Virus record (IMG/VR): IMGVR_UViG_3300030429_000047
Coordinates: 1 to 43,019 of that record
Strand: one strand, 5' to 3'
Source of the DNA: a virus
DNA length: 43,019 nucleotides
The position numbers and the translations under genes are program-made. Under the pieces are notes generated by a model. That model had not been told where the DNA came from and did not search any database. It saw nothing but the letters and a program-made list of their open reading frames with translations. Below are positions 1 through 43,019 of this stretch, one piece after another; the first letter of the stretch is position 1; the number at the start of each line of letters is the position of its first letter.

Positions 1-2
1 CC

Positions 3-440
3 AAGGAGCATGAGGTCCACGATACCCTGCGTAACCGAGACGCCATGATCGCCAAGGCGCAAATAAACAACGGGTTCAGCCTGGAGTGGAAGTCCGTTGA
101 AAAAACGGTGTTCTATCCGGGAATGTCCGGACCGATCACGGTCAAGGAGCCGATGCCTGAGGTGAGCTACTCGCCGCCTGCTGATTTCAGCCAGCCGTTG
201 CCGACTGCACCGAGCGAACATCCGGTGTGGAAGACGGTCCGCAGTGTCGCAAAGGACGTTAAGGATGGAACTGTTATCGGTCTCGGAATCAATGCCGCCG
301 ACAATGTTTTCTCGGCTGCTGTGGGCAAACCGGATAACCGCTACAGCGGTGACGTGCAGTTTAACCAGAGCCACAACCAGGGCGACGGCACTGGCCCTGT
401 GACCAATACCACCTATCCACCGGCAGAGTCCGTTAAATGA
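3..440 (+). CDS. 5'-truncated phage protein of unknown function
   Basis: The reading frame is open from the window edge, so the gene begins outside and the internal ATG at 45 need not be its start. The visible C-terminal part is soluble, with a Pro-rich stretch (around YSPPADFSQPLPTAPSEHP) followed by a Gly/Asn-rich tail. I do not recognise a family. Its position directly before a DUF1353-type gene (4-bp overlap at 437) mirrors the lipoprotein at 40003-40659, which also has a Gly/Asn/Asp-rich C-terminus and lies just upstream of the DUF1353 gene at 41220. I infer a lysis-region or virion-associated protein of a different phage, with low certainty. Confidence 0.6.
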   Translation, partial: KEHEVHDTLRNRDAMIAKAQINNGFSLEWKSVEKTVFYPGMSGPITVKEPMPEVSYSPPADFSQPLPTAPSEHPVWKTVRSVAKDVKDGTVIGLGINAADNVFSAAVGKPDNRYSGDVQFNQSHNQGDGTGPVTNTTYPPAESVK

Positions 441-832
441 AATATTATCGCGGCTATAAATTCGTCTGTGCTGAAACATTTTCGGTACAGACGGACATCC
501 TCGGTTTTACAATCAAGGACACGCTCACCGACCTGCAACCGGACGGTAAACTCACAATCCAAAGATGGTATCCTTGGGACGGCAACAGCGGTCCGTGTGT
601 CGATTGCAAGTCATCAATCGAGGCAAGCGGCGTCCATGATGTCCTCTGTGACTATATAAATATGGGTTGGCTGCCGGACTACCTGCAGCCGATCGTAGAC
701 CAGGAATATTATAGGATAGCCGTGAGCAAAGGCATGTGGTGGCAGAGAGCGAGGGCCAGAATGTTGGCGATCCGGTGGTACATGACCGGTAAAGGCGCAA
801 AGCGATATACAAGGAAAATTCTCGAAGCGTAG
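437..832 (+). CDS. DUF1353-type phage protein
   Basis: A 131-residue protein. The block RWYPWDGNSGPCVDCKSS followed by VHDVLCDYINMGWLP matches the DUF1353-type pattern of a Trp/Asp/Gly segment, a Thr/Ser-rich strand and a conserved His-Asp (VHD). The biochemical role of this family is not established; members usually sit in phage lysis or tail-end regions. The start overlaps the upstream stop by 4 bp (ATGA), indicating translational coupling. It is distantly related in motif layout to the larger DUF1353 protein at 41220-41807. That gives two phage-end modules in one window, on opposite sides of an attachment site. Confidence 0.6.
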   Translation: MKYYRGYKFVCAETFSVQTDILGFTIKDTLTDLQPDGKLTIQRWYPWDGNSGPCVDCKSSIEASGVHDVLCDYINMGWLPDYLQPIVDQEYYRIAVSKGMWWQRARARMLAIRWYMTGKGAKRYTRKILEA

Positions 833-847
833 AAAAACGGACGGGAC

Positions 848-967
848 GGGGATGTTGATGCATCCCCCAACCACTCGACCGTGTAAAGGCACGGAAGGGG
901 TCGACAGGGTTCACCTGCTTAGTCCCGATGCTGGGTAGCACGCGGGGAGTTGTAGCAGATGAAGCTG
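848..967 (+). ncRNA. Candidate structured RNA upstream of dam
   Basis: The gap between the DUF1353 gene and the methylase has no ORF of its own but folds into consecutive hairpins. HP1: GGGGATG (848-854) pairs with CATCCCC (861-867). HP2: TCGA plus CCGTG (875-883) pairs with CACGG (890-894) and TCGA (901-904). HP3: CAGG (905-908) pairs with CCTG (914-917). HP4: TCCC and TGCT (923-932) pair with AGCA and GGGA (937-948), closed by loop GGGT. Four adjacent GC-rich hairpins suggest a real RNA or a long 5' leader of dam. No known family is recognised and there is no reverse transcriptase next to it. Confidence 0.4.
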
Positions 968-985
968 TAAATTAAAAGGCAAAAG

Positions 986-1753
986 ATGAAAGGAGTTATC
1001 CCCTATTTCGGCGGCAAATCTCGACTGGCAAAAACCATTATCAATAAAATCCCTGAGCACACCTGCTATGTAGAGGTATTTGCCGGGGGAGCGAGTGTAT
1101 TCTTTTCAAAAGAACCATCACAAGCAGAAGTTTTAAATGATCTCGACAGGGACTTGGTTACCTTGTATCGAGTGATCAAGCATCATCCCGAGGAACTTTA
1201 CAGGCAGTATAAATTCAGTCTAGTTTCCCGGTCTGAATTCGACAGAGAACAACAGGTCAACCCCGAGACCCTCACCGATGTACAAAGAGCGGCCCGTTAC
1301 CTGTTTCTGCAGAAGTGCGCCTTCGGTGGCCATATAACAGGACAGACTTTCGGAGTGTCTACAACTGGCAGACCTCGGTTTAATCTCCTCACTTTGGAGT
1401 CCACTATAGAAAAAGCATGGCAGCGCCTTGTACACGTCCAGGTCGAATGTAAGGACTTCCGTGACCTCATCCCCAGGTATGACCGACCACACTCTTTCTT
1501 TTTCCTTGATCCGCCGTATTGGAAGATCCCAGGCTATAAGCATGATTTTGCCGAACAGGATTTTTATGACCTCTGTGATATTTTAAAAGGCATCAAAGGC
1601 AAGTTCCTCATGACCATCAACGATACGCCTCGAGTCAGAGAAATATTCAGTGGCTTTTTGATTAAGGAGGCTACCCTGAAATACTCATGCTCCTCATCAA
1701 AAGAAAGCAGGGCGAAGGTAAGGACTGAGCTTCTAATTTCGAATTACAATTAG
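986..1753 (+). CDS. dam: D12-class DNA N6-adenine methyltransferase
   Basis: A 255-residue Dam-type enzyme that would transfer a methyl group from S-adenosylmethionine to adenine N6 in DNA. The N-terminal PYFGGK motif and the VFAGGASVFF motif form the SAM-binding part, NDLD follows, and LDPPYW near residue 178 is the catalytic DPPY motif. The length is normal for the class. Phage Dam proteins typically protect phage DNA from host restriction or alter regulation; the target site cannot be read from sequence. It is the last gene before the attachment site at 1939 and stands alone after the structured RNA region. No clear strong Shine-Dalgarno, but AAAAGGCAAAAG precedes the ATG. Confidence 0.88.
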   Translation: MKGVIPYFGGKSRLAKTIINKIPEHTCYVEVFAGGASVFFSKEPSQAEVLNDLDRDLVTLYRVIKHHPEELYRQYKFSLVSRSEFDREQQVNPETLTDVQRAARYLFLQKCAFGGHITGQTFGVSTTGRPRFNLLTLESTIEKAWQRLVHVQVECKDFRDLIPRYDRPHSFFFLDPPYWKIPGYKHDFAEQDFYDLCDILKGIKGKFLMTINDTPRVREIFSGFLIKEATLKYSCSSSKESRAKVRTELLISNYN

Positions 1754-1804
1754 CCGTCAGTGGACTATACGGTAGGCCGGGAATGTCGCAGCGCAGCCAT
1801 TGGG

Positions 1805-1842
1805 AAGTTTCTACGTTTACATGCAAAAGTTTCTACGTTTAC
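1805..1842. repeat. Two direct repeats near the left attachment site
   Basis: AAGTTTCTACGTTTAC occurs at 1805-1820 and again at 1827-1842, 22 bp apart, about 100 bp from the tRNA-like core at 1939. Direct repeats of this size and distance are typical of integrase arm-type sites. They could serve the recombinase of the left element. The surrounding interval 1754-1942 has no convincing gene. Confidence 0.45.
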
Positions 1843-1906
1843 GCGAAAGCTTACAATAGCGGGGGGCGTCAAGTGGTGGGGGACAGTGTGGGGGAAACCA
1901 AACAGG

Positions 1907-1942
1907 CACTTACCTCAAAATGAAGTAAGTGGCTGTTATTAT
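1907..1942. terminator. Weak hairpin at the end of the left element
   Basis: CACTTAC (1907-1913) pairs with GTAAGTG (1925-1931) around an 11-nt loop, followed by GGCTGTTATTATT. The stem is short and the T-tract poor, so terminator function is uncertain. It occupies the same position relative to the tRNA core as the strong terminator at 42889. Confidence 0.3.
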
Positions 1943-1987
1943 TGGTACGCCCGACTGGATTCGAACCAGTGACCTACGGCTTAGAAG
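1939..1987 (-). other. attL-type core: partial tRNA-Arg 3' half
   Basis: Read on the minus strand, 1987-1943 is the 3' half of a tRNA, from the anticodon (TCT of CTTCTAA) through the variable loop, T arm and acceptor strand to CCA. It matches the intact tRNA at 42930-42974 over 45 nt with four differences. All four lie in the T stem and form two compensating base pairs (ACTGG/CCAGT here, ATAGG/CCTAT there). The tRNA 5' half is absent. This is the usual product of tyrosine-integrase integration at a tRNA 3' end; the integrase gene lies 1.2 kb away. Confidence 0.85.
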
Positions 1988-2043
1988 TTACTCGTTTATC
2001 ATTATATCTATCTATATTTGCGACATATTTTGATCTTATAAAA

Positions 2044-2066
2044 CGACTACTGTAGTCACGCGACTA
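2044..2066. promoter_or_regulatory. Putative integrase arm-type sites, left end
   Basis: Three adjoining copies of a GTAGTC-like word: CGACTAC (2044-2050, inverted), TGTAGTCAC (2051-2059) and GCGACTA (2060-2066, inverted). The same TGTAGTCAC word occurs with two relatives at 42858-42888 beside the other attachment site. Matching clusters at both prophage ends and nowhere obvious in between suggest binding sites for the integrase arm-binding domain. Confidence 0.5.
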
Positions 2067-2348
2067 TTTCTTCTTTGGTGTTTTTTTCGGGTTAATTTCA
2101 GCAGCATCAAGGGTTGAATTGCTTTTTGTTTGCGCTTCAATCAAACCAATTTTATTTACCCCCAACATAACCCCAGGGACTTTAGAGTCGTCTGTGGGCC
2201 CCACTGCCCCAAAACCGAAGCTAAACTCAACGGCAAGATCATAAAGTCCTTCGTTTAGGCCATAATGTTTTACTAGCAATTCACCTATTTCTGCCAAGGT
2301 CAGGGGTTCTTTGACATGCTGCATGCTATTTAAATTAGTTGGTTGCAT
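2064..2348 (-). CDS. Small protein of unknown function, third gene of hicAB operon
   Basis: A 94-residue protein beginning MQPTNLNSMQHVKEPLTL. It overlaps the end of hicB by 14 bp and is therefore translationally coupled. The central part (about residues 20-75) looks like a compact alpha/beta domain and the C-terminus is Lys/Pro-rich (NPKKTPKKK). No family is recognised. The stop codon lies inside the putative integrase arm sites next to the attachment core, so this is the last gene of the prophage on this side. A role with the toxin-antitoxin pair is possible from context only. Confidence 0.65.
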   Translation of the reverse strand: MQPTNLNSMQHVKEPLTLAEIGELLVKHYGLNEGLYDLAVEFSFGFGAVGPTDDSKVPGVMLGVNKIGLIEAQTKSNSTLDAAEINPKKTPKKK

Positions 2349-2796
2349 TGGCTGTCCTTATGGCTGAAAAAACTGGAGCCTGAACCCCTGTTGCGAGTCC
2401 CGTACCCATTCCTTGATTCTCTGCAGTAACAAGAGTGTAGTGGTAATGGTTGGTCACTCCTGCGGAGGTGACGTATGCGGTTAGTGCCCTGACTGCGATG
2501 TCATTAAGATAAACCCCTTCCGTCTTTGCCCTCAATATACACTTCTTGTGGAGATCTGGGCTAACTCGCACGTTAAAAACACCTTTGAGGGGCTTTTGAG
2601 GTTCTTTCCCTATTTCCTTACATGTCTCCAGGTAATCATCAACAGCCTCCTCAAAAGCATGTTGAAGTTCTTCCGGAGTTCGGGCTTCGTATATTATCAA
2701 GTCGTTGACAAAAAGAATTTTCCCCCTACACACGCACCTATCCATATCGATTTCTGCGGTTCCTTCATATTCTTTGTATCGTAAAATATTCATCAT
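2335..2796 (-). CDS. hicB: HicB-family antitoxin
   Basis: HicB proteins neutralise HicA and repress their own operon. Here the N-terminal 70 or so residues (YKEYEGTAEID, LIIYEARTPEELQHAFEEAVDDYLE) form the degenerate RNase-H-like HicB fold. The segment FNVRVSPDLHKKCILRAKTE and the helix after it form a ribbon-helix-helix DNA-binding domain. The frame is open from a GTG right after the hicA stop, but AGGTG lies 6 nt before the ATG at 2796, which I take as the start. The C-terminal 40 residues after the RHH are an extra tail of unknown role. The gene directly follows hicA. Confidence 0.85.
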   Translation of the reverse strand: MMNILRYKEYEGTAEIDMDRCVCRGKILFVNDLIIYEARTPEELQHAFEEAVDDYLETCKEIGKEPQKPLKGVFNVRVSPDLHKKCILRAKTEGVYLNDIAVRALTAYVTSAGVTNHYHYTLVTAENQGMGTGLATGVQAPVFSAIRTANATN

Positions 2797-2805
2797 GGTG
2801 ATCAC

Positions 2806-3063
2806 CTATTTTAATCCGTACATTTTAAGATGTTCGACCAAATCAACAGCGCACCCCTTGTCAATACATGGGCTTGGGTGTGGCTGATGGCATAAAAACA
2901 ACGCGCCTGTCTCTTGATGGTAAAACTTCCTGCTCGATCCGCCTCGGCTTTTTAGCATTTTGTAGCCAATAGACTCGAGGTAATTTTTTAGCTCAGACCA
3001 TGTAATATTCGCCGGAGGTGGATGGGAAAATAGCTTATCCCTCGTTTTCTTGTGTTTAGCCAT
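2806..3063 (-). CDS. hicA: HicA-family mRNA interferase toxin
   Basis: An 85-residue protein of the small HicA fold, a double-stranded-RNA-binding-like toxin that cleaves mRNA. Visible signatures are SELKNYLESIGYKMLKSRGG, the KFYH strand and the LCHQPHPS segment. It belongs to the HicA subgroup with GGSSRKF instead of the more common G-S-H-H core, so which His is catalytic is unclear; candidates are the His of KFYH and of HQPHP. The gene is first in a three-gene operon with hicB and a small partner. Location between integrase and attachment site suggests an addiction function for prophage retention. Confidence 0.85.
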   Translation of the reverse strand: MAKHKKTRDKLFSHPPPANITWSELKNYLESIGYKMLKSRGGSSRKFYHQETGALFLCHQPHPSPCIDKGCAVDLVEHLKMYGLK

Positions 3064-3171
3064 ATTAGCAGAAACTCACCGAGAAGTGTAACTAAAAAAT
3101 AGTTACGATTAACATTGTTTTCAATACACGACATATGGTGTATTGGCTATCTGATGACATACAATAGAAAG

Positions 3172-4236
3172 CTATTTCGATGTTTCTCGTATCCGCCGCA
3201 TCTCCTCCCCAACAAAATCCTGCCGGACATGCACGTAAATTCTCTGAGTGGTCATCATTGACGCATGTCCGGCAAAATTCTGCAGGGCGTTCGGCGACAT
3301 CCCCTTCATTGCCAAAGCCGTGAGCCCGCTGTGTCTGAGCAAATGAGGGTTGATTTTCCGCTTGATCCCTGCCCTTCTTGCCGCCCTGTTGATCAGCGCC
3401 CGGGTGTCGACAAACTTCTCCCCTGTTTTATTACTAAGGGTCAAAAGACCTGACGGCCTGGCGTCCAGAGTCTTGCGCAGCTCCACCGCAAACCGTTCAG
3501 ACGCCCATGGCAATATGCGCTCCTTATTGCCCTTGCCGAGCACGGTGATCGTCTCATGATACTCGTCGATATCCTCGGCCGTCAGGCTGATCGCCTCAGC
3601 CACCCGCAAGGCCATGTCGCACAGGAGCAGGATGAGTAGTTTATATTCGGGATCGGCATGTTCGTAAAGCAGAGTCATCTGTCGGGGAGTGAGGACCATC
3701 ACTGCCGGCGGGCGGGTCAGCTTCGCCGGGAAAAGCGGGATGGTATAATTCAGTTCTTCACAGTGGCTATGTTCCGCCGCCCACTTGAGCAGCGATGACA
3801 GATAGCTCAATTCTTTGTTGATCGTTCGCTTTTTGACATACCGTGGAGGTTGGCCACGGCCTACTGCCGCTTTGTTGGCGATATCAAGCACCCTGCGGGC
3901 CTTATAGTTGTTGATTGCCGTGCGGGTGATATTGGCAGGCCGGAAGTTGCCAAAGTACGGTAGCCACGATTTCAGACAGTTTACCGCGTCCTTGTAGGTA
4001 GTGGCGGAAACCTCGTTGTGATAATACTCAAGCCAGGGCGCGACAAGATCTTTAACGGTCGGCGAAACGGCATTGACCACCTCACCCGGCGCCCTCCTGA
4101 GATCCTGTTCGATGGCGAGCGCCTCGCCTTTAGTCCCCTGGAAGATCTGCCGGACTCGCTTGCCCTTTCGCCCCTGGGGGTAAAAGTCAATGATCCACCA
4201 AGACGGTCCTTTTGTTGGATGTAATCTTACTGACAT
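3172..4236 (-). CDS. int: Tyrosine-family phage integrase
   Basis: A 354-residue site-specific recombinase. The N-terminal 50 residues (WWIIDFYPQGRKGKRVRQIF) look like a three-stranded arm-type DNA-binding domain. A SAM-like core-binding domain covers about 60-160 and the catalytic domain 180-350. Catalytic residues are visible: R211 in MALRVAEA, Lys near 235 in GKGNKER, H298 and R301 in HLLRH, H324 in GHASMM and nucleophile Y334 in TQRIYVH. It would join attP to the tRNA-Arg 3' end. The gene lies 1.2 kb from attL and reads toward it. Its first 26 codons recur twice upstream (4777-4854 and 5162-5239). Confidence 0.95.
   Translation of the reverse strand: MSVRLHPTKGPSWWIIDFYPQGRKGKRVRQIFQGTKGEALAIEQDLRRAPGEVVNAVSPTVKDLVAPWLEYYHNEVSATTYKDAVNCLKSWLPYFGNFRPANITRTAINNYKARRVLDIANKAAVGRGQPPRYVKKRTINKELSYLSSLLKWAAEHSHCEELNYTIPLFPAKLTRPPAVMVLTPRQMTLLYEHADPEYKLLILLLCDMALRVAEAISLTAEDIDEYHETITVLGKGNKERILPWASERFAVELRKTLDARPSGLLTLSNKTGEKFVDTRALINRAARRAGIKRKINPHLLRHSGLTALAMKGMSPNALQNFAGHASMMTTQRIYVHVRQDFVGEEMRRIRETSK
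4159..4236 (-). repeat. Integrase N-terminal repeat, copy 1 (inside int)
   Basis: The first 26 codons of the integrase gene. From the TGGTGGATC codons to GGGCAA, a stretch of about 41 nt is identical to copy 2 at 4777-4854; copy 3 at 5162-5239 is more diverged, mostly at third positions. Confidence 0.85.
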
Positions 4237-4316
4237 GTTTTAATGTTGCGTTCTAAGCAACTGCCATGATATCTATATTCCACAAAATGCAATATTCACA
4301 AAATGGAGAAAAAATA

Positions 4317-4490
4317 ATGGATCTTGAAAAATTGAGATGCGAAAAAATTGAGCTGCGACATGGTCTGCTTTTGTTAGTGGCAGAGTCATTCTACATGAAG
4401 GCCTCCAGGTCTGAAGAAGATATGTTGGCCAAAAAGCTTTTCTCCTTAAAAGCCAATCTCGCAAGGATAAAAGCAGATCGCCACGCCTAA
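4317..4490 (+). CDS. Small protein of unknown function, divergent from int
   Basis: A 57-residue protein starting MDLEKLRCEKIELRH. The ATG at 4317 is chosen over an upstream ATG at 4266 because GGAG lies about 8 nt before it. The sequence is mostly helical and charged with a Leu-rich core (LLLLVAESF), possibly a short coiled coil. It is the only plus-strand gene between 2000 and 7100 and lies between the divergent integrase and the convergent 80-residue gene. An excisionase would fit the position, but no helix-turn-helix or winged helix is evident, so no function is assigned. Confidence 0.5.
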   Translation: MDLEKLRCEKIELRHGLLLLVAESFYMKASRSEEDMLAKKLFSLKANLARIKADRHA

Positions 4491-4500
4491 TCCGCTGGTG

Positions 4501-4743
4501 CTATAGCTTCTCCTCCTCAAGGCAAAAAGCAAGGTCCTCCATGTTCATCGAGCGTACCTGAGAAGGAGTCCAGTTGTGTTTTTGCACCAAATAATAATAA
4601 ACGGCTTCAATCCCGTTCAAATTCTTGTATTGCCTTTTTTTAGCGATTTTGTTGCCGATAAGATAAAGACTTTGCATGATCGTTGTTTGCAGTTGACCAT
4701 GGGCATCTGCCATTTTTTCTTCTAATTTTTGTGCCTTATCCAT
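4501..4743 (-). CDS. Small protein of unknown function
   Basis: An 80-residue protein with an N-terminal helical region (MDKAQKLEEKMADAHGQL) and a C-terminal part (HNWTPSQVRSMNMEDLAFCLEEE) that reads like a compact helical domain. No family recognised. Its Shine-Dalgarno (AGGA about 6 nt upstream) is formed by the last codons of the 35-codon integrase-derived leader ORF at 4747-4854, which stops 3 nt before this ATG. Translation is therefore likely coupled to that leader. It converges on the small plus-strand gene at 4317-4490. Confidence 0.6.
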   Translation of the reverse strand: MDKAQKLEEKMADAHGQLQTTIMQSLYLIGNKIAKKRQYKNLNGIEAVYYYLVQKHNWTPSQVRSMNMEDLAFCLEEEKL

Positions 4744-4746
4744 TTT

Positions 4747-4854
4747 TTATCCTCGTGGTTTTTTTTTGATCGTTAGTTTGCCCTTTCGCCCCTGGGGGTA
4801 AAAGTCAATGATCCACCAGCCTGGGTCTTTTGTTGGGTGTTGGCGGACTGACAT
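4747..4854 (-). CDS. 35-residue leader peptide derived from the integrase N-terminus
   Basis: Too short for ordinary gene calling. It starts MSVRQHPTKDPGWWIIDFYP, runs through QGRKGK exactly as the integrase does, then continues LTIKKKPRG and stops three bases before the ATG at 4743. The codons ATC-AAA-AAA-AAA include a run of nine A residues. The N-terminal 26 codons are a copy of int codons 1-26 with an identical stretch of about 41 nt. It may be a translational leader for the 80-residue gene or a remnant of recombination. The preserved frame, start codon and stop placement argue against random debris. Confidence 0.55.
   Translation of the reverse strand: MSVRQHPTKDPGWWIIDFYPQGRKGKLTIKKKPRG
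4777..4854 (-). repeat. Integrase N-terminal repeat, copy 2
   Basis: Second copy of int codons 1-26, within the leader ORF 4747-4854. It shares about 41 identical nt with copy 1 in its 3' part; the 5' part differs mainly at third positions, and the upstream flanks of copies 1 and 2 show no similarity. Confidence 0.85.
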
Positions 4855-4936
4855 GACACTTATAGGGTAATTGACAAAGAGTATTGCATATTAGTCAATG
4901 TTAGTGGTAGAACATTTCGATAAGTGAAATAATAAA

Positions 4937-5239
4937 TCAACCATTCTTTTTTGGAGGCATATGTAATGATTCCACAGAATACACCCCAGGGCGCGCCTTC
5001 TTTGGCCAAGCTTCAAAACAAGCAGATATGCCGTCTGCTTCGGCTTTCCGATAAACCGATTTTGATAGTGTATCCATCTCAGCAAGCTGCTCGGATGTCA
5101 GCTCTAAAAAGGCTTCAAGCCTTTCTGCCGCCCAGCCGTATTCGGTAATGTATTTTAGTGATTTTCCTTTTCGCCCCTGGAGGTAAAAATCGATGATCCA
5201 CCAGTTTGGGTCTTTTGTTGGATGTGGGCGGACTGACAT
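4937..5239 (-). CDS. Protein fusing an integrase N-terminal segment to an unknown domain
   Basis: A 100-residue ORF. Residues 1-26 (MSVRPHPTKDPNWWIIDFYL then QGRKGK) are a third copy of the integrase N-terminus. Residues 27-100 (starting SLKYITEYGWAAERLEAF) are unrelated to the integrase and mostly helical up to about residue 60 (FLELTSEQLAEMDTLSKSV). No family recognised. The start lies 8 bp after the stop of the membrane-protein gene at 5248, in the same minus-strand operon. Whether the chimera is a working protein, for example a stand-alone arm-site binder, or an accident cannot be decided here. Confidence 0.55.
   Translation of the reverse strand: MSVRPHPTKDPNWWIIDFYLQGRKGKSLKYITEYGWAAERLEAFLELTSEQLAEMDTLSKSVYRKAEADGISACFEAWPKKARPGVYSVESLHMPPKKNG
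5162..5239 (-). repeat. Integrase N-terminal repeat, copy 3
   Basis: Third copy of int codons 1-26, forming the start of ORF 4937-5239. It differs from the other copies at several third positions and has YLQG instead of YPQG, consistent with divergence under coding constraint. Confidence 0.85.
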
Positions 5240-5247
5240 TGCTGACC

Positions 5248-5469
5248 TTATGTGGTCTCTTTGAGCCCGGCATTTATCTTTGGCTCAACCTTTGGCATAA
5301 AAGCCAGGATCAGCGTAACTATCCATGAAAAGATCAGAGTTAATAAGATCATCAGGGCTACATTTTTACCCCGGCTCACAGCAAGATTGGCGTTTATAAT
5401 AAAAGGCAAGATGAAACCGATTAAAAAAATAATTACGACAGTAGCACCAAATGTATCGAGACCGAACAT
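5248..5469 (-). CDS. Small membrane protein, superinfection-immunity-like
   Basis: A 73-residue protein with two predicted membrane helices, about residues 8-30 (ATVVIIFLIGFILPFIINA) and 40-58 (VALMILLTLIFSWIVTLILA). The arrangement of a first helix, a short RGKN loop and a second helix containing FSW resembles the superinfection immunity family (T4 Imm type), whose members block DNA entry of related phages. The resemblance is by layout and not certain. The start overlaps the upstream stop (TAATG). It sits in the repressor operon and so should be expressed in the lysogen, which fits an exclusion role. Confidence 0.6.
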   Translation of the reverse strand: MFGLDTFGATVVIIFLIGFILPFIINANLAVSRGKNVALMILLTLIFSWIVTLILAFMPKVEPKINAGLKETT

Positions 5470-5825
5470 TACAACCTCCTTATTTCTTCATCGTTTAGTT
5501 TGGACCAGTTTAAAGTTTTCGGATCATATTTTTTTTCTTCACTAAGAAACATCTCCCATGCAAAATCGAATTCCGTAAAAATGTTTCTTTGGAATGTCCA
5601 GTACGTTTTTACTTCCCACATATTTTTTTTAATTTGATCTCCCAAGGAAACGAGTCGGCAGTAATTCAAGGAAACGATAATTTTTTTTCTGGGTGTGAGA
5701 TTATCACTGCCCTTACGTTTTTCATATCCTGTCAGTCCAACGTAATAATCATGATGTGACAGGTACCAGCCTTTTTCTTCAAAATGTGGTTTTAAACGCT
5801 CAAAGTGTGTTTTAAGTTGATTCAT
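5469..5825 (-). CDS. Phage protein of unknown function
   Basis: A 118-residue soluble protein starting MNQLKTHFERLKPHF. An upstream in-frame TTG exists, but the ATG at 5825 just after the BRCT gene is the likelier start. The sequence is rich in aromatic and charged residues (GWYLSHHDYYVGLTGYEKRK, WEVKTYWTFQRN). No family recognised. The gene is sandwiched in the minus-strand lysogeny operon between the BRCT gene and the immunity-like membrane protein. The stop overlaps the next start, so the genes are co-translated. Confidence 0.6.
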   Translation of the reverse strand: MNQLKTHFERLKPHFEEKGWYLSHHDYYVGLTGYEKRKGSDNLTPRKKIIVSLNYCRLVSLGDQIKKNMWEVKTYWTFQRNIFTEFDFAWEMFLSEEKKYDPKTLNWSKLNDEEIRRL

Positions 5826-5833
5826 GATCTTTT

Positions 5834-6493
5834 TTATAAAAAAACGTAGCGAGCCCAATGGTCTTCATGAATTATCGATATTTTCCGTTTTTCTGGCTCA
5901 AATGAATGTTCGTCTTGCATAGCCATTGCTTTTTCAATCTTTCTTCCATAAGTCGTGTGAATCCATTCTGAACTGCATAGACTACCGATCACAAGGTAAT
6001 CAAGGTTTTTATATACTCCGTCTATTACTATCCCGCCCCGCTCAATAATTGCTGTACTGCAAATCTTGCGAGGACCATAAGCAAATTTACCAGTCAAACA
6101 GAAAACCGACCCGGCTACCTCGACCGATGGTGGCGGCTTGTCGAGAGGAAATACCGCTGCCGTCGCTTCGACCTGCGCAGATGGACACTGCTCACCAGAA
6201 ATGCTTTTTAGAATTTTAAAAAGTTCACTCTGTTCTTGTTTGTCGAGAACTTTGTCAACCAGCATCTCTTTTATTCGTGAGTACAGCGTGTTGACAATCC
6301 TGTCTTCACAATACTTTGTGTTTCTTTTCATCCAGTTAAATAAAAATTCAGCCTCTCCTTGATTAACAATTCCGTCAGCGGTTATACCTTTGACCATTCC
6401 AATAAGTTCATCAATGGTCCGGTCGTTAAGCCTTTTTCGGCCATACATTCTATTTAATGGTTGTCCATCATCGTCAATATAAGTGTTTGTCAT
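5834..6493 (-). CDS. BRCT-domain protein
   Basis: A 219-residue protein with two parts. Residues about 25-95 are helical (IDELIGMVKGITADG, EAEFLFNWMKRN, LDKQEQSELFKILKSI), reminiscent of TerB-type helical domains. Residues about 127-205 form a BRCT domain (AGSVFCLTGKFAYGPRKI, ERGGIV, LDYLVIGSLCSSEW, GRKIEKA). BRCT domains of the DNA-ligase type bind DNA ends or phosphopeptides. Here there is no ligase. Stand-alone BRCT proteins occur in many prophages with unknown function. The gene follows the repressor in the same direction and is probably expressed in the lysogen. Confidence 0.75.
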   Translation of the reverse strand: MTNTYIDDDGQPLNRMYGRKRLNDRTIDELIGMVKGITADGIVNQGEAEFLFNWMKRNTKYCEDRIVNTLYSRIKEMLVDKVLDKQEQSELFKILKSISGEQCPSAQVEATAAVFPLDKPPPSVEVAGSVFCLTGKFAYGPRKICSTAIIERGGIVIDGVYKNLDYLVIGSLCSSEWIHTTYGRKIEKAMAMQDEHSFEPEKRKISIIHEDHWARYVFL

Positions 6494-6563
6494 AGTGGCC
6501 TCTTTTTGTAAAAGCTACAATGTGGTACAAAAAATAATTTATTTAGATGTTGATATTTATGAA

Positions 6564-7076
6564 TTATTTTTTGCTATTAACCGATTTGATACCCATAGGT
6601 TTAAACTCACCACTTTCATCTGCTCGTTTTTTTTGCAGTTCTGCAGCTTGCTCCCTTTTTCGATACGTCCATAGCCGATAATCTGGATCATTTATTAAAA
6701 AATCCCGTTCCATTTTCGATAGAAAATCGTTTATCGCTATGGAGTTTTCACCGTAAGATTCAATCAAAAAATCAAAAAGATGTTGAAACTTCCACATAAT
6801 CTGCTCGTACTTCTGAATGCTTTTCATTGGTGGTGGCTCTGAAACAGTCTGTAAGTGCTGCTGATTAAATTCTTCTTTTTCAAGTCCAAGAATCCATTCG
6901 ACGCTCATCCCCGTTGCTTTCGAAATTTTTGCAAGTATTGGTTGACCTGGGATTTTTCCTTCAAGAGCGCTTCTGACAGTTTTTGCGTCTATGCCACATT
7001 TTTTTCCGAATGCCGTTGGACTGCTTTCTTTTAAAAGGATTTTTATCCTTGAAATAAAAATATTTTCTATAGACAT
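6564..7076 (-). CDS. CI-like phage repressor without a peptidase domain
   Basis: A 170-residue protein. The N-terminal helix-turn-helix (SSPTAFGKKCGIDAKTVRSALEG, then ATGMSVEWILGLE) is of the Xre/CI type. The C-terminal half (MKSIQKYEQIMWKFQHLFDF and on) lacks the Ser-Lys self-cleavage domain, so derepression is unlikely to be by RecA-stimulated autocleavage. I chose the ATG at 7076; ATGs at 7103 and an alternative codon at 7148 would extend the protein into the operator region. It faces the Ner-like gene across three palindromic operator-like sites. Confidence 0.8.
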   Translation of the reverse strand: MSIENIFISRIKILLKESSPTAFGKKCGIDAKTVRSALEGKIPGQPILAKISKATGMSVEWILGLEKEEFNQQHLQTVSEPPPMKSIQKYEQIMWKFQHLFDFLIESYGENSIAINDFLSKMERDFLINDPDYRLWTYRKREQAAELQKKRADESGEFKPMGIKSVNSKK

Positions 7077-7109
7077 GTCAGTGTGTTGCCTGTTTTTTCC
7101 CATAGCAAT

Positions 7110-7163
7110 GGAATTATTTCCGGATAAATGGGAAAATATTCCTTGCAACCGGGAATATTTTCA
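7110..7163. promoter_or_regulatory. Three operator-like palindromes between repressor and Ner-like gene
   Basis: GGAATTATTTCC (7110-7121), GGAAAATATTCC (7131-7142) and GGAATATTTTCA (7152-7163) share the form GGAA-N4-TTCC. Their centres are exactly 21 bp apart, two helical turns. A half-match (TTCC) continues the series at 7089-7100. This is the layout expected of a cooperative lambda-type operator controlling divergent repressor and cro/ner promoters. A possible plus-strand promoter is TTGCAA (7143) and TATTTT (7166), which would give a nearly leaderless mRNA for the gene at 7179. Confidence 0.7.
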
Positions 7164-7178
7164 GATATTTTTGTATCC

Positions 7179-7388
7179 ATGACTAAGACACAAATCATAG
7201 GCGCGATAAGACTGATGACCGGCAAACCGGTGGCGGACGTAGCCGTAGAGAATGGCTACTCGAAGCACACTTTTTACCGTGTCATAAAAGGAGAGAGGAA
7301 TATCCCCGAGGTTCGGGAGATCATCTCTTCAATAGTCCATAAAAGCGCAAACGAAATATGGCCGGAACGGCCCGCAGGAGAGGAATAA
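7179..7388 (+). CDS. Ner/Cro-like regulator
   Basis: A 69-residue protein starting MTKTQIIGAIRLMTGKPVAD. A helix-turn-helix (VADVAVENGYSKHTFYRVIKG) is followed by a helix and ends with EIWPERP, the signature close of Mu Ner and its relatives. It would repress the lysogenic promoter and early genes during lytic growth. The start at 7179 has no Shine-Dalgarno; an upstream ATG at 7128 would run through the operators and is rejected. It is first in the rightward early transcription unit, divergent from the CI-like repressor. Confidence 0.75.
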   Translation: MTKTQIIGAIRLMTGKPVADVAVENGYSKHTFYRVIKGERNIPEVREIISSIVHKSANEIWPERPAGEE

Positions 7389-7437
7389 AAAAGTCCTCAT
7401 CCCCTGGACGCAATTCCGGTTGTCGAGCTGGCACTTG

Positions 7438-7485
7438 GCAACCTAACAGGGGGTGGGGCATTTTCGCAAGTAGAAAGTAGGTTGC
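7438..7485. other. Inverted repeat in the gap after the Ner-like gene
   Basis: GCAACCTA (7438-7445) and TAGGTTGC (7478-7485) are perfect inverted copies 32 bp apart in the 207-bp gap 7389-7595. No gene is visible in this gap. The repeat could be a regulator site or an RNA stem; nothing decides between them. Confidence 0.35.
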
Positions 7486-7595
7486 GGGAATGGATATTTC
7501 ATCCTAAGCCCGTAAGTTTCAATGATAATCTCACCGATTGATTTTCAACCAGGGCGAGATCTTAAGATCAGTCAAATAAAATGGAGGTTCCGAGA

Positions 7596-7826
7596 ATGAC
7601 GAAAGAAAAGGTTTCACGGGTTTCCATATGTGACGGAGCAGCAAAACTACTGCAGGAAATGGCAGAGCAGCAAGGCGTGACGCCGCGTGAGTATCTCGAG
7701 GCGCTTCTTCATTACGCGGGCAGCTGCCATAAACGGCCTGGCTCATGGGAAGCATGCCAGCCCTTCGATTTTGCAAGCTATGACAATCGCACCAAGAATG
7801 GGCAATTTGCCGATAGATGGTTTTGA
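7596..7826 (+). CDS. Small ribbon-helix-helix-like protein
   Basis: A 76-residue protein starting MTKEKVSRVSICDGAAK. GGAGG lies about 8 nt before the ATG at 7596, which I prefer to the in-frame ATG at 7581 that overlaps this Shine-Dalgarno. Residues 5-45 (SRVSICDGAAKLLQEMAEQQ, VTPREYLEALLHYA) read as a short strand followed by two helices, the ribbon-helix-helix plan, so it may bind DNA as a dimer. The C-terminal 30 residues are unassigned. It lies in the early regulatory operon between the Ner-like and CII-like genes. Confidence 0.6.
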   Translation: MTKEKVSRVSICDGAAKLLQEMAEQQGVTPREYLEALLHYAGSCHKRPGSWEACQPFDFASYDNRTKNGQFADRWF

Positions 7827-7850
7827 AAATTTCGACGGAAAATTATCAAC

Positions 7851-8333
7851 ATGAAATCAATTTATTACAAACAGGTTAAAACATTAAAGCAGGCTCTTTA
7901 CGATACCATTCATCATCACGACACATTGTCGGTCGCGGCCATCGCCGAGCAGATCGACATGGCGCCCTCATATCTATACCGCGCTGCTACCCTCGATCCT
8001 GATACAGAAGGGCCCGAGGTAAGCGGTGTTCGTTTCCCATTGAAGTATCTCATGCCTTTGATTCGCGTGACCGGGGACTTCCAGATCCTTGACCTGATCG
8101 AGTTTTCTTTAGGCCGGGTTGCTATCCCAATTCCAAAGCCTGAAAAGGATTGCACTGCAGATCTGCAGACAAAAGCGCTCAACGCAGTTATCGAGTTCGG
8201 CGATTTTATAAAGGCGGTCACAGCTTCCATTAAAGACGGCACCATCACTGACGAAGAACAGAAAAAGCTGGAGCGCGAAGGCAACGACGCTATCCAGGCC
8301 ATTATGATATTGCTTTCAGCAAAGAGCAAATAA
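7851..8333 (+). CDS. CII-like phage regulatory protein (CP76 type)
   Basis: A 160-residue protein. The N-terminus (KQALYDTIHHHDTLSVAAIA, then EQIDMAPSYLYRAATLD) is a helix-turn-helix. The next segment, VRFPLKYLMPLIRVTGDFQI, and the C-terminal helices (LQTKALNAVIEFGDFIKAV, ITDEEQKKLEREGNDAIQAI) match the plan of the phage regulatory protein CII (CP76) family. Members control the lysis-lysogeny choice in some temperate phages. It follows the Ner-like gene in the rightward early operon and is the second or third regulator there. Confidence 0.7.
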   Translation: MKSIYYKQVKTLKQALYDTIHHHDTLSVAAIAEQIDMAPSYLYRAATLDPDTEGPEVSGVRFPLKYLMPLIRVTGDFQILDLIEFSLGRVAIPIPKPEKDCTADLQTKALNAVIEFGDFIKAVTASIKDGTITDEEQKKLEREGNDAIQAIMILLSAKSK

Positions 8334-8334
8334 C

Positions 8335-8526
8335 ATGGGCCTTGCTGAAGAGGTAGCCGAGCTTCGCCGCGAGATAGCGGAACTGACGCGCCTTATAACC
8401 AACATGGTGGCACCTGCGACCAGCCTTTCGATAGCCGAAAAGTCGCGACTGATCCGCGAGGCCCATGCCTCGGGCAACAAGGCCACCATTCGCAAAACAA
8501 CCAAGTTCATCAACAGTAAGGGGTAA
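8335..8526 (+). CDS. Small helical protein of unknown function
   Basis: A 63-residue protein. The first 25 residues (MGLAEEVAELRREIAELTRL) form a short coiled coil. The rest (SIAEKSRLIREAHASGN, ATIRKTTKF) could be a minimal DNA-binding helical hairpin. It starts one base after the CII-like stop, so it is in the same operon. No family recognised. Confidence 0.55.
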   Translation: MGLAEEVAELRREIAELTRLITNMVAPATSLSIAEKSRLIREAHASGNKATIRKTTKFINSKG

Positions 8527-8531
8527 AGACT

Positions 8532-8705
8532 ATGAAAGACGTAACGTACAAACGTATCGGTGTTTCCCTGGTTGTGTCGTCAGCAGTTGCAGTCGTGTGC
8601 CTCACCTATCTCACTGTAGTAAACCTCATCCCGCCAGCTATAGACGCGATACTGGATCATCAGATCGCAGTGGCGATAACTGCTCAAGGTTCAGAGCGTC
8701 CATAG
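8532..8705 (+). CDS. 57-residue single-pass membrane peptide
   Basis: A short ORF starting MKDVTYKRIGVSL with one hydrophobic stretch (VVSSAVAVVCLTYLTVVNLI, residues 14-33) and a C-terminal soluble tail (DAILDHQIAVAITAQGSERP). AAGGGG lies about 8 nt before the ATG, a good ribosome site, and the gene begins 5 bp after the preceding stop. Function unknown. A small inner-membrane regulator or exclusion protein would fit, but nothing proves it. Confidence 0.55.
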   Translation: MKDVTYKRIGVSLVVSSAVAVVCLTYLTVVNLIPPAIDAILDHQIAVAITAQGSERP

Positions 8706-8975
8706 TCTGCGCTCTCATGCCAGCCCTTTCCAGCTGCCCCTTTGCCCCCTATGGAGACCTCGGGCCGACAGGACAAGATCTTGAAGATCAGCCAGAGAAA
8801 TCGTGGGTCCTCCCTGGAAGGGGCAGAAACACGGTTTCGGGGCCCTCGAGTTCCGGCTGGCTTGAAAGATTTGGTTTGGTTGGAAAATTGGAAAATGAGT
8901 TTTGCTGCATGTCGAGCGGTGTTTTTGTTAGGTTTTCGGCGTGAATTTTTTGGCGCAAAATTATCAATTTAATTT
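8706..8975 (+). other. Gap before the helicase gene
   Basis: No convincing gene. An ORF at 8742-8972 has no Shine-Dalgarno and a composition typical of chance translation (GSSLEGAETRFRGPRVP). The second half of the gap becomes T-rich and then AT-rich (8935-8975). The helicase promoter or leader is probably here, but no clear elements are seen. Confidence 0.4.
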
Positions 8976-10580
8976 ATGAACGAGCAAGAGATAGCACGGC
9001 AGGTTGAGGAGCGGGCGGCAGGGTTATTGCCGGAGGTGGTGCGCGAGCCGCTCGATCCTCTGTTTGTCAAAAGCTGCCTAGACGGCAACGAGCGCGGTGA
9101 TGGCTGCATGGCTGCTTCGCTTTTAAAGGACCGTTTCTTGCTTAACGTTACCGTCAACAAGGATCCAGAGTGGTACTCCTGGGAGGGTAATGTCTGGCAG
9201 CGAGATATCTTTCGAAAATCTATCGATGCGGTCGAGGAGTGTGCCGTTGAATATTCCCGAATGGCTATCGATCTCTCTGAAAAAATTGAAGAGCGCGGGA
9301 TCAAGAAAAAAGACGATGACGGTTGGATGATCGCTCTGCGCGATAAGTATATCTCTCGGGTATCTAGGCTGCGGTCTGAGAACGGCGCGAAGAAGGCATT
9401 GTCGATGGCAGCTGTTGTCGATCGACAAATGGCATGCGAGGAAGCTGAATTTAATCAGAATCCTTGGTTACTGCCGGTGGCGAATGGTGTCATCGACCTC
9501 GAGACCGGCGCCTTAACCAGAGGGAGGCCTGCTGATCGGATGACCAAGGCGCTCGATATTGAGTACGATCCGCGTGCCGAATACGAGCCATGGGTTGATT
9601 TTGTCCGGGAGGTTTCCGACTCGGAAGAGATGGAGCAGTTCCAAAAACGGTCGGCAGGTTATGCCGCCACCGGCTTTACTCATGAGCAATATATCTGGAT
9701 CTACATTGGCCCTGGGCGTAATGGTAAAGGAATTTTCTTCAATGCTTTGTCCGATGTCCTTGGGCCGTATTACCACGAGATCGACAAAGGCATGATCCTT
9801 GAGCAACGTAACGAACCAGGGCCTGCCGCCGCGTCAGAGCATAAATACAGTCTGCTGCATAAACGGTTCATCGTCGCCGCCGAGACGAACAAGGGCCAGC
9901 GGATCGACGCCAGTGCGCTCAAATCTTTGACTGGTATGAACATGGTTAAGTGCCGGCCGAACTTCCGAAGTGAAATCATTTTTGCTCCTTCTCATTCCAT
10001 TTTTTGCCAGACCAATAATTTCCCGATAGGCCTGACTCGCGAGCTGTCGCTGATCGAGCGGATCCTGATCATCGAATATCCGTTTATTTATGTCGACGAT
10101 GTTGAGGAAAAAAAGAAGAAGTTTCCCGCCCTGGCTGAAAAATTTAGAAAGAAAGACCCGAAGCTACACGAAAAACTGGCCAAGTACAGACCGGGAATTC
10201 TGCGCTGGATCGTCGAGGGGTGCCAGGACTGGAAGCAGAATGGCCTAAAGCCGCCACAACAGGTGCTCGATCATGTCAGCAGGCTGGTTAAAGAAAACGA
10301 TTATATCGGTCTGTTTATCGAGGATTGCTGCGATCAGTGGCCTGATCGGCCAGAGGTCCGGATCACCACTAAGACGATGTACGAGGTTTTCAAATATTGG
10401 TGGACCCAGAGCAACGATGATAACGACAAAAATATTTTGAAGATAAAGCAAGTCACGGCTGCTCTACGCGAAAAAGGTTTCGAAGTTAAACCGTCTGGTG
10501 GATCTACATGGGTTCACCGCTTGACCATCAAGGATGATGTTTCGGACAGCATCAGGGGCAAACAGCGGGGTGAATCATGA
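8976..10580 (+). CDS. P4-type SF3 helicase / primase-helicase
   Basis: A 534-residue replication protein. Residues 160-240 form the D5-type N-terminal region (NPWLLPVANGVIDLETGAL). The SF3 ATPase follows, with Walker A GPGRNGKG (245-252), a Walker-B-like strand RFIVAAE around 295, and sensor region SIFCQTNNFPIG around 350. The C-terminal 100 residues form a winged-helix-like end. It would unwind DNA at the phage origin as a hexamer. The candidate origin lies directly downstream, followed by a separate CHC2 primase. The ATG has no strong Shine-Dalgarno. Confidence 0.9.
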   Translation: MNEQEIARQVEERAAGLLPEVVREPLDPLFVKSCLDGNERGDGCMAASLLKDRFLLNVTVNKDPEWYSWEGNVWQRDIFRKSIDAVEECAVEYSRMAIDLSEKIEERGIKKKDDDGWMIALRDKYISRVSRLRSENGAKKALSMAAVVDRQMACEEAEFNQNPWLLPVANGVIDLETGALTRGRPADRMTKALDIEYDPRAEYEPWVDFVREVSDSEEMEQFQKRSAGYAATGFTHEQYIWIYIGPGRNGKGIFFNALSDVLGPYYHEIDKGMILEQRNEPGPAAASEHKYSLLHKRFIVAAETNKGQRIDASALKSLTGMNMVKCRPNFRSEIIFAPSHSIFCQTNNFPIGLTRELSLIERILIIEYPFIYVDDVEEKKKKFPALAEKFRKKDPKLHEKLAKYRPGILRWIVEGCQDWKQNGLKPPQQVLDHVSRLVKENDYIGLFIEDCCDQWPDRPEVRITTKTMYEVFKYWWTQSNDDNDKNILKIKQVTAALREKGFEVKPSGGSTWVHRLTIKDDVSDSIRGKQRGES

Positions 10581-10586
10581 CATCTA

Positions 10587-10633
10587 CTCATGGCATTTCG
10601 GTTCTCAGTACGCTGCCCTCTATCAACTCATGG
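10587..10633 (+). repeat. 47-bp inverted repeat, left arm
   Basis: Pairs with 10813-10859 with 7 mismatches in 47. The best-conserved core is ACGCTGCCCTCTA (10609-10621). Each end carries a CTCATGG iteron. Confidence 0.8.
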
Positions 10634-10812
10634 CTTTTAACTATAGATAAACACAAAGGAAAAGGGTCTTGCCATGAGGACCATGAGCAAATTGCAGACG
10701 CGCGTACGGAAGATAATATTACTCTGTTTTTTTACTTTCCATGTCACGTATACATTTTACTCATGTTACTCATGGTAAGTAATATTATATATATATATCA
10801 ATATGTTATTTA

Positions 10813-10859
10813 CCATGAGTTAGTAGAGGGCAGCGTATTGAGAGGCCAAAAGCCATGAG
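10813..10859 (-). repeat. 47-bp inverted repeat, right arm
   Basis: Inverted copy of 10587-10633. Its right end overlaps the Shine-Dalgarno (GAGGAGGG) of the primase gene at 10872, so binding here could also control primase translation or transcription. Confidence 0.8.
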
Positions 10860-10871
10860 GAGGGCTTTTTT

Positions 10872-12251
10872 ATGAGCAACATTTTATCGATAGTTCAGGA
10901 AATCGCCGCTCGTTATTCCCTGTTGAAGAAGGGTGGCCGGTATGCCGGAGCGTGTCCGGAGTGCGGTGGCTCGCAGAAGTCGGACAAATTTTCCTTTTAT
11001 ACCGACGGCGGTTTCATGTGTTTTGCCTGTTCGTTTCGTGGCGACATCATCACCTGGCTGCGCAAGAAGGAAGGAAAGACCTGTCCAGAGGCCCACGAGT
11101 ACGCCGGGTTGGACTGCAGGGCGGTAGCGTGCTCGGTGCGCGGGACCTGCCGTATGGGTGACGGATCCGGTAAGAAAATTGCCAGACAGCCAAAAACCAT
11201 CTCACCAATGGCTCCTTTGCCAGGCAACGATTTGCCGCTGACCATCGTCAAGACGCCGCAGGCTGTGTGGCGTGAGTGGGCTGAGTCTATTATCGATAAA
11301 GCCGTGTCTCGCCTGCAGGCAAATGATGAGGTTCTGGCGTGGCTGGCCAAGCGAGGGATTACCCGTGAAGCTGCCGACCGCTTTGGCCTTGGCTGGCTCG
11401 GGCACGATCAGAGGGTCAAGCGAGACAGAATAGGCCTGGCGCCCAGATCAGGAAAAACTGAATTGTGGATTCCGGGAGGCCTGCTTATCTCGATTTATGA
11501 TGATAACCGAATCCACCGTCTGCGCGTTCGCCGTACCGATGAAACCAGGGCTAAGTTTTTGTCCGATCTTAAATACGTCTGGCTGGAAGGTTCGGGAAAT
11601 GAGCCGATGGTCCTTCGTCCTGCCGGCAAGATCCGCGGGGCGGTGATCGTCGAGGCAGAGCTTGACGGTATGGCCGTGGCGGCTGCTCACGATCAGGTAC
11701 TTGTTGTAGCAGTCGGGTCGGTTTCTACCGGAGTCCCGCAAAATTTACGGCATGAGCTTGCGCAGCTGCCGGTGATCATGGTGTCGCTGGATGCCGATCA
11801 AGGCAAGGACGGAAAGCAAGGAGCCGGCCAGGTTGCCTGCACGCGGTGGTTCTCTGCTTTTCGGCGGGCGAAATTCTGGCCGGTACCGCAGGGCAAGGAC
11901 CCAGGACACTACGCTGAGTTGGGCGGCAATCTTCGACCATGGATCGAGGCAGGCCTCGTTCCAGAACTGTCGACATTTAACGCTAGCCATGAGCTGCCCT
12001 TATCACCTGTGAGCTTCACGCCGGGGGGAGGGGGTGAGTCGGAAAAGTGTGTCGAGAAAAACAACGATGTCGAGATTGAAGATAAATTGCCTGAAGCTAT
12101 TCCCGGGTTGCGATGGTGCAGTATCTGTTTTGGGGATCGGTTCTTGGCCAGCGATGCCGGTGGCTATTTCTGTACGGAGTGCCAGCCTATGGACGTGGCC
12201 GGCCGGATTGTCCGGGCGAACGTGCCACGTGCTGAATACGTAGTCGATTAA
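10872..12251 (+). CDS. CHC2 zinc-finger / Toprim DNA primase
   Basis: A 459-residue DnaG-type primase that would make RNA primers for phage replication. The N-terminal zinc finger uses C28, C31, C50 and C53 (CPECGG and CFACS). The Toprim domain has E261 in VIVEAELDG and the D-x-D at 307-309 in VSLDADQG. A second zinc knuckle closes the protein (CSICFGD and CTECQP, about 416-437). GAGGAGGG 8 nt upstream supports the ATG. No helicase motifs are present, which fits a split system with the SF3 helicase upstream. Confidence 0.92.
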   Translation: MSNILSIVQEIAARYSLLKKGGRYAGACPECGGSQKSDKFSFYTDGGFMCFACSFRGDIITWLRKKEGKTCPEAHEYAGLDCRAVACSVRGTCRMGDGSGKKIARQPKTISPMAPLPGNDLPLTIVKTPQAVWREWAESIIDKAVSRLQANDEVLAWLAKRGITREAADRFGLGWLGHDQRVKRDRIGLAPRSGKTELWIPGGLLISIYDDNRIHRLRVRRTDETRAKFLSDLKYVWLEGSGNEPMVLRPAGKIRGAVIVEAELDGMAVAAAHDQVLVVAVGSVSTGVPQNLRHELAQLPVIMVSLDADQGKDGKQGAGQVACTRWFSAFRRAKFWPVPQGKDPGHYAELGGNLRPWIEAGLVPELSTFNASHELPLSPVSFTPGGGGESEKCVEKNNDVEIEDKLPEAIPGLRWCSICFGDRFLASDAGGYFCTECQPMDVAGRIVRANVPRAEYVVD

Positions 12252-12292
12252 GTGGCGGCTTGCAGCCGCAAAAGCAAAAGGAGGAAAAGCGA

Positions 12293-12505
12293 ATGGAACA
12301 GCCTATTTTTAAACTTCCCCGTGTCGGGCTGGTTGGTGGGCGTCCGGTTGACCGGACTTATATGGCTGCAATGGAAGAAAAAGCAAAGCGGGTTGAGGCC
12401 GCCTGCAGATGGGTGGGGCCGGTCGGCGGCAGTAATGAGGATAAGCGGCAGTTGACGCTGCCATTTGGCAAGGTTGGAAAAAAAGGTAAGGGAGAGATCA
12501 AATGA
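12293..12505 (+). CDS. Small protein of unknown function
   Basis: A 70-residue basic protein starting MEQPIFKLPRVGLVGGRPVD. AAAGGAGG ends about 7 nt before the ATG at 12293, so the upstream in-frame ATG at 12260 is rejected. The segment KRVEAACRWVGPVGG and the Lys-rich C-terminus (GKVGKKGKGEIK) suggest nucleic-acid contact but match no known family. It overlaps the next gene by 4 bp and belongs to the primase operon. Confidence 0.6.
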   Translation: MEQPIFKLPRVGLVGGRPVDRTYMAAMEEKAKRVEAACRWVGPVGGSNEDKRQLTLPFGKVGKKGKGEIK

Positions 12506-12723
12506 CAGGTCTAATCGTTAATGGCGCGACTCAGTCTTTCGCCTATCCTGTTCTGCCGGCGCGGGGCCGCGATAGGTGCAGTCGTCGCAAGTGCAAGTGG
12601 TCCGGAACGGACAATGAAAAAGAAACAAAGCAAAGCGCTGATCTGTCTACTGAATTTGGCATAGCTGTCAACGTTCTCTGCTGTCCGCGCTGTGGCTCTG
12701 AAACGTTTTACCCGTGTAAATAG
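12502..12723 (+). CDS. Small zinc-ribbon protein
   Basis: A 73-residue protein with a Cys pair in RCSRRKCKW and CCPRCGSETFYPCK at the C-terminus, a probable zinc ribbon. GGGAG lies 7 nt before the ATG. Overlap with the preceding stop (ATGA) shows translational coupling. The role is unknown. Such proteins often sit between replication and packaging genes. Confidence 0.6.
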   Translation: MTGLIVNGATQSFAYPVLPARGRDRCSRRKCKWSGTDNEKETKQSADLSTEFGIAVNVLCCPRCGSETFYPCK

Positions 12724-12726
12724 TCG

Positions 12727-13389
12727 ATGGTAAAAAACACCGCCACCAGCGGCCCAGATTGGGCGAGCTACCAAGAGACCAAAAAGAAAAGTGAGGTCCT
12801 TGCTTTCCTGACCGGATCGGGTTGGCCTGTTAAGCGGCAGACGTTTTACAACCATTGCACCGACGGTAAACTCCGCACAAATCGTGCCGGGGTTTACTCC
12901 CGGGCGGCGGTAAGAAAATATGCCAGGACCTGTCTCGTGCATGAGTCGGCCAATGGAATGATGGAAGGCGACCTGGCGGTCAACCTGGCGGCGCAAAAAA
13001 CACAGAAGGAGATCCGGCGGATTGACGTCGCGACCAAGCGCGAGGAGTTCAAATTTCTCATTGAAAGAAAACTTTACGTGCTGAAAAGCGATGTCGCTGC
13101 CGAGTTGGCAGCACGGGCGGTGGTGCTCGACAGCGGTCTTGAATACATGTTCCAGACCTCGCTTGCCGAGATCATAGCAGTCGTCCGCGGCGACCAGACC
13201 CGGGCGTCAGAGCTGCTCGAATTTTTGATTGAAAGAAAAGACCGGCAAATGAACGAATACGCGGCCATGGGCGAATTCATGGTTGAACTGGAAATAGACG
13301 GAGATGGCAGTGGAGACCATTTATCAGGATTCGATGAGTTCAGAGATTTCGAGGGAAGTGGTGGCGACGCGGACGGTGATGGTTTTTGA
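12727..13389 (+). CDS. Terminase small subunit-like protein (Nu1 type)
   Basis: A 220-residue protein. Residues 15-75 (YQETKKKSEVLAFLTGSG, VKRQTFYNHCTDGKL, YSRAAVRKYA) form a winged helix-turn-helix of the Nu1 kind. Residues 85-130 form a long helix (LAAQKTQKEIRRIDVATKRE), and the C-terminus is acidic (GDGSGDHLSGFDEFRDFEGS). Nu1-type subunits recognise the cos site and load the large subunit. The large subunit here is of the matching gpA type but lies 2.7 kb away beyond accessory genes. The assignment rests on domain plan and partner type. Confidence 0.65.
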   Translation: MVKNTATSGPDWASYQETKKKSEVLAFLTGSGWPVKRQTFYNHCTDGKLRTNRAGVYSRAAVRKYARTCLVHESANGMMEGDLAVNLAAQKTQKEIRRIDVATKREEFKFLIERKLYVLKSDVAAELAARAVVLDSGLEYMFQTSLAEIIAVVRGDQTRASELLEFLIERKDRQMNEYAAMGEFMVELEIDGDGSGDHLSGFDEFRDFEGSGGDADGDGF

Positions 13390-13642
13390 GGCTGGTTCTG
13401 AACTGCTCTATCTACCCCACCGCGACAGTTATGTGTGGCAGCGTCCGGCAAATGGCAGGTCACCTGAAGAGGTGGCGATTGTCGCCGGTAGCGATGGTGA
13501 GGCGCTTCGCGAAGTGCTGATCGTCTTTCTCTGTGAGTTGCTCGGGCTGAGTTTGGATGACGAATTTTCTTTTATGTTGGTTAACGCTCTGGTTGATCGG
13601 AAATCTACTGATCTTTTGAGGTGTCAACATGGGCAGGCGTAA
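13334..13642 (+). CDS. Phage protein of unknown function
   Basis: A 102-residue protein overlapping the end of the terminase small subunit by 56 bp. The start is uncertain: ATGs at 13304, 13334 and 13379 are all in frame. I use 13334, with AGGA 6 nt upstream. The central segment VFEAGSELLYLPHRDSYVWQ and the C-terminus (LCELLGLSLDDEFSFMLVNA) suggest a small mixed alpha/beta protein. No family recognised. It overlaps the next gene by 14 bp. Confidence 0.5.
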   Translation: MSSEISREVVATRTVMVFEAGSELLYLPHRDSYVWQRPANGRSPEEVAIVAGSDGEALREVLIVFLCELLGLSLDDEFSFMLVNALVDRKSTDLLRCQHGQA

Positions 13643-14087
13643 ATTTGATTTAACCGGTCGCACCTTTACCCGCCTTCATGTAATCGAGGAAGATGTCACG
13701 CTTCGCCCGGGTAAGTCGAACGGTATCCGCTGGAAATGCCGATGCGACTGCGGCAATGAACTCACGGTCTATGCCGGAAGCCTGCTGGCTGGGGCAACAA
13801 GGTCCTGTGGTTGCATCCGGAGAAGTGTTCGGCTGGTAACTGGTCTTGCCGCAGAAATAACACGTGAGGAGGCAAGTAAGGCCGTTCTGCCGGTGGCGGA
13901 TCCCCCAGCTGCCGCGCAAAAAAAATCTGAGACGGTTCGCTGGGCCATGCCTGTTTCACTTGGTATTCCCGCTCACAACCTTACAGCTCCACGGCCAAAG
14001 CGAAAAGTTACAGATAAGCAGGAGCAGGGTTTGCTCGAAGCAAAGCAGTACCTGGCAAGTCGCGGCTCGTTTAAAATTAATTATTGA
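13629..14087 (+). CDS. Zinc-binding phage protein of unknown function
   Basis: A 152-residue protein. Residues 1-65 form a conserved Cys-rich module seen in many phages: FDLTGRTFTRLHVIEE, WKCRCDCGNELTVYAGSLL and TRSCGC. The module is often found alone or joined to HNH nucleases or AP2-type DNA-binding domains. Here no nuclease motif follows; the rest is Ala/Pro-rich and then basic (RPKRKVTDKQEQG). GAGG lies 7 nt before the ATG. A DNA-binding role is plausible. It is the last gene before the first boundary repeat. Confidence 0.65.
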   Translation: MGRRKFDLTGRTFTRLHVIEEDVTLRPGKSNGIRWKCRCDCGNELTVYAGSLLAGATRSCGCIRRSVRLVTGLAAEITREEASKAVLPVADPPAAAQKKSETVRWAMPVSLGIPAHNLTAPRPKRKVTDKQEQGLLEAKQYLASRGSFKINY

Positions 14088-14088
14088 G

Positions 14089-14139
14089 GCGCAGTCGATA
14101 GTATAATCTGGCTTTTGCCAGGTATCAAAAAGGGGGCAG
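14089..14139 (+). repeat. Boundary repeat R1
   Basis: GCGCAGTCGATAGTA, then hairpin ATCTGGC-TTTT-GCCAGGT, then AAAAAGGGGG, ending 5 nt before the GTG at 14145. This is a diverged copy of R2 and R5 with TCGATAGTA in place of TCGAAAGTA. Confidence 0.75.
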
Positions 14140-14144
14140 AAACC

Positions 14145-14705
14145 GTGAAAAAGAAACTTGTTAAAAGCATAAATAGGGTGGTGGACGAGTTGCATTTTTT
14201 GGGCGCTGACAATATTGCCGATGGGATACTTTCAGATATTCCGGAGATTGCCGATATTGCACTCAACAAAGCCGAGCAACAACTCTTTGGGTGGCATTGT
14301 GCACACCAGGGTGAAAGGCTCCCCTCAATGATTCGCGGCATGGGGTTGTCTGTCGAGGAGTGGAATAAACTCAAAAAATCAGGAGATGTTCACTATCTCA
14401 CAGAATCAGAAATAGAGGACATCGAGGACTGCCTTGGCCTCAGAGTTGATAGGAGCCACGAGGAATGCTGCGAGTGTGCGCTCGAGGAAGTGGATCCGGC
14501 GCAATGTAAAGGGCATGTTGCTGGCCCAAGTCCGTGCAGTCTTTTTGTTAAGGTTGCCGATGAAAAATATTATGAAATAATCGGCAAACACACCGGTAGT
14601 GTTATCGGTGTTTGTTCTGGCGATGGCGTTGCAGACGCAAAGAAAGAAGATCCTGGGGCGACGTTCAGAGAAATAACCAAACAGAAGTTTGAGCAGTTTC
14701 AATAA
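14145..14705 (+). CDS. Accessory protein of unknown function, GTG start
   Basis: A 186-residue protein starting (V)KKKLVKSINRVVDELHFLG. Alignment of the boundary repeat with its other copies fixes the GTG at 14145, after AAAAAGGGGG, rather than the upstream TTG. The N-terminal half is helical (NIADGILSDIPEIADIALNK); residues about 110-150 hold a Cys cluster (HEECCECALEEVDPAQC). No family recognised. It is the first cargo gene of the block between the terminase subunits and is framed by boundary repeats R1 and R2. Confidence 0.6.
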   Translation: MKKKLVKSINRVVDELHFLGADNIADGILSDIPEIADIALNKAEQQLFGWHCAHQGERLPSMIRGMGLSVEEWNKLKKSGDVHYLTESEIEDIEDCLGLRVDRSHEECCECALEEVDPAQCKGHVAGPSPCSLFVKVADEKYYEIIGKHTGSVIGVCSGDGVADAKKEDPGATFREITKQKFEQFQ

Positions 14706-14727
14706 TGCTAATGCTAGGGCAAGATAC

Positions 14728-14782
14728 TAACTGACGCACAGTCGAAAGTAGTATCTGGCTTCGGCCAGATCAAAAAAGGAGC
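14728..14782 (+). repeat. Boundary repeat R2
   Basis: TAACTGACGCACAG, the TCGAAAGTA box, then hairpin ATCTGGC-TTCG-GCCAGAT with a UUCG-type tetraloop, then AAAAAAGGAGC. It is nearly identical to R5 at 21788-21843, except for the loop, which is TTTT there. Confidence 0.85.
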
Positions 14783-14788
14783 AGGGAA

Positions 14789-15367
14789 ATGAAGACCGGA
14801 ACCAAAAGCCTGTTGTTCGGTGTGCATCAATTTTTGTGGCACCCAATCACGGTATGGATGGCGTGGGTGTGGTTATTCCGCAAGCTGCCTACATGGAGGG
14901 AAACCGTCTGCATCATTGTCCATGATTGGGGCTATTGGGGTAAGGCCAATATGGACGACGAGGAGGGGGAAAAGCATCCCGAGCTTGGCGCAAAAATAGC
15001 CGGGTGGTTGTTTGACGGTCATGAGCACTGCCGAGCGAATAGTGACCCCCCACGGTGTGGATGTGCTGAATATTACAGATTGTGCCTACTACATTCCAGG
15101 CACTACGCGCGGAACGCCGGGATAGAGCCGTCGAGTTTATGCTGGCCAGATAAGTTAAGCATTATCTTTGAGCCGTGGTGGTTGTACCTCCCCCGCGCAT
15201 GGGCGAGCGGCGAACTCGCAGAGTATCGAAAAATTGCGGCAGTAGCTGGTTTCATCCCTCTGACTGCCACCCATCGTGAGTGGTACAGGTGGATACAGGA
15301 CAGGTTATCTACGCTTGGAAAAGAAAAGCGTGGCGATGTTGTCCCGTATATAAATCCATCTCGATAA
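14789..15367 (+). CDS. HD-domain phosphohydrolase-like protein
   Basis: A 192-residue protein. Metal-ligand-like residues are H45-D46 (VHDWGYWGK), H63 (EKHPELGAK), H102/H105 (LHSRHYA) and D121 (CWPDKLS), an HD-type arrangement. The tail EPWWLYLPRAWASGEL belongs to a family seen in phages and plasmids, generally annotated as hypothetical. HD proteins of this size are often nucleotidases, so phage nucleotide metabolism is possible. GGAGC of repeat R2 supplies the Shine-Dalgarno. It lies in the cargo block between terminase genes. Confidence 0.65.
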   Translation: MKTGTKSLLFGVHQFLWHPITVWMAWVWLFRKLPTWRETVCIIVHDWGYWGKANMDDEEGEKHPELGAKIAGWLFDGHEHCRANSDPPRCGCAEYYRLCLLHSRHYARNAGIEPSSLCWPDKLSIIFEPWWLYLPRAWASGELAEYRKIAAVAGFIPLTATHREWYRWIQDRLSTLGKEKRGDVVPYINPSR

Positions 15368-15392
15368 AATTGATAGGCACAGTGCGAGACAA

Positions 15393-15474
15393 TAACTGAG
15401 ATTTTATCACAACTACCTGATATCAGGTATAATCGAAAGTACAGTCAATCATTTTAAAATTTTAACGATGGAGC
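15393..15474 (+). repeat. Boundary repeat R3 (diverged)
   Basis: ATAACTGAG, then the perfect 16-bp palindrome TACCTGATATCAGGTA (15414-15429), then the TCGAAAGTA box (15433-15441), an AT-rich palindromic stretch, and GATGGAGC as ribosome site. Compared with the other copies the hairpin lies before the box. Confidence 0.65.
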
Positions 15475-15479
15475 AGAAA

Positions 15480-16049
15480 ATGCCCACAATAGAAATCGAT
15501 CAATCTGATTACGATTTGTTGATGGCAATGTCGAAAGAGTTGCAGATGCAAGAAAACGACAGCCAGGCATTCCCGTATTTTTGGGGACCGATGAGCAAAA
15601 AAGAAGGGATCGGGACCAACGACGACGAGCCGAGGATTTATGACGGAAATGCCGCAGAAACTTACACGCCTGATGACTTTGCAGACAACAACGAGGATAA
15701 ATTTTCTCTGTTTTTGGCTGAGAACGAACTGCCAGAAGATACCGAATATATTGATATCGACGAGAGTGAGTGGATGTCTTGGGTTGAAGAAAACTGTCCT
15801 GATTGCAGTATCGTTTACAGCCGGGAAGAAGATGTTTCAGAACCAAACTTTTCCTTATTTAAATCTGACGTTCAAAACCACATCTCGGGAAACCGGCACC
15901 ATCTTGGGAAGAATCCCCACACATACGCCAGAACATTCTTCCGCATGGAAAAGATGGAGGATCTTGTCAGGATTATCTACAGGATGAACCCCATCCCCGA
16001 GGAACAGGTAAATGAAGAGGCTCGTCGATATGTTGTAAAGGTAGGCTGA
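15480..16049 (+). CDS. Acidic accessory protein of unknown function
   Basis: A 189-residue protein starting MPTIEIDQSDYDLLMAMS. The ATG at 15480 is chosen because GGAGC of repeat R3 lies 6 nt upstream; an upstream in-frame ATG overlaps that site. The protein is strongly acidic (DFADNNEDKFSLF, YIDIDESEWMSW), a feature seen in DNA mimics and other inhibitors, but no family is recognised. It is the last cargo gene before the terminase large subunit. Confidence 0.6.
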   Translation: MPTIEIDQSDYDLLMAMSKELQMQENDSQAFPYFWGPMSKKEGIGTNDDEPRIYDGNAAETYTPDDFADNNEDKFSLFLAENELPEDTEYIDIDESEWMSWVEENCPDCSIVYSREEDVSEPNFSLFKSDVQNHISGNRHHLGKNPHTYARTFFRMEKMEDLVRIIYRMNPIPEEQVNEEARRYVVKVG

Positions 16050-16091
16050 CAGATTCTGACTGAATCACACCACATCAAAGGAAAATTTAAA

Positions 16092-18059
16092 ATGCTCACC
16101 TCACCTGGCGCCGTAAAAACATACCGGTTGAAGTCCGCTCCACCCTGGCTGCACCATAGCCTGCGGTCGGGCTTCTCGCACCGGACCAGGTTTACTCAGG
16201 CCGAGCAGCAGATGTACCGGCGGCGCAAGAAGATATCGCCGTCACAGTGGGTGGAGCGGCACCGCTTTATTACCCAGGGGGCGCTTGCCGGGCATCTCAT
16301 GCGGTTGGAGGTATCGCCACACATCGCCGGGCAGATCGACGCCGCCTTCTTTCCTTCGGTGCGGGTGATCGTTATCTGTGCCCCACCGCAGACCGGCAAA
16401 TCGACCGCTGTCGATAGTTGCCACGCCTACGCCATGGATATGGCTCCTGGTCCTATCCTGTCCGTCTATCCCGACGAGACCACCGGTAAGGATAACTGCA
16501 AGGAGCGGATCCACGCGATGATCAACAAGTCGCCACGGCTGCGGGCGCTGAAGACCGGCAATAAAGACGACTTTGCCGCAGGTAAGGTCAAACTTAATAG
16601 CTGCACTTTTTATATCGGCTGGGCTGGATCTGCTTCCTCCACCTCGAACAAATCGATTCGCTACCTTGATCTGCAGGAGGTCGACAAATTCCCCGAGACC
16701 CCGAACAAACGGGAAGGTGACACGATTAAAAACGCCGAGGCCCGTGTAATCGATTATCCGCACAACCATAAAATTTTTATCAGCTCGACTCCGACCCTTG
16801 AGTCTGGTCCGATCTGGCAGGCGTTGACCAAGTACTGCCGAGTGATTTTTGATTATTACGTCCGCTGCCCTTTCTGTGGGCAGGAACAACTAATGGTCTT
16901 TGAGCGGATCAAGTGGCCGAAGGGTGAGGACGGCCATAGCCTTGATCCCCTCCTGATCGCCGAGCAAAAACTTGCCTGGTACGAGTGTGAACACTGCGAC
17001 AGAAAATGGAACGACAGCGCCCGCGACCGTGCCATTCAAACACGAACTTGGCGAGAGCGTCGGGCCGACGGCACGCCGGGGTTGGAGTTGTTTCAATTTT
17101 TGAATCGTCACCGTCCGGCGAATATCGGTTTTCATCAATCGAGTTGGACCTCGTCTCGGGTATCGCTCTCTAAGGTAGCCGCCGATTTTCTCACGGCAAA
17201 CAGCCCGAAACAGGACCCCGGCGACCGGCGCCGGATGTTAAAGGATTTTTTCAACAAACACAGGGCCGAGCCGTGGATGGAGGTAGAGGCGACCAGGCTT
17301 GAAGAGGGTCTCCTTGCCCTGCGAGATGACCGGCCTGAAGGGATCGTGCCGGGCAACGGTCGGGTGGCTCGGCTGGAGTTTGGCGTTGATACCCAGGATG
17401 ACGGTTTTCACTATATGATTTATGCCTTCGGTTACGGTCGAACCCAGAATATGTGGCAGGTAAAAGATGGCTTTGTCGAGAGTTTTGAAGACCTTGAGAC
17501 GGTTCTTTGGGATTTTGAATACTGCACTGCCGACGGCACTCGTATTCCGGTGCATTACGGTCTGATCGATGCCAGGGGGCACCGGACCAGTGAGGTGTAT
17601 GACTGGTGCGCATTGCATCCTGGCAAGGTGCTGCCGGCTATGGGTGAGCAGAATATTCGCGGCGGTCAGCCGTACGATACCGCTGATGTCGAATTTTATC
17701 CAGGTTCGGAAAAGAAAAAGTTCCCAGGGGCTCTCAAGCGAGTACGGGTCAATACCACCTACTACAAGGATAAACTTGACGGCAAACTGAAGGTCGGCCG
17801 CAACGATCCCGGTGCTATCAATTTCCATTCCGAGGTTACCTCCGACACTCTCGCCCAACTCTGCGCCGAGGCCCGCGATGAAAAAGGAGTCTGGCAGCAG
17901 ATCGGCAACCGGGCAAACCATAAACTGGACTGCACCGTCCTGGCGATGGTTGCCGCAGACATGAAAGGCCTCAGGTACCTTGCTGACCCGAGCACAACGG
18001 AATCACAGCCCAGGCCGCAGTCAAGGGCGAAACAAACCCAGAAAAGAGAGAGGTGGTAA
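16092..18059 (+). CDS. Terminase large subunit, lambda gpA type
   Basis: A 655-residue packaging motor and nuclease. Walker A is PPQTGKST (98-105), with a Walker-B-like LDLQEVDKFPE near 193. Cys pairs CPFCG (about 258) and CEHCD (about 298) are typical of the gpA family. The nuclease half has the acidic motifs EFGVDTQDDGFHY and YGLIDARGHRTSEV. AAGGAA lies 8 nt before the ATG. gpA-type terminases cut cos sites, so this phage probably packages from cos. The gene lies after a cargo block rather than beside the small subunit. Confidence 0.95.
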   Translation: MLTSPGAVKTYRLKSAPPWLHHSLRSGFSHRTRFTQAEQQMYRRRKKISPSQWVERHRFITQGALAGHLMRLEVSPHIAGQIDAAFFPSVRVIVICAPPQTGKSTAVDSCHAYAMDMAPGPILSVYPDETTGKDNCKERIHAMINKSPRLRALKTGNKDDFAAGKVKLNSCTFYIGWAGSASSTSNKSIRYLDLQEVDKFPETPNKREGDTIKNAEARVIDYPHNHKIFISSTPTLESGPIWQALTKYCRVIFDYYVRCPFCGQEQLMVFERIKWPKGEDGHSLDPLLIAEQKLAWYECEHCDRKWNDSARDRAIQTRTWRERRADGTPGLELFQFLNRHRPANIGFHQSSWTSSRVSLSKVAADFLTANSPKQDPGDRRRMLKDFFNKHRAEPWMEVEATRLEEGLLALRDDRPEGIVPGNGRVARLEFGVDTQDDGFHYMIYAFGYGRTQNMWQVKDGFVESFEDLETVLWDFEYCTADGTRIPVHYGLIDARGHRTSEVYDWCALHPGKVLPAMGEQNIRGGQPYDTADVEFYPGSEKKKFPGALKRVRVNTTYYKDKLDGKLKVGRNDPGAINFHSEVTSDTLAQLCAEARDEKGVWQQIGNRANHKLDCTVLAMVAADMKGLRYLADPSTTESQPRPQSRAKQTQKRERW

Positions 18060-18290
18060 ATGGCCATGGCAAAAGGCAGTAAGGTTGCAAAAGAAAACGT
18101 TAAAGAACATGCGGCCCTGATCGGGATGAAAGCTATCTGCGAGCATATGAGTCGCAGTGAGGCGACAGTGTTAAAACTGATACAGACGGAGGGCCTGCCG
18201 GCAACGAAGATCGCGGGGATCTGGGAGTCTGACCGGGGTATGATCGACGAATGGCGGCGGGAAAAAATTGCTAACAGGGGGAAATATTGA
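18060..18290 (+). CDS. Helix-turn-helix protein
   Basis: A 76-residue protein. Residues 23-65 (MKAICEHMSRSEATVLKLIQ, GLPATKIAGIWESDRGMIDE) form a MerR/excisionase-type winged helix-turn-helix of the AlpA kind. It starts right after the terminase large subunit stop. Possible roles are regulator, DNA-packaging accessory or excisionase. Its position downstream of terminase rather than near int makes an excisionase less likely. Confidence 0.65.
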   Translation: MAMAKGSKVAKENVKEHAALIGMKAICEHMSRSEATVLKLIQTEGLPATKIAGIWESDRGMIDEWRREKIANRGKY

Positions 18291-18925
18291 ACATTGACTT
18301 GAGAGAATTTTGTTCGGACAAAAATGGTGATCGACGAGATATTCCTATTATTCTCTCGATGCCGTGGTCGGGGGAAAATCACACCTATTACAGCGACGGT
18401 GTGATCATGATCAGGTGCAAAAAAAACGATGTTCCGGAAAACCTCAGCCAGGAGCAAACGTATGTACATGAAACCAAGTTTACGATAATGCTCGAGGCTG
18501 CTGCTAAAGAGTCTTATCTCGGTTTTCTGCCGTTGCCGGAGTTGCCGCCTGCCGTTCCATGTGCAATTTGCAAGGGCAAGGGCTGGGTTATTGTCGCTGT
18601 TTTCCCCGAGTGTGGTGGTAAAGGGGACCTGCTGTTTCAAAACCAATTTTCAGATTATGAAATCGAGTGCAAAAGTTGCTACGGAGACGGAGAGATTCGT
18701 GGAGTCGGTGTGGCGTCTTATCGGAAAATTTGTGGAAGGTGCTGCGGTTCAGGGTTTGGCGGCGATAAATATGCCGGGATTAAAATTGGCGACATAAGTT
18801 TCGCAATAAACCAGCTGCGGCGTATAGCAAAGCTGAGCGGTGTCATGATTAAACCGCATGAAGAAAGGCTTGGTCTGATCAGGTTCGATGGCGGCGACGG
18901 TATTATCATGCCGTTGAATGAGTAG
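18287..18925 (+). CDS. DnaJ-type zinc-finger protein without a J domain
   Basis: A 212-residue protein. Residues about 91-162 carry CAICKGKG, ECGGKG, CKSCYGDG and CGRCCGSG, the CxxCxGxG pattern of the DnaJ central zinc domain; the second unit lacks one Cys. There is no HPD motif. The start is a TTG overlapping the upstream stop, with AGGGGG 5 nt upstream. The zinc domain could hold unfolded protein or bind DNA/RNA. The N-terminal (ILSMPWSGENHTYY) and C-terminal parts are unassigned. Confidence 0.65.
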   Translation: MNIDLREFCSDKNGDRRDIPIILSMPWSGENHTYYSDGVIMIRCKKNDVPENLSQEQTYVHETKFTIMLEAAAKESYLGFLPLPELPPAVPCAICKGKGWVIVAVFPECGGKGDLLFQNQFSDYEIECKSCYGDGEIRGVGVASYRKICGRCCGSGFGGDKYAGIKIGDISFAINQLRRIAKLSGVMIKPHEERLGLIRFDGGDGIIMPLNE

Positions 18926-19256
18926 CATGAAACCATTATTCATTCCGCTCAAAAAAGAATTCTTTCTCGATTTTAAGGATGGCTGGAAAGACGAAGAGTT
19001 TCGCCTCTATGGCCACCGATGGAATGAGAAGACGTGTTACCCTGGTCGGCCGGTTGTTTTGTCACTTGGATATGGCAAGGTAAGGCGATTGAGGGGAAAG
19101 GTTAAGGCCTTTAAAAAACAACGCGCCGACGAGATCTGGTCTGGTGATCAGGAGGATGTGCTTGCGTGTTATGGCACCCTTGATGTTGAGCTTGCCTGTA
19201 TAAAAATTACCGATCTAGAAAATTTGCCGCTGATGCATGGAGGGAATAACCAATGA
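18918..19256 (+). CDS. ASCH-like small protein of unknown function
   Basis: A 112-residue protein with a beta-rich middle (YPGRPVVLSLGYGKVRRLRG) followed by ELACIKITDLENL, a layout like the ASCH/PUA-type RNA-binding fold. The resemblance is weak. The start overlaps the upstream stop; an ATG at 18927 is an alternative. It overlaps the dNMP kinase gene by 4 bp and is co-translated with it. Confidence 0.5.
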   Translation: MSSMKPLFIPLKKEFFLDFKDGWKDEEFRLYGHRWNEKTCYPGRPVVLSLGYGKVRRLRGKVKAFKKQRADEIWSGDQEDVLACYGTLDVELACIKITDLENLPLMHGGNNQ

Positions 19257-19861
19257 TTATCGGAATATATGGAAAAGCGGGTTGCGGGAAATCTACCCTG
19301 GCTGAATTGCTGGTTTCCTTGCTTGGACCAGAGTGGCAAAAAATGTCACTTGGCGATGAGGTAAAAAAAGAGGCAGCGGAAATATTTGAATTTCCGTTGT
19401 GGATGGCGTATCGGCAGGAATCTAAAAATCTTACAGTGCCTGTGCCTTCCTGGATGAAAGACTCTGCCCCCGGTGACGGCTATCTGACTATCAGGGAAAT
19501 CCTGCAGTACTGGGGTACCGATGTGCGAAGAGCGGAAGATCCGGAGTATTGGGTTCGGGCTCTGATAAGGATGCTTCCAGCTGGCAAGCATGTGGTCATC
19601 GACGATATCAGGTTTGTTACTGAGGTTGAATTTATAAAATCGAAGGGTGGCTTGGTGCTCAGGCTCGACCAGTATAACGGATATGAACCGGTGGCAAATG
19701 GGGCCGAGCATATCAGCGAGACCGAGCTTGACGATTATCCGTTTTTTGATCAGCGGTTTTGTCCAAAATTCGGTTTTCTTCGGCAGGTCGCTGAGCAGAT
19801 CGCCGGGGTGATTGCCGCACGAAAACTCTTTCTGTCGACGATATCCCTCTCGATGCCATAG
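19253..19861 (+). CDS. Deoxynucleoside monophosphate kinase
   Basis: A 202-residue P-loop kinase. GKAGCGKST (7-15) is the ATP-binding loop; the segments SLGDEVKKEAAEIFEFP and REILQYWGTDVRR, with VIDDIRFVTEVEFI, match phage T4 gene 1-type dNMP kinases. It phosphorylates dNMPs to dNDPs for phage DNA synthesis. In some phages these enzymes also act on modified nucleotides. GGAGG lies about 8 nt before the ATG. Its C-terminus overlaps the frame of the next small ORF. Confidence 0.82.
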   Translation: MIIGIYGKAGCGKSTLAELLVSLLGPEWQKMSLGDEVKKEAAEIFEFPLWMAYRQESKNLTVPVPSWMKDSAPGDGYLTIREILQYWGTDVRRAEDPEYWVRALIRMLPAGKHVVIDDIRFVTEVEFIKSKGGLVLRLDQYNGYEPVANGAEHISETELDDYPFFDQRFCPKFGFLRQVAEQIAGVIAARKLFLSTISLSMP

Positions 19862-19878
19862 TTGCTGCCCGTGATGCT

Positions 19879-20028
19879 ATGGCTGATGAGTATGTGGCAA
19901 AGACTTTGGCGCTCGAACAGTCATCATTACTTGTTCGCCTGCACGAGAAAAGAATCAAGGAAAGAATAATAATAATCGGACGATATCTGTCTCGGTTGGA
20001 TGCATGGATAAAGGAGATTAAGACATGA
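19879..20028 (+). CDS. 49-residue helical protein upstream of the second recombinase
   Basis: Short ORF starting MADEYVAKTLALEQSSLLVR and ending DAWIKEIKT. It is highly helical and charged and carries an IIII tract. Its frame is open back to 19795 inside the kinase gene, but the first ATG is at 19879. It ends in ATGA shared with the start of the recombinase at 20025, so it is translationally coupled to it. It could be a recombination directionality partner or a spacer gene; nothing proves either. Confidence 0.45.
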   Translation: MADEYVAKTLALEQSSLLVRLHEKRIKERIIIIGRYLSRLDAWIKEIKT

Positions 20029-20879
20029 GTGGTACGACTATCAGTGTGGACTTAGGCGTGAAATCATATATGGACTACCACCGGGCAAACTCACGGCCAA
20101 ACACAATCCGTGGGTTTGAGTACACCCTTAATAAATTTAAAGAATTGTTTTCCGGAAATGATATTGGAGATATCCCTGATTCTGATGTTGCGACATTTTT
20201 GGAAATGCTGACCGATGGGTTGTCTCCTTCGACAAAAAGCAATAGGGCTGGCCAGATATCAGCATTTTTTAATTTTGTTGCTGACACGTTTGAACTGAAT
20301 CTGATTAACCCGTGTGCGAAAGGGATTATAAAAAAACTTTACAAACAACCAAGGCACACTTCTCCTGAACTGTTGGATAAAGAAATTGTTGATGAGATCA
20401 TATATCGGGCGCAGGGGCGGGACAGGCTTATTTTGGAGCTCATGGGCCGTACCGCAATGCGAGTTGGAGAGGTGTTGAATATGCGGGCTGCTCATCTGAA
20501 TGTCGAAGTGAATACCATTCTGATTGAACAACCGAAATCTGGCCGGCAAGGGGAAGTTGTGTATTTGCCGCAGCGGTTAATGCGTCGGCTTGATGATTTT
20601 GTCAGAAAAAACAAGATAGGTAAAAATGATAAAATTTTTGATGTGTCGTACAGCACCGCATTTCGGATGGTAAAGACTCGCGGGGAAGCGGTCGGGGTAA
20701 GGATTCGCCCTCACGACCTCAGGCGTCATGCTGCGACACAGGCATCTCGATCCGGTATGGCACTGGAACTGGTAAGTAAAATTTTGTTGAGACACGCGGA
20801 TATCGCGACAACTCAAAGATATCTCGGAAAAGTGTCTGTGGCTGAAGCGAGTCGGGTTATTGAAGATCTGCTTGGGTAA
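20025..20879 (+). CDS. Second tyrosine recombinase, XerC/D-like
   Basis: A 284-residue recombinase with an N-terminal SAM-like core-binding domain (1-105) and a complete catalytic set: R146 (AMRVGEVL), K171 (QPKSGRQG), H230 and R233 (RPHDLRRH), H257 (LLRHADI) and Y266 (TTQRYLG). It lacks an arm-binding domain, unlike the prophage integrase. AAGGAG lies 7-8 nt upstream. It sits in the accessory region, 18-22 kb from either prophage end, and boundary repeat R4 begins directly after its stop. Substrate sites are unknown; candidates are the boundary repeats or a chromosomal or phage dif-like site. Confidence 0.88.
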   Translation: MSGTTISVDLGVKSYMDYHRANSRPNTIRGFEYTLNKFKELFSGNDIGDIPDSDVATFLEMLTDGLSPSTKSNRAGQISAFFNFVADTFELNLINPCAKGIIKKLYKQPRHTSPELLDKEIVDEIIYRAQGRDRLILELMGRTAMRVGEVLNMRAAHLNVEVNTILIEQPKSGRQGEVVYLPQRLMRRLDDFVRKNKIGKNDKIFDVSYSTAFRMVKTRGEAVGVRIRPHDLRRHAATQASRSGMALELVSKILLRHADIATTQRYLGKVSVAEASRVIEDLLG

Positions 20880-20886
20880 GCAACAA

Positions 20887-20929
20887 TCGAAAGTACAATC
20901 GCGCAAAAGCAATTTTGCGCAAATGGAGC
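20887..20929 (+). repeat. Boundary repeat R4, adjacent to the second recombinase
   Basis: TCGAAAGTA (20887-20895), then a perfect 8-bp hairpin GCGCAAAA-GCAA-TTTTGCGC (20901-20920) with a GNRA tetraloop, then ATGGAGC as ribosome site for the gene at 20937. The stem sequence is unrelated to that of R2 and R5, but the architecture is the same. Confidence 0.75.
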
Positions 20930-20936
20930 ACAATCA

Positions 20937-21755
20937 ATGAGAAAAGTGTTGTTAAGTTTCTCGGGCGGCGAGACATCCGGATATATGACTCACATGGCAA
21001 AAGAGGAGTTTCGCGGGTGTGAGGTCCACTGTGTTTTTGCAAACACTGGTCAAGAAAACGAGGAGACTTTGAGGTTTGTTGAGCGTTGCGATAACGAGTT
21101 TGGCCTTAACGTTGTGTGGGTTGAAGCCGTGATAGATCCCGAGATGCAAAAAGGCACTACTCATAAAATTGTAGACTTCAGGACAGCGCATCGCGGGTTG
21201 GATTTATTTGAAAGTATGTGTGCAAAATATGGGCTTCCGAACAAGTCTTACCCTCACTGTACAAGAGAATTAAAACTCGCAGCCATTAAGAGCTACATGT
21301 CAGATAAGGGCATCTATGAGACAGCTATTGGCATTAGGGCTGACGAATACCGCAGAGTTAACGGAAACCAGGAAAAGATAATATATCCACTTGTTGACCA
21401 TTTTATAACCAAGGATGACGTAAAACATTTTTGGGCAAACCAACCCTTTGGCCTTGGGCTTAGGGATTATCAAGGCAACTGCGTTTGGTGCTGGAAGAAA
21501 AGTGATAAAAAACTGTTCCAGTTGATGAGCGATAACCCACGTGTCCTTGATGCGCCGAAAATACTTGAAAGCAAATACTCAACATCTGGGAATGGTTCCG
21601 ACATTAGAGACACCGGGTGGAGGCAGATGTTCAGGGGTAACAGAACAACTGCAGATCTTTGGAGCGATAAGATTGCAAATTACCTTGGCATGAAACAAGC
21701 AAGATTCAACTTCGATCTTGGTTGTGGGGAGTCTTGCGAGATTTACCAAACATAA
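20937..21755 (+). CDS. PAPS reductase-like PP-loop enzyme
   Basis: A 272-residue protein of the adenine-nucleotide alpha-hydrolase superfamily. FSGGETSG (8-15) is the PP-loop. Downstream, VFANTGQENEETL and the YPHCTRELKLAAIK segment match PAPS reductase-family proteins; Cys pairs CVWCWKK and CGESC may bind metal. Relatives in phages are of unknown function. Possible roles are sulfur or adenylation chemistry on nucleic acids, as in DndC-type phosphorothioation, or simple sulfate reduction. No other dnd genes are present, so modification is speculative. It is framed by boundary repeats R4 and R5. Confidence 0.75.
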   Translation: MRKVLLSFSGGETSGYMTHMAKEEFRGCEVHCVFANTGQENEETLRFVERCDNEFGLNVVWVEAVIDPEMQKGTTHKIVDFRTAHRGLDLFESMCAKYGLPNKSYPHCTRELKLAAIKSYMSDKGIYETAIGIRADEYRRVNGNQEKIIYPLVDHFITKDDVKHFWANQPFGLGLRDYQGNCVWCWKKSDKKLFQLMSDNPRVLDAPKILESKYSTSGNGSDIRDTGWRQMFRGNRTTADLWSDKIANYLGMKQARFNFDLGCGESCEIYQT

Positions 21756-21765
21756 TGCTAGGCAA

Positions 21766-21843
21766 CAATAACGAAATTGACCGATAGTAACTGACGCACA
21801 GTCGAAAGTAGTATCTGGCTTTTGCCAGATATCAAAAAGGAGC
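21766..21843 (+). repeat. Boundary repeat R5
   Basis: CAATAACGAAATTGACCGATA, TAACTGACGCACAG, the TCGAAAGTA box, then hairpin TATCTGGC-TTTT-GCCAGATA and AAAAAGGAGC. The first 45 nt (21766-21810) match R6 (22500-22544) with one difference; the second half matches R2. Confidence 0.85.
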
Positions 21844-21851
21844 GGTGAGAC

Positions 21852-22352
21852 ATGACAGACGGAAGAAGCAAAGCCTGCGAAGACATTATTGACAGGGCAT
21901 GGGATGAAAAGAAAATGATTCCCCTGCAAGACTGGCTTAACAATAATCAGCCGGACGAAGAGGGGATGATTTACGGGAAGGCCGCGGTAAATCAAATCCT
22001 GTGGGTGCGCGACACTTTGAGCTATATGGTTTTAGGCGGTTTTATTTTTGATGAATCAAAAAAGATGCTGACAGTAGACGGCACCCATACCTCGAAATCA
22101 ATATTATTACCTGTTTACAGGTTCGACATGCCTGGGATCAAAATTAAAATCCGTGGAAATTTTCACGATTGGTGCGTCCGGGTGTGGGCTGAACTTAAGC
22201 GGCCATTCCCTGAGTGGATGAATGTCAACCGATATGTTGGATACTTCGAGGGAATGAGTGAGGAAAAATCTCCTGTTTCATTTTGTGTCCGTTCAAAGGA
22301 AGAGTTGTACTCCGTGATTTGGTGGATGTTAAATGAAGGAATTAAAGCATGA
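21852..22352 (+). CDS. Accessory protein of unknown function
   Basis: A 166-residue soluble protein starting MTDGRSKACEDIIDRAWDE, with a Trp-rich middle (HDWCVRVWAELKRPFPEWMN) and SEEKSPVSFCVRSKEELYSV near the end. No family recognised. GGAGC of repeat R5 lies 8 nt before the ATG. The stop overlaps the start of the next short ORF (ATGA). It has a boundary repeat immediately upstream and R6 follows after the next ORF, so the pair 21852-22495 looks like one cassette. Confidence 0.55.
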   Translation: MTDGRSKACEDIIDRAWDEKKMIPLQDWLNNNQPDEEGMIYGKAAVNQILWVRDTLSYMVLGGFIFDESKKMLTVDGTHTSKSILLPVYRFDMPGIKIKIRGNFHDWCVRVWAELKRPFPEWMNVNRYVGYFEGMSEEKSPVSFCVRSKEELYSVIWWMLNEGIKA

Positions 22353-22495
22353 CGCCATGGATGGAGGAAGAAACTTTTTGGCACAAATGCTTTTACGGTA
22401 ATTTCTCTAAACTGCCAGAGCACTATTTCCGTATAACAATTCAGGGAAGATATACGGGCGAGTTTGATTCTTTGCGCGAAATGAATATGTGTTAG
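22349..22495 (+). CDS. 48-residue protein of unknown function
   Basis: A short ORF, MTPWMEEETFWHKCFYGNFS through DSLREMNMC, starting in the stop of the previous gene (ATGA overlap) and stopping directly at the beginning of repeat R6. The translational coupling is the main support. No family recognised. Confidence 0.5.
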   Translation: MTPWMEEETFWHKCFYGNFSKLPEHYFRITIQGRYTGEFDSLREMNMC

Positions 22496-22499
22496 GCGG

Positions 22500-22566
22500 C
22501 AATAACGAAATTGACCGATAATAACTGACGCACAGTCGAAAGTAAAACAAACCAAGTGAGGTTTTA
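22500..22566 (+). repeat. Boundary repeat R6
   Basis: Shares 45 nt with R5 (one difference) up to the TCGAAAGTA box. The hairpin after the box is replaced by a weaker stem, TAAAAC (22543-22548) with GTTTTA (22561-22566), that encloses a GAGG ribosome site for the gene at 22570. Confidence 0.8.
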
Positions 22567-22569
22567 GAA

Positions 22570-22842
22570 ATGGAGCAAAATAAATACAAAAAAGGCGGAT
22601 GGGTTGCTCAGGGCGATAGGATTGGCCGGATAATTGATGTTCACGATTACGATGGGGAGCTACTTATTGACGTTGTTCTGTATGCACCGACTGGAGAAAA
22701 AATTGGCAGAGAATCAGAATCGTTGGATGGTCCTAAGGGATTCGAGCCGTGTTGCGGAGCGGACGGGTGGAAGCCGATAGAAAAACCAGACTTTCCTCTG
22801 AAAAACTACTTCTACCCAAGAGACAAGTTTATCTACCTTTAG
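22570..22842 (+). CDS. Small accessory protein of unknown function
   Basis: A 90-residue protein with an SH3-like beta-rich N-terminus (GGWVAQGDRIGRIIDVHDYD, then LLIDVVLYAPTGEKIG) and a CC pair near residue 59. No family recognised. It follows boundary repeat R6. The next boundary, AGGCGGTCTGC followed by TAACTGAGG (22845-22872), begins right after its stop. Confidence 0.55.
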   Translation: MEQNKYKKGGWVAQGDRIGRIIDVHDYDGELLIDVVLYAPTGEKIGRESESLDGPKGFEPCCGADGWKPIEKPDFPLKNYFYPRDKFIYL

Positions 22843-22881
22843 TCAGGCGGTCTGCTCAATATTAACTGAGGTGCACAACAC

Positions 22882-23067
22882 ATGCAATCAAACGACATCA
22901 AAAGGTGGCAGGATTATATTAATAGAAAAAACGGCAGACCCCTGCGTGTTGAGGATTATTTCGAGGGGCTTGTTGTGTACCACTATCTTGATAATCCCGG
23001 CAAAACTCAACAGGCCAGTGAACAGTATTTTTGTAAAAACATGGTTAGGCAGTCTGCAAGCTACTAA
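22882..23067 (+). CDS. Small accessory protein of unknown function
   Basis: A 61-residue protein, MQSNDIKRWQDYINRKNGRP and on. GAGG lies about 9 nt before the ATG, inside a short boundary sequence (TAACTGAGG) of the same kind as after the gene (AGGCAGTCTGC then TAACTGAGG, 23047-23074). No domain recognised. Confidence 0.5.
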   Translation: MQSNDIKRWQDYINRKNGRPLRVEDYFEGLVVYHYLDNPGKTQQASEQYFCKNMVRQSASY

Positions 23068-23098
23068 CTGAGGGTCAATCTTTTTCTAAGGTAAAAAA

Positions 23099-23275
23099 AT
23101 GGGCAAAGTTGAAGGTTTAAAACCGTGTCCGTGGTGCAAGGGGGACCAACTGATGCACTTGCGCGGGGAAGTCGGCAATCTGCATTGGGTGCATTGCTAC
23201 ACATGCAAGGCTGATGGTCCAGTAGGAATGGATTGGGACGAGGCTAAGGAGCTTTGGGATGACAGAGATGAGTAA
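23099..23275 (+). CDS. Lar-like restriction alleviation zinc protein
   Basis: A 58-residue protein with LKPCPWCKG near the N-terminus and HWVHCYTCKADGP in the middle, ending DEAKELWDDRDE. The order CPxC, a strand, CxxC-x-A-x-GP, and a terminal helix with Trp matches the Lar restriction alleviation family of the Rac prophage, which modulates type I restriction. AAGG lies about 8 nt upstream. It overlaps the next small gene by 8 bp. Confidence 0.7.
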   Translation: MGKVEGLKPCPWCKGDQLMHLRGEVGNLHWVHCYTCKADGPVGMDWDEAKELWDDRDE

Positions 23276-23441
23276 ATTATCAGAAACGACAAACCGTCAT
23301 ACCGAAAAAATAATTTGCCCCAACTGTTCTGAAATACAGTTGGCAACCGTTTACCATACATTCCCCTGGTATTCATATGTGCATGATTGCACGCGGTGCG
23401 GACAAACGATTATGGAAAGTGAGTGGCAATCGACAGATTAA
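23268..23441 (+). CDS. Small zinc-ribbon protein
   Basis: A 57-residue protein starting MSKLSETTNRHTEKIICPNC; CPNC and CTRCGQ form a four-Cys zinc ribbon. An ATG at 23259 is an alternative start. It overlaps the end of the Lar-like gene by 8 bp and is probably co-translated. Its stop is directly followed by ATAACTGATG, a minimal boundary sequence. Confidence 0.55.
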   Translation: MSKLSETTNRHTEKIICPNCSEIQLATVYHTFPWYSYVHDCTRCGQTIMESEWQSTD

Positions 23442-23457
23442 TAACTGATGATCAGTG

Positions 23458-23709
23458 ATGAAAATCGAAAAAGGCATGAAAATTAAGGTGACGCGGCGGA
23501 GAGGCTCAAAAGGGTCTGTGTTTACCGTAGTCAAGATTTTGCGAGACCGAACTCGTGCTGGCATTGTCGATCTGTGGTGCACTTTTAACAACTCTCCGGA
23601 TCTGCACTATTATAACAATATCGTCGAGGATGGCCTATTATCTCCGTTCGATGACGAAACTATTGAGTTGATGCCGGTGGATAAGCCTGTCCAGCGAACA
23701 CTTTTTTAA
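23458..23709 (+). CDS. Small basic protein of unknown function
   Basis: An 83-residue protein, MKIEKGMKIKVTRRRGSKGS then VFTVVKILRD. The beginning reads like a KOW or SH3-type barrel; the C-terminal part (EDGLLSPFDDETIELMPVD) is acidic. No clear Shine-Dalgarno. It is the last gene of the accessory region, before the terminator at 23793. Confidence 0.5.
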   Translation: MKIEKGMKIKVTRRRGSKGSVFTVVKILRDRTRAGIVDLWCTFNNSPDLHYYNNIVEDGLLSPFDDETIELMPVDKPVQRTLF

Positions 23710-23717
23710 CTTAAAAC

Positions 23718-23739
23718 AGGAGGCCTAGCTATGAAATAA
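23718..23739 (+). other. Perfect ribosome site followed by a two-codon ORF (M-K-stop)
   Basis: AGGAGG (23718-23723) stands 7 nt before ATG-AAA-TAA (23731-23739). A small hairpin GCGC-AGAA-GCGC follows at 23743-23754. It could be the relic of a deleted gene or a minimal translated leader. Confidence 0.4.
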
Positions 23740-23792
23740 AAACGCGCAGAAGCGCAAAATTCCCTTTTATCGGGGCTTCATGAAGTTGGATA

Positions 23793-23828
23793 ACCCCAGG
23801 TGCCGGAAACCACCTGGGGTTTATTATT
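23793..23828 (+). terminator. Rho-independent terminator after the accessory region
   Basis: ACCCCAGGTG (23793-23802) pairs perfectly with CACCTGGGGT (23811-23820), loop of 8, followed by TTATTATT. It separates the early and accessory transcript from the head-tail module. Confidence 0.8.
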
Positions 23829-23888
23829 GGTTAAGGAATTTTTTTCCACTGCAACACCGAATAAAATTTCATGTCAACCCCAAACAAC

Positions 23889-23933
23889 CCCCGTTTACCC
23901 GCAACAATACCCCGTTTACCCGCATACAACCCC
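23889..23933. promoter_or_regulatory. Direct repeats upstream of the late operon
   Basis: CCCCGTTTACCCGCA occurs at 23889-23903 and 23910-23924, exactly 21 bp apart; a degenerate third copy (CCCCATTTA) begins at 23930. They lie between the terminator and the first head gene in an otherwise gene-free stretch 23740-24042, where a late promoter is expected. They may bind an activator or repressor of late transcription. Confidence 0.5.
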
Positions 23934-24042
23934 ATTTAAACACCATCTACCAAAAAGCCGAAAATCGTCGGTTACACTCACGTTCAGTTATTCATGAAAA
24001 TATATTTTATTTTTTTTCAAGAAAGCGGAGTGGTGAGATGTA

Positions 24043-24255
24043 ATGGCGTATACCCAGACAGACATTGATAACCTCGACCGGGCAATAGTAGAGATGGGCC
24101 TCGGTAATCGGATCGGGACCGTTACCGTCAAGGACGATACGGTCCGGTATGCCGATGTGACTCTCGACCAGCTGGTTAAGTTGCGGGGGATTGTCGCCGC
24201 TCATGTCGTTACGTCCAGCCCGCGATCCTATGCACGCAACGGAGGGCGCGGTTGA
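24043..24255 (+). CDS. Head-to-tail joining protein, gpW type
   Basis: A 70-residue protein, close to lambda gpW (68 residues) in size and plan: an N-terminal helix (YTQTDIDNLDRAIVEMG), a beta hairpin (RIGTVTVKDDTVRYAD) and a second helix (TLDQLVKLRGIVAAH), with a basic C-terminus. gpW plugs the filled head and forms the platform for tail attachment. It directly precedes the portal gene, overlapping it by 1 bp (TGATG), the same order as in lambda. GGAG lies about 10 nt upstream. Confidence 0.78.
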   Translation: MAYTQTDIDNLDRAIVEMGLGNRIGTVTVKDDTVRYADVTLDQLVKLRGIVAAHVVTSSPRSYARNGGRG

Positions 24256-25664
24256 TGGGTAAGGTTGTGCAGATGCCGAGGCGTGGCGAACGTTATGCTG
24301 CCGCCAAGACCGGCCGGTCTCATCATGGCTGGCATCCTACCGACCTTGCTGTCAACGATTTGATTTCCATGGCAGGGCCTGGAGTCCGGGCTAGGGTCAG
24401 GCAGCTGATCCGCGACTTTCCTTATTTTAAAAGGGCAATGGTTGTCCTCTCCGATTACACGGTGGGTGACGGCATCCAACTGCAGTCCAGGGCGCTCGGT
24501 CCAGACAATAAATATTCTCCTGTCATCTCGCAAAAAATAGAAGATGGTTTTAACCGGTGGGCTGAAAAGGCCGATATCGCCGGGCGGCTCCATCTTCAAG
24601 AAATGGTACGGCTCGCCAAAGATCAGGATACCGAGTGCGGCGAGTTTATTATTATCAAAACTAGATCTTCTCGCCCTGGCCGCTATCTTCCCCTGGCTTT
24701 GCAGATGTATGAGCCTGACTGGTTGACAAACTACGGCGCAACCAAATCCGGCAATAACGAAATCGAACAAGGTGTCGAGTACGACATCAAGACCGGCGAG
24801 GTGATCGCCCATCATTACAGCGACCCAAGGGGTTTTAAAAAGCCTCAGCGAATCCTTGCAGATCAGATTATCCACGGGTTTAAAACACTTCGTCCCGGCC
24901 AGCTGCGTGGCATCTCCGATTTTGTTTCGGGTGTGCTTGTCACCCGCGATCTGCAGGAATGCATGGAAGGCGAGATTGACGGATTTAAGTTTGCCTCCAA
25001 GTGGCTGGCGTTCGTCAAGTCGATGAATCCGGAAGGCCGCAAGGAAGGCGACGATAACGCCGACCGTATCCAAGACCTTGAAAACGGCATTATTGAATAC
25101 CTCAACGCTGGAGAGGATATTGTCCTGGCCAGCAATCCCCGGCCGACACCGCAGCTCACACCTTTTGTCCGGCTGGTCCTGTCGATGATCTCGGTTGCGA
25201 CCGGCGTACCTTACGAGTTGTTGTCCGGCGATTACACCGGTCTCAACTGGGCAGTGATCAAGGTTATCCGCGCCGATTTCAAGCACGCGATGAGACCAAT
25301 TGTCGGGCGCCATATCCGTCAATGCTGCAAGCCGATTTTCGAAGCTTTCCTGGACGAGGCCGTTCTCCACGGCAAACTTGATTTGCCCGGTTACTGGTCG
25401 GACCCCATGCGTTACCGCAGAGCAACATGGCAACCGCCGGTCGCCGATCCGGTCGATCTTCTTCGCGATGCCAAAGCCCACACCGACGAAATGTCGAACC
25501 TGCTGCGCTCTCCCCAGGAGATCGCAGCCGCTCGTGGCCGGCAGCTTGAAGACATTTACGACGAGATTGCCGAGGCTGAAAAGATGGCTGAAAAAAAGGG
25601 AATCAGCCCGAGCAAAACAAGTACCGCCCTGGCCAATAATCCGGCGGCGATAACCAAGGAGTAG
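24255..25664 (+). CDS. Portal protein, lambda gpB family
   Basis: A 469-residue portal, the dodecameric ring through which DNA enters and leaves the head. Visible family features are LIRDFPYFKRAMVVLSDYTV near residue 55, KDQDTECGEFIII, MYEPDWLTNYG and, late, the SGDYTGLNWAVIKVIRADF segment. The ATG at 24255 overlaps the gpW stop; a TTG one codon earlier is less likely. The stop is 4 bp before the capsid fusion gene. Confidence 0.9.
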   Translation: MGKVVQMPRRGERYAAAKTGRSHHGWHPTDLAVNDLISMAGPGVRARVRQLIRDFPYFKRAMVVLSDYTVGDGIQLQSRALGPDNKYSPVISQKIEDGFNRWAEKADIAGRLHLQEMVRLAKDQDTECGEFIIIKTRSSRPGRYLPLALQMYEPDWLTNYGATKSGNNEIEQGVEYDIKTGEVIAHHYSDPRGFKKPQRILADQIIHGFKTLRPGQLRGISDFVSGVLVTRDLQECMEGEIDGFKFASKWLAFVKSMNPEGRKEGDDNADRIQDLENGIIEYLNAGEDIVLASNPRPTPQLTPFVRLVLSMISVATGVPYELLSGDYTGLNWAVIKVIRADFKHAMRPIVGRHIRQCCKPIFEAFLDEAVLHGKLDLPGYWSDPMRYRRATWQPPVADPVDLLRDAKAHTDEMSNLLRSPQEIAAARGRQLEDIYDEIAEAEKMAEKKGISPSKTSTALANNPAAITKE

Positions 25665-25668
25665 ACGC

Positions 25669-27678
25669 ATGAAAAAGAAATACGATCTTTACCGGGCAAT
25701 GCCTCTGACCATGGCGGGCGGAAAGCCGTCTTCCCTGAATGAGGATGACCGTTCGGTCGAGGTCCTGGCCACCACCGAAAACCCTGCGGCAATTTACGAC
25801 TGGGACCGGGGCTATATCGACGAGATCCTCCTGATGTCCGGCCTTGAGATGCCTGTAAATCTTCAGGTGCCGTTGCTCGATACTCATAGCCGCTATTCGA
25901 CCGCGTCGGTGATCGGTTCGTTTCGTGGTATGCAGATTGTCGGCGACGGACTGGTCGGGCGTGCGCACTTCAGCACAGTCGCAGAAGCGGAAGGTCCCTA
26001 CATTAAGGTGGCCGAGGGACATCTTACTGATTTCTCTGTCGGCTATCGGGTGCTTGAGTCGGTGTGGATCGATGCTGGAACAAAACAGGTTGTCTCCGGT
26101 CGCGAGTTCAGCGGGCCGGTCAAAGTAGTGACGAAGTGGAAGTTGAAGGAATTAAGCGTCTGTCCTATCGGGGCGGATGAACTGGCAAAGGCAAGGGCAG
26201 ACAAAGGCGAGCCCGCGCCCCAACATAAGGAAAACCTCATGGACCCTAAATTGAGAGCCTTCCTTGAGCGGCACGGTCTGCGCAAGGATGCAACGGACGA
26301 AGAGGCAAATGTCTTCTTTGAGAAAATGAATCAAGATGTTGACTCGCAGCGAGCCGGGACCGGTGGTCCCGCAGGCGGACAAACCCAGGAGGATCTTGCC
26401 AGACAGGCGGCAGATCTTGCCGTCCGTGCCGAACGCGAGCGGACCGGAGAGATCAACGCCATGTGTGACAAGTTCGGCTGTCGCGATATCGCCGCAGGAT
26501 TGTGCAATGACGGCAAGACAGTCGATCAGGCACGGCAGGCGGTTCTTGATTACATTGCCAAAAACAACAGCACGCCGGAAGGGTATGGCCACCGCTCACC
26601 GATTCAACTCGGGGCTGAGGATCGCGACAAGTTTCGCGGTGCTGGCCGAGACTCCCTCCTTCTTCGCGCCGGTAAACAGATTGAAAAACCTGCGCCCGGT
26701 TTTGATGAACTGGCCGGCCGCTCCATGGTTGAACTCTGCCGTATGGCACTTATCCGCTCGGGTCAATCCGATTCTGGCAGGCCTCTTGAGGTTGTCGGCC
26801 GGGCGCTGATGAGTTCGGACATGCCGACTATTCTCGGCGCTACCGCAAACCTCAGCCTGATGATGGGCTTCGATGCGGCGAATGAAACGTGGGCCGAGTG
26901 GTGTGAAGCCGGAGCAGTTTCCAACTTTCTTACCCATAAAGCGGCGCGGGCTTCCGAGGGCGAAGATCTTACCGAGATCCCCGAAGGTGGCGAGTACGAT
27001 TACGAAGAGCGCAGCGAGACTTTTGAGAGCTACGCTATTGCCACCTACGGCAAGATTTTCGCCATCACCAGGCAGGCAATTATCAATGACGATATCGGTG
27101 CCCTGACTGACATCCCATTCTCGCACGGAGAAGCAGCCGCCCGCAAGGTCGGCGATGTGGTCTATGCCGTGCTGACCGCCAATTCGGCCATGGGCGATGG
27201 CGTCGCCCTGTTCCACGCCACCCATAAAAATCTCGGAACTGCCGGCGCGCTGACTGAGATCACCATGGCGGAAGCCATTAAATTGATGGGTGTGCAGAAA
27301 GACGTCCAAGGAAAACGGCGCCTCAACCTTTCTCCTGAATTCCATCTCGCACCAAAAGCGCTGGAAGGGACCAGCGAAGTGTTTTTTTGTTCGCAGATGT
27401 TTGTCGGGGCCAACGCAGCGGCCACTCGGGCTAACCCATACTTCGGGCCAAAATATAAACGAATCTACGAGTCGCGACTGGATGACGCCTCTGCCACCGC
27501 CTGGTACCTGCTCGGGCCGAAGGGTAAAACCGTCAAGGTGTTTTTCCTGGACGGTGTGCAGAAACCTTTTATGGAGCAGCGGACCGGCTGGACCGTCGAC
27601 GGTATCGAGCACAAAGTTCGAATGGATGCCGGAGCAAAAGCCATGGATTTCCGTGGCATGGTTAAAAACGCCGGGTAA
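25669..27678 (+). CDS. Prohead protease - scaffold - major capsid fusion
   Basis: A 669-residue polyprotein. Residues 1-180 are an HK97/U35-type prohead protease, with H73 (DTHSRYSTASVIG) and S123 (HLTDFSVGY), and E161 in KELSVCPIG as possible third member. Residues 191-300 form a charged, helical scaffold-like region, and about 300-669 a major capsid protein (NFLTHKAARASEGEDL, FAITRQAIINDDIGAL, HATHKNLGTAG). AAGGAG precedes the ATG. A second in-frame ATG at 26239 (M191) has AAGGA 8 nt upstream, so a scaffold-capsid product could also be made separately. No separate capsid gene exists nearby. Confidence 0.88.
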   Translation: MKKKYDLYRAMPLTMAGGKPSSLNEDDRSVEVLATTENPAAIYDWDRGYIDEILLMSGLEMPVNLQVPLLDTHSRYSTASVIGSFRGMQIVGDGLVGRAHFSTVAEAEGPYIKVAEGHLTDFSVGYRVLESVWIDAGTKQVVSGREFSGPVKVVTKWKLKELSVCPIGADELAKARADKGEPAPQHKENLMDPKLRAFLERHGLRKDATDEEANVFFEKMNQDVDSQRAGTGGPAGGQTQEDLARQAADLAVRAERERTGEINAMCDKFGCRDIAAGLCNDGKTVDQARQAVLDYIAKNNSTPEGYGHRSPIQLGAEDRDKFRGAGRDSLLLRAGKQIEKPAPGFDELAGRSMVELCRMALIRSGQSDSGRPLEVVGRALMSSDMPTILGATANLSLMMGFDAANETWAEWCEAGAVSNFLTHKAARASEGEDLTEIPEGGEYDYEERSETFESYAIATYGKIFAITRQAIINDDIGALTDIPFSHGEAAARKVGDVVYAVLTANSAMGDGVALFHATHKNLGTAGALTEITMAEAIKLMGVQKDVQGKRRLNLSPEFHLAPKALEGTSEVFFCSQMFVGANAAATRANPYFGPKYKRIYESRLDDASATAWYLLGPKGKTVKVFFLDGVQKPFMEQRTGWTVDGIEHKVRMDAGAKAMDFRGMVKNAG

Positions 27679-27699
27679 TTAAAATAACAACGGTATCAG

Positions 27700-27721
27700 C
27701 CTGGAGTGTCAAAACTCCAGG
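27700..27721 (+). other. Hairpin after the capsid gene
   Basis: CCTGGAGT (27700-27707) pairs with ACTCCAGG (27714-27721) around a 6-nt loop, with no U-tract. It may be an RNA-processing or stability element between the capsid and decoration genes. Confidence 0.5.
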
Positions 27722-27756
27722 CCGACAGCTGAATATAAAATAAAGGAAGGTAGCAC

Positions 27757-28143
27757 ATGAACCCTTTGGAAAACAGAAAACGAGTGGCGATCTTCGAATA
27801 CGATTTCGCCAAGGACGGCGGCGCGGTTGGTGACATTGCCCTGCGCGGCGGCGATATCCCGAACGGCGCTCTGGTCGATTTTGGTTTGATCGACGTTGTA
27901 AAGGCATGCACCAGCGGCGGCGCGGCGACCCTTGCTGTGAAGTTGGTTGCTGCTGAGGATATTTTGGCGGCTGAGGCTGTTGCGACCTTTGCCCTGAACG
28001 CAACCCTTGCAACAGTGCCTGTCGGTACGTCAGCGACAACTGTCAAAACAGCTGCCAGAAAAGTACCTGTGCTGTCAATTGCCATTGCCGCTCTGACCGC
28101 CGGGAAATTTCGGATAGTTCTTGAGTACACCGTAACCAGGTAA
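27757..28143 (+). CDS. Head decoration-like protein
   Basis: A 128-residue, Ala/Val-rich protein (FGLIDVVKACTSGGAATLAV, IAIAALTAGKFRIVLEYTVT) with the beta-rich composition of small capsid proteins. It follows the capsid gene where gpD-type decoration proteins are found. AAGGAAGG precedes the ATG. The assignment is from position and composition; no diagnostic motif is seen. Confidence 0.55.
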   Translation: MNPLENRKRVAIFEYDFAKDGGAVGDIALRGGDIPNGALVDFGLIDVVKACTSGGAATLAVKLVAAEDILAAEAVATFALNATLATVPVGTSATTVKTAARKVPVLSIAIAALTAGKFRIVLEYTVTR

Positions 28144-28161
28144 TCTGGACCCGAACCGGCT

Positions 28162-28476
28162 ATGACCACCATCAAAGAGAAAATGGCTACAGCAATGGCC
28201 AAAGCCTTTACTCCCGAATTACTCGGTGAAGAGATCGAGTACAGCGGCGTGCCGGTGGACGGAATCTTCCGTCTCACCGCCGCGCCGAAGGGGTCTAGCG
28301 CCGGGTCAAAAAGCGTCGGTGAATTGCAGGTTCTGGTTGCCGATGTTCCGACCTGGGCGGTTGACGATCTGGTGGTGATCGACGGTAAAAACTGGCGGGT
28401 CAAGTCGGCGATGGAAGGCTCGACATCTTACAAGCACGTGCTGCAGATTGAGAGCGACAGGAGGATGCGGCCATGA
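28162..28476 (+). CDS. Head-tail connector-like protein (gpFII type)
   Basis: A 104-residue protein with the segments EIEYSGVPVDGIFRL and VVIDGKNWRVKSAM; size and position match gpFII-like head-tail joining proteins. It overlaps the next gene by 4 bp. The identification is mainly contextual. Confidence 0.55.
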   Translation: MTTIKEKMATAMAKAFTPELLGEEIEYSGVPVDGIFRLTAAPKGSSAGSKSVGELQVLVADVPTWAVDDLVVIDGKNWRVKSAMEGSTSYKHVLQIESDRRMRP

Positions 28477-29093
28477 GTTCGGCAACTATTCCAAGTGGCG
28501 CAAGGCTGGTCTTCCGCAACCTTGCGGAGCTGCACCGCGACCTAAAACGGTATGACTCGAAGCGGAAGGGCGTTGCAGAAACGGCGGTAAAAGTCGAGTT
28601 GTTCCGGTTGATGCGCGAGCTGCAGAAAGATCTGCGTCAAGGCCAGGTTGCAGGGTCAGCGTTTACTCCGCTCAGGGTTGTCAGCCGTGGCACCAGGGCC
28701 AGCAAAAAACCGCTCGCCGCACTGGCAGTCGCGGTGCGCTACAGCGTGAAAAAAGAGGCCGATGAAACCGTTATGTCGGTCGGCTTCGATGGGCCGCAAA
28801 GCTCTAAGTCGTGGCGGCGTATCGCCCATGCTGTTCAGGAAGGCGGCACTGCAGATCCAGGTCGGCGGATCATCGGCTCTACTTTGCGGAAATTGTGGGC
28901 GACAATTGGCGGCGACTATAAAAAAGGACGTGGCAAGGCCATAGCAAAATACTTTTTCCTGCGCAAAGGAACGACCAGCCTTGAGATCAAGCCACGCCCG
29001 ATTGTCGTGCCGTTCTGGGATGCACACAAGGACCAGGCGGAAAAAAACATTGTCAGCAATTTTGAACGTAAGCAACGCGGTGAAAAAATATGA
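28473..29093 (+). CDS. Tail completion protein, gpZ-like
   Basis: A 206-residue basic protein. The N-terminal part (RNLAELHRDLKRYDSKRKG), the segment GSAFTPLRVVSRG and the closing PRPIVVPFWDAHKDQAEKNI match the pattern of lambda gpZ and HK97-gp10-like minor tail or completion proteins. It overlaps both neighbours by 4 bp, so it is translationally coupled on both sides. Confidence 0.65.
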   Translation: MSSATIPSGARLVFRNLAELHRDLKRYDSKRKGVAETAVKVELFRLMRELQKDLRQGQVAGSAFTPLRVVSRGTRASKKPLAALAVAVRYSVKKEADETVMSVGFDGPQSSKSWRRIAHAVQEGGTADPGRRIIGSTLRKLWATIGGDYKKGRGKAIAKYFFLRKGTTSLEIKPRPIVVPFWDAHKDQAEKNIVSNFERKQRGEKI

Positions 29094-29554
29094 CCACCCT
29101 GTCTGAAAATATCGCCCAGGCCATCGCCGACAACAGCTTTCTTACCAACTGGTGTTTGGATAAATACGAGCAGTGGCAGACCGTTCAGCTCGGCATAGAT
29201 CTTGATCGTCTGCCGGCGGATAACGAATACCCCATTGCCATGGTTGCCCAGGTCTCAGGCCTTGAGGGTAAAGCCGTCGCCATGGAATCCGCAGAGGTTG
29301 TCATTACCTGCGGAATAGCCGACGAAAGCGATCCGGTAACTGTCGACCACCTGAAAAAGTTCAACCAGGTAAACGACCTGGAAGATTTCCGGCAGTTGGT
29401 CCTGGCCGCAGTTGAAACCGCCGATCTGTTCGGCGGCTATGTCGAGCAGGTCCAGGTTGAAAACGACCCGGTCGAGATGTTCCCGATTTTCTCGACCAAC
29501 ATGATTGTCAGAATCAAGTACCCGGCCCCGATGCGCGGTCGCTGGGATAAATAA
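29090..29554 (+). CDS. Tail terminator-like protein (gpU position)
   Basis: A 154-residue acidic protein with NEYPIAMVAQVSGLEGK and FSTNMIVRIKYPAPMRGR. Position between a gpZ-like gene and the tail tube gene is that of the tail terminator, which caps tube growth. No clear sequence signature, so the call is from gene order. Confidence 0.55.
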   Translation: MTTLSENIAQAIADNSFLTNWCLDKYEQWQTVQLGIDLDRLPADNEYPIAMVAQVSGLEGKAVAMESAEVVITCGIADESDPVTVDHLKKFNQVNDLEDFRQLVLAAVETADLFGGYVEQVQVENDPVEMFPIFSTNMIVRIKYPAPMRGRWDK

Positions 29555-29584
29555 AACAGTAACGCAGCATACGAGGAGAATCTC

Positions 29585-30307
29585 ATGGAAGCAACAGCAC
29601 TGCAGTACACTATCGGCACCGATGCCGCGATAGTTCTTGATTACGGTGAGGCGACTCAGGCCGTGGTCAAGGGTTTGAACAAATTGGCAGCGCCTGGTTT
29701 TACCCGCCAGGTCATTACTATCGACGAGTTTCGTAACGAGTTCGCACGGGCGTTTGCCGGTGGCGGATCATATAACGATTTGTCTTTTGGCGGCAACATG
29801 GTTGTCGGTGATCATGACGGCCAGAACCGGCTAAAGAAATTTGCCTATGACAAAACCAAACTGGTTGGCCGGGATATGCTCTGTTTTCTCGATATGGAAC
29901 ATTTTTTCACTACAGATCTTGCCAACGATCCTTCCTCCTCAATGCAGATCGTCGATATGACATCGGGCGAGGTTGGTAAAAATGACGCTTTTCCTATCAC
30001 TGGTAAGATTGTCCCGAACGGCAGGCTTGCCGTCTACACCGCCCATCACACCGAAGGTGCGGTGCCGACCATCGCTTTCGTCGACGGCGGCGTGGCAAAC
30101 GACACCATTACCGACTCTGCCAGTAAATTTATCACAAAAGGCTTTGTCGCCGGGATGACTCTACTGATCCTTGACTCGACCAGCAACGACGTAATCAATA
30201 CCACGATCACTGCAGTTGTTGCCGGCACGCTCACTTTGGCGACAAAGGGCGAGCTCACCGCAGAAGCCGGAGTCGCAGGTATGGAGCTGCACGGCGGCGG
30301 GCTGTAA
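29585..30307 (+). CDS. Major tail tube protein
   Basis: A 240-residue protein whose N-terminal 150 residues (VKGLNKLAAPGFTRQVITID, FARAFAGGGSYNDLSFGG) match phage major tail proteins of siphoviruses. Residues about 150-240 (AVPTIAFVDGGVANDTITDS, TTITAVVAGTLTLATKGEL) form an additional beta-rich domain likely displayed on the tube surface. GAGGAG precedes the ATG. A terminator-like hairpin follows at 30322. Confidence 0.75.
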   Translation: MEATALQYTIGTDAAIVLDYGEATQAVVKGLNKLAAPGFTRQVITIDEFRNEFARAFAGGGSYNDLSFGGNMVVGDHDGQNRLKKFAYDKTKLVGRDMLCFLDMEHFFTTDLANDPSSSMQIVDMTSGEVGKNDAFPITGKIVPNGRLAVYTAHHTEGAVPTIAFVDGGVANDTITDSASKFITKGFVAGMTLLILDSTSNDVINTTITAVVAGTLTLATKGELTAEAGVAGMELHGGGL

Positions 30308-30321
30308 TTAATCAGGACAGA

Positions 30322-30375
30322 CCGGCTGGAGGGTGTCCCCCCATCACCCATCCCGAAAATCCAGCCGGGCTGTTT
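30322..30375 (+). terminator. Hairpin with T-rich tail after the tail tube gene
   Basis: CCGGCTGGA (30322-30330) pairs with TCCAGCCGG (30360-30368); TGTTTTCTTA follows. The 29-nt loop is long, so it may attenuate rather than fully terminate and thereby lower expression of the downstream tail genes relative to the tube protein. Confidence 0.5.
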
Positions 30376-30410
30376 TCTTATCTATCAAGAGGGGGGCTTG
30401 ATCTTTAAAA

Positions 30411-30815
30411 ATGGGGAACACGAAAATGCCAAGACTTACCTCACGAGTGTCCATGTGGTTCGACTATCCCGATGACCCTGACGGTGGCCGTGTAGAGATC
30501 CAAAACCTTGATGAGAGCGATATTGCCGCGATTACCGCTAAATCGTTTACTAACCGCACCGCCTATAATGATGAGCTAAAGCGGCCCATCCAGGAGCAGA
30601 ACTACAACGCCCTGGTTGATCGGCAGGAAACTGTAGTCCGGGCCGTCGTCAACTGGGAAAACTTTTTTGACCAGGTCGGGAAGCAAATGAAATGCAGTGA
30701 GGCCGCAAAGCGTAAGTGGGCCTGCTCCAATGACTTCATGGCTTTTGTCAACGAGAAACGGGCGATTGTTGAGGAGGCTGCGCGTAAGCAGACAGAGGAA
30801 AAAAGAAAAAACTAA
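30411..30815 (+). CDS. Tail assembly chaperone, gpG-like
   Basis: A 134-residue protein (WFDYPDDPDGGRVEIQNLDE and SNDFMAFVNEKRAIVEEAAR) lying between the tube and tape-measure genes, the place of the gpG chaperone of lambda. It ends in a slippery A-AAA-AAC directly before its TAA, from which a -1 shift yields a longer GT-type protein. An ATG at 30426 is an alternative start. The chaperone binds the tape measure during tail assembly and is not in the virion. Confidence 0.7.
   Translation: MGNTKMPRLTSRVSMWFDYPDDPDGGRVEIQNLDESDIAAITAKSFTNRTAYNDELKRPIQEQNYNALVDRQETVVRAVVNWENFFDQVGKQMKCSEAAKRKWACSNDFMAFVNEKRAIVEEAARKQTEEKRKN
30806..30812 (+). promoter_or_regulatory. Programmed -1 frameshift site A-AAA-AAC
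   Basis: In the 0 frame the codons are AGA-AAA-AAC-TAA, giving the canonical heptamer A-AAA-AAC with the stop directly after. The -1 frame is open from here to 31243. A GC-rich stem (CCGCC near 30825, GGCGG near 30846) lies about 12 nt downstream and may stimulate shifting. This is the standard organisation of lambda G/GT tail genes. Confidence 0.75.
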
Positions 30816-31243
30816 TCGACTATTCCGCCTGGTTATCCGGAGTCGGGCGGGATAGTTGCCGGGGGTGCCTTGACACCTATGCGGCTCGCAACAAAAAGCG
30901 GCCCTGGGATAAGGCGCCGCCGGTGCAGAAACAGCCGCCATGTGGGACCTGCCGACCGGAGTTGCACCAAGGCAACATGATGGCGGTGGCGGTATACAGC
31001 CGCTGCAATGATCAGTGGCGCTACAGCAGCGAGACCGGAACGATGACCATCGACAACGGCAATATCGAGGTTGTCATGGATGCCATGCAAATCGACATCA
31101 TGGACCGGTTGGCAGTTTTTGACGATGTAAAAACGATTATCGGCGAGATTGCCGGACTGATCGCAGGCGAACAGCAAAAGCAGCGGGAAAAGGCGCGAGA
31201 GAAAAAGAATGGCTCAGCTCAAAATAGATCTCATCGTCGATGA
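30812..31243 (+). CDS. T-domain of frameshifted tail assembly chaperone (gpGT-like)
   Basis: The -1 frame continuation of gpG. It adds about 143 residues, starting LIDYSAWLSGVGRDSCRG with Cys pairs CRGC and CGTC that could bind zinc, and ending with a basic helical tail (EQQKQREKAREKKNG). There is no good independent start before 30923, so expression by frameshifting is expected. It overlaps the tape-measure gene by 35 bp, as T does in other siphoviruses. Confidence 0.7.
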   Translation, partial: LIDYSAWLSGVGRDSCRGCLDTYAARNKKRPWDKAPPVQKQPPCGTCRPELHQGNMMAVAVYSRCNDQWRYSSETGTMTIDNGNIEVVMDAMQIDIMDRLAVFDDVKTIIGEIAGLIAGEQQKQREKAREKKNGSAQNRSHRR

Positions 31244-34200
31244 TAAAGGATCGATAGTCGTTTCGAAATTTGGCGGCAATGTTGCCAAGGATCTCGGAAC
31301 GGCTGGGAGCTATGTCGATAATTTCGGCAAGCGGCTGGCTGTCGGCGGCGCGGCGATTGGTGCCTTTGTCACAGCCTTCGGCACGATCCTGGCTCTGGTT
31401 GGCGGCAAGGGCCTGCAGGTCTTTGCCGATATCGAGACCAGGCTGATCGGCGTCCAGAAGACCACAGATTTTACCGCAAAAGAGATGGCCACTTTCGGCG
31501 CGGCCATTACCGATATGGGCCGTCGCGTGCCTGTCGCCACCGCCGCCCTGCTCGATATCGCCGGGGTTGCCGGGCAGCTGGGGATTAAAGGTGTAGGCAA
31601 CGTCGCGAAGTTTACCGAGGTTGTCGGTAAACTGAGCCTTGCTACCGATATCGTCGGCGCTGAGGGCGCTGCATCGATAGCCCGGTTGTTGAATGTTACC
31701 GGCGAGGGTATCGATACCGTCGATAAATTTGGCGCGGTGATCGTTGCGCTCGGTAATAATTCAGCAGCTACCGAATCTGAGATTCTTGGTCTTGCCACTG
31801 AGGTAGGTCTTGCCACTTCCGTTTTTTCCGTGACTTCGTCCGACGCTCTGGCCCTTGGCGCGGCGATGAAATCAATCGGTATTCAGGCAGAACTCGGCGG
31901 CTCTGTTGTCGGTCGGGCGATGCGCACCATTGAAGCCTCGATTGCCGCCGGCGGCGATGAGATTAAAAACCTGTCGATAGTTACCGGCATTGCCGAGAAG
32001 GATCTCAAACAGGCCTTCGGCGACAACGCCACCCTGGTTTTCCAGAAATGGCTGCAGGGAATCGGCGGCATGATCGAGGGCGGCATGACCGCTGCCGAGG
32101 CCCTTGAAATGTTTGGTCTGAAGGGTGAAGAGGTTTTGAAAGTTCTTCCGACCATGGCGGTTAATACCGGCGTGCTCGACAATGCCCTGCGTCTTGCCAA
32201 CGATGAGATGGAGCGCGGCACAGCTCTTGAAATTGAGTCGGCAAAGGCGGGCGAGGCTTTCGCCGCGCAGATGGATATCGGTCGCAATATCCTGACCGAG
32301 ATGGGATTTGCAATTGGTGCAGAACTTGCCCCAGAGATGAAAGGGCTTATCGGTAATTTCAAGGAATGGTGGATTGAAAACGATAAGATCATTACCCAGG
32401 ATATCGCCGGGAATATCGGCGATCTGGCAACTGTCGTCTTTCAAAACAAGGATGCTATTATCAGCCTCTTTGGCGGGCTTGCTCAGGCTGCAGCCGCGAC
32501 CGTCGAGGGTGTCGGTAATGTGGTCAGGAGTATTCAAGGCCTGGCTATCGTCGCCGCCTCGAAGGACAAGTCTCTTGCCAGCTGGCTGATAGCCGATCCG
32601 GCAGACATGAAGGTCTGGCAGGATGAAATCCTGAGCGGTGTGGCCTTCATGAAAGACCGGTTGGTTGAGGTCAGGGAAAAAATATCCGAGACCCAGGACT
32701 CGTGGGGAAATTGGAAGGATAAAGAAAAGCTTCTTGAGCCGTTGCGGGCTGAAGAAGCCAGGCTCGTTGTCGAGATTGAGAACCGGGGTAAGGCGACAAC
32801 TGCCGCCGGTGAAGCCGCGACAACAGCCGGGGCCGCAGTCGTCGAGGCTGAAAAGAACGTCCAAACCAGCGTTCAAGCAACTGTCGAAAAGCACAAGGAA
32901 CTGGACCGAAGTCTTTTCACCACCGGCAACGTCGGAGTCGAGCAATACGACAAGATCGACGACGCCATTAATAAGTATTTCACCTCCCTCGATAAAGCCA
33001 CCCAGAAAGAAGCAGAAAGAACCAGGTCCCTCGAACAATCCAGGATAGCCACAGAGCGCCACATCCTTGCCCTTAACGGCATCCAGAACGCCGCAGGGAC
33101 TGTTGAGGATTCGTTTGTCACTCTCGTCAGGCTCAATAAGGAATACGAGGAGTCGACGCAAAAAACCACCGAAAAGGCGGGCATGGATTGGTCGATGTTC
33201 GCAACCGGTGCCAGTTACTCGGTCAGAAATGTTTTGGGTGACAGCCTGCGCGGAGAGTTCAATTCAATCGGCGAAGCATGGAAAGGTCTTACTGACCGAA
33301 TGCTCTCGACCTTTCTCGGAATTGCCGCAGAAATGGCTGCAGCTGGACTTGCCGATAAAATTTTCGGCACGTATTCAAGCAGTGGCCAAAAAGAGTCGGC
33401 TGGATGGATTGATGCCGGGCTAGACTTTGTTACAGGTTTGTTTGAGGGTAGCGGTTCGGGGTCAGGTGGATCCGGTGGCGCCGGATCAGGGTCTTCAGGG
33501 TCCGGCTGGATTGGTCCGGCAATTGATGTTGTTACCGGGATCTTTGGTTTTGCGGAAGGCGGAATCCATCCTGGGGGGCTGCGGGTTGTCGGCGAGAAAG
33601 GACCGGAGTTGGAATTTACCGGGCCGTCGACAATCTTGAGCAACTCTGATTCTAAATCGTTTCTTTCCGGTGCTGGTGGATTGTTTCCGCTCATTATGAT
33701 GCTCAGTCAAAGCACGGCGACAGCTGGTGAAAAACTCGCCATCTTCAATTCCGTGATCACCTCTCTCGGGCAGACATCGGAAGATATCGCAGACTCAAAA
33801 ATTCTTACCCTGACCAGGGCAATCAATATGGCCGGCGCTGCTTCTGAGTCGGCAGCAGACATCATGCACGGCCTAAACGAAGCACATGAAAAAGAAAGTG
33901 AGGTTGCCGGTGAAGCTGCGAAAAGCAAGAACGAATCGACCGAGGCTACGACCGCCGGTGCTGCTGCAACAAAAGCAGAGAGTGCTGCAAAAGTTGATTC
34001 GGCGCTTGCCACTCAGAGTTTGGCTGAAAAAGCTATAGCGTTTGGCATAGACGCGATTGCGACAGCGGCAAAAGTCGCCACTACCTCTGTCGCTACGGCA
34101 ACGCTGGGGGTTGTCGGCCTGGCTGCGGCCAAAGCTCTGTCGATCGGCATAGACGTCTTGGCGGAAAAAGCGAAAGGTCAATTTGCCGGTACCGGATTTT

Positions 34201-34811
34201 TCGGGGCGAACGAAGGTACTGACACCGATCCTGGAACCAGCGGCATGACCGACATCGGCGGCGGTGGTGGCATGGGGACCCACGATCCAGGAGGCGGAAG
34301 CGGTACAGGCGGTGCAGCCGGAGGTTCCGAGGCGACAGGCCCAAGTGGTCCTGGATATGGTGATGATAATGAAGGCGGAGTGCTGGCAGCAACTGGCGGC
34401 TGGCTTGGCGCTCACCCTGACGGCGGATTGATCCGGGAAGGCTCTGGATCTGCGGACGATGTTTTCCTTGGCATGATAAACGGTCGGGCCAACTGGGGAA
34501 TGGGTCGGGAGTTTGTCGTTAACCAGCGGCAAACCGCTAAATATTGGCCTGAGTTGCTGGCCATCAATAATGACACATTTGCCGACGGTGGCATGATCGG
34601 CGGATTGCGTGGAATTATACAATCACCGCCAAGGCTGCTGGTTGAAAATGGGTCTGGATCGATATCTTCGGAATCGTCCGGGATGGAAAAGCAAATTGCT
34701 GAAATGCGTAACGACATGAAAGCTGCTCTCCATGCAATCGCCGGTAATACGGAAAAGATTTTGTCAATTGTCCGTAGGTGGGAAGGACAGGGAATGCCTT
34801 TAAGGGGCTAA
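31209..34811 (+). CDS. Tail tape-measure protein
   Basis: A 1200-residue protein that sets tail length. Residues about 80-300 (TDMGRRVPVATAALLDIAGV, AKFTEVVGKLSLATDIVG, SEILGLATEVGLATSVFSV, AAMKSIGIQAELGGS) match the TP901-type tape-measure domain. A hydrophobic segment lies at about 45-60 (AIGAFVTAFGTILALVGGKG). Two glycine/serine-rich linkers (about 745-770 and 1010-1060) and the GGLRVVGEKGPELEF motif follow. By the rule of thumb of 0.15 nm per residue the tail would be about 180 nm. The long, alanine-rich middle (about 520-560 and 890-980) is helical. Confidence 0.93.
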   Translation: MAQLKIDLIVDDKGSIVVSKFGGNVAKDLGTAGSYVDNFGKRLAVGGAAIGAFVTAFGTILALVGGKGLQVFADIETRLIGVQKTTDFTAKEMATFGAAITDMGRRVPVATAALLDIAGVAGQLGIKGVGNVAKFTEVVGKLSLATDIVGAEGAASIARLLNVTGEGIDTVDKFGAVIVALGNNSAATESEILGLATEVGLATSVFSVTSSDALALGAAMKSIGIQAELGGSVVGRAMRTIEASIAAGGDEIKNLSIVTGIAEKDLKQAFGDNATLVFQKWLQGIGGMIEGGMTAAEALEMFGLKGEEVLKVLPTMAVNTGVLDNALRLANDEMERGTALEIESAKAGEAFAAQMDIGRNILTEMGFAIGAELAPEMKGLIGNFKEWWIENDKIITQDIAGNIGDLATVVFQNKDAIISLFGGLAQAAAATVEGVGNVVRSIQGLAIVAASKDKSLASWLIADPADMKVWQDEILSGVAFMKDRLVEVREKISETQDSWGNWKDKEKLLEPLRAEEARLVVEIENRGKATTAAGEAATTAGAAVVEAEKNVQTSVQATVEKHKELDRSLFTTGNVGVEQYDKIDDAINKYFTSLDKATQKEAERTRSLEQSRIATERHILALNGIQNAAGTVEDSFVTLVRLNKEYEESTQKTTEKAGMDWSMFATGASYSVRNVLGDSLRGEFNSIGEAWKGLTDRMLSTFLGIAAEMAAAGLADKIFGTYSSSGQKESAGWIDAGLDFVTGLFEGSGSGSGGSGGAGSGSSGSGWIGPAIDVVTGIFGFAEGGIHPGGLRVVGEKGPELEFTGPSTILSNSDSKSFLSGAGGLFPLIMMLSQSTATAGEKLAIFNSVITSLGQTSEDIADSKILTLTRAINMAGAASESAADIMHGLNEAHEKESEVAGEAAKSKNESTEATTAGAAATKAESAAKVDSALATQSLAEKAIAFGIDAIATAAKVATTSVATATLGVVGLAAAKALSIGIDVLAEKAKGQFAGTGFFGANEGTDTDPGTSGMTDIGGGGGMGTHDPGGGSGTGGAAGGSEATGPSGPGYGDDNEGGVLAATGGWLGAHPDGGLIREGSGSADDVFLGMINGRANWGMGREFVVNQRQTAKYWPELLAINNDTFADGGMIGGLRGIIQSPPRLLVENGSGSISSESSGMEKQIAEMRNDMKAALHAIAGNTEKILSIVRRWEGQGMPLRG

Positions 34812-34815
34812 CGAT

Positions 34816-35751
34816 ATGAACGAGTTTAAAATATTAAAGCCAGTCGCGGTAACCGACGCCACCCTGACCGCAACCAATATCCCCGAAACGGATGAGTCGG
34901 ATTATGCCGCAGGAACAACCTACGCCGCAGGCGACAGAGTCCAAATAGTAGATGCCGAAATTCATAAAATTTATGAATCCGCGGTCGCTGCCAACACCGG
35001 CAACAATCCGCCGGATAATATCTATGACGATTCGGTCGATCCGCCGACCGGATGGTGGATCGAAATTTCCGCTACCAATCCATGGAAGATGTTCGACGGC
35101 AAAAGCCGGGCGGCTTCCACCCTGGCCGGTGATATCGTTTTTGAAGTTACCCCGGGAGAAGTGATCGGCGCCATCGCCCTGCTCAATATCGAGTGCGCCA
35201 CTCTCAACGTCACTCTCACCGATCCGACCGATGGCGAAGTCTATAACCGGGACATCGATCTTTCCGACCTGACCGAGGTTGTCGACTGGTACACCTGGTT
35301 TTTCTCGCCGCTGCTCAGCAAACCGAACGCGGTGCTCACCGATCTGCCGAGGTATCCCGCCGCGACGATCACGGTTACCGCCACGGCAATAAACGGCTCG
35401 GCAAAAATCGGAGAGTTTATCTACGGCAATCTGAAAACCATCGGCACCCTGGTCAACGGCACCCAGTTCACCATTGAGGACTGGTCGAACAAATCCAGTG
35501 ACCCCGAGGGGAATCCGGAGATCGTCCAAGGCGACTACACCGACCTTATAGATTTCGAAATCGTTATAGACTCGTTCCGCGTCTATGACATTCGCCGGAC
35601 CCTGGCCCAATACCGTGCAACGCCGCTGGTCTACATCGGCAACGAAGAGTATACCGAGACCATCATCTATGGTTCGCTTGAACGTTTTTCAACTGTCACC
35701 AATGACGGCACATTTGCCGCCTGCAATATCGAAATAAAGGAGTTGAGTTAA
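34816..35751 (+). CDS. Tail tip / minor tail protein
   Basis: A 311-residue protein. Residues 30-60 (YAAGTTYAAGDRVQIVDAEI) resemble a carbohydrate-binding type 5/12 module. The remaining beta-rich part (VFEVTPGEVIGAIALLNIEC, FTIEDWSNKSSDPEGNPEI) resembles phage distal tail proteins and ends with YGSLERFSTVTNDGTF. AAGGGG precedes the ATG. Together with the next genes it probably forms the tail tip that contacts the host surface. Confidence 0.6.
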   Translation: MNEFKILKPVAVTDATLTATNIPETDESDYAAGTTYAAGDRVQIVDAEIHKIYESAVAANTGNNPPDNIYDDSVDPPTGWWIEISATNPWKMFDGKSRAASTLAGDIVFEVTPGEVIGAIALLNIECATLNVTLTDPTDGEVYNRDIDLSDLTEVVDWYTWFFSPLLSKPNAVLTDLPRYPAATITVTATAINGSAKIGEFIYGNLKTIGTLVNGTQFTIEDWSNKSSDPEGNPEIVQGDYTDLIDFEIVIDSFRVYDIRRTLAQYRATPLVYIGNEEYTETIIYGSLERFSTVTNDGTFAACNIEIKELS

Positions 35752-35752
35752 C

Positions 35753-36712
35753 ATGACAGATATCCCGAAGCACACTGGCCAGCTGCCCAGCCACCGGGGG
35801 CAGAGCCAGGCGCAGTTTGATGTGAACGCCGAAAATCTTTTAAATTGGCTGGTCAGTCTTCCGGCACCGATCACGGCTTTAGTGTCCGAGGTTATCGCCC
35901 TGGCGGATGCGAAAAACTATAATCCTGCCACCACTTATAACGAAACTGGATACCTCAGACCGTCTTTTGTCTACGGATCTGACGGACGGACATACGTCTG
36001 TGTCGGTGAGAATGTCGTTGGCGATAACCCGGTAGGGTCGATAACCGGCAATTGGAACGCTGTATTCCTGAGTATCAACGATCTTTATGACGTTGTCCAC
36101 AACGATATCATCGGCGGTAATATTACGGTGTCTGGTAATACTCTCACGATAGAACCGTGCGGATGTTGGGATTCTACCCGTAGCGTTTGGTTGGAGACCT
36201 CGGTAAATAAAGACGTAATACTCCCGTCTGATGTTAACCAGGATTATTTCGTTTTCGAAGTTCGGCTGGTAGCAGATGGTACAAGTGATTTTAAAGCGTA
36301 TATGACTATAAATGGGCCAGAAAGTGATGCGCTAGTTGACGCGTGGAGGCAAGTCAGTTTTGCGAAGAACAATGGCGCGGGTGTTATCATGCCGTTCAGG
36401 CAGAACGGTGATGATATTTATTACTCCGCTGCCACCAGTAGCGGGAATTTACCACAGCTTACCGCTACCGTCGCTGCAACGCTTACGGGGTACCCGCTGA
36501 GTACGGTGATTCCGACTTTGTTAAAAGGGTATGTTGAAATTCGCAGTTTGGCTGGCGGTGGCATAGCATTCTCGCAAAACGGGACTGATGTTGTGTGGGA
36601 AATAGCGTCCGAGGCGGTTCACCCACTGATACCGGCGAACGATACATTGTATTTCCGGTACTCTTCGTCTTCGTCCGCGCTTAAGATTCGTAGAATTACT
36701 TTAAGGAGATAG
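35753..36712 (+). CDS. Tail fibre-type protein
   Basis: A 319-residue protein. The N-terminus (KHTGQLPSHRGQSQAQFDVN) is a connector-like segment; residues 55-95 (YNPATTYNETGYLRPSFVYG, SDGRTYVCVGENVVGDNP) resemble a carbohydrate-binding fold found in fibre proteins. The C-terminal 180 residues are beta-rich (DYFVFEVRLVADGTSDFKAY). AAGGAG precedes the ATG. No enzymatic motif. Confidence 0.6.
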   Translation: MTDIPKHTGQLPSHRGQSQAQFDVNAENLLNWLVSLPAPITALVSEVIALADAKNYNPATTYNETGYLRPSFVYGSDGRTYVCVGENVVGDNPVGSITGNWNAVFLSINDLYDVVHNDIIGGNITVSGNTLTIEPCGCWDSTRSVWLETSVNKDVILPSDVNQDYFVFEVRLVADGTSDFKAYMTINGPESDALVDAWRQVSFAKNNGAGVIMPFRQNGDDIYYSAATSSGNLPQLTATVAATLTGYPLSTVIPTLLKGYVEIRSLAGGGIAFSQNGTDVVWEIASEAVHPLIPANDTLYFRYSSSSSALKIRRITLRR

Positions 36713-36716
36713 CCCA

Positions 36717-37235
36717 GTGTGGAAATGTGTATTTAAAAAAGGAAACAACAGGGGCTCAGGATTTGATCGTGAACCGTTGAATGATGAATTTACCCAATAT
36801 ATGCATCCTTCACAGTGCGCTTTTTTTAATATCGTGCCGCAGCGGTATATATGGAACGGTGACGGGATAGTGGAGTGGCCTGGATGGGCAGATGAACAGC
36901 AAGAGCAAGCCTATGCCGCTGCCGTCGCCGAACAGGAACATGAAATCAGGAAAAAATATGCGGCGATGCTGGTTTCTATTACTCAACCATATGGCGATGC
37001 GGAGCGAGAAACCTGGAAAACCCAGGAGGAAGAAGCTAACCACTGGACCGCCGACCACGATACACCTTGCGTCATGATTCGAGCGATGGCGACAACGCGG
37101 GGTATCACGGTTGATTTGATGGCCGCGAAAATTCTGAAAAACGCTGAACTTTTTCGAGCAGCATCCGGACAGATCCTCGGTATGCAACAAGCAGAGCTTG
37201 ACTTGCTTTATCCAGACAAAAAAGAAGAAGTTTGA
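36717..37235 (+). CDS. Fibre assembly-type protein (DUF4376-like), GTG start
   Basis: A 172-residue protein. The C-terminal half (QPYGDAERETWKTQEEEANH then TPCVMIRAMATTRGITVD, AAKILKNAELFRAASGQILG) matches the DUF4376-type domain of tail-fibre assembly proteins. The GTG at 36717 is supported by AAGGAG 8 nt upstream, which lies in the last codons of the fibre gene. Such proteins chaperone fibre folding or trimerisation. Confidence 0.65.
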   Translation: MWKCVFKKGNNRGSGFDREPLNDEFTQYMHPSQCAFFNIVPQRYIWNGDGIVEWPGWADEQQEQAYAAAVAEQEHEIRKKYAAMLVSITQPYGDAERETWKTQEEEANHWTADHDTPCVMIRAMATTRGITVDLMAAKILKNAELFRAASGQILGMQQAELDLLYPDKKEEV

Positions 37236-37275
37236 TTCTCTTGCGAAACAATAAAATAATAATCGGAGAAAAGAA

Positions 37276-37545
37276 ATGACCCCAATTGTCGCGACCACCG
37301 ATATTGCCACAAGTGACCCATTTATCCTGTCCGGACCAGCGCGTATCCGTGCGGATGATATCCCCGAAGGCGCAACAGTAACCATATACGAAGAAAGAGT
37401 GGATGGTGGCTACGAACCTGCTCGGGACGGCGGCGTCCAAATCCAACTCACCAGGACCCAGCCTTCACGGATCGTTGAAGGATACGGTAATTACAAAGCG
37501 CTGAAATCGGTATCCACTATCGGAGATGTCGGTTATGAGAATTAG
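37276..37545 (+). CDS. Small beta-rich protein before the tailspike
   Basis: An 89-residue protein (FILSGPARIRADDIPEGATV, TIYEERVDGGYEPARDGGVQ) of beta-sandwich-like composition. GGAG precedes the ATG. Its stop overlaps the start of the tailspike by 20 bp. It may be a tip or capping protein paired with the tailspike; no family recognised. Confidence 0.55.
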   Translation: MTPIVATTDIATSDPFILSGPARIRADDIPEGATVTIYEERVDGGYEPARDGGVQIQLTRTQPSRIVEGYGNYKALKSVSTIGDVGYEN

Positions 37546-39808
37546 TTCGGCGTCCAAGGCGGCCGTTCGACCAACTGTGCGCGGGCCGCTTTCCGGCGGC
37601 TCAGTGCTTGGCATTCCCGGAGATCCTTCCGCATTGTGGCTAATAAAAAATGGTGTACTTCAGCCAGAATCTATCGGCAAATCAATCGGGCCGGTGCAAC
37701 CGGGACAGTCCCTATATTTCGAGGGAGCACAATTAATATCTGTGCCGTTTATATCGCTTCCCGGCGCATTTGAGATCGAATGGTATCAGTCGGCGGATAA
37801 TGCCAAATCCGTTGGATTGCCACCTGTTTTCGGATACTCCCTCGATAATGACTACATCGGGTTCAATAATGCGGCCAGTTATAGACTGACTCTATCCATT
37901 GTGGGAGGCAGTACAATATACTGGGTGGGGGTAGACACCTCTGCCAAGCACTATAAACTCGTCAGGGATGCCAGTAATAATGTAGTGTTAACTGTTGACG
38001 GTGTTGCCAAGTCCCCTCAAGTTGCAACCGGGACGCTTGATATTAATCAGATAGGTAAATCACGGTTCAGTAATTATTTCGGCGGCCACTTATGGGGGTT
38101 GTCTGTTAAGGGCGCGAATGGTGGGACGTTACTCTCTATTCCCGGCGCTAAGGGGTTAACCACGGCTGTTCCGGCGTTTCCAAAATTCGGAACCGTGTCG
38201 GGCGTTGCTACTAATTTTTTTGCCGAACATTTTGACGGCTTAACGGGATTGGACCCCAATATACTCGGTTTTACCGCCGCCACAGATGGTAAAATCTTTC
38301 CTAAATCCACACACCTTTCAGGCGTTGAACGCAACGGCAACGACTATCTTCAGCAACTCAATTCAGTTTCAAATTTCGACGCTTCCGGTGTCTGGGTTGA
38401 TGGGGCAGCGGAACCTCTGGTCCCGGTAACGACTCACTACGAAAACGGCAGCGGAGCTATCTTGCTCGAAACGGCAGAGCAGGACGTTGCTGTTTCTGCC
38501 TCGGCAAATATAGCCGCTAGATTCGATTCCACGGATATATGGGTGTTGCGAGGATATCTGGAGGGTGTAACTGATGTAAACGTCAGGGTAACATTTTCGA
38601 ATGGGGCGGCGACCGCAGTATTCACAACCGATGAAACAGCGGAATCATGGGGCAATAACGGCGTTGTATGGCTGGATATTGAGTCGGCAAATCTTGTCTT
38701 GACTGGCTGGACACTCGGATCAACCACCGCAACAAATATTAAAATCGAGGCGTGGGGCGCTCCAGGGGTTAAATTTTGGCTGGATATTATTGCTCGTAAT
38801 CCAAAGGCCAGGACAAAAATAGCCTTCACGTTTGACGATATCAACGACTCGGATTACTACGCATATCAGTACCTAGCAACAAAAGGGTTCAAGGGGGCAT
38901 CATTTGTTATATCCAGTTATGTAGATCGATTAGATATATTCAAATTAACCTTGGCCCAAATGACAGAGATGTATGCAGCCGGTTGGGATTTTGGAAACCA
39001 CACCACAGATCACTCGGACCTTACCCTGCTCGACCTTGCCGCCCAAACAGCAAAAATCAGCGGCTGTTCGGCGTGGCTCAATACCAATGGATTTACCCGC
39101 GCATCTGATTGCGTGGCTTACCCGTTCGGGAAGCGCAATGCGGATACCGTATCGGCTTTAGCATCGTTGAATATACTGGCTGGGCGCACCACATATACTA
39201 AATACCAGGAGACGGCTACCGGGACAGAAAACCCGTATGAGCATAGTGTCAGAGTGTCTGTTGGCTCCAGCACATCTCTTGCTGCCGCAAAAACATTAAT
39301 TGATAATGCGGTAACCAGAGGTGTATCGGCAGTCGTATTAATCCACCGGCTCGTAGACTCCGCTCCAGGCACATATGAGTGGTCAAAATCCGATTTTGAG
39401 GCACTGGTCGATTATATCAAAGCGTACAGCGATAATGGCCGGTTGGACGTAATGCAATATCGGGATTGGGTTGTTGGCAGGAGTGCTGCTGCTATTACTG
39501 AGTACGATATCACAGGCGGGACATTACAGCATCCAGGCCCGATAAAACTATCGATTCAGGGGCCAGCTGATGCGTGTTATTGGCCATCTGCGCCGAGAAT
39601 CCTGCTCAGGACCGGAGTTGATAATGCAGTTTATAACGCTGATGGAACCGGCAAAACATTTGCATCTCATGCCCTGGCCCTTGCTGCAATGGCTACTGTT
39701 GCCGACGACGAGTATTTGTTCGCCGGGACAAAAGAGGCGGTGCTTTATCTGACCAGCCAACTCGCAAATGCAGCACGAATCAAGCGGGCTGTCGGTGACG
39801 CAACGTGA
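37526..39808 (+). CDS. Tailspike with NodB-type polysaccharide deacetylase domain
   Basis: A 760-residue protein. Residues 30-240 look like a LamG/concanavalin-type sandwich (FEIEWYQSADNAKSVGLPP, HYKLVRDASNNVVLTVDGV). Residues about 430-650 are a NodB deacetylase: TFDD with D437 and D438, NHTTDH with H492 and H496 as metal ligands, AYPFGKRNADTV, and the late strand VVLIHR. The enzyme would remove acetyl groups from a host surface polysaccharide during adsorption, as known for some phage spikes. The C-terminal 110 residues (YWPSAPRILLRTGVDNAVYN) form another beta domain. Start at 37526; a second ATG at 37535 is possible. Confidence 0.85.
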   Translation: MSVMRISSASKAAVRPTVRGPLSGGSVLGIPGDPSALWLIKNGVLQPESIGKSIGPVQPGQSLYFEGAQLISVPFISLPGAFEIEWYQSADNAKSVGLPPVFGYSLDNDYIGFNNAASYRLTLSIVGGSTIYWVGVDTSAKHYKLVRDASNNVVLTVDGVAKSPQVATGTLDINQIGKSRFSNYFGGHLWGLSVKGANGGTLLSIPGAKGLTTAVPAFPKFGTVSGVATNFFAEHFDGLTGLDPNILGFTAATDGKIFPKSTHLSGVERNGNDYLQQLNSVSNFDASGVWVDGAAEPLVPVTTHYENGSGAILLETAEQDVAVSASANIAARFDSTDIWVLRGYLEGVTDVNVRVTFSNGAATAVFTTDETAESWGNNGVVWLDIESANLVLTGWTLGSTTATNIKIEAWGAPGVKFWLDIIARNPKARTKIAFTFDDINDSDYYAYQYLATKGFKGASFVISSYVDRLDIFKLTLAQMTEMYAAGWDFGNHTTDHSDLTLLDLAAQTAKISGCSAWLNTNGFTRASDCVAYPFGKRNADTVSALASLNILAGRTTYTKYQETATGTENPYEHSVRVSVGSSTSLAAAKTLIDNAVTRGVSAVVLIHRLVDSAPGTYEWSKSDFEALVDYIKAYSDNGRLDVMQYRDWVVGRSAAAITEYDITGGTLQHPGPIKLSIQGPADACYWPSAPRILLRTGVDNAVYNADGTGKTFASHALALAAMATVADDEYLFAGTKEAVLYLTSQLANAARIKRAVGDAT

Positions 39809-39826
39809 TTGATAAGAAACTACCAT

Positions 39827-40006
39827 ATGGCACCGCAAGGAGAAAATTTGAAAAGGAAAATATCAAAAATATTTGACCGGTGCTATCTCATGGTGATGCG
39901 ATTTATGGGCCGTCAACCGTCGCGCCAAATGACCGAGCTGGAAATATGGGAGACTGACCGCAAGGCCAAATTTTATGACACTCAAGCCAAAAAGGGGCAA
40001 AAATGA
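39827..40006 (+). CDS. Small basic protein of unknown function
   Basis: A 59-residue protein, MAPQGENLKRKISKIFDRCY and on. A TTG at 39848 has AAGGAG 6-7 nt upstream and is a competing start. The amphipathic N-terminal helix (ISKIFDRCYLMVMRFMG) may touch the membrane. The C-terminus (ELEIWETDRKAKFYDTQAKK) is helical. It overlaps the lipoprotein gene by 4 bp and so belongs to the lysis operon. Confidence 0.5.
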   Translation: MAPQGENLKRKISKIFDRCYLMVMRFMGRQPSRQMTELEIWETDRKAKFYDTQAKKGQK

Positions 40007-40659
40007 AGAAAATGATCAACGCATTTTTCACACTGTTGTTTCTGCTGTTCGGCGTTTTGCTTTCAGGGTGTAGTTTACTTTCCGGGCCCATTATCGAAAA
40101 CTCCAAAAAAGTCGTTACGACTACAGACAAGAGCGGCAACATCATAATCACGGAGACAGACCAGGCGCCGGACGCCATATCTCCCGAGATAGCTGAGATG
40201 GTTCAGGCTTGTTACGAATCGTTCGGTAGCGATGAGATAGACGAAAAATATCTATCCAGAATGGATTCAAGCGATATCAAAGATATCCTCGTTTTCAAGG
40301 AATTCCGTGCCGGGTTGCGTGATGCTTCGGGCTTCGATCCTCGTCAGGTCTGCGCCACGCCGAAAACCATCTATGACTATGCCATTGCTCATGACCAGCA
40401 GCTTTACGATACCATTCGTCACGGCCTGTCTGTGACCGGCGATACAGCGAAAACGCTCGGTCCATGGGGCGCTGTTTATGGGGTGGCAAAGCGCGGAATA
40501 GCAAATGCCGGATCAACAAAAATTGATGGCGAAACAGTCAATATAAACGACTCGCTCAACCGTCCGGAAGTCCACGCAACAGGGTCAGATAACACCGTTG
40601 ATTATTCCGGGACCGTCCCGCAGCAGGTTGTTACCCCGGAGATAATCACAGTCCCTTAA
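40003..40659 (+). CDS. Phage lipoprotein of the lysis region
   Basis: A 218-residue protein with a signal sequence (MKKMINAFFTLLFLLFGVLL) and lipobox LLSGC, so C23 would be lipidated after cleavage by signal peptidase II. Mature residues are Asp/Glu-rich with helical segments (SPEIAEMVQACYESFGSDEI, DSSDIKDILVFKEFRAGLRD). The C-terminus is Asn/Thr/Val-rich. Phage lipoproteins in this place often act as spanins or in superinfection exclusion; this one is larger than typical Rz1. No i-spanin pair is identified. Confidence 0.65.
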   Translation: MKKMINAFFTLLFLLFGVLLSGCSLLSGPIIENSKKVVTTTDKSGNIIITETDQAPDAISPEIAEMVQACYESFGSDEIDEKYLSRMDSSDIKDILVFKEFRAGLRDASGFDPRQVCATPKTIYDYAIAHDQQLYDTIRHGLSVTGDTAKTLGPWGAVYGVAKRGIANAGSTKIDGETVNINDSLNRPEVHATGSDNTVDYSGTVPQQVVTPEIITVP

Positions 40660-40678
40660 TCCTCACAAGAGGCAGGAC

Positions 40679-40894
40679 ATGGCAACAATCAGAACAGTTC
40701 CTTGTGAAGACCAGTACGGCAACCGATACTGGAAAAATGAAGAATGCCAAGATAAGTGCATTGCCGGCAACAAGGAAAGCATGATCCCGGAAATCTGCCC
40801 GTTCTACTCGAATCGTATTGCAACGGCCAAGGATGTTAATTTTCAACTCGGGGCGCGAATCGAAGAGTGCAGCGATCCTGAGTGCAAAAATTGA
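40679..40894 (+). CDS. Small cysteine-rich protein
   Basis: A 71-residue protein with seven Cys (CEDQYG, CQDKCIAG, EICPFY, ECSDPECKN). It lacks a signal peptide. A metal-binding module is plausible. AAGAGGCAGG precedes the ATG. No family recognised. Confidence 0.5.
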   Translation: MATIRTVPCEDQYGNRYWKNEECQDKCIAGNKESMIPEICPFYSNRIATAKDVNFQLGARIEECSDPECKN

Positions 40895-40921
40895 GGCTGA
40901 TCGTCTCGACTGGAGGTCGAC

Positions 40922-41239
40922 ATGGATCTTTGTAAGGGTAAAAAATCTTCAGAGTTTTTGGTTGCCGTGCTTATTATCGCCCCCTGGTTCTGCAACAGCA
41001 TGGGTATCGATCTGCAGCAACTCGCTCCTTTCCTGTCCGCGATAATGGGTATCGATCTGTCGCCGGCAATGGTTGAGGCCGGTCAGATCCGCGAGACCAT
41101 CGAGGCGGCGAACCGGCAGACTAACGCGCCGGTGTGGGTTGGCTTTGCCTATATCGTCAGCCGTCCAATACTGAAGGTGGCCGCCGGATATTTCATCAAA
41201 TCAAAGGGGATCGCCATAAATGATAATCCCGCAACCTAA
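40922..41239 (+). CDS. Small membrane protein, holin candidate
   Basis: A 105-residue protein with a hydrophobic segment at about 10-30 (SEFLVAVLIIAPWFCNSMGI) and another at about 70-90 (PVWVGFAYIVSRPILKVAAG). A repeated GIDL motif occurs in MGIDLQQLAPFL and MGIDLSPAM. GGAGG precedes the ATG. Position upstream of a muramidase makes it a holin candidate. It overlaps the DUF1353 gene by 20 bp. Confidence 0.5.
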   Translation: MDLCKGKKSSEFLVAVLIIAPWFCNSMGIDLQQLAPFLSAIMGIDLSPAMVEAGQIRETIEAANRQTNAPVWVGFAYIVSRPILKVAAGYFIKSKGIAINDNPAT

Positions 41240-41807
41240 ACTCGAGCGGATTCCCTACGCGATGCACGGGATGAACTGTCTCGAGCAGATTTTCTTTAAA
41301 TGGCGCAACCCGCCGCGCTATCGCCTGCTGGAAGATTATATCATCACCCTGGATGACGGCCTGCAGCTGCTCCACCCTGCTGGTTTCGTGATCGACGGTG
41401 CCTCGGTGCCAAGGCCATTGTGGCCGATGATCGAGCCGACAGGCACACTCCTTGAGGGCAGTGTCCCGCACGACATGTATTATCAGTACGGCTACCTGTT
41501 GGCTGTTCGTGAGCCTGGCCGATTTTTCAATATAGCATCGGAAAAACTCGCTGAAAAATATCCCTTGTCTTTTGGCGACAAAATGGTCCCGGTTTTCATC
41601 GGCCGTGGGCAGTTGATGGGCGATAAACTGTTGCGGGGGATAACCATCGAAAAGCACGGCGCCACGTTCGACGCCGAAAGGGCATATTACGCTCTCAGAA
41701 TGTTCGGCTGGATTGCTTGGAATAAATACCGGCAGCACGGTCCTACTGCATACACCGTCAATAGCCTGGACCTTCCCGGCGTAACCGAAAAGGGGCCTGT
41801 TTTCTGA
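41220..41807 (+). CDS. DUF1353 family phage protein
   Basis: A 195-residue protein with the family hallmarks GFVIDGASVPRPLWPMIEP, then LLEGSVPHDMYYQYGYL. The biochemical role is unknown; the conserved Asp/His residues suggest a hydrolase-like fold. It lies between two small membrane protein genes of the lysis region. A smaller DUF1353-type protein is encoded at 437-832 in the left element, in a comparable setting. Confidence 0.8.
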   Translation: MIIPQPKLERIPYAMHGMNCLEQIFFKWRNPPRYRLLEDYIITLDDGLQLLHPAGFVIDGASVPRPLWPMIEPTGTLLEGSVPHDMYYQYGYLLAVREPGRFFNIASEKLAEKYPLSFGDKMVPVFIGRGQLMGDKLLRGITIEKHGATFDAERAYYALRMFGWIAWNKYRQHGPTAYTVNSLDLPGVTEKGPVF

Positions 41808-42106
41808 TGGTAGATTTCCTGGAGCAATGGTGGGGGTTGATTTTGGCTTTGACAGCATATGCACTCGCAGGGGCATGGTGGGGTGGAAGAATACAAAAAG
41901 ATGTCGAAAACCTCAAAGCTGGGAAGTTTGTATCAAACGAATCATGCACTGAAAGGCAGACGGCACTAAGGGCCACAAGCGATATTCAGTTTGCGTCGGG
42001 AAATGCTCAGTTTGCTGAAATTAAAACACTGATAGCCGCAAACGACCAAGCCAGCCAACACCGCCACCAGGAAGTGATGAACTATCTTTTGAACTTGGGA
42101 AAGTGA
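41807..42106 (+). CDS. Membrane-anchored coiled-coil protein
   Basis: A 99-residue protein with an N-terminal membrane segment (WWGLILALTAYALAGAWWGG, about 8-27), a linker, and a helical C-terminus (SGNAQFAEIKTLIAANDQAS, QHRHQEVMNYLLNLG). One membrane helix with a soluble coiled coil is the plan of i-spanins and some holins. The start overlaps the DUF1353 stop (TGATG). Confidence 0.55.
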   Translation: MVDFLEQWWGLILALTAYALAGAWWGGRIQKDVENLKAGKFVSNESCTERQTALRATSDIQFASGNAQFAEIKTLIAANDQASQHRHQEVMNYLLNLGK

Positions 42107-42294
42107 TGAGCACGGTGAAAAGAATTCAAGAACTCCTTGATTGCGCAACAGCAGTGCCGATTTACGATAAATCAGGGAAGATAATAAACCCGCCTGGAGT
42201 CGAGGCAGCAATTGAGGCAAGGGCTCTCCGTCGGTGTTTAAAGATTGCAAAGGAAGAGAAAAACAATGACCAAGTATTATCTGAAAGCATTTGA
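42106..42294 (+). CDS. Small protein overlapping the muramidase start
   Basis: A 62-residue helical protein, MSTVKRIQELLDCATAVPIY through KNNDQVLSESI. Start overlaps the preceding stop (TGATG), and it overlaps the muramidase gene by 29 bp. No family recognised. The compact overlapping arrangement supports it as a real gene. Confidence 0.5.
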   Translation: MSTVKRIQELLDCATAVPIYDKSGKIINPPGVEAAIEARALRRCLKIAKEEKNNDQVLSESI

Positions 42295-42829
42295 CGGAAC
42301 AATGGTACACGAAGGCCTCGGTGAGCTCTCGAATGATCCAAGAGATCCTGGTGGGATGACCTATTCCGGGATCGCGCGCCGATGGTGGCCGAAGCTGCGT
42401 ATGTGGACTATTATCGATATGTGTCTTGCCGAGGATAGAAAAATTCCCCTGCAGAAATTACTACCCGAAATAAAAGAGTTTTATCACACTAATTTTTGGA
42501 ATTTGATTTGTGGTGATAAGCTGGCTCAAATGTCACCAGTCTTGGCTGAAGAGGTATTCGATACTGCAGTCAATATCGATCCATATGATGCCACCAAGCT
42601 GTTACAACAGGCGTTCAATGTTGCTCGAGGTAACTACCAGGAAGATCTTCTGGCCGATGGCCGGCTTGGTCCAAAAACCCTGCAAGCCCTGGAAATATAT
42701 TTTCAGCTGCCGGGTGGTAAATCCGCCAACGAAGAAATGCTCCTAAACTGTTGCAATGGTGAGCAGTACGTTTTTTACAAGGCGAACCCAAAAAGGAAAA
42801 TCTTTCGTGGGTGGTTCAGTCGGGTTTAG
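42266..42829 (+). CDS. Endolysin, GH108-type N-acetylmuramidase
   Basis: A 187-residue lysozyme-like enzyme that would cleave the glycan strand of peptidoglycan at lysis. The motif HEGLGELSNDPRDPGGMTYS contains the catalytic Glu of the GH108 family. Residues about 110-150 (VNIDPYDATKLLQQAFNVAR, LADGRLGPKTLQALEIYF) form the peptidoglycan-binding domain 3 of this family. The ATG at 42266 is preferred over the in-frame codon at 42245; AAGGAAG lies 9-10 nt upstream. No signal sequence, so export through a holin is expected. Confidence 0.9.
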   Translation: MTKYYLKAFDGTMVHEGLGELSNDPRDPGGMTYSGIARRWWPKLRMWTIIDMCLAEDRKIPLQKLLPEIKEFYHTNFWNLICGDKLAQMSPVLAEEVFDTAVNIDPYDATKLLQQAFNVARGNYQEDLLADGRLGPKTLQALEIYFQLPGGKSANEEMLLNCCNGEQYVFYKANPKRKIFRGWFSRV

Positions 42830-42857
42830 TCCTGGTTTGTTTCCTGTCTGCCGGAAA

Positions 42858-42888
42858 TAGTCGTTTTAGTGTAGTCAAATGTAGTCAC
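42858..42888. promoter_or_regulatory. Putative integrase arm-type sites, right end
   Basis: TAGTCG (42858-42863), TGTAGTCA (42870-42877) and TGTAGTCAC (42880-42888) are direct copies of the words found at 2044-2066 at the other end of the prophage. Position 40-70 bp inside the attachment core fits arm sites. Confidence 0.5.
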
Positions 42889-42930
42889 AAAGGGTTATCG
42901 GCCTGAAACCGACAACCCTTTGTTTTTATT
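42889..42930 (+). terminator. Strong Rho-independent terminator of the late operon
   Basis: AAAGGGTTATCGG pairs with CCGACAACCCTTT (one A-C mismatch) around CCTGAAA, followed by GTTTTTATT. It ends against the 3' end of the minus-strand tRNA and stops late transcription from running antisense into it. Confidence 0.85.
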
Positions 42931-42974
42931 GGTACGCCCGATAGGATTCGAACCTATGACCTACGGCTTAGAAG
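42926..42974 (-). other. attR-type core inside tRNA-Arg
   Basis: The 49-bp counterpart of 1939-1987, with four differences confined to the T stem. It forms the 3' half of the intact tRNA gene, so integration kept the tRNA functional. Confidence 0.85.
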
Positions 42975-43006
42975 GCCGTTGCTCTATCCAGCTGAGCTAC
43001 GGGCGC
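42930..43006 (-). tRNA. tRNA-Arg (anticodon TCT)
   Basis: Complete cloverleaf on the minus strand with encoded CCA. Acceptor strands GCGCCCG and CGGGCGT give six Watson-Crick pairs and a G-T pair at 1-72. The anticodon arm is ACGGC-CTTCTAA-GCCGT, reading TCT for AGA codons. The T arm is ATAGG-TTCGAAT-CCTAT. This is the integration target of the prophage, whose DNA starts right at the tRNA 3' end. Confidence 0.95.
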
Positions 43007-43019
43007 AGATTTTGTCTGG

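Follow-up and report, generated by a model that had tools for sequence, protein, structure and literature searches.

A portable leader with a seven-base core as a possible exchange point for accessory genes among phages

Accessory genes in the virus record studied here begin behind a recurring boundary whose parts keep a conserved order, and in other phages the same junctions carry different genes. Homology between copies breaks at a seven-base core within the boundary, and one contig holds a segment in both orientations, with the crossover in this core. Taken together, the parts of the boundary, the breaks at the core and the two orientations make the boundary look like a portable leader and an exchange point. 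We propose that it is an expression leader that is also used as the site of crossover when cassettes are exchanged among a group of phages, and we consider the chances that this proposal is right to be about even.

Mosaic genomes are the main basis for inferring how phages acquire accessory (moron) genes, and they show no evident rule. In the present case the breakpoints map to a defined core in a reusable leader, so that dedicated exchange points can be tested directly with a single enzyme and a pair of short sites. Should the exchange prove site-specific, phages would have their own counterpart to the shuffling of integrons or shufflons, based on a new type of site.

Boundary copies and accessory genes in the prophage

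The window, i.e. the whole stretch of DNA that was analysed, is a virus record of 43,019 bases with genes for a phage integrase, repressor, primase, terminase, portal and capsid. A tRNA-Arg gene occupies 42930-43006, and a 54-nt stretch that overlaps this gene recurs at 1934-1987; the prophage therefore probably extends from about 1934 to 42974. On the + strand, which carries all window features listed below, TCGA[A/T]AGTA occurs at 14095, 14742, 15433, 20887, 21802 and 22536, just 5' of the genes starting at 14145, 14789, 15480, 20937, 21852 and 22570. A sequence-only reading of the window had named these six accessory genes as starting behind a shared boundary, and the box is indeed present before every one. 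In all six, the core GA[A/T]AGTA lies 25-54 nt from the start codon; NNATC comes next, then a variable hairpin (clear in four of the six) and a GGAGC-type ribosome site. A stop-codon tail (..TAACTGA) closes most of the genes upstream of the boundaries.

The first array lies 5' of the large terminase, a core gene (16092..18059). Its first boundary, R1 (14088..14144), has a GGCGCAGTC-GATAGTA junction (core 14097-14103), a hairpin at 14106-14123 and the Shine-Dalgarno (SD) sequence GGGGGC, and leads into accessory gene A (14145..14705), which has a GTG start and no Pfam or PHROG match. R2 (14713..14788) combines a GCTAGG..TAACTGA tail (14728-14734) with a CGCACAGTC-GAAAGTA junction (core 14744-14750), a TTCG-loop hairpin at 14753-14770 and the SD GGAGC; accessory gene B behind it (14789..15367) gave no family match. 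R3 (15368..15479) contains TAACTGA at 15393-15399, the core GAAAGTA at 15435-15441, an AT-rich weak hairpin and the SD ATGGAGC. It precedes accessory gene C (15480..16049), which belongs to PHROG 3205, a family of unknown function.

The second array is preceded by a dNMP kinase-like gene (19253..19861), whose relative in contig L266 is directly followed by a box and a cassette, and by a tyrosine recombinase gene. R4 (20880..20936) has a GCAACAATC-GAAAGTA junction (core 20889-20895), the hairpin GCGCAAAA-GCAA-TTTTGCGC at 20901-20920 and the SD ATGGAGC, without a TAACTGA tail, and opens a cassette gene with a PAPS-reductase domain (20937..21755; PF01507, phrog_424). R5 (21757..21851) follows with a GCTAGG..TAACTGA tail (21788-21794), a CGCACAGTC-GAAAGTA junction (core 21804-21810), a hairpin at 21811-21832 and the SD GGAGC, before accessory gene D (21852..22352). 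R6 (22491..22569), before accessory gene E (22570..22842), has a GTTAGG..TAACTGA tail (22522-22528) and the same CGCACAGTC-GAAAGTA junction (core 22538-22544). Its GGAGC coincides with the start codon, and its ribosome site is therefore GTGAGG.

The shorter forms that had been noticed after other genes are real TAACTGA tails. They comprise a GTCAGG..TAACTGA tail (22863-22869) in a boundary at 22842..22881 and a GTTAGG..TAACTGA tail (23065-23071) in a boundary at 23044..23098, both without a box, as well as TAACTGATGATCA at 23442..23454. A Lar restriction-alleviation-like gene (23099-23275) comes after the second of these. A terminator-like hairpin with a T-rich tail (23792..23821) closes the array, and homology with the related contig L037 picks up again at 23876, past the array.

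Hairpins fold as that reading had described in R1, R2, R4 and R5, with the loops TTTT, TTCG, GCAA and TTTT, respectively, and no clear hairpin was obtained for R3 or R6 when the six window copies were folded. The 45 nt common to R5 and R6, with one difference, were likewise recovered. The list of parts needs correction: R1 and R4 have no TAACTGA, R3 has no CGCACAG, and the hairpin is not constant. We rejected the + strand hairpins as terminators of the upstream genes because the next bases are A or G, not T. An Rfam search returned no known RNA family.

Anatomy of the head and the tail

The boundary can be divided into a head and a tail. The head has a sharp start at GA[A/T]AGTA and continues with NNATC, a variable stretch and usually an SD close to ATGGAGCA. 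The variable stretch measures 16-17 nt in most relatives and, with the hairpin inserted, 27-29 nt in the window; the gap between the box and GGAGC/GGGGC is accordingly 27-29 nt in all six window copies. The hairpin, for which the sequence-only reading had put forward a role in the control of translation or mRNA processing, is present in four of these six and absent from most boxes in relatives. The tail stands after gene ends and supplies stop codons in more than one frame; its sequence is GTTAGG..TAACTGA for the window and GTTAGGAAAAGATTGGTTATAACTGA for relatives. A head alone is present at some junctions (R4, and junctions in L037, G5 and L266), a tail alone at others (22863, 23065, 23442) and both at others again (R2, R5, R6), and at many internal junctions there is a tail without a core.

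The box alone, with one mismatch allowed, is mildly enriched in the window (14 matches vs 8.4 expected). A box at fixed spacing to a GGAGC-type site and a start codon was observed five times, with a mean of 0.18 and a maximum of 2 in shuffles of the window, and heads exceed shuffles in L037, L266 and G5 too. Information is high in the seven-base box, whose conservation is partly due to selection because most relatives were found with box-containing patterns, moderate at right positions +3 to +6, and low on the left except for a TC preference.

The genuine heads are placed 5' of start codons, in a single orientation relative to the gene and at a narrow SD distance. This placement would suit an element that serves expression only and stays with its gene, GAAAGTANNAT being a phage -10-like promoter and the hairpin an mRNA stabiliser. 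Most copies have TANNNT (TA-NNN-T) after GAAAG, which fits, as do the tetraloop hairpins of R2 and R4. We nevertheless consider an expression element alone quite unlikely, as it leaves the box-bounded homology, the recombinant halves and the orientations in G5 (described below) unexplained. Furthermore, the aligned head copies have no -35-like conservation 5' of the box, and the repeat heads stand at the starts of non-structural genes, and none is present at the window's core or structural genes. Judging from TANNNT, the head could well act as a promoter in addition; a consensus promoter scan gave 20 matches vs 12.6 +/- 3.6 in shuffles, a margin that is not clear.

Relatives carrying the boundary

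Both the head and the tail are also present in five further phages (contigs L037, L007, L266, G5 and G6). The core genes fall into at least two unrelated types, one in the window, L037 and L266 and the other in L047, G5 and G6. By terminase identity, the nearest kin of the window are L038 (88%) and L037 (83%). Capsid, portal, terminase and replication proteins of L037 are 53-83% identical to those of the window; the only accessory genes in common are the recombinase (86%) and the small gene of ~60 aa that precedes it, a pair that lies 5' of the terminase in L037 and 3' of the dNMP kinase gene in the window. The sequence-only reading had suggested looking in relatives for the same boundaries with different genes between them and comparing gene content with close relatives. 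Such boundaries were found, and L037 shares core proteins but, save for this pair, has other accessory genes.

Pattern scans gave heads in G5 (3300024999_000091), in G6/G7 (one and the same phage) and in L007. A search with the tail pattern found L266 and L185, nearly all other matches being chance save those in known contigs. L266 was thus picked by its tail alone, yet carries the head. The pattern CGCACAGTCGAAAGTA returned the identical fragment L005 and a chance coding match (L006) in addition to L007, and scans with a 15-mer and with an ATCAAA pattern gave no further true boundary. L037 and G5 derive from the same metagenome.

Two other candidates were set aside. TCGAAAGTA in the L047 contig lies within repetitive coding DNA and was discounted, and an exact 18-mer match in a Bifidobacterium contig, the only one among cellular genomes, was judged to be chance. 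The distant terminase relatives L040-L045 contain no boxes, R5 boundary DNA had no meaningful match among cultured phages, and a portal search built on an alignment of two sequences brought no addition.

Homology breaks at the core

In L037 and G5, the cassette with the PAPS-like gene is 75% identical at the nucleotide level over the stretch that runs from the core up to the following leader, and the genes beyond are unrelated. It is found in three phages (L037, G5 and L266) behind four different left flanks (GCGTAATTC, GACCACTAA, GCCATATTC and GCGCGATTG), a second context in G5 included, and every one breaks where GAAAGTA begins. The left flank TAACTGACGCACAGTC, in turn, is joined to three unrelated right sides (R2/R5, R6 and L007) that have only the seven-base core in common. 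Counted over 16 nt per side, R5 and R6 match at 16/16 on the left and 4/16 on the right, R2 and L007 at 15 and 5, and G5A and G5g2 at 16 and 7, while G5A and G5B match at 5 on the left and 16 on the right. Over all pairs, left and right similarity are uncorrelated (r = 0.07). The left half of R5 is like R6 (93% over 55 nt) and its right half is like R1/R2 (84% to R1 over 56 nt).

Under the leader-and-exchange reading, each cassette would open with a head (core, NNATC, spacer or hairpin, SD ~ATGGAGC) that gives it its own translation start, and many would end in a stop-codon-rich tail (GTTAG..TAACTGA). Cassettes would be gained, lost and reshuffled between phages via crossover at the seven-base core, one partner giving the left flank and the other all that lies right of the core. 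The leader would function in expression, and the crossover would be conservative and site-specific, with catalysis perhaps by a Xer-like recombinase such as that at 20025-20879, possibly acting in trans.

The main rival holds that portable leaders are swapped by ordinary homologous or RecT/Red-type recombination with no site-specific enzyme, the conserved ~33-nt leader and the tail being the short stretches of homology. We regard this as possible, if somewhat improbable. In line with it, short-type heads are alike over ~30 nt from core to SD, and R1, R2 and R5 are similar over 56 nt. The three right sides joined to TAACTGACGCACAGTC, with only the core in common, argue against it.

Both orientations of a segment in one contig

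Bases 1-8405 of G5 are the reverse complement of 59851-68255, with the sole mismatch in the junction. A segment of 8.3 kb is here assembled in both orientations, the crossover lying inside GAAAGTA. It has a DnaB helicase gene at one end, where it adjoins the PAPS-like cassette in one copy and a different cassette in the other; the sequences found next to this end are GAAAGTATAATCAG and GAAAGTACAATCAACC. The opposite end is joined to the PAPS-like cassette. The partners have 13 bases in common with one mismatch and differ in their flanks (AA or TC) and in the base after the box. The exchange therefore falls within GAAAGTA, the first 7 of these bases, which speaks against homologous swapping. 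In favour of the latter, G5 encodes a RecT-like annealing protein, and no tyrosine or serine recombinase is encoded in this contig.

In the simplest reading, the G5 genome is circular or permuted and contains an 8.3 kb segment that can invert, although an assembly or amplification chimera is possible because both orientations are seen in a single metagenome contig, examined as assembled sequence. The 127-base end overlaps resemble assembler k-mers. Under the exchange model proposed here, recombination between inverted cores would flip the segment between them.

The mid-prophage recombinase

The recombinase gene (20025..20879) is complete, as had been noted, and encodes a Xer-like tyrosine recombinase of 284 aa, 90% identical in L047; the R4 box starts 7 nt past its stop codon. 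The gene neighbourhood differs among the window, L037 and L047, and the gene adjoins a box in two of these three phages (the window and L037/L038, not L047). Its nearest counterparts are XerA/XerD models and an archaeal XerC-like structure, the best match being the XerA model NF040815 (120 bits), and searches of phages and plasmids gave only distant relatives (<60%; ~25-30% among the matches listed). The Phage_integrase match stops at residue 267 of 284, and there is therefore no room for an extra C-terminal domain.

The sequence-only reading had envisaged cassette exchange at the boundaries, perhaps by this recombinase. The differing genes of the relatives and the breaks at the box favour the exchange, whereas the recombinase as its agent is called into question by L047, in which no box follows the gene, and by G5, from which the enzyme is absent. 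Supply to G5 in trans is possible because the recombinase-bearing L037 shares its metagenome. The many junctions that have only a tail likewise weigh against the proposed exchange at the core. We hold it rather unlikely, though worth considering, that the boundaries belong to a phage-borne exchange system in which an asymmetric core site at gene starts also serves as the expression leader. In such a system, a Xer-like recombinase encoded in cis or by a co-resident prophage would transfer single accessory genes among phages that are unrelated and would also flip genome segments.

An integron carried by the phage, with the 284-aa recombinase as its integrase, R4 as attI and tails plus heads as attC, appears very improbable. 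The box that follows the recombinase in the window and L037/L038, the constant seven-base core with both sides variable and the GTTAGGC within some tails would agree with it. However, the integron integrase model TIGR02249 scores 51.9 bits on the enzyme vs a cut-off of 265, XerA being the best match, and the core is GAWAGTA rather than GTTRRRY. The tails fold unconvincingly (z of 0.18 and -2.13), GTTAGGC before TAAC is the reverse of the attC order, and the L047 recombinase has no box. We rejected membership among integrons on enzyme score, core sequence and attC layout.

Comparison with known systems

By the features tested, the boundary resembles the promoter-stem-loop cassettes of T4, the SAS/ESAS repeats and shufflon sites and is a member of none. 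T4-type mobile regulatory cassettes (PeSL), reportedly described by Arbiol et al. in 2010, are said to be short intergenic stem-loop expression elements before shuffled accessory genes, for which exchange via short homology has reportedly been proposed. The stem-loop expression elements ahead of shuffled accessory genes are the likeness; here, however, the hairpin is optional, the seven-base core is constant, breakpoints lie at the core, and the phages have unrelated cores. Integrons share with the boundary a single-gene cassette array, a constant seven-base core and a recombinase that heads one array, but differ in having another core, an IntI-class enzyme and a foldable attC, and many junctions here are coreless.

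In cluster K mycobacteriophages, SAS are 13-bp repeats (GGGATAGGAGCCC) at the start codons of non-structural genes, with the SD AGGAGC. About half of them have an extra inverted repeat upstream, the 17-bp ESAS, whose folding in mRNA its authors deemed unlikely (PMC3203893). Like SAS/ESAS, our repeats adjoin the starts of non-structural genes in one orientation and carry the SD, here GGAGC (PMC3203893, PMC12699233). They differ in their separate upstream core, the downstream stop tail and the homology breaks at the core, and also in sequence, with the SD context ATGGAGCA or AAAAGGAGC and stems of 7-9 bp in the hairpin copies only.

Shufflon sfx sites, the substrates of the Rci invertase, have a 7-bp core with a more conserved right side and a variable left side, and segments between inverted sites flip (PMC11852207). 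The asymmetric layout around a seven-base core and the two segment orientations in the single contig G5 recall this system in part; the right side of the box falls far short of the conservation of a 12-bp arm. No Rci-type invertase with an extra C-terminal domain was found beside the sites, and the recombinase here is short and Xer-like. Finally, the sites described here mark gene starts across phages, whereas shufflon sites mark the variable ends of one gene.

Boundary junctions and divergence points

The Xer-like tyrosine recombinase (20025-20879) and the small gene before it form a pair whose junction, at 19780-20024, lacks the box, the seven-base core with which boundary heads ahead of accessory genes begin. 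Here, the small gene appears to have its start fused with the end of the dNMP kinase-like gene, an arrangement that sets the window apart from the phage contigs L047 and L037.

In another phage contig, L007, a perfect 23-bp inverted repeat lies within a single boundary (4064-4163), where it separates the boundary's tail, TTTAACTGA, from AAACTGACGCACAGTC. This boundary looks as if it had been invaded by a small hairpin element, inserted between TTTAACTGA and AAACTGACGCACAGTC.

L153 and L156, two contigs of the same phage (G6/G7), are identical across 15.6 kb and diverge on the left side exactly at the tail motif TAACTGA (L153 position 6; L156 position 120, reverse strand; both at the contig starts). 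Since just 5 bases remain beyond it in one contig, this divergence may be contig-end noise or may reflect exchange at the tail site.

Probable prophage ends and putative replication origin

A 54-nt direct repeat (1934-1987 and 42921-42974; copies 91% alike) overlaps a tRNA-Arg gene (42930-43006). The two copies are thus likely attL and attR, so that the prophage probably extends from ~1934 to 42974 and positions 1-1933 may be flanking DNA.

Two primase genes flank a large imperfect palindrome (10584-10862; 50-nt arms, 84% complementary), within which a second, smaller palindrome is nested. This region is a candidate replication origin.

A stretch of ~78 bases from the very start of the integrase gene occurs in three copies (4159-4236, 4777-4854 and 5162-5239; 83-88% alike), the second and third joined to other sequence. 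These copies read as leftovers of earlier integrases, or as repeated recombination next to the integrase.
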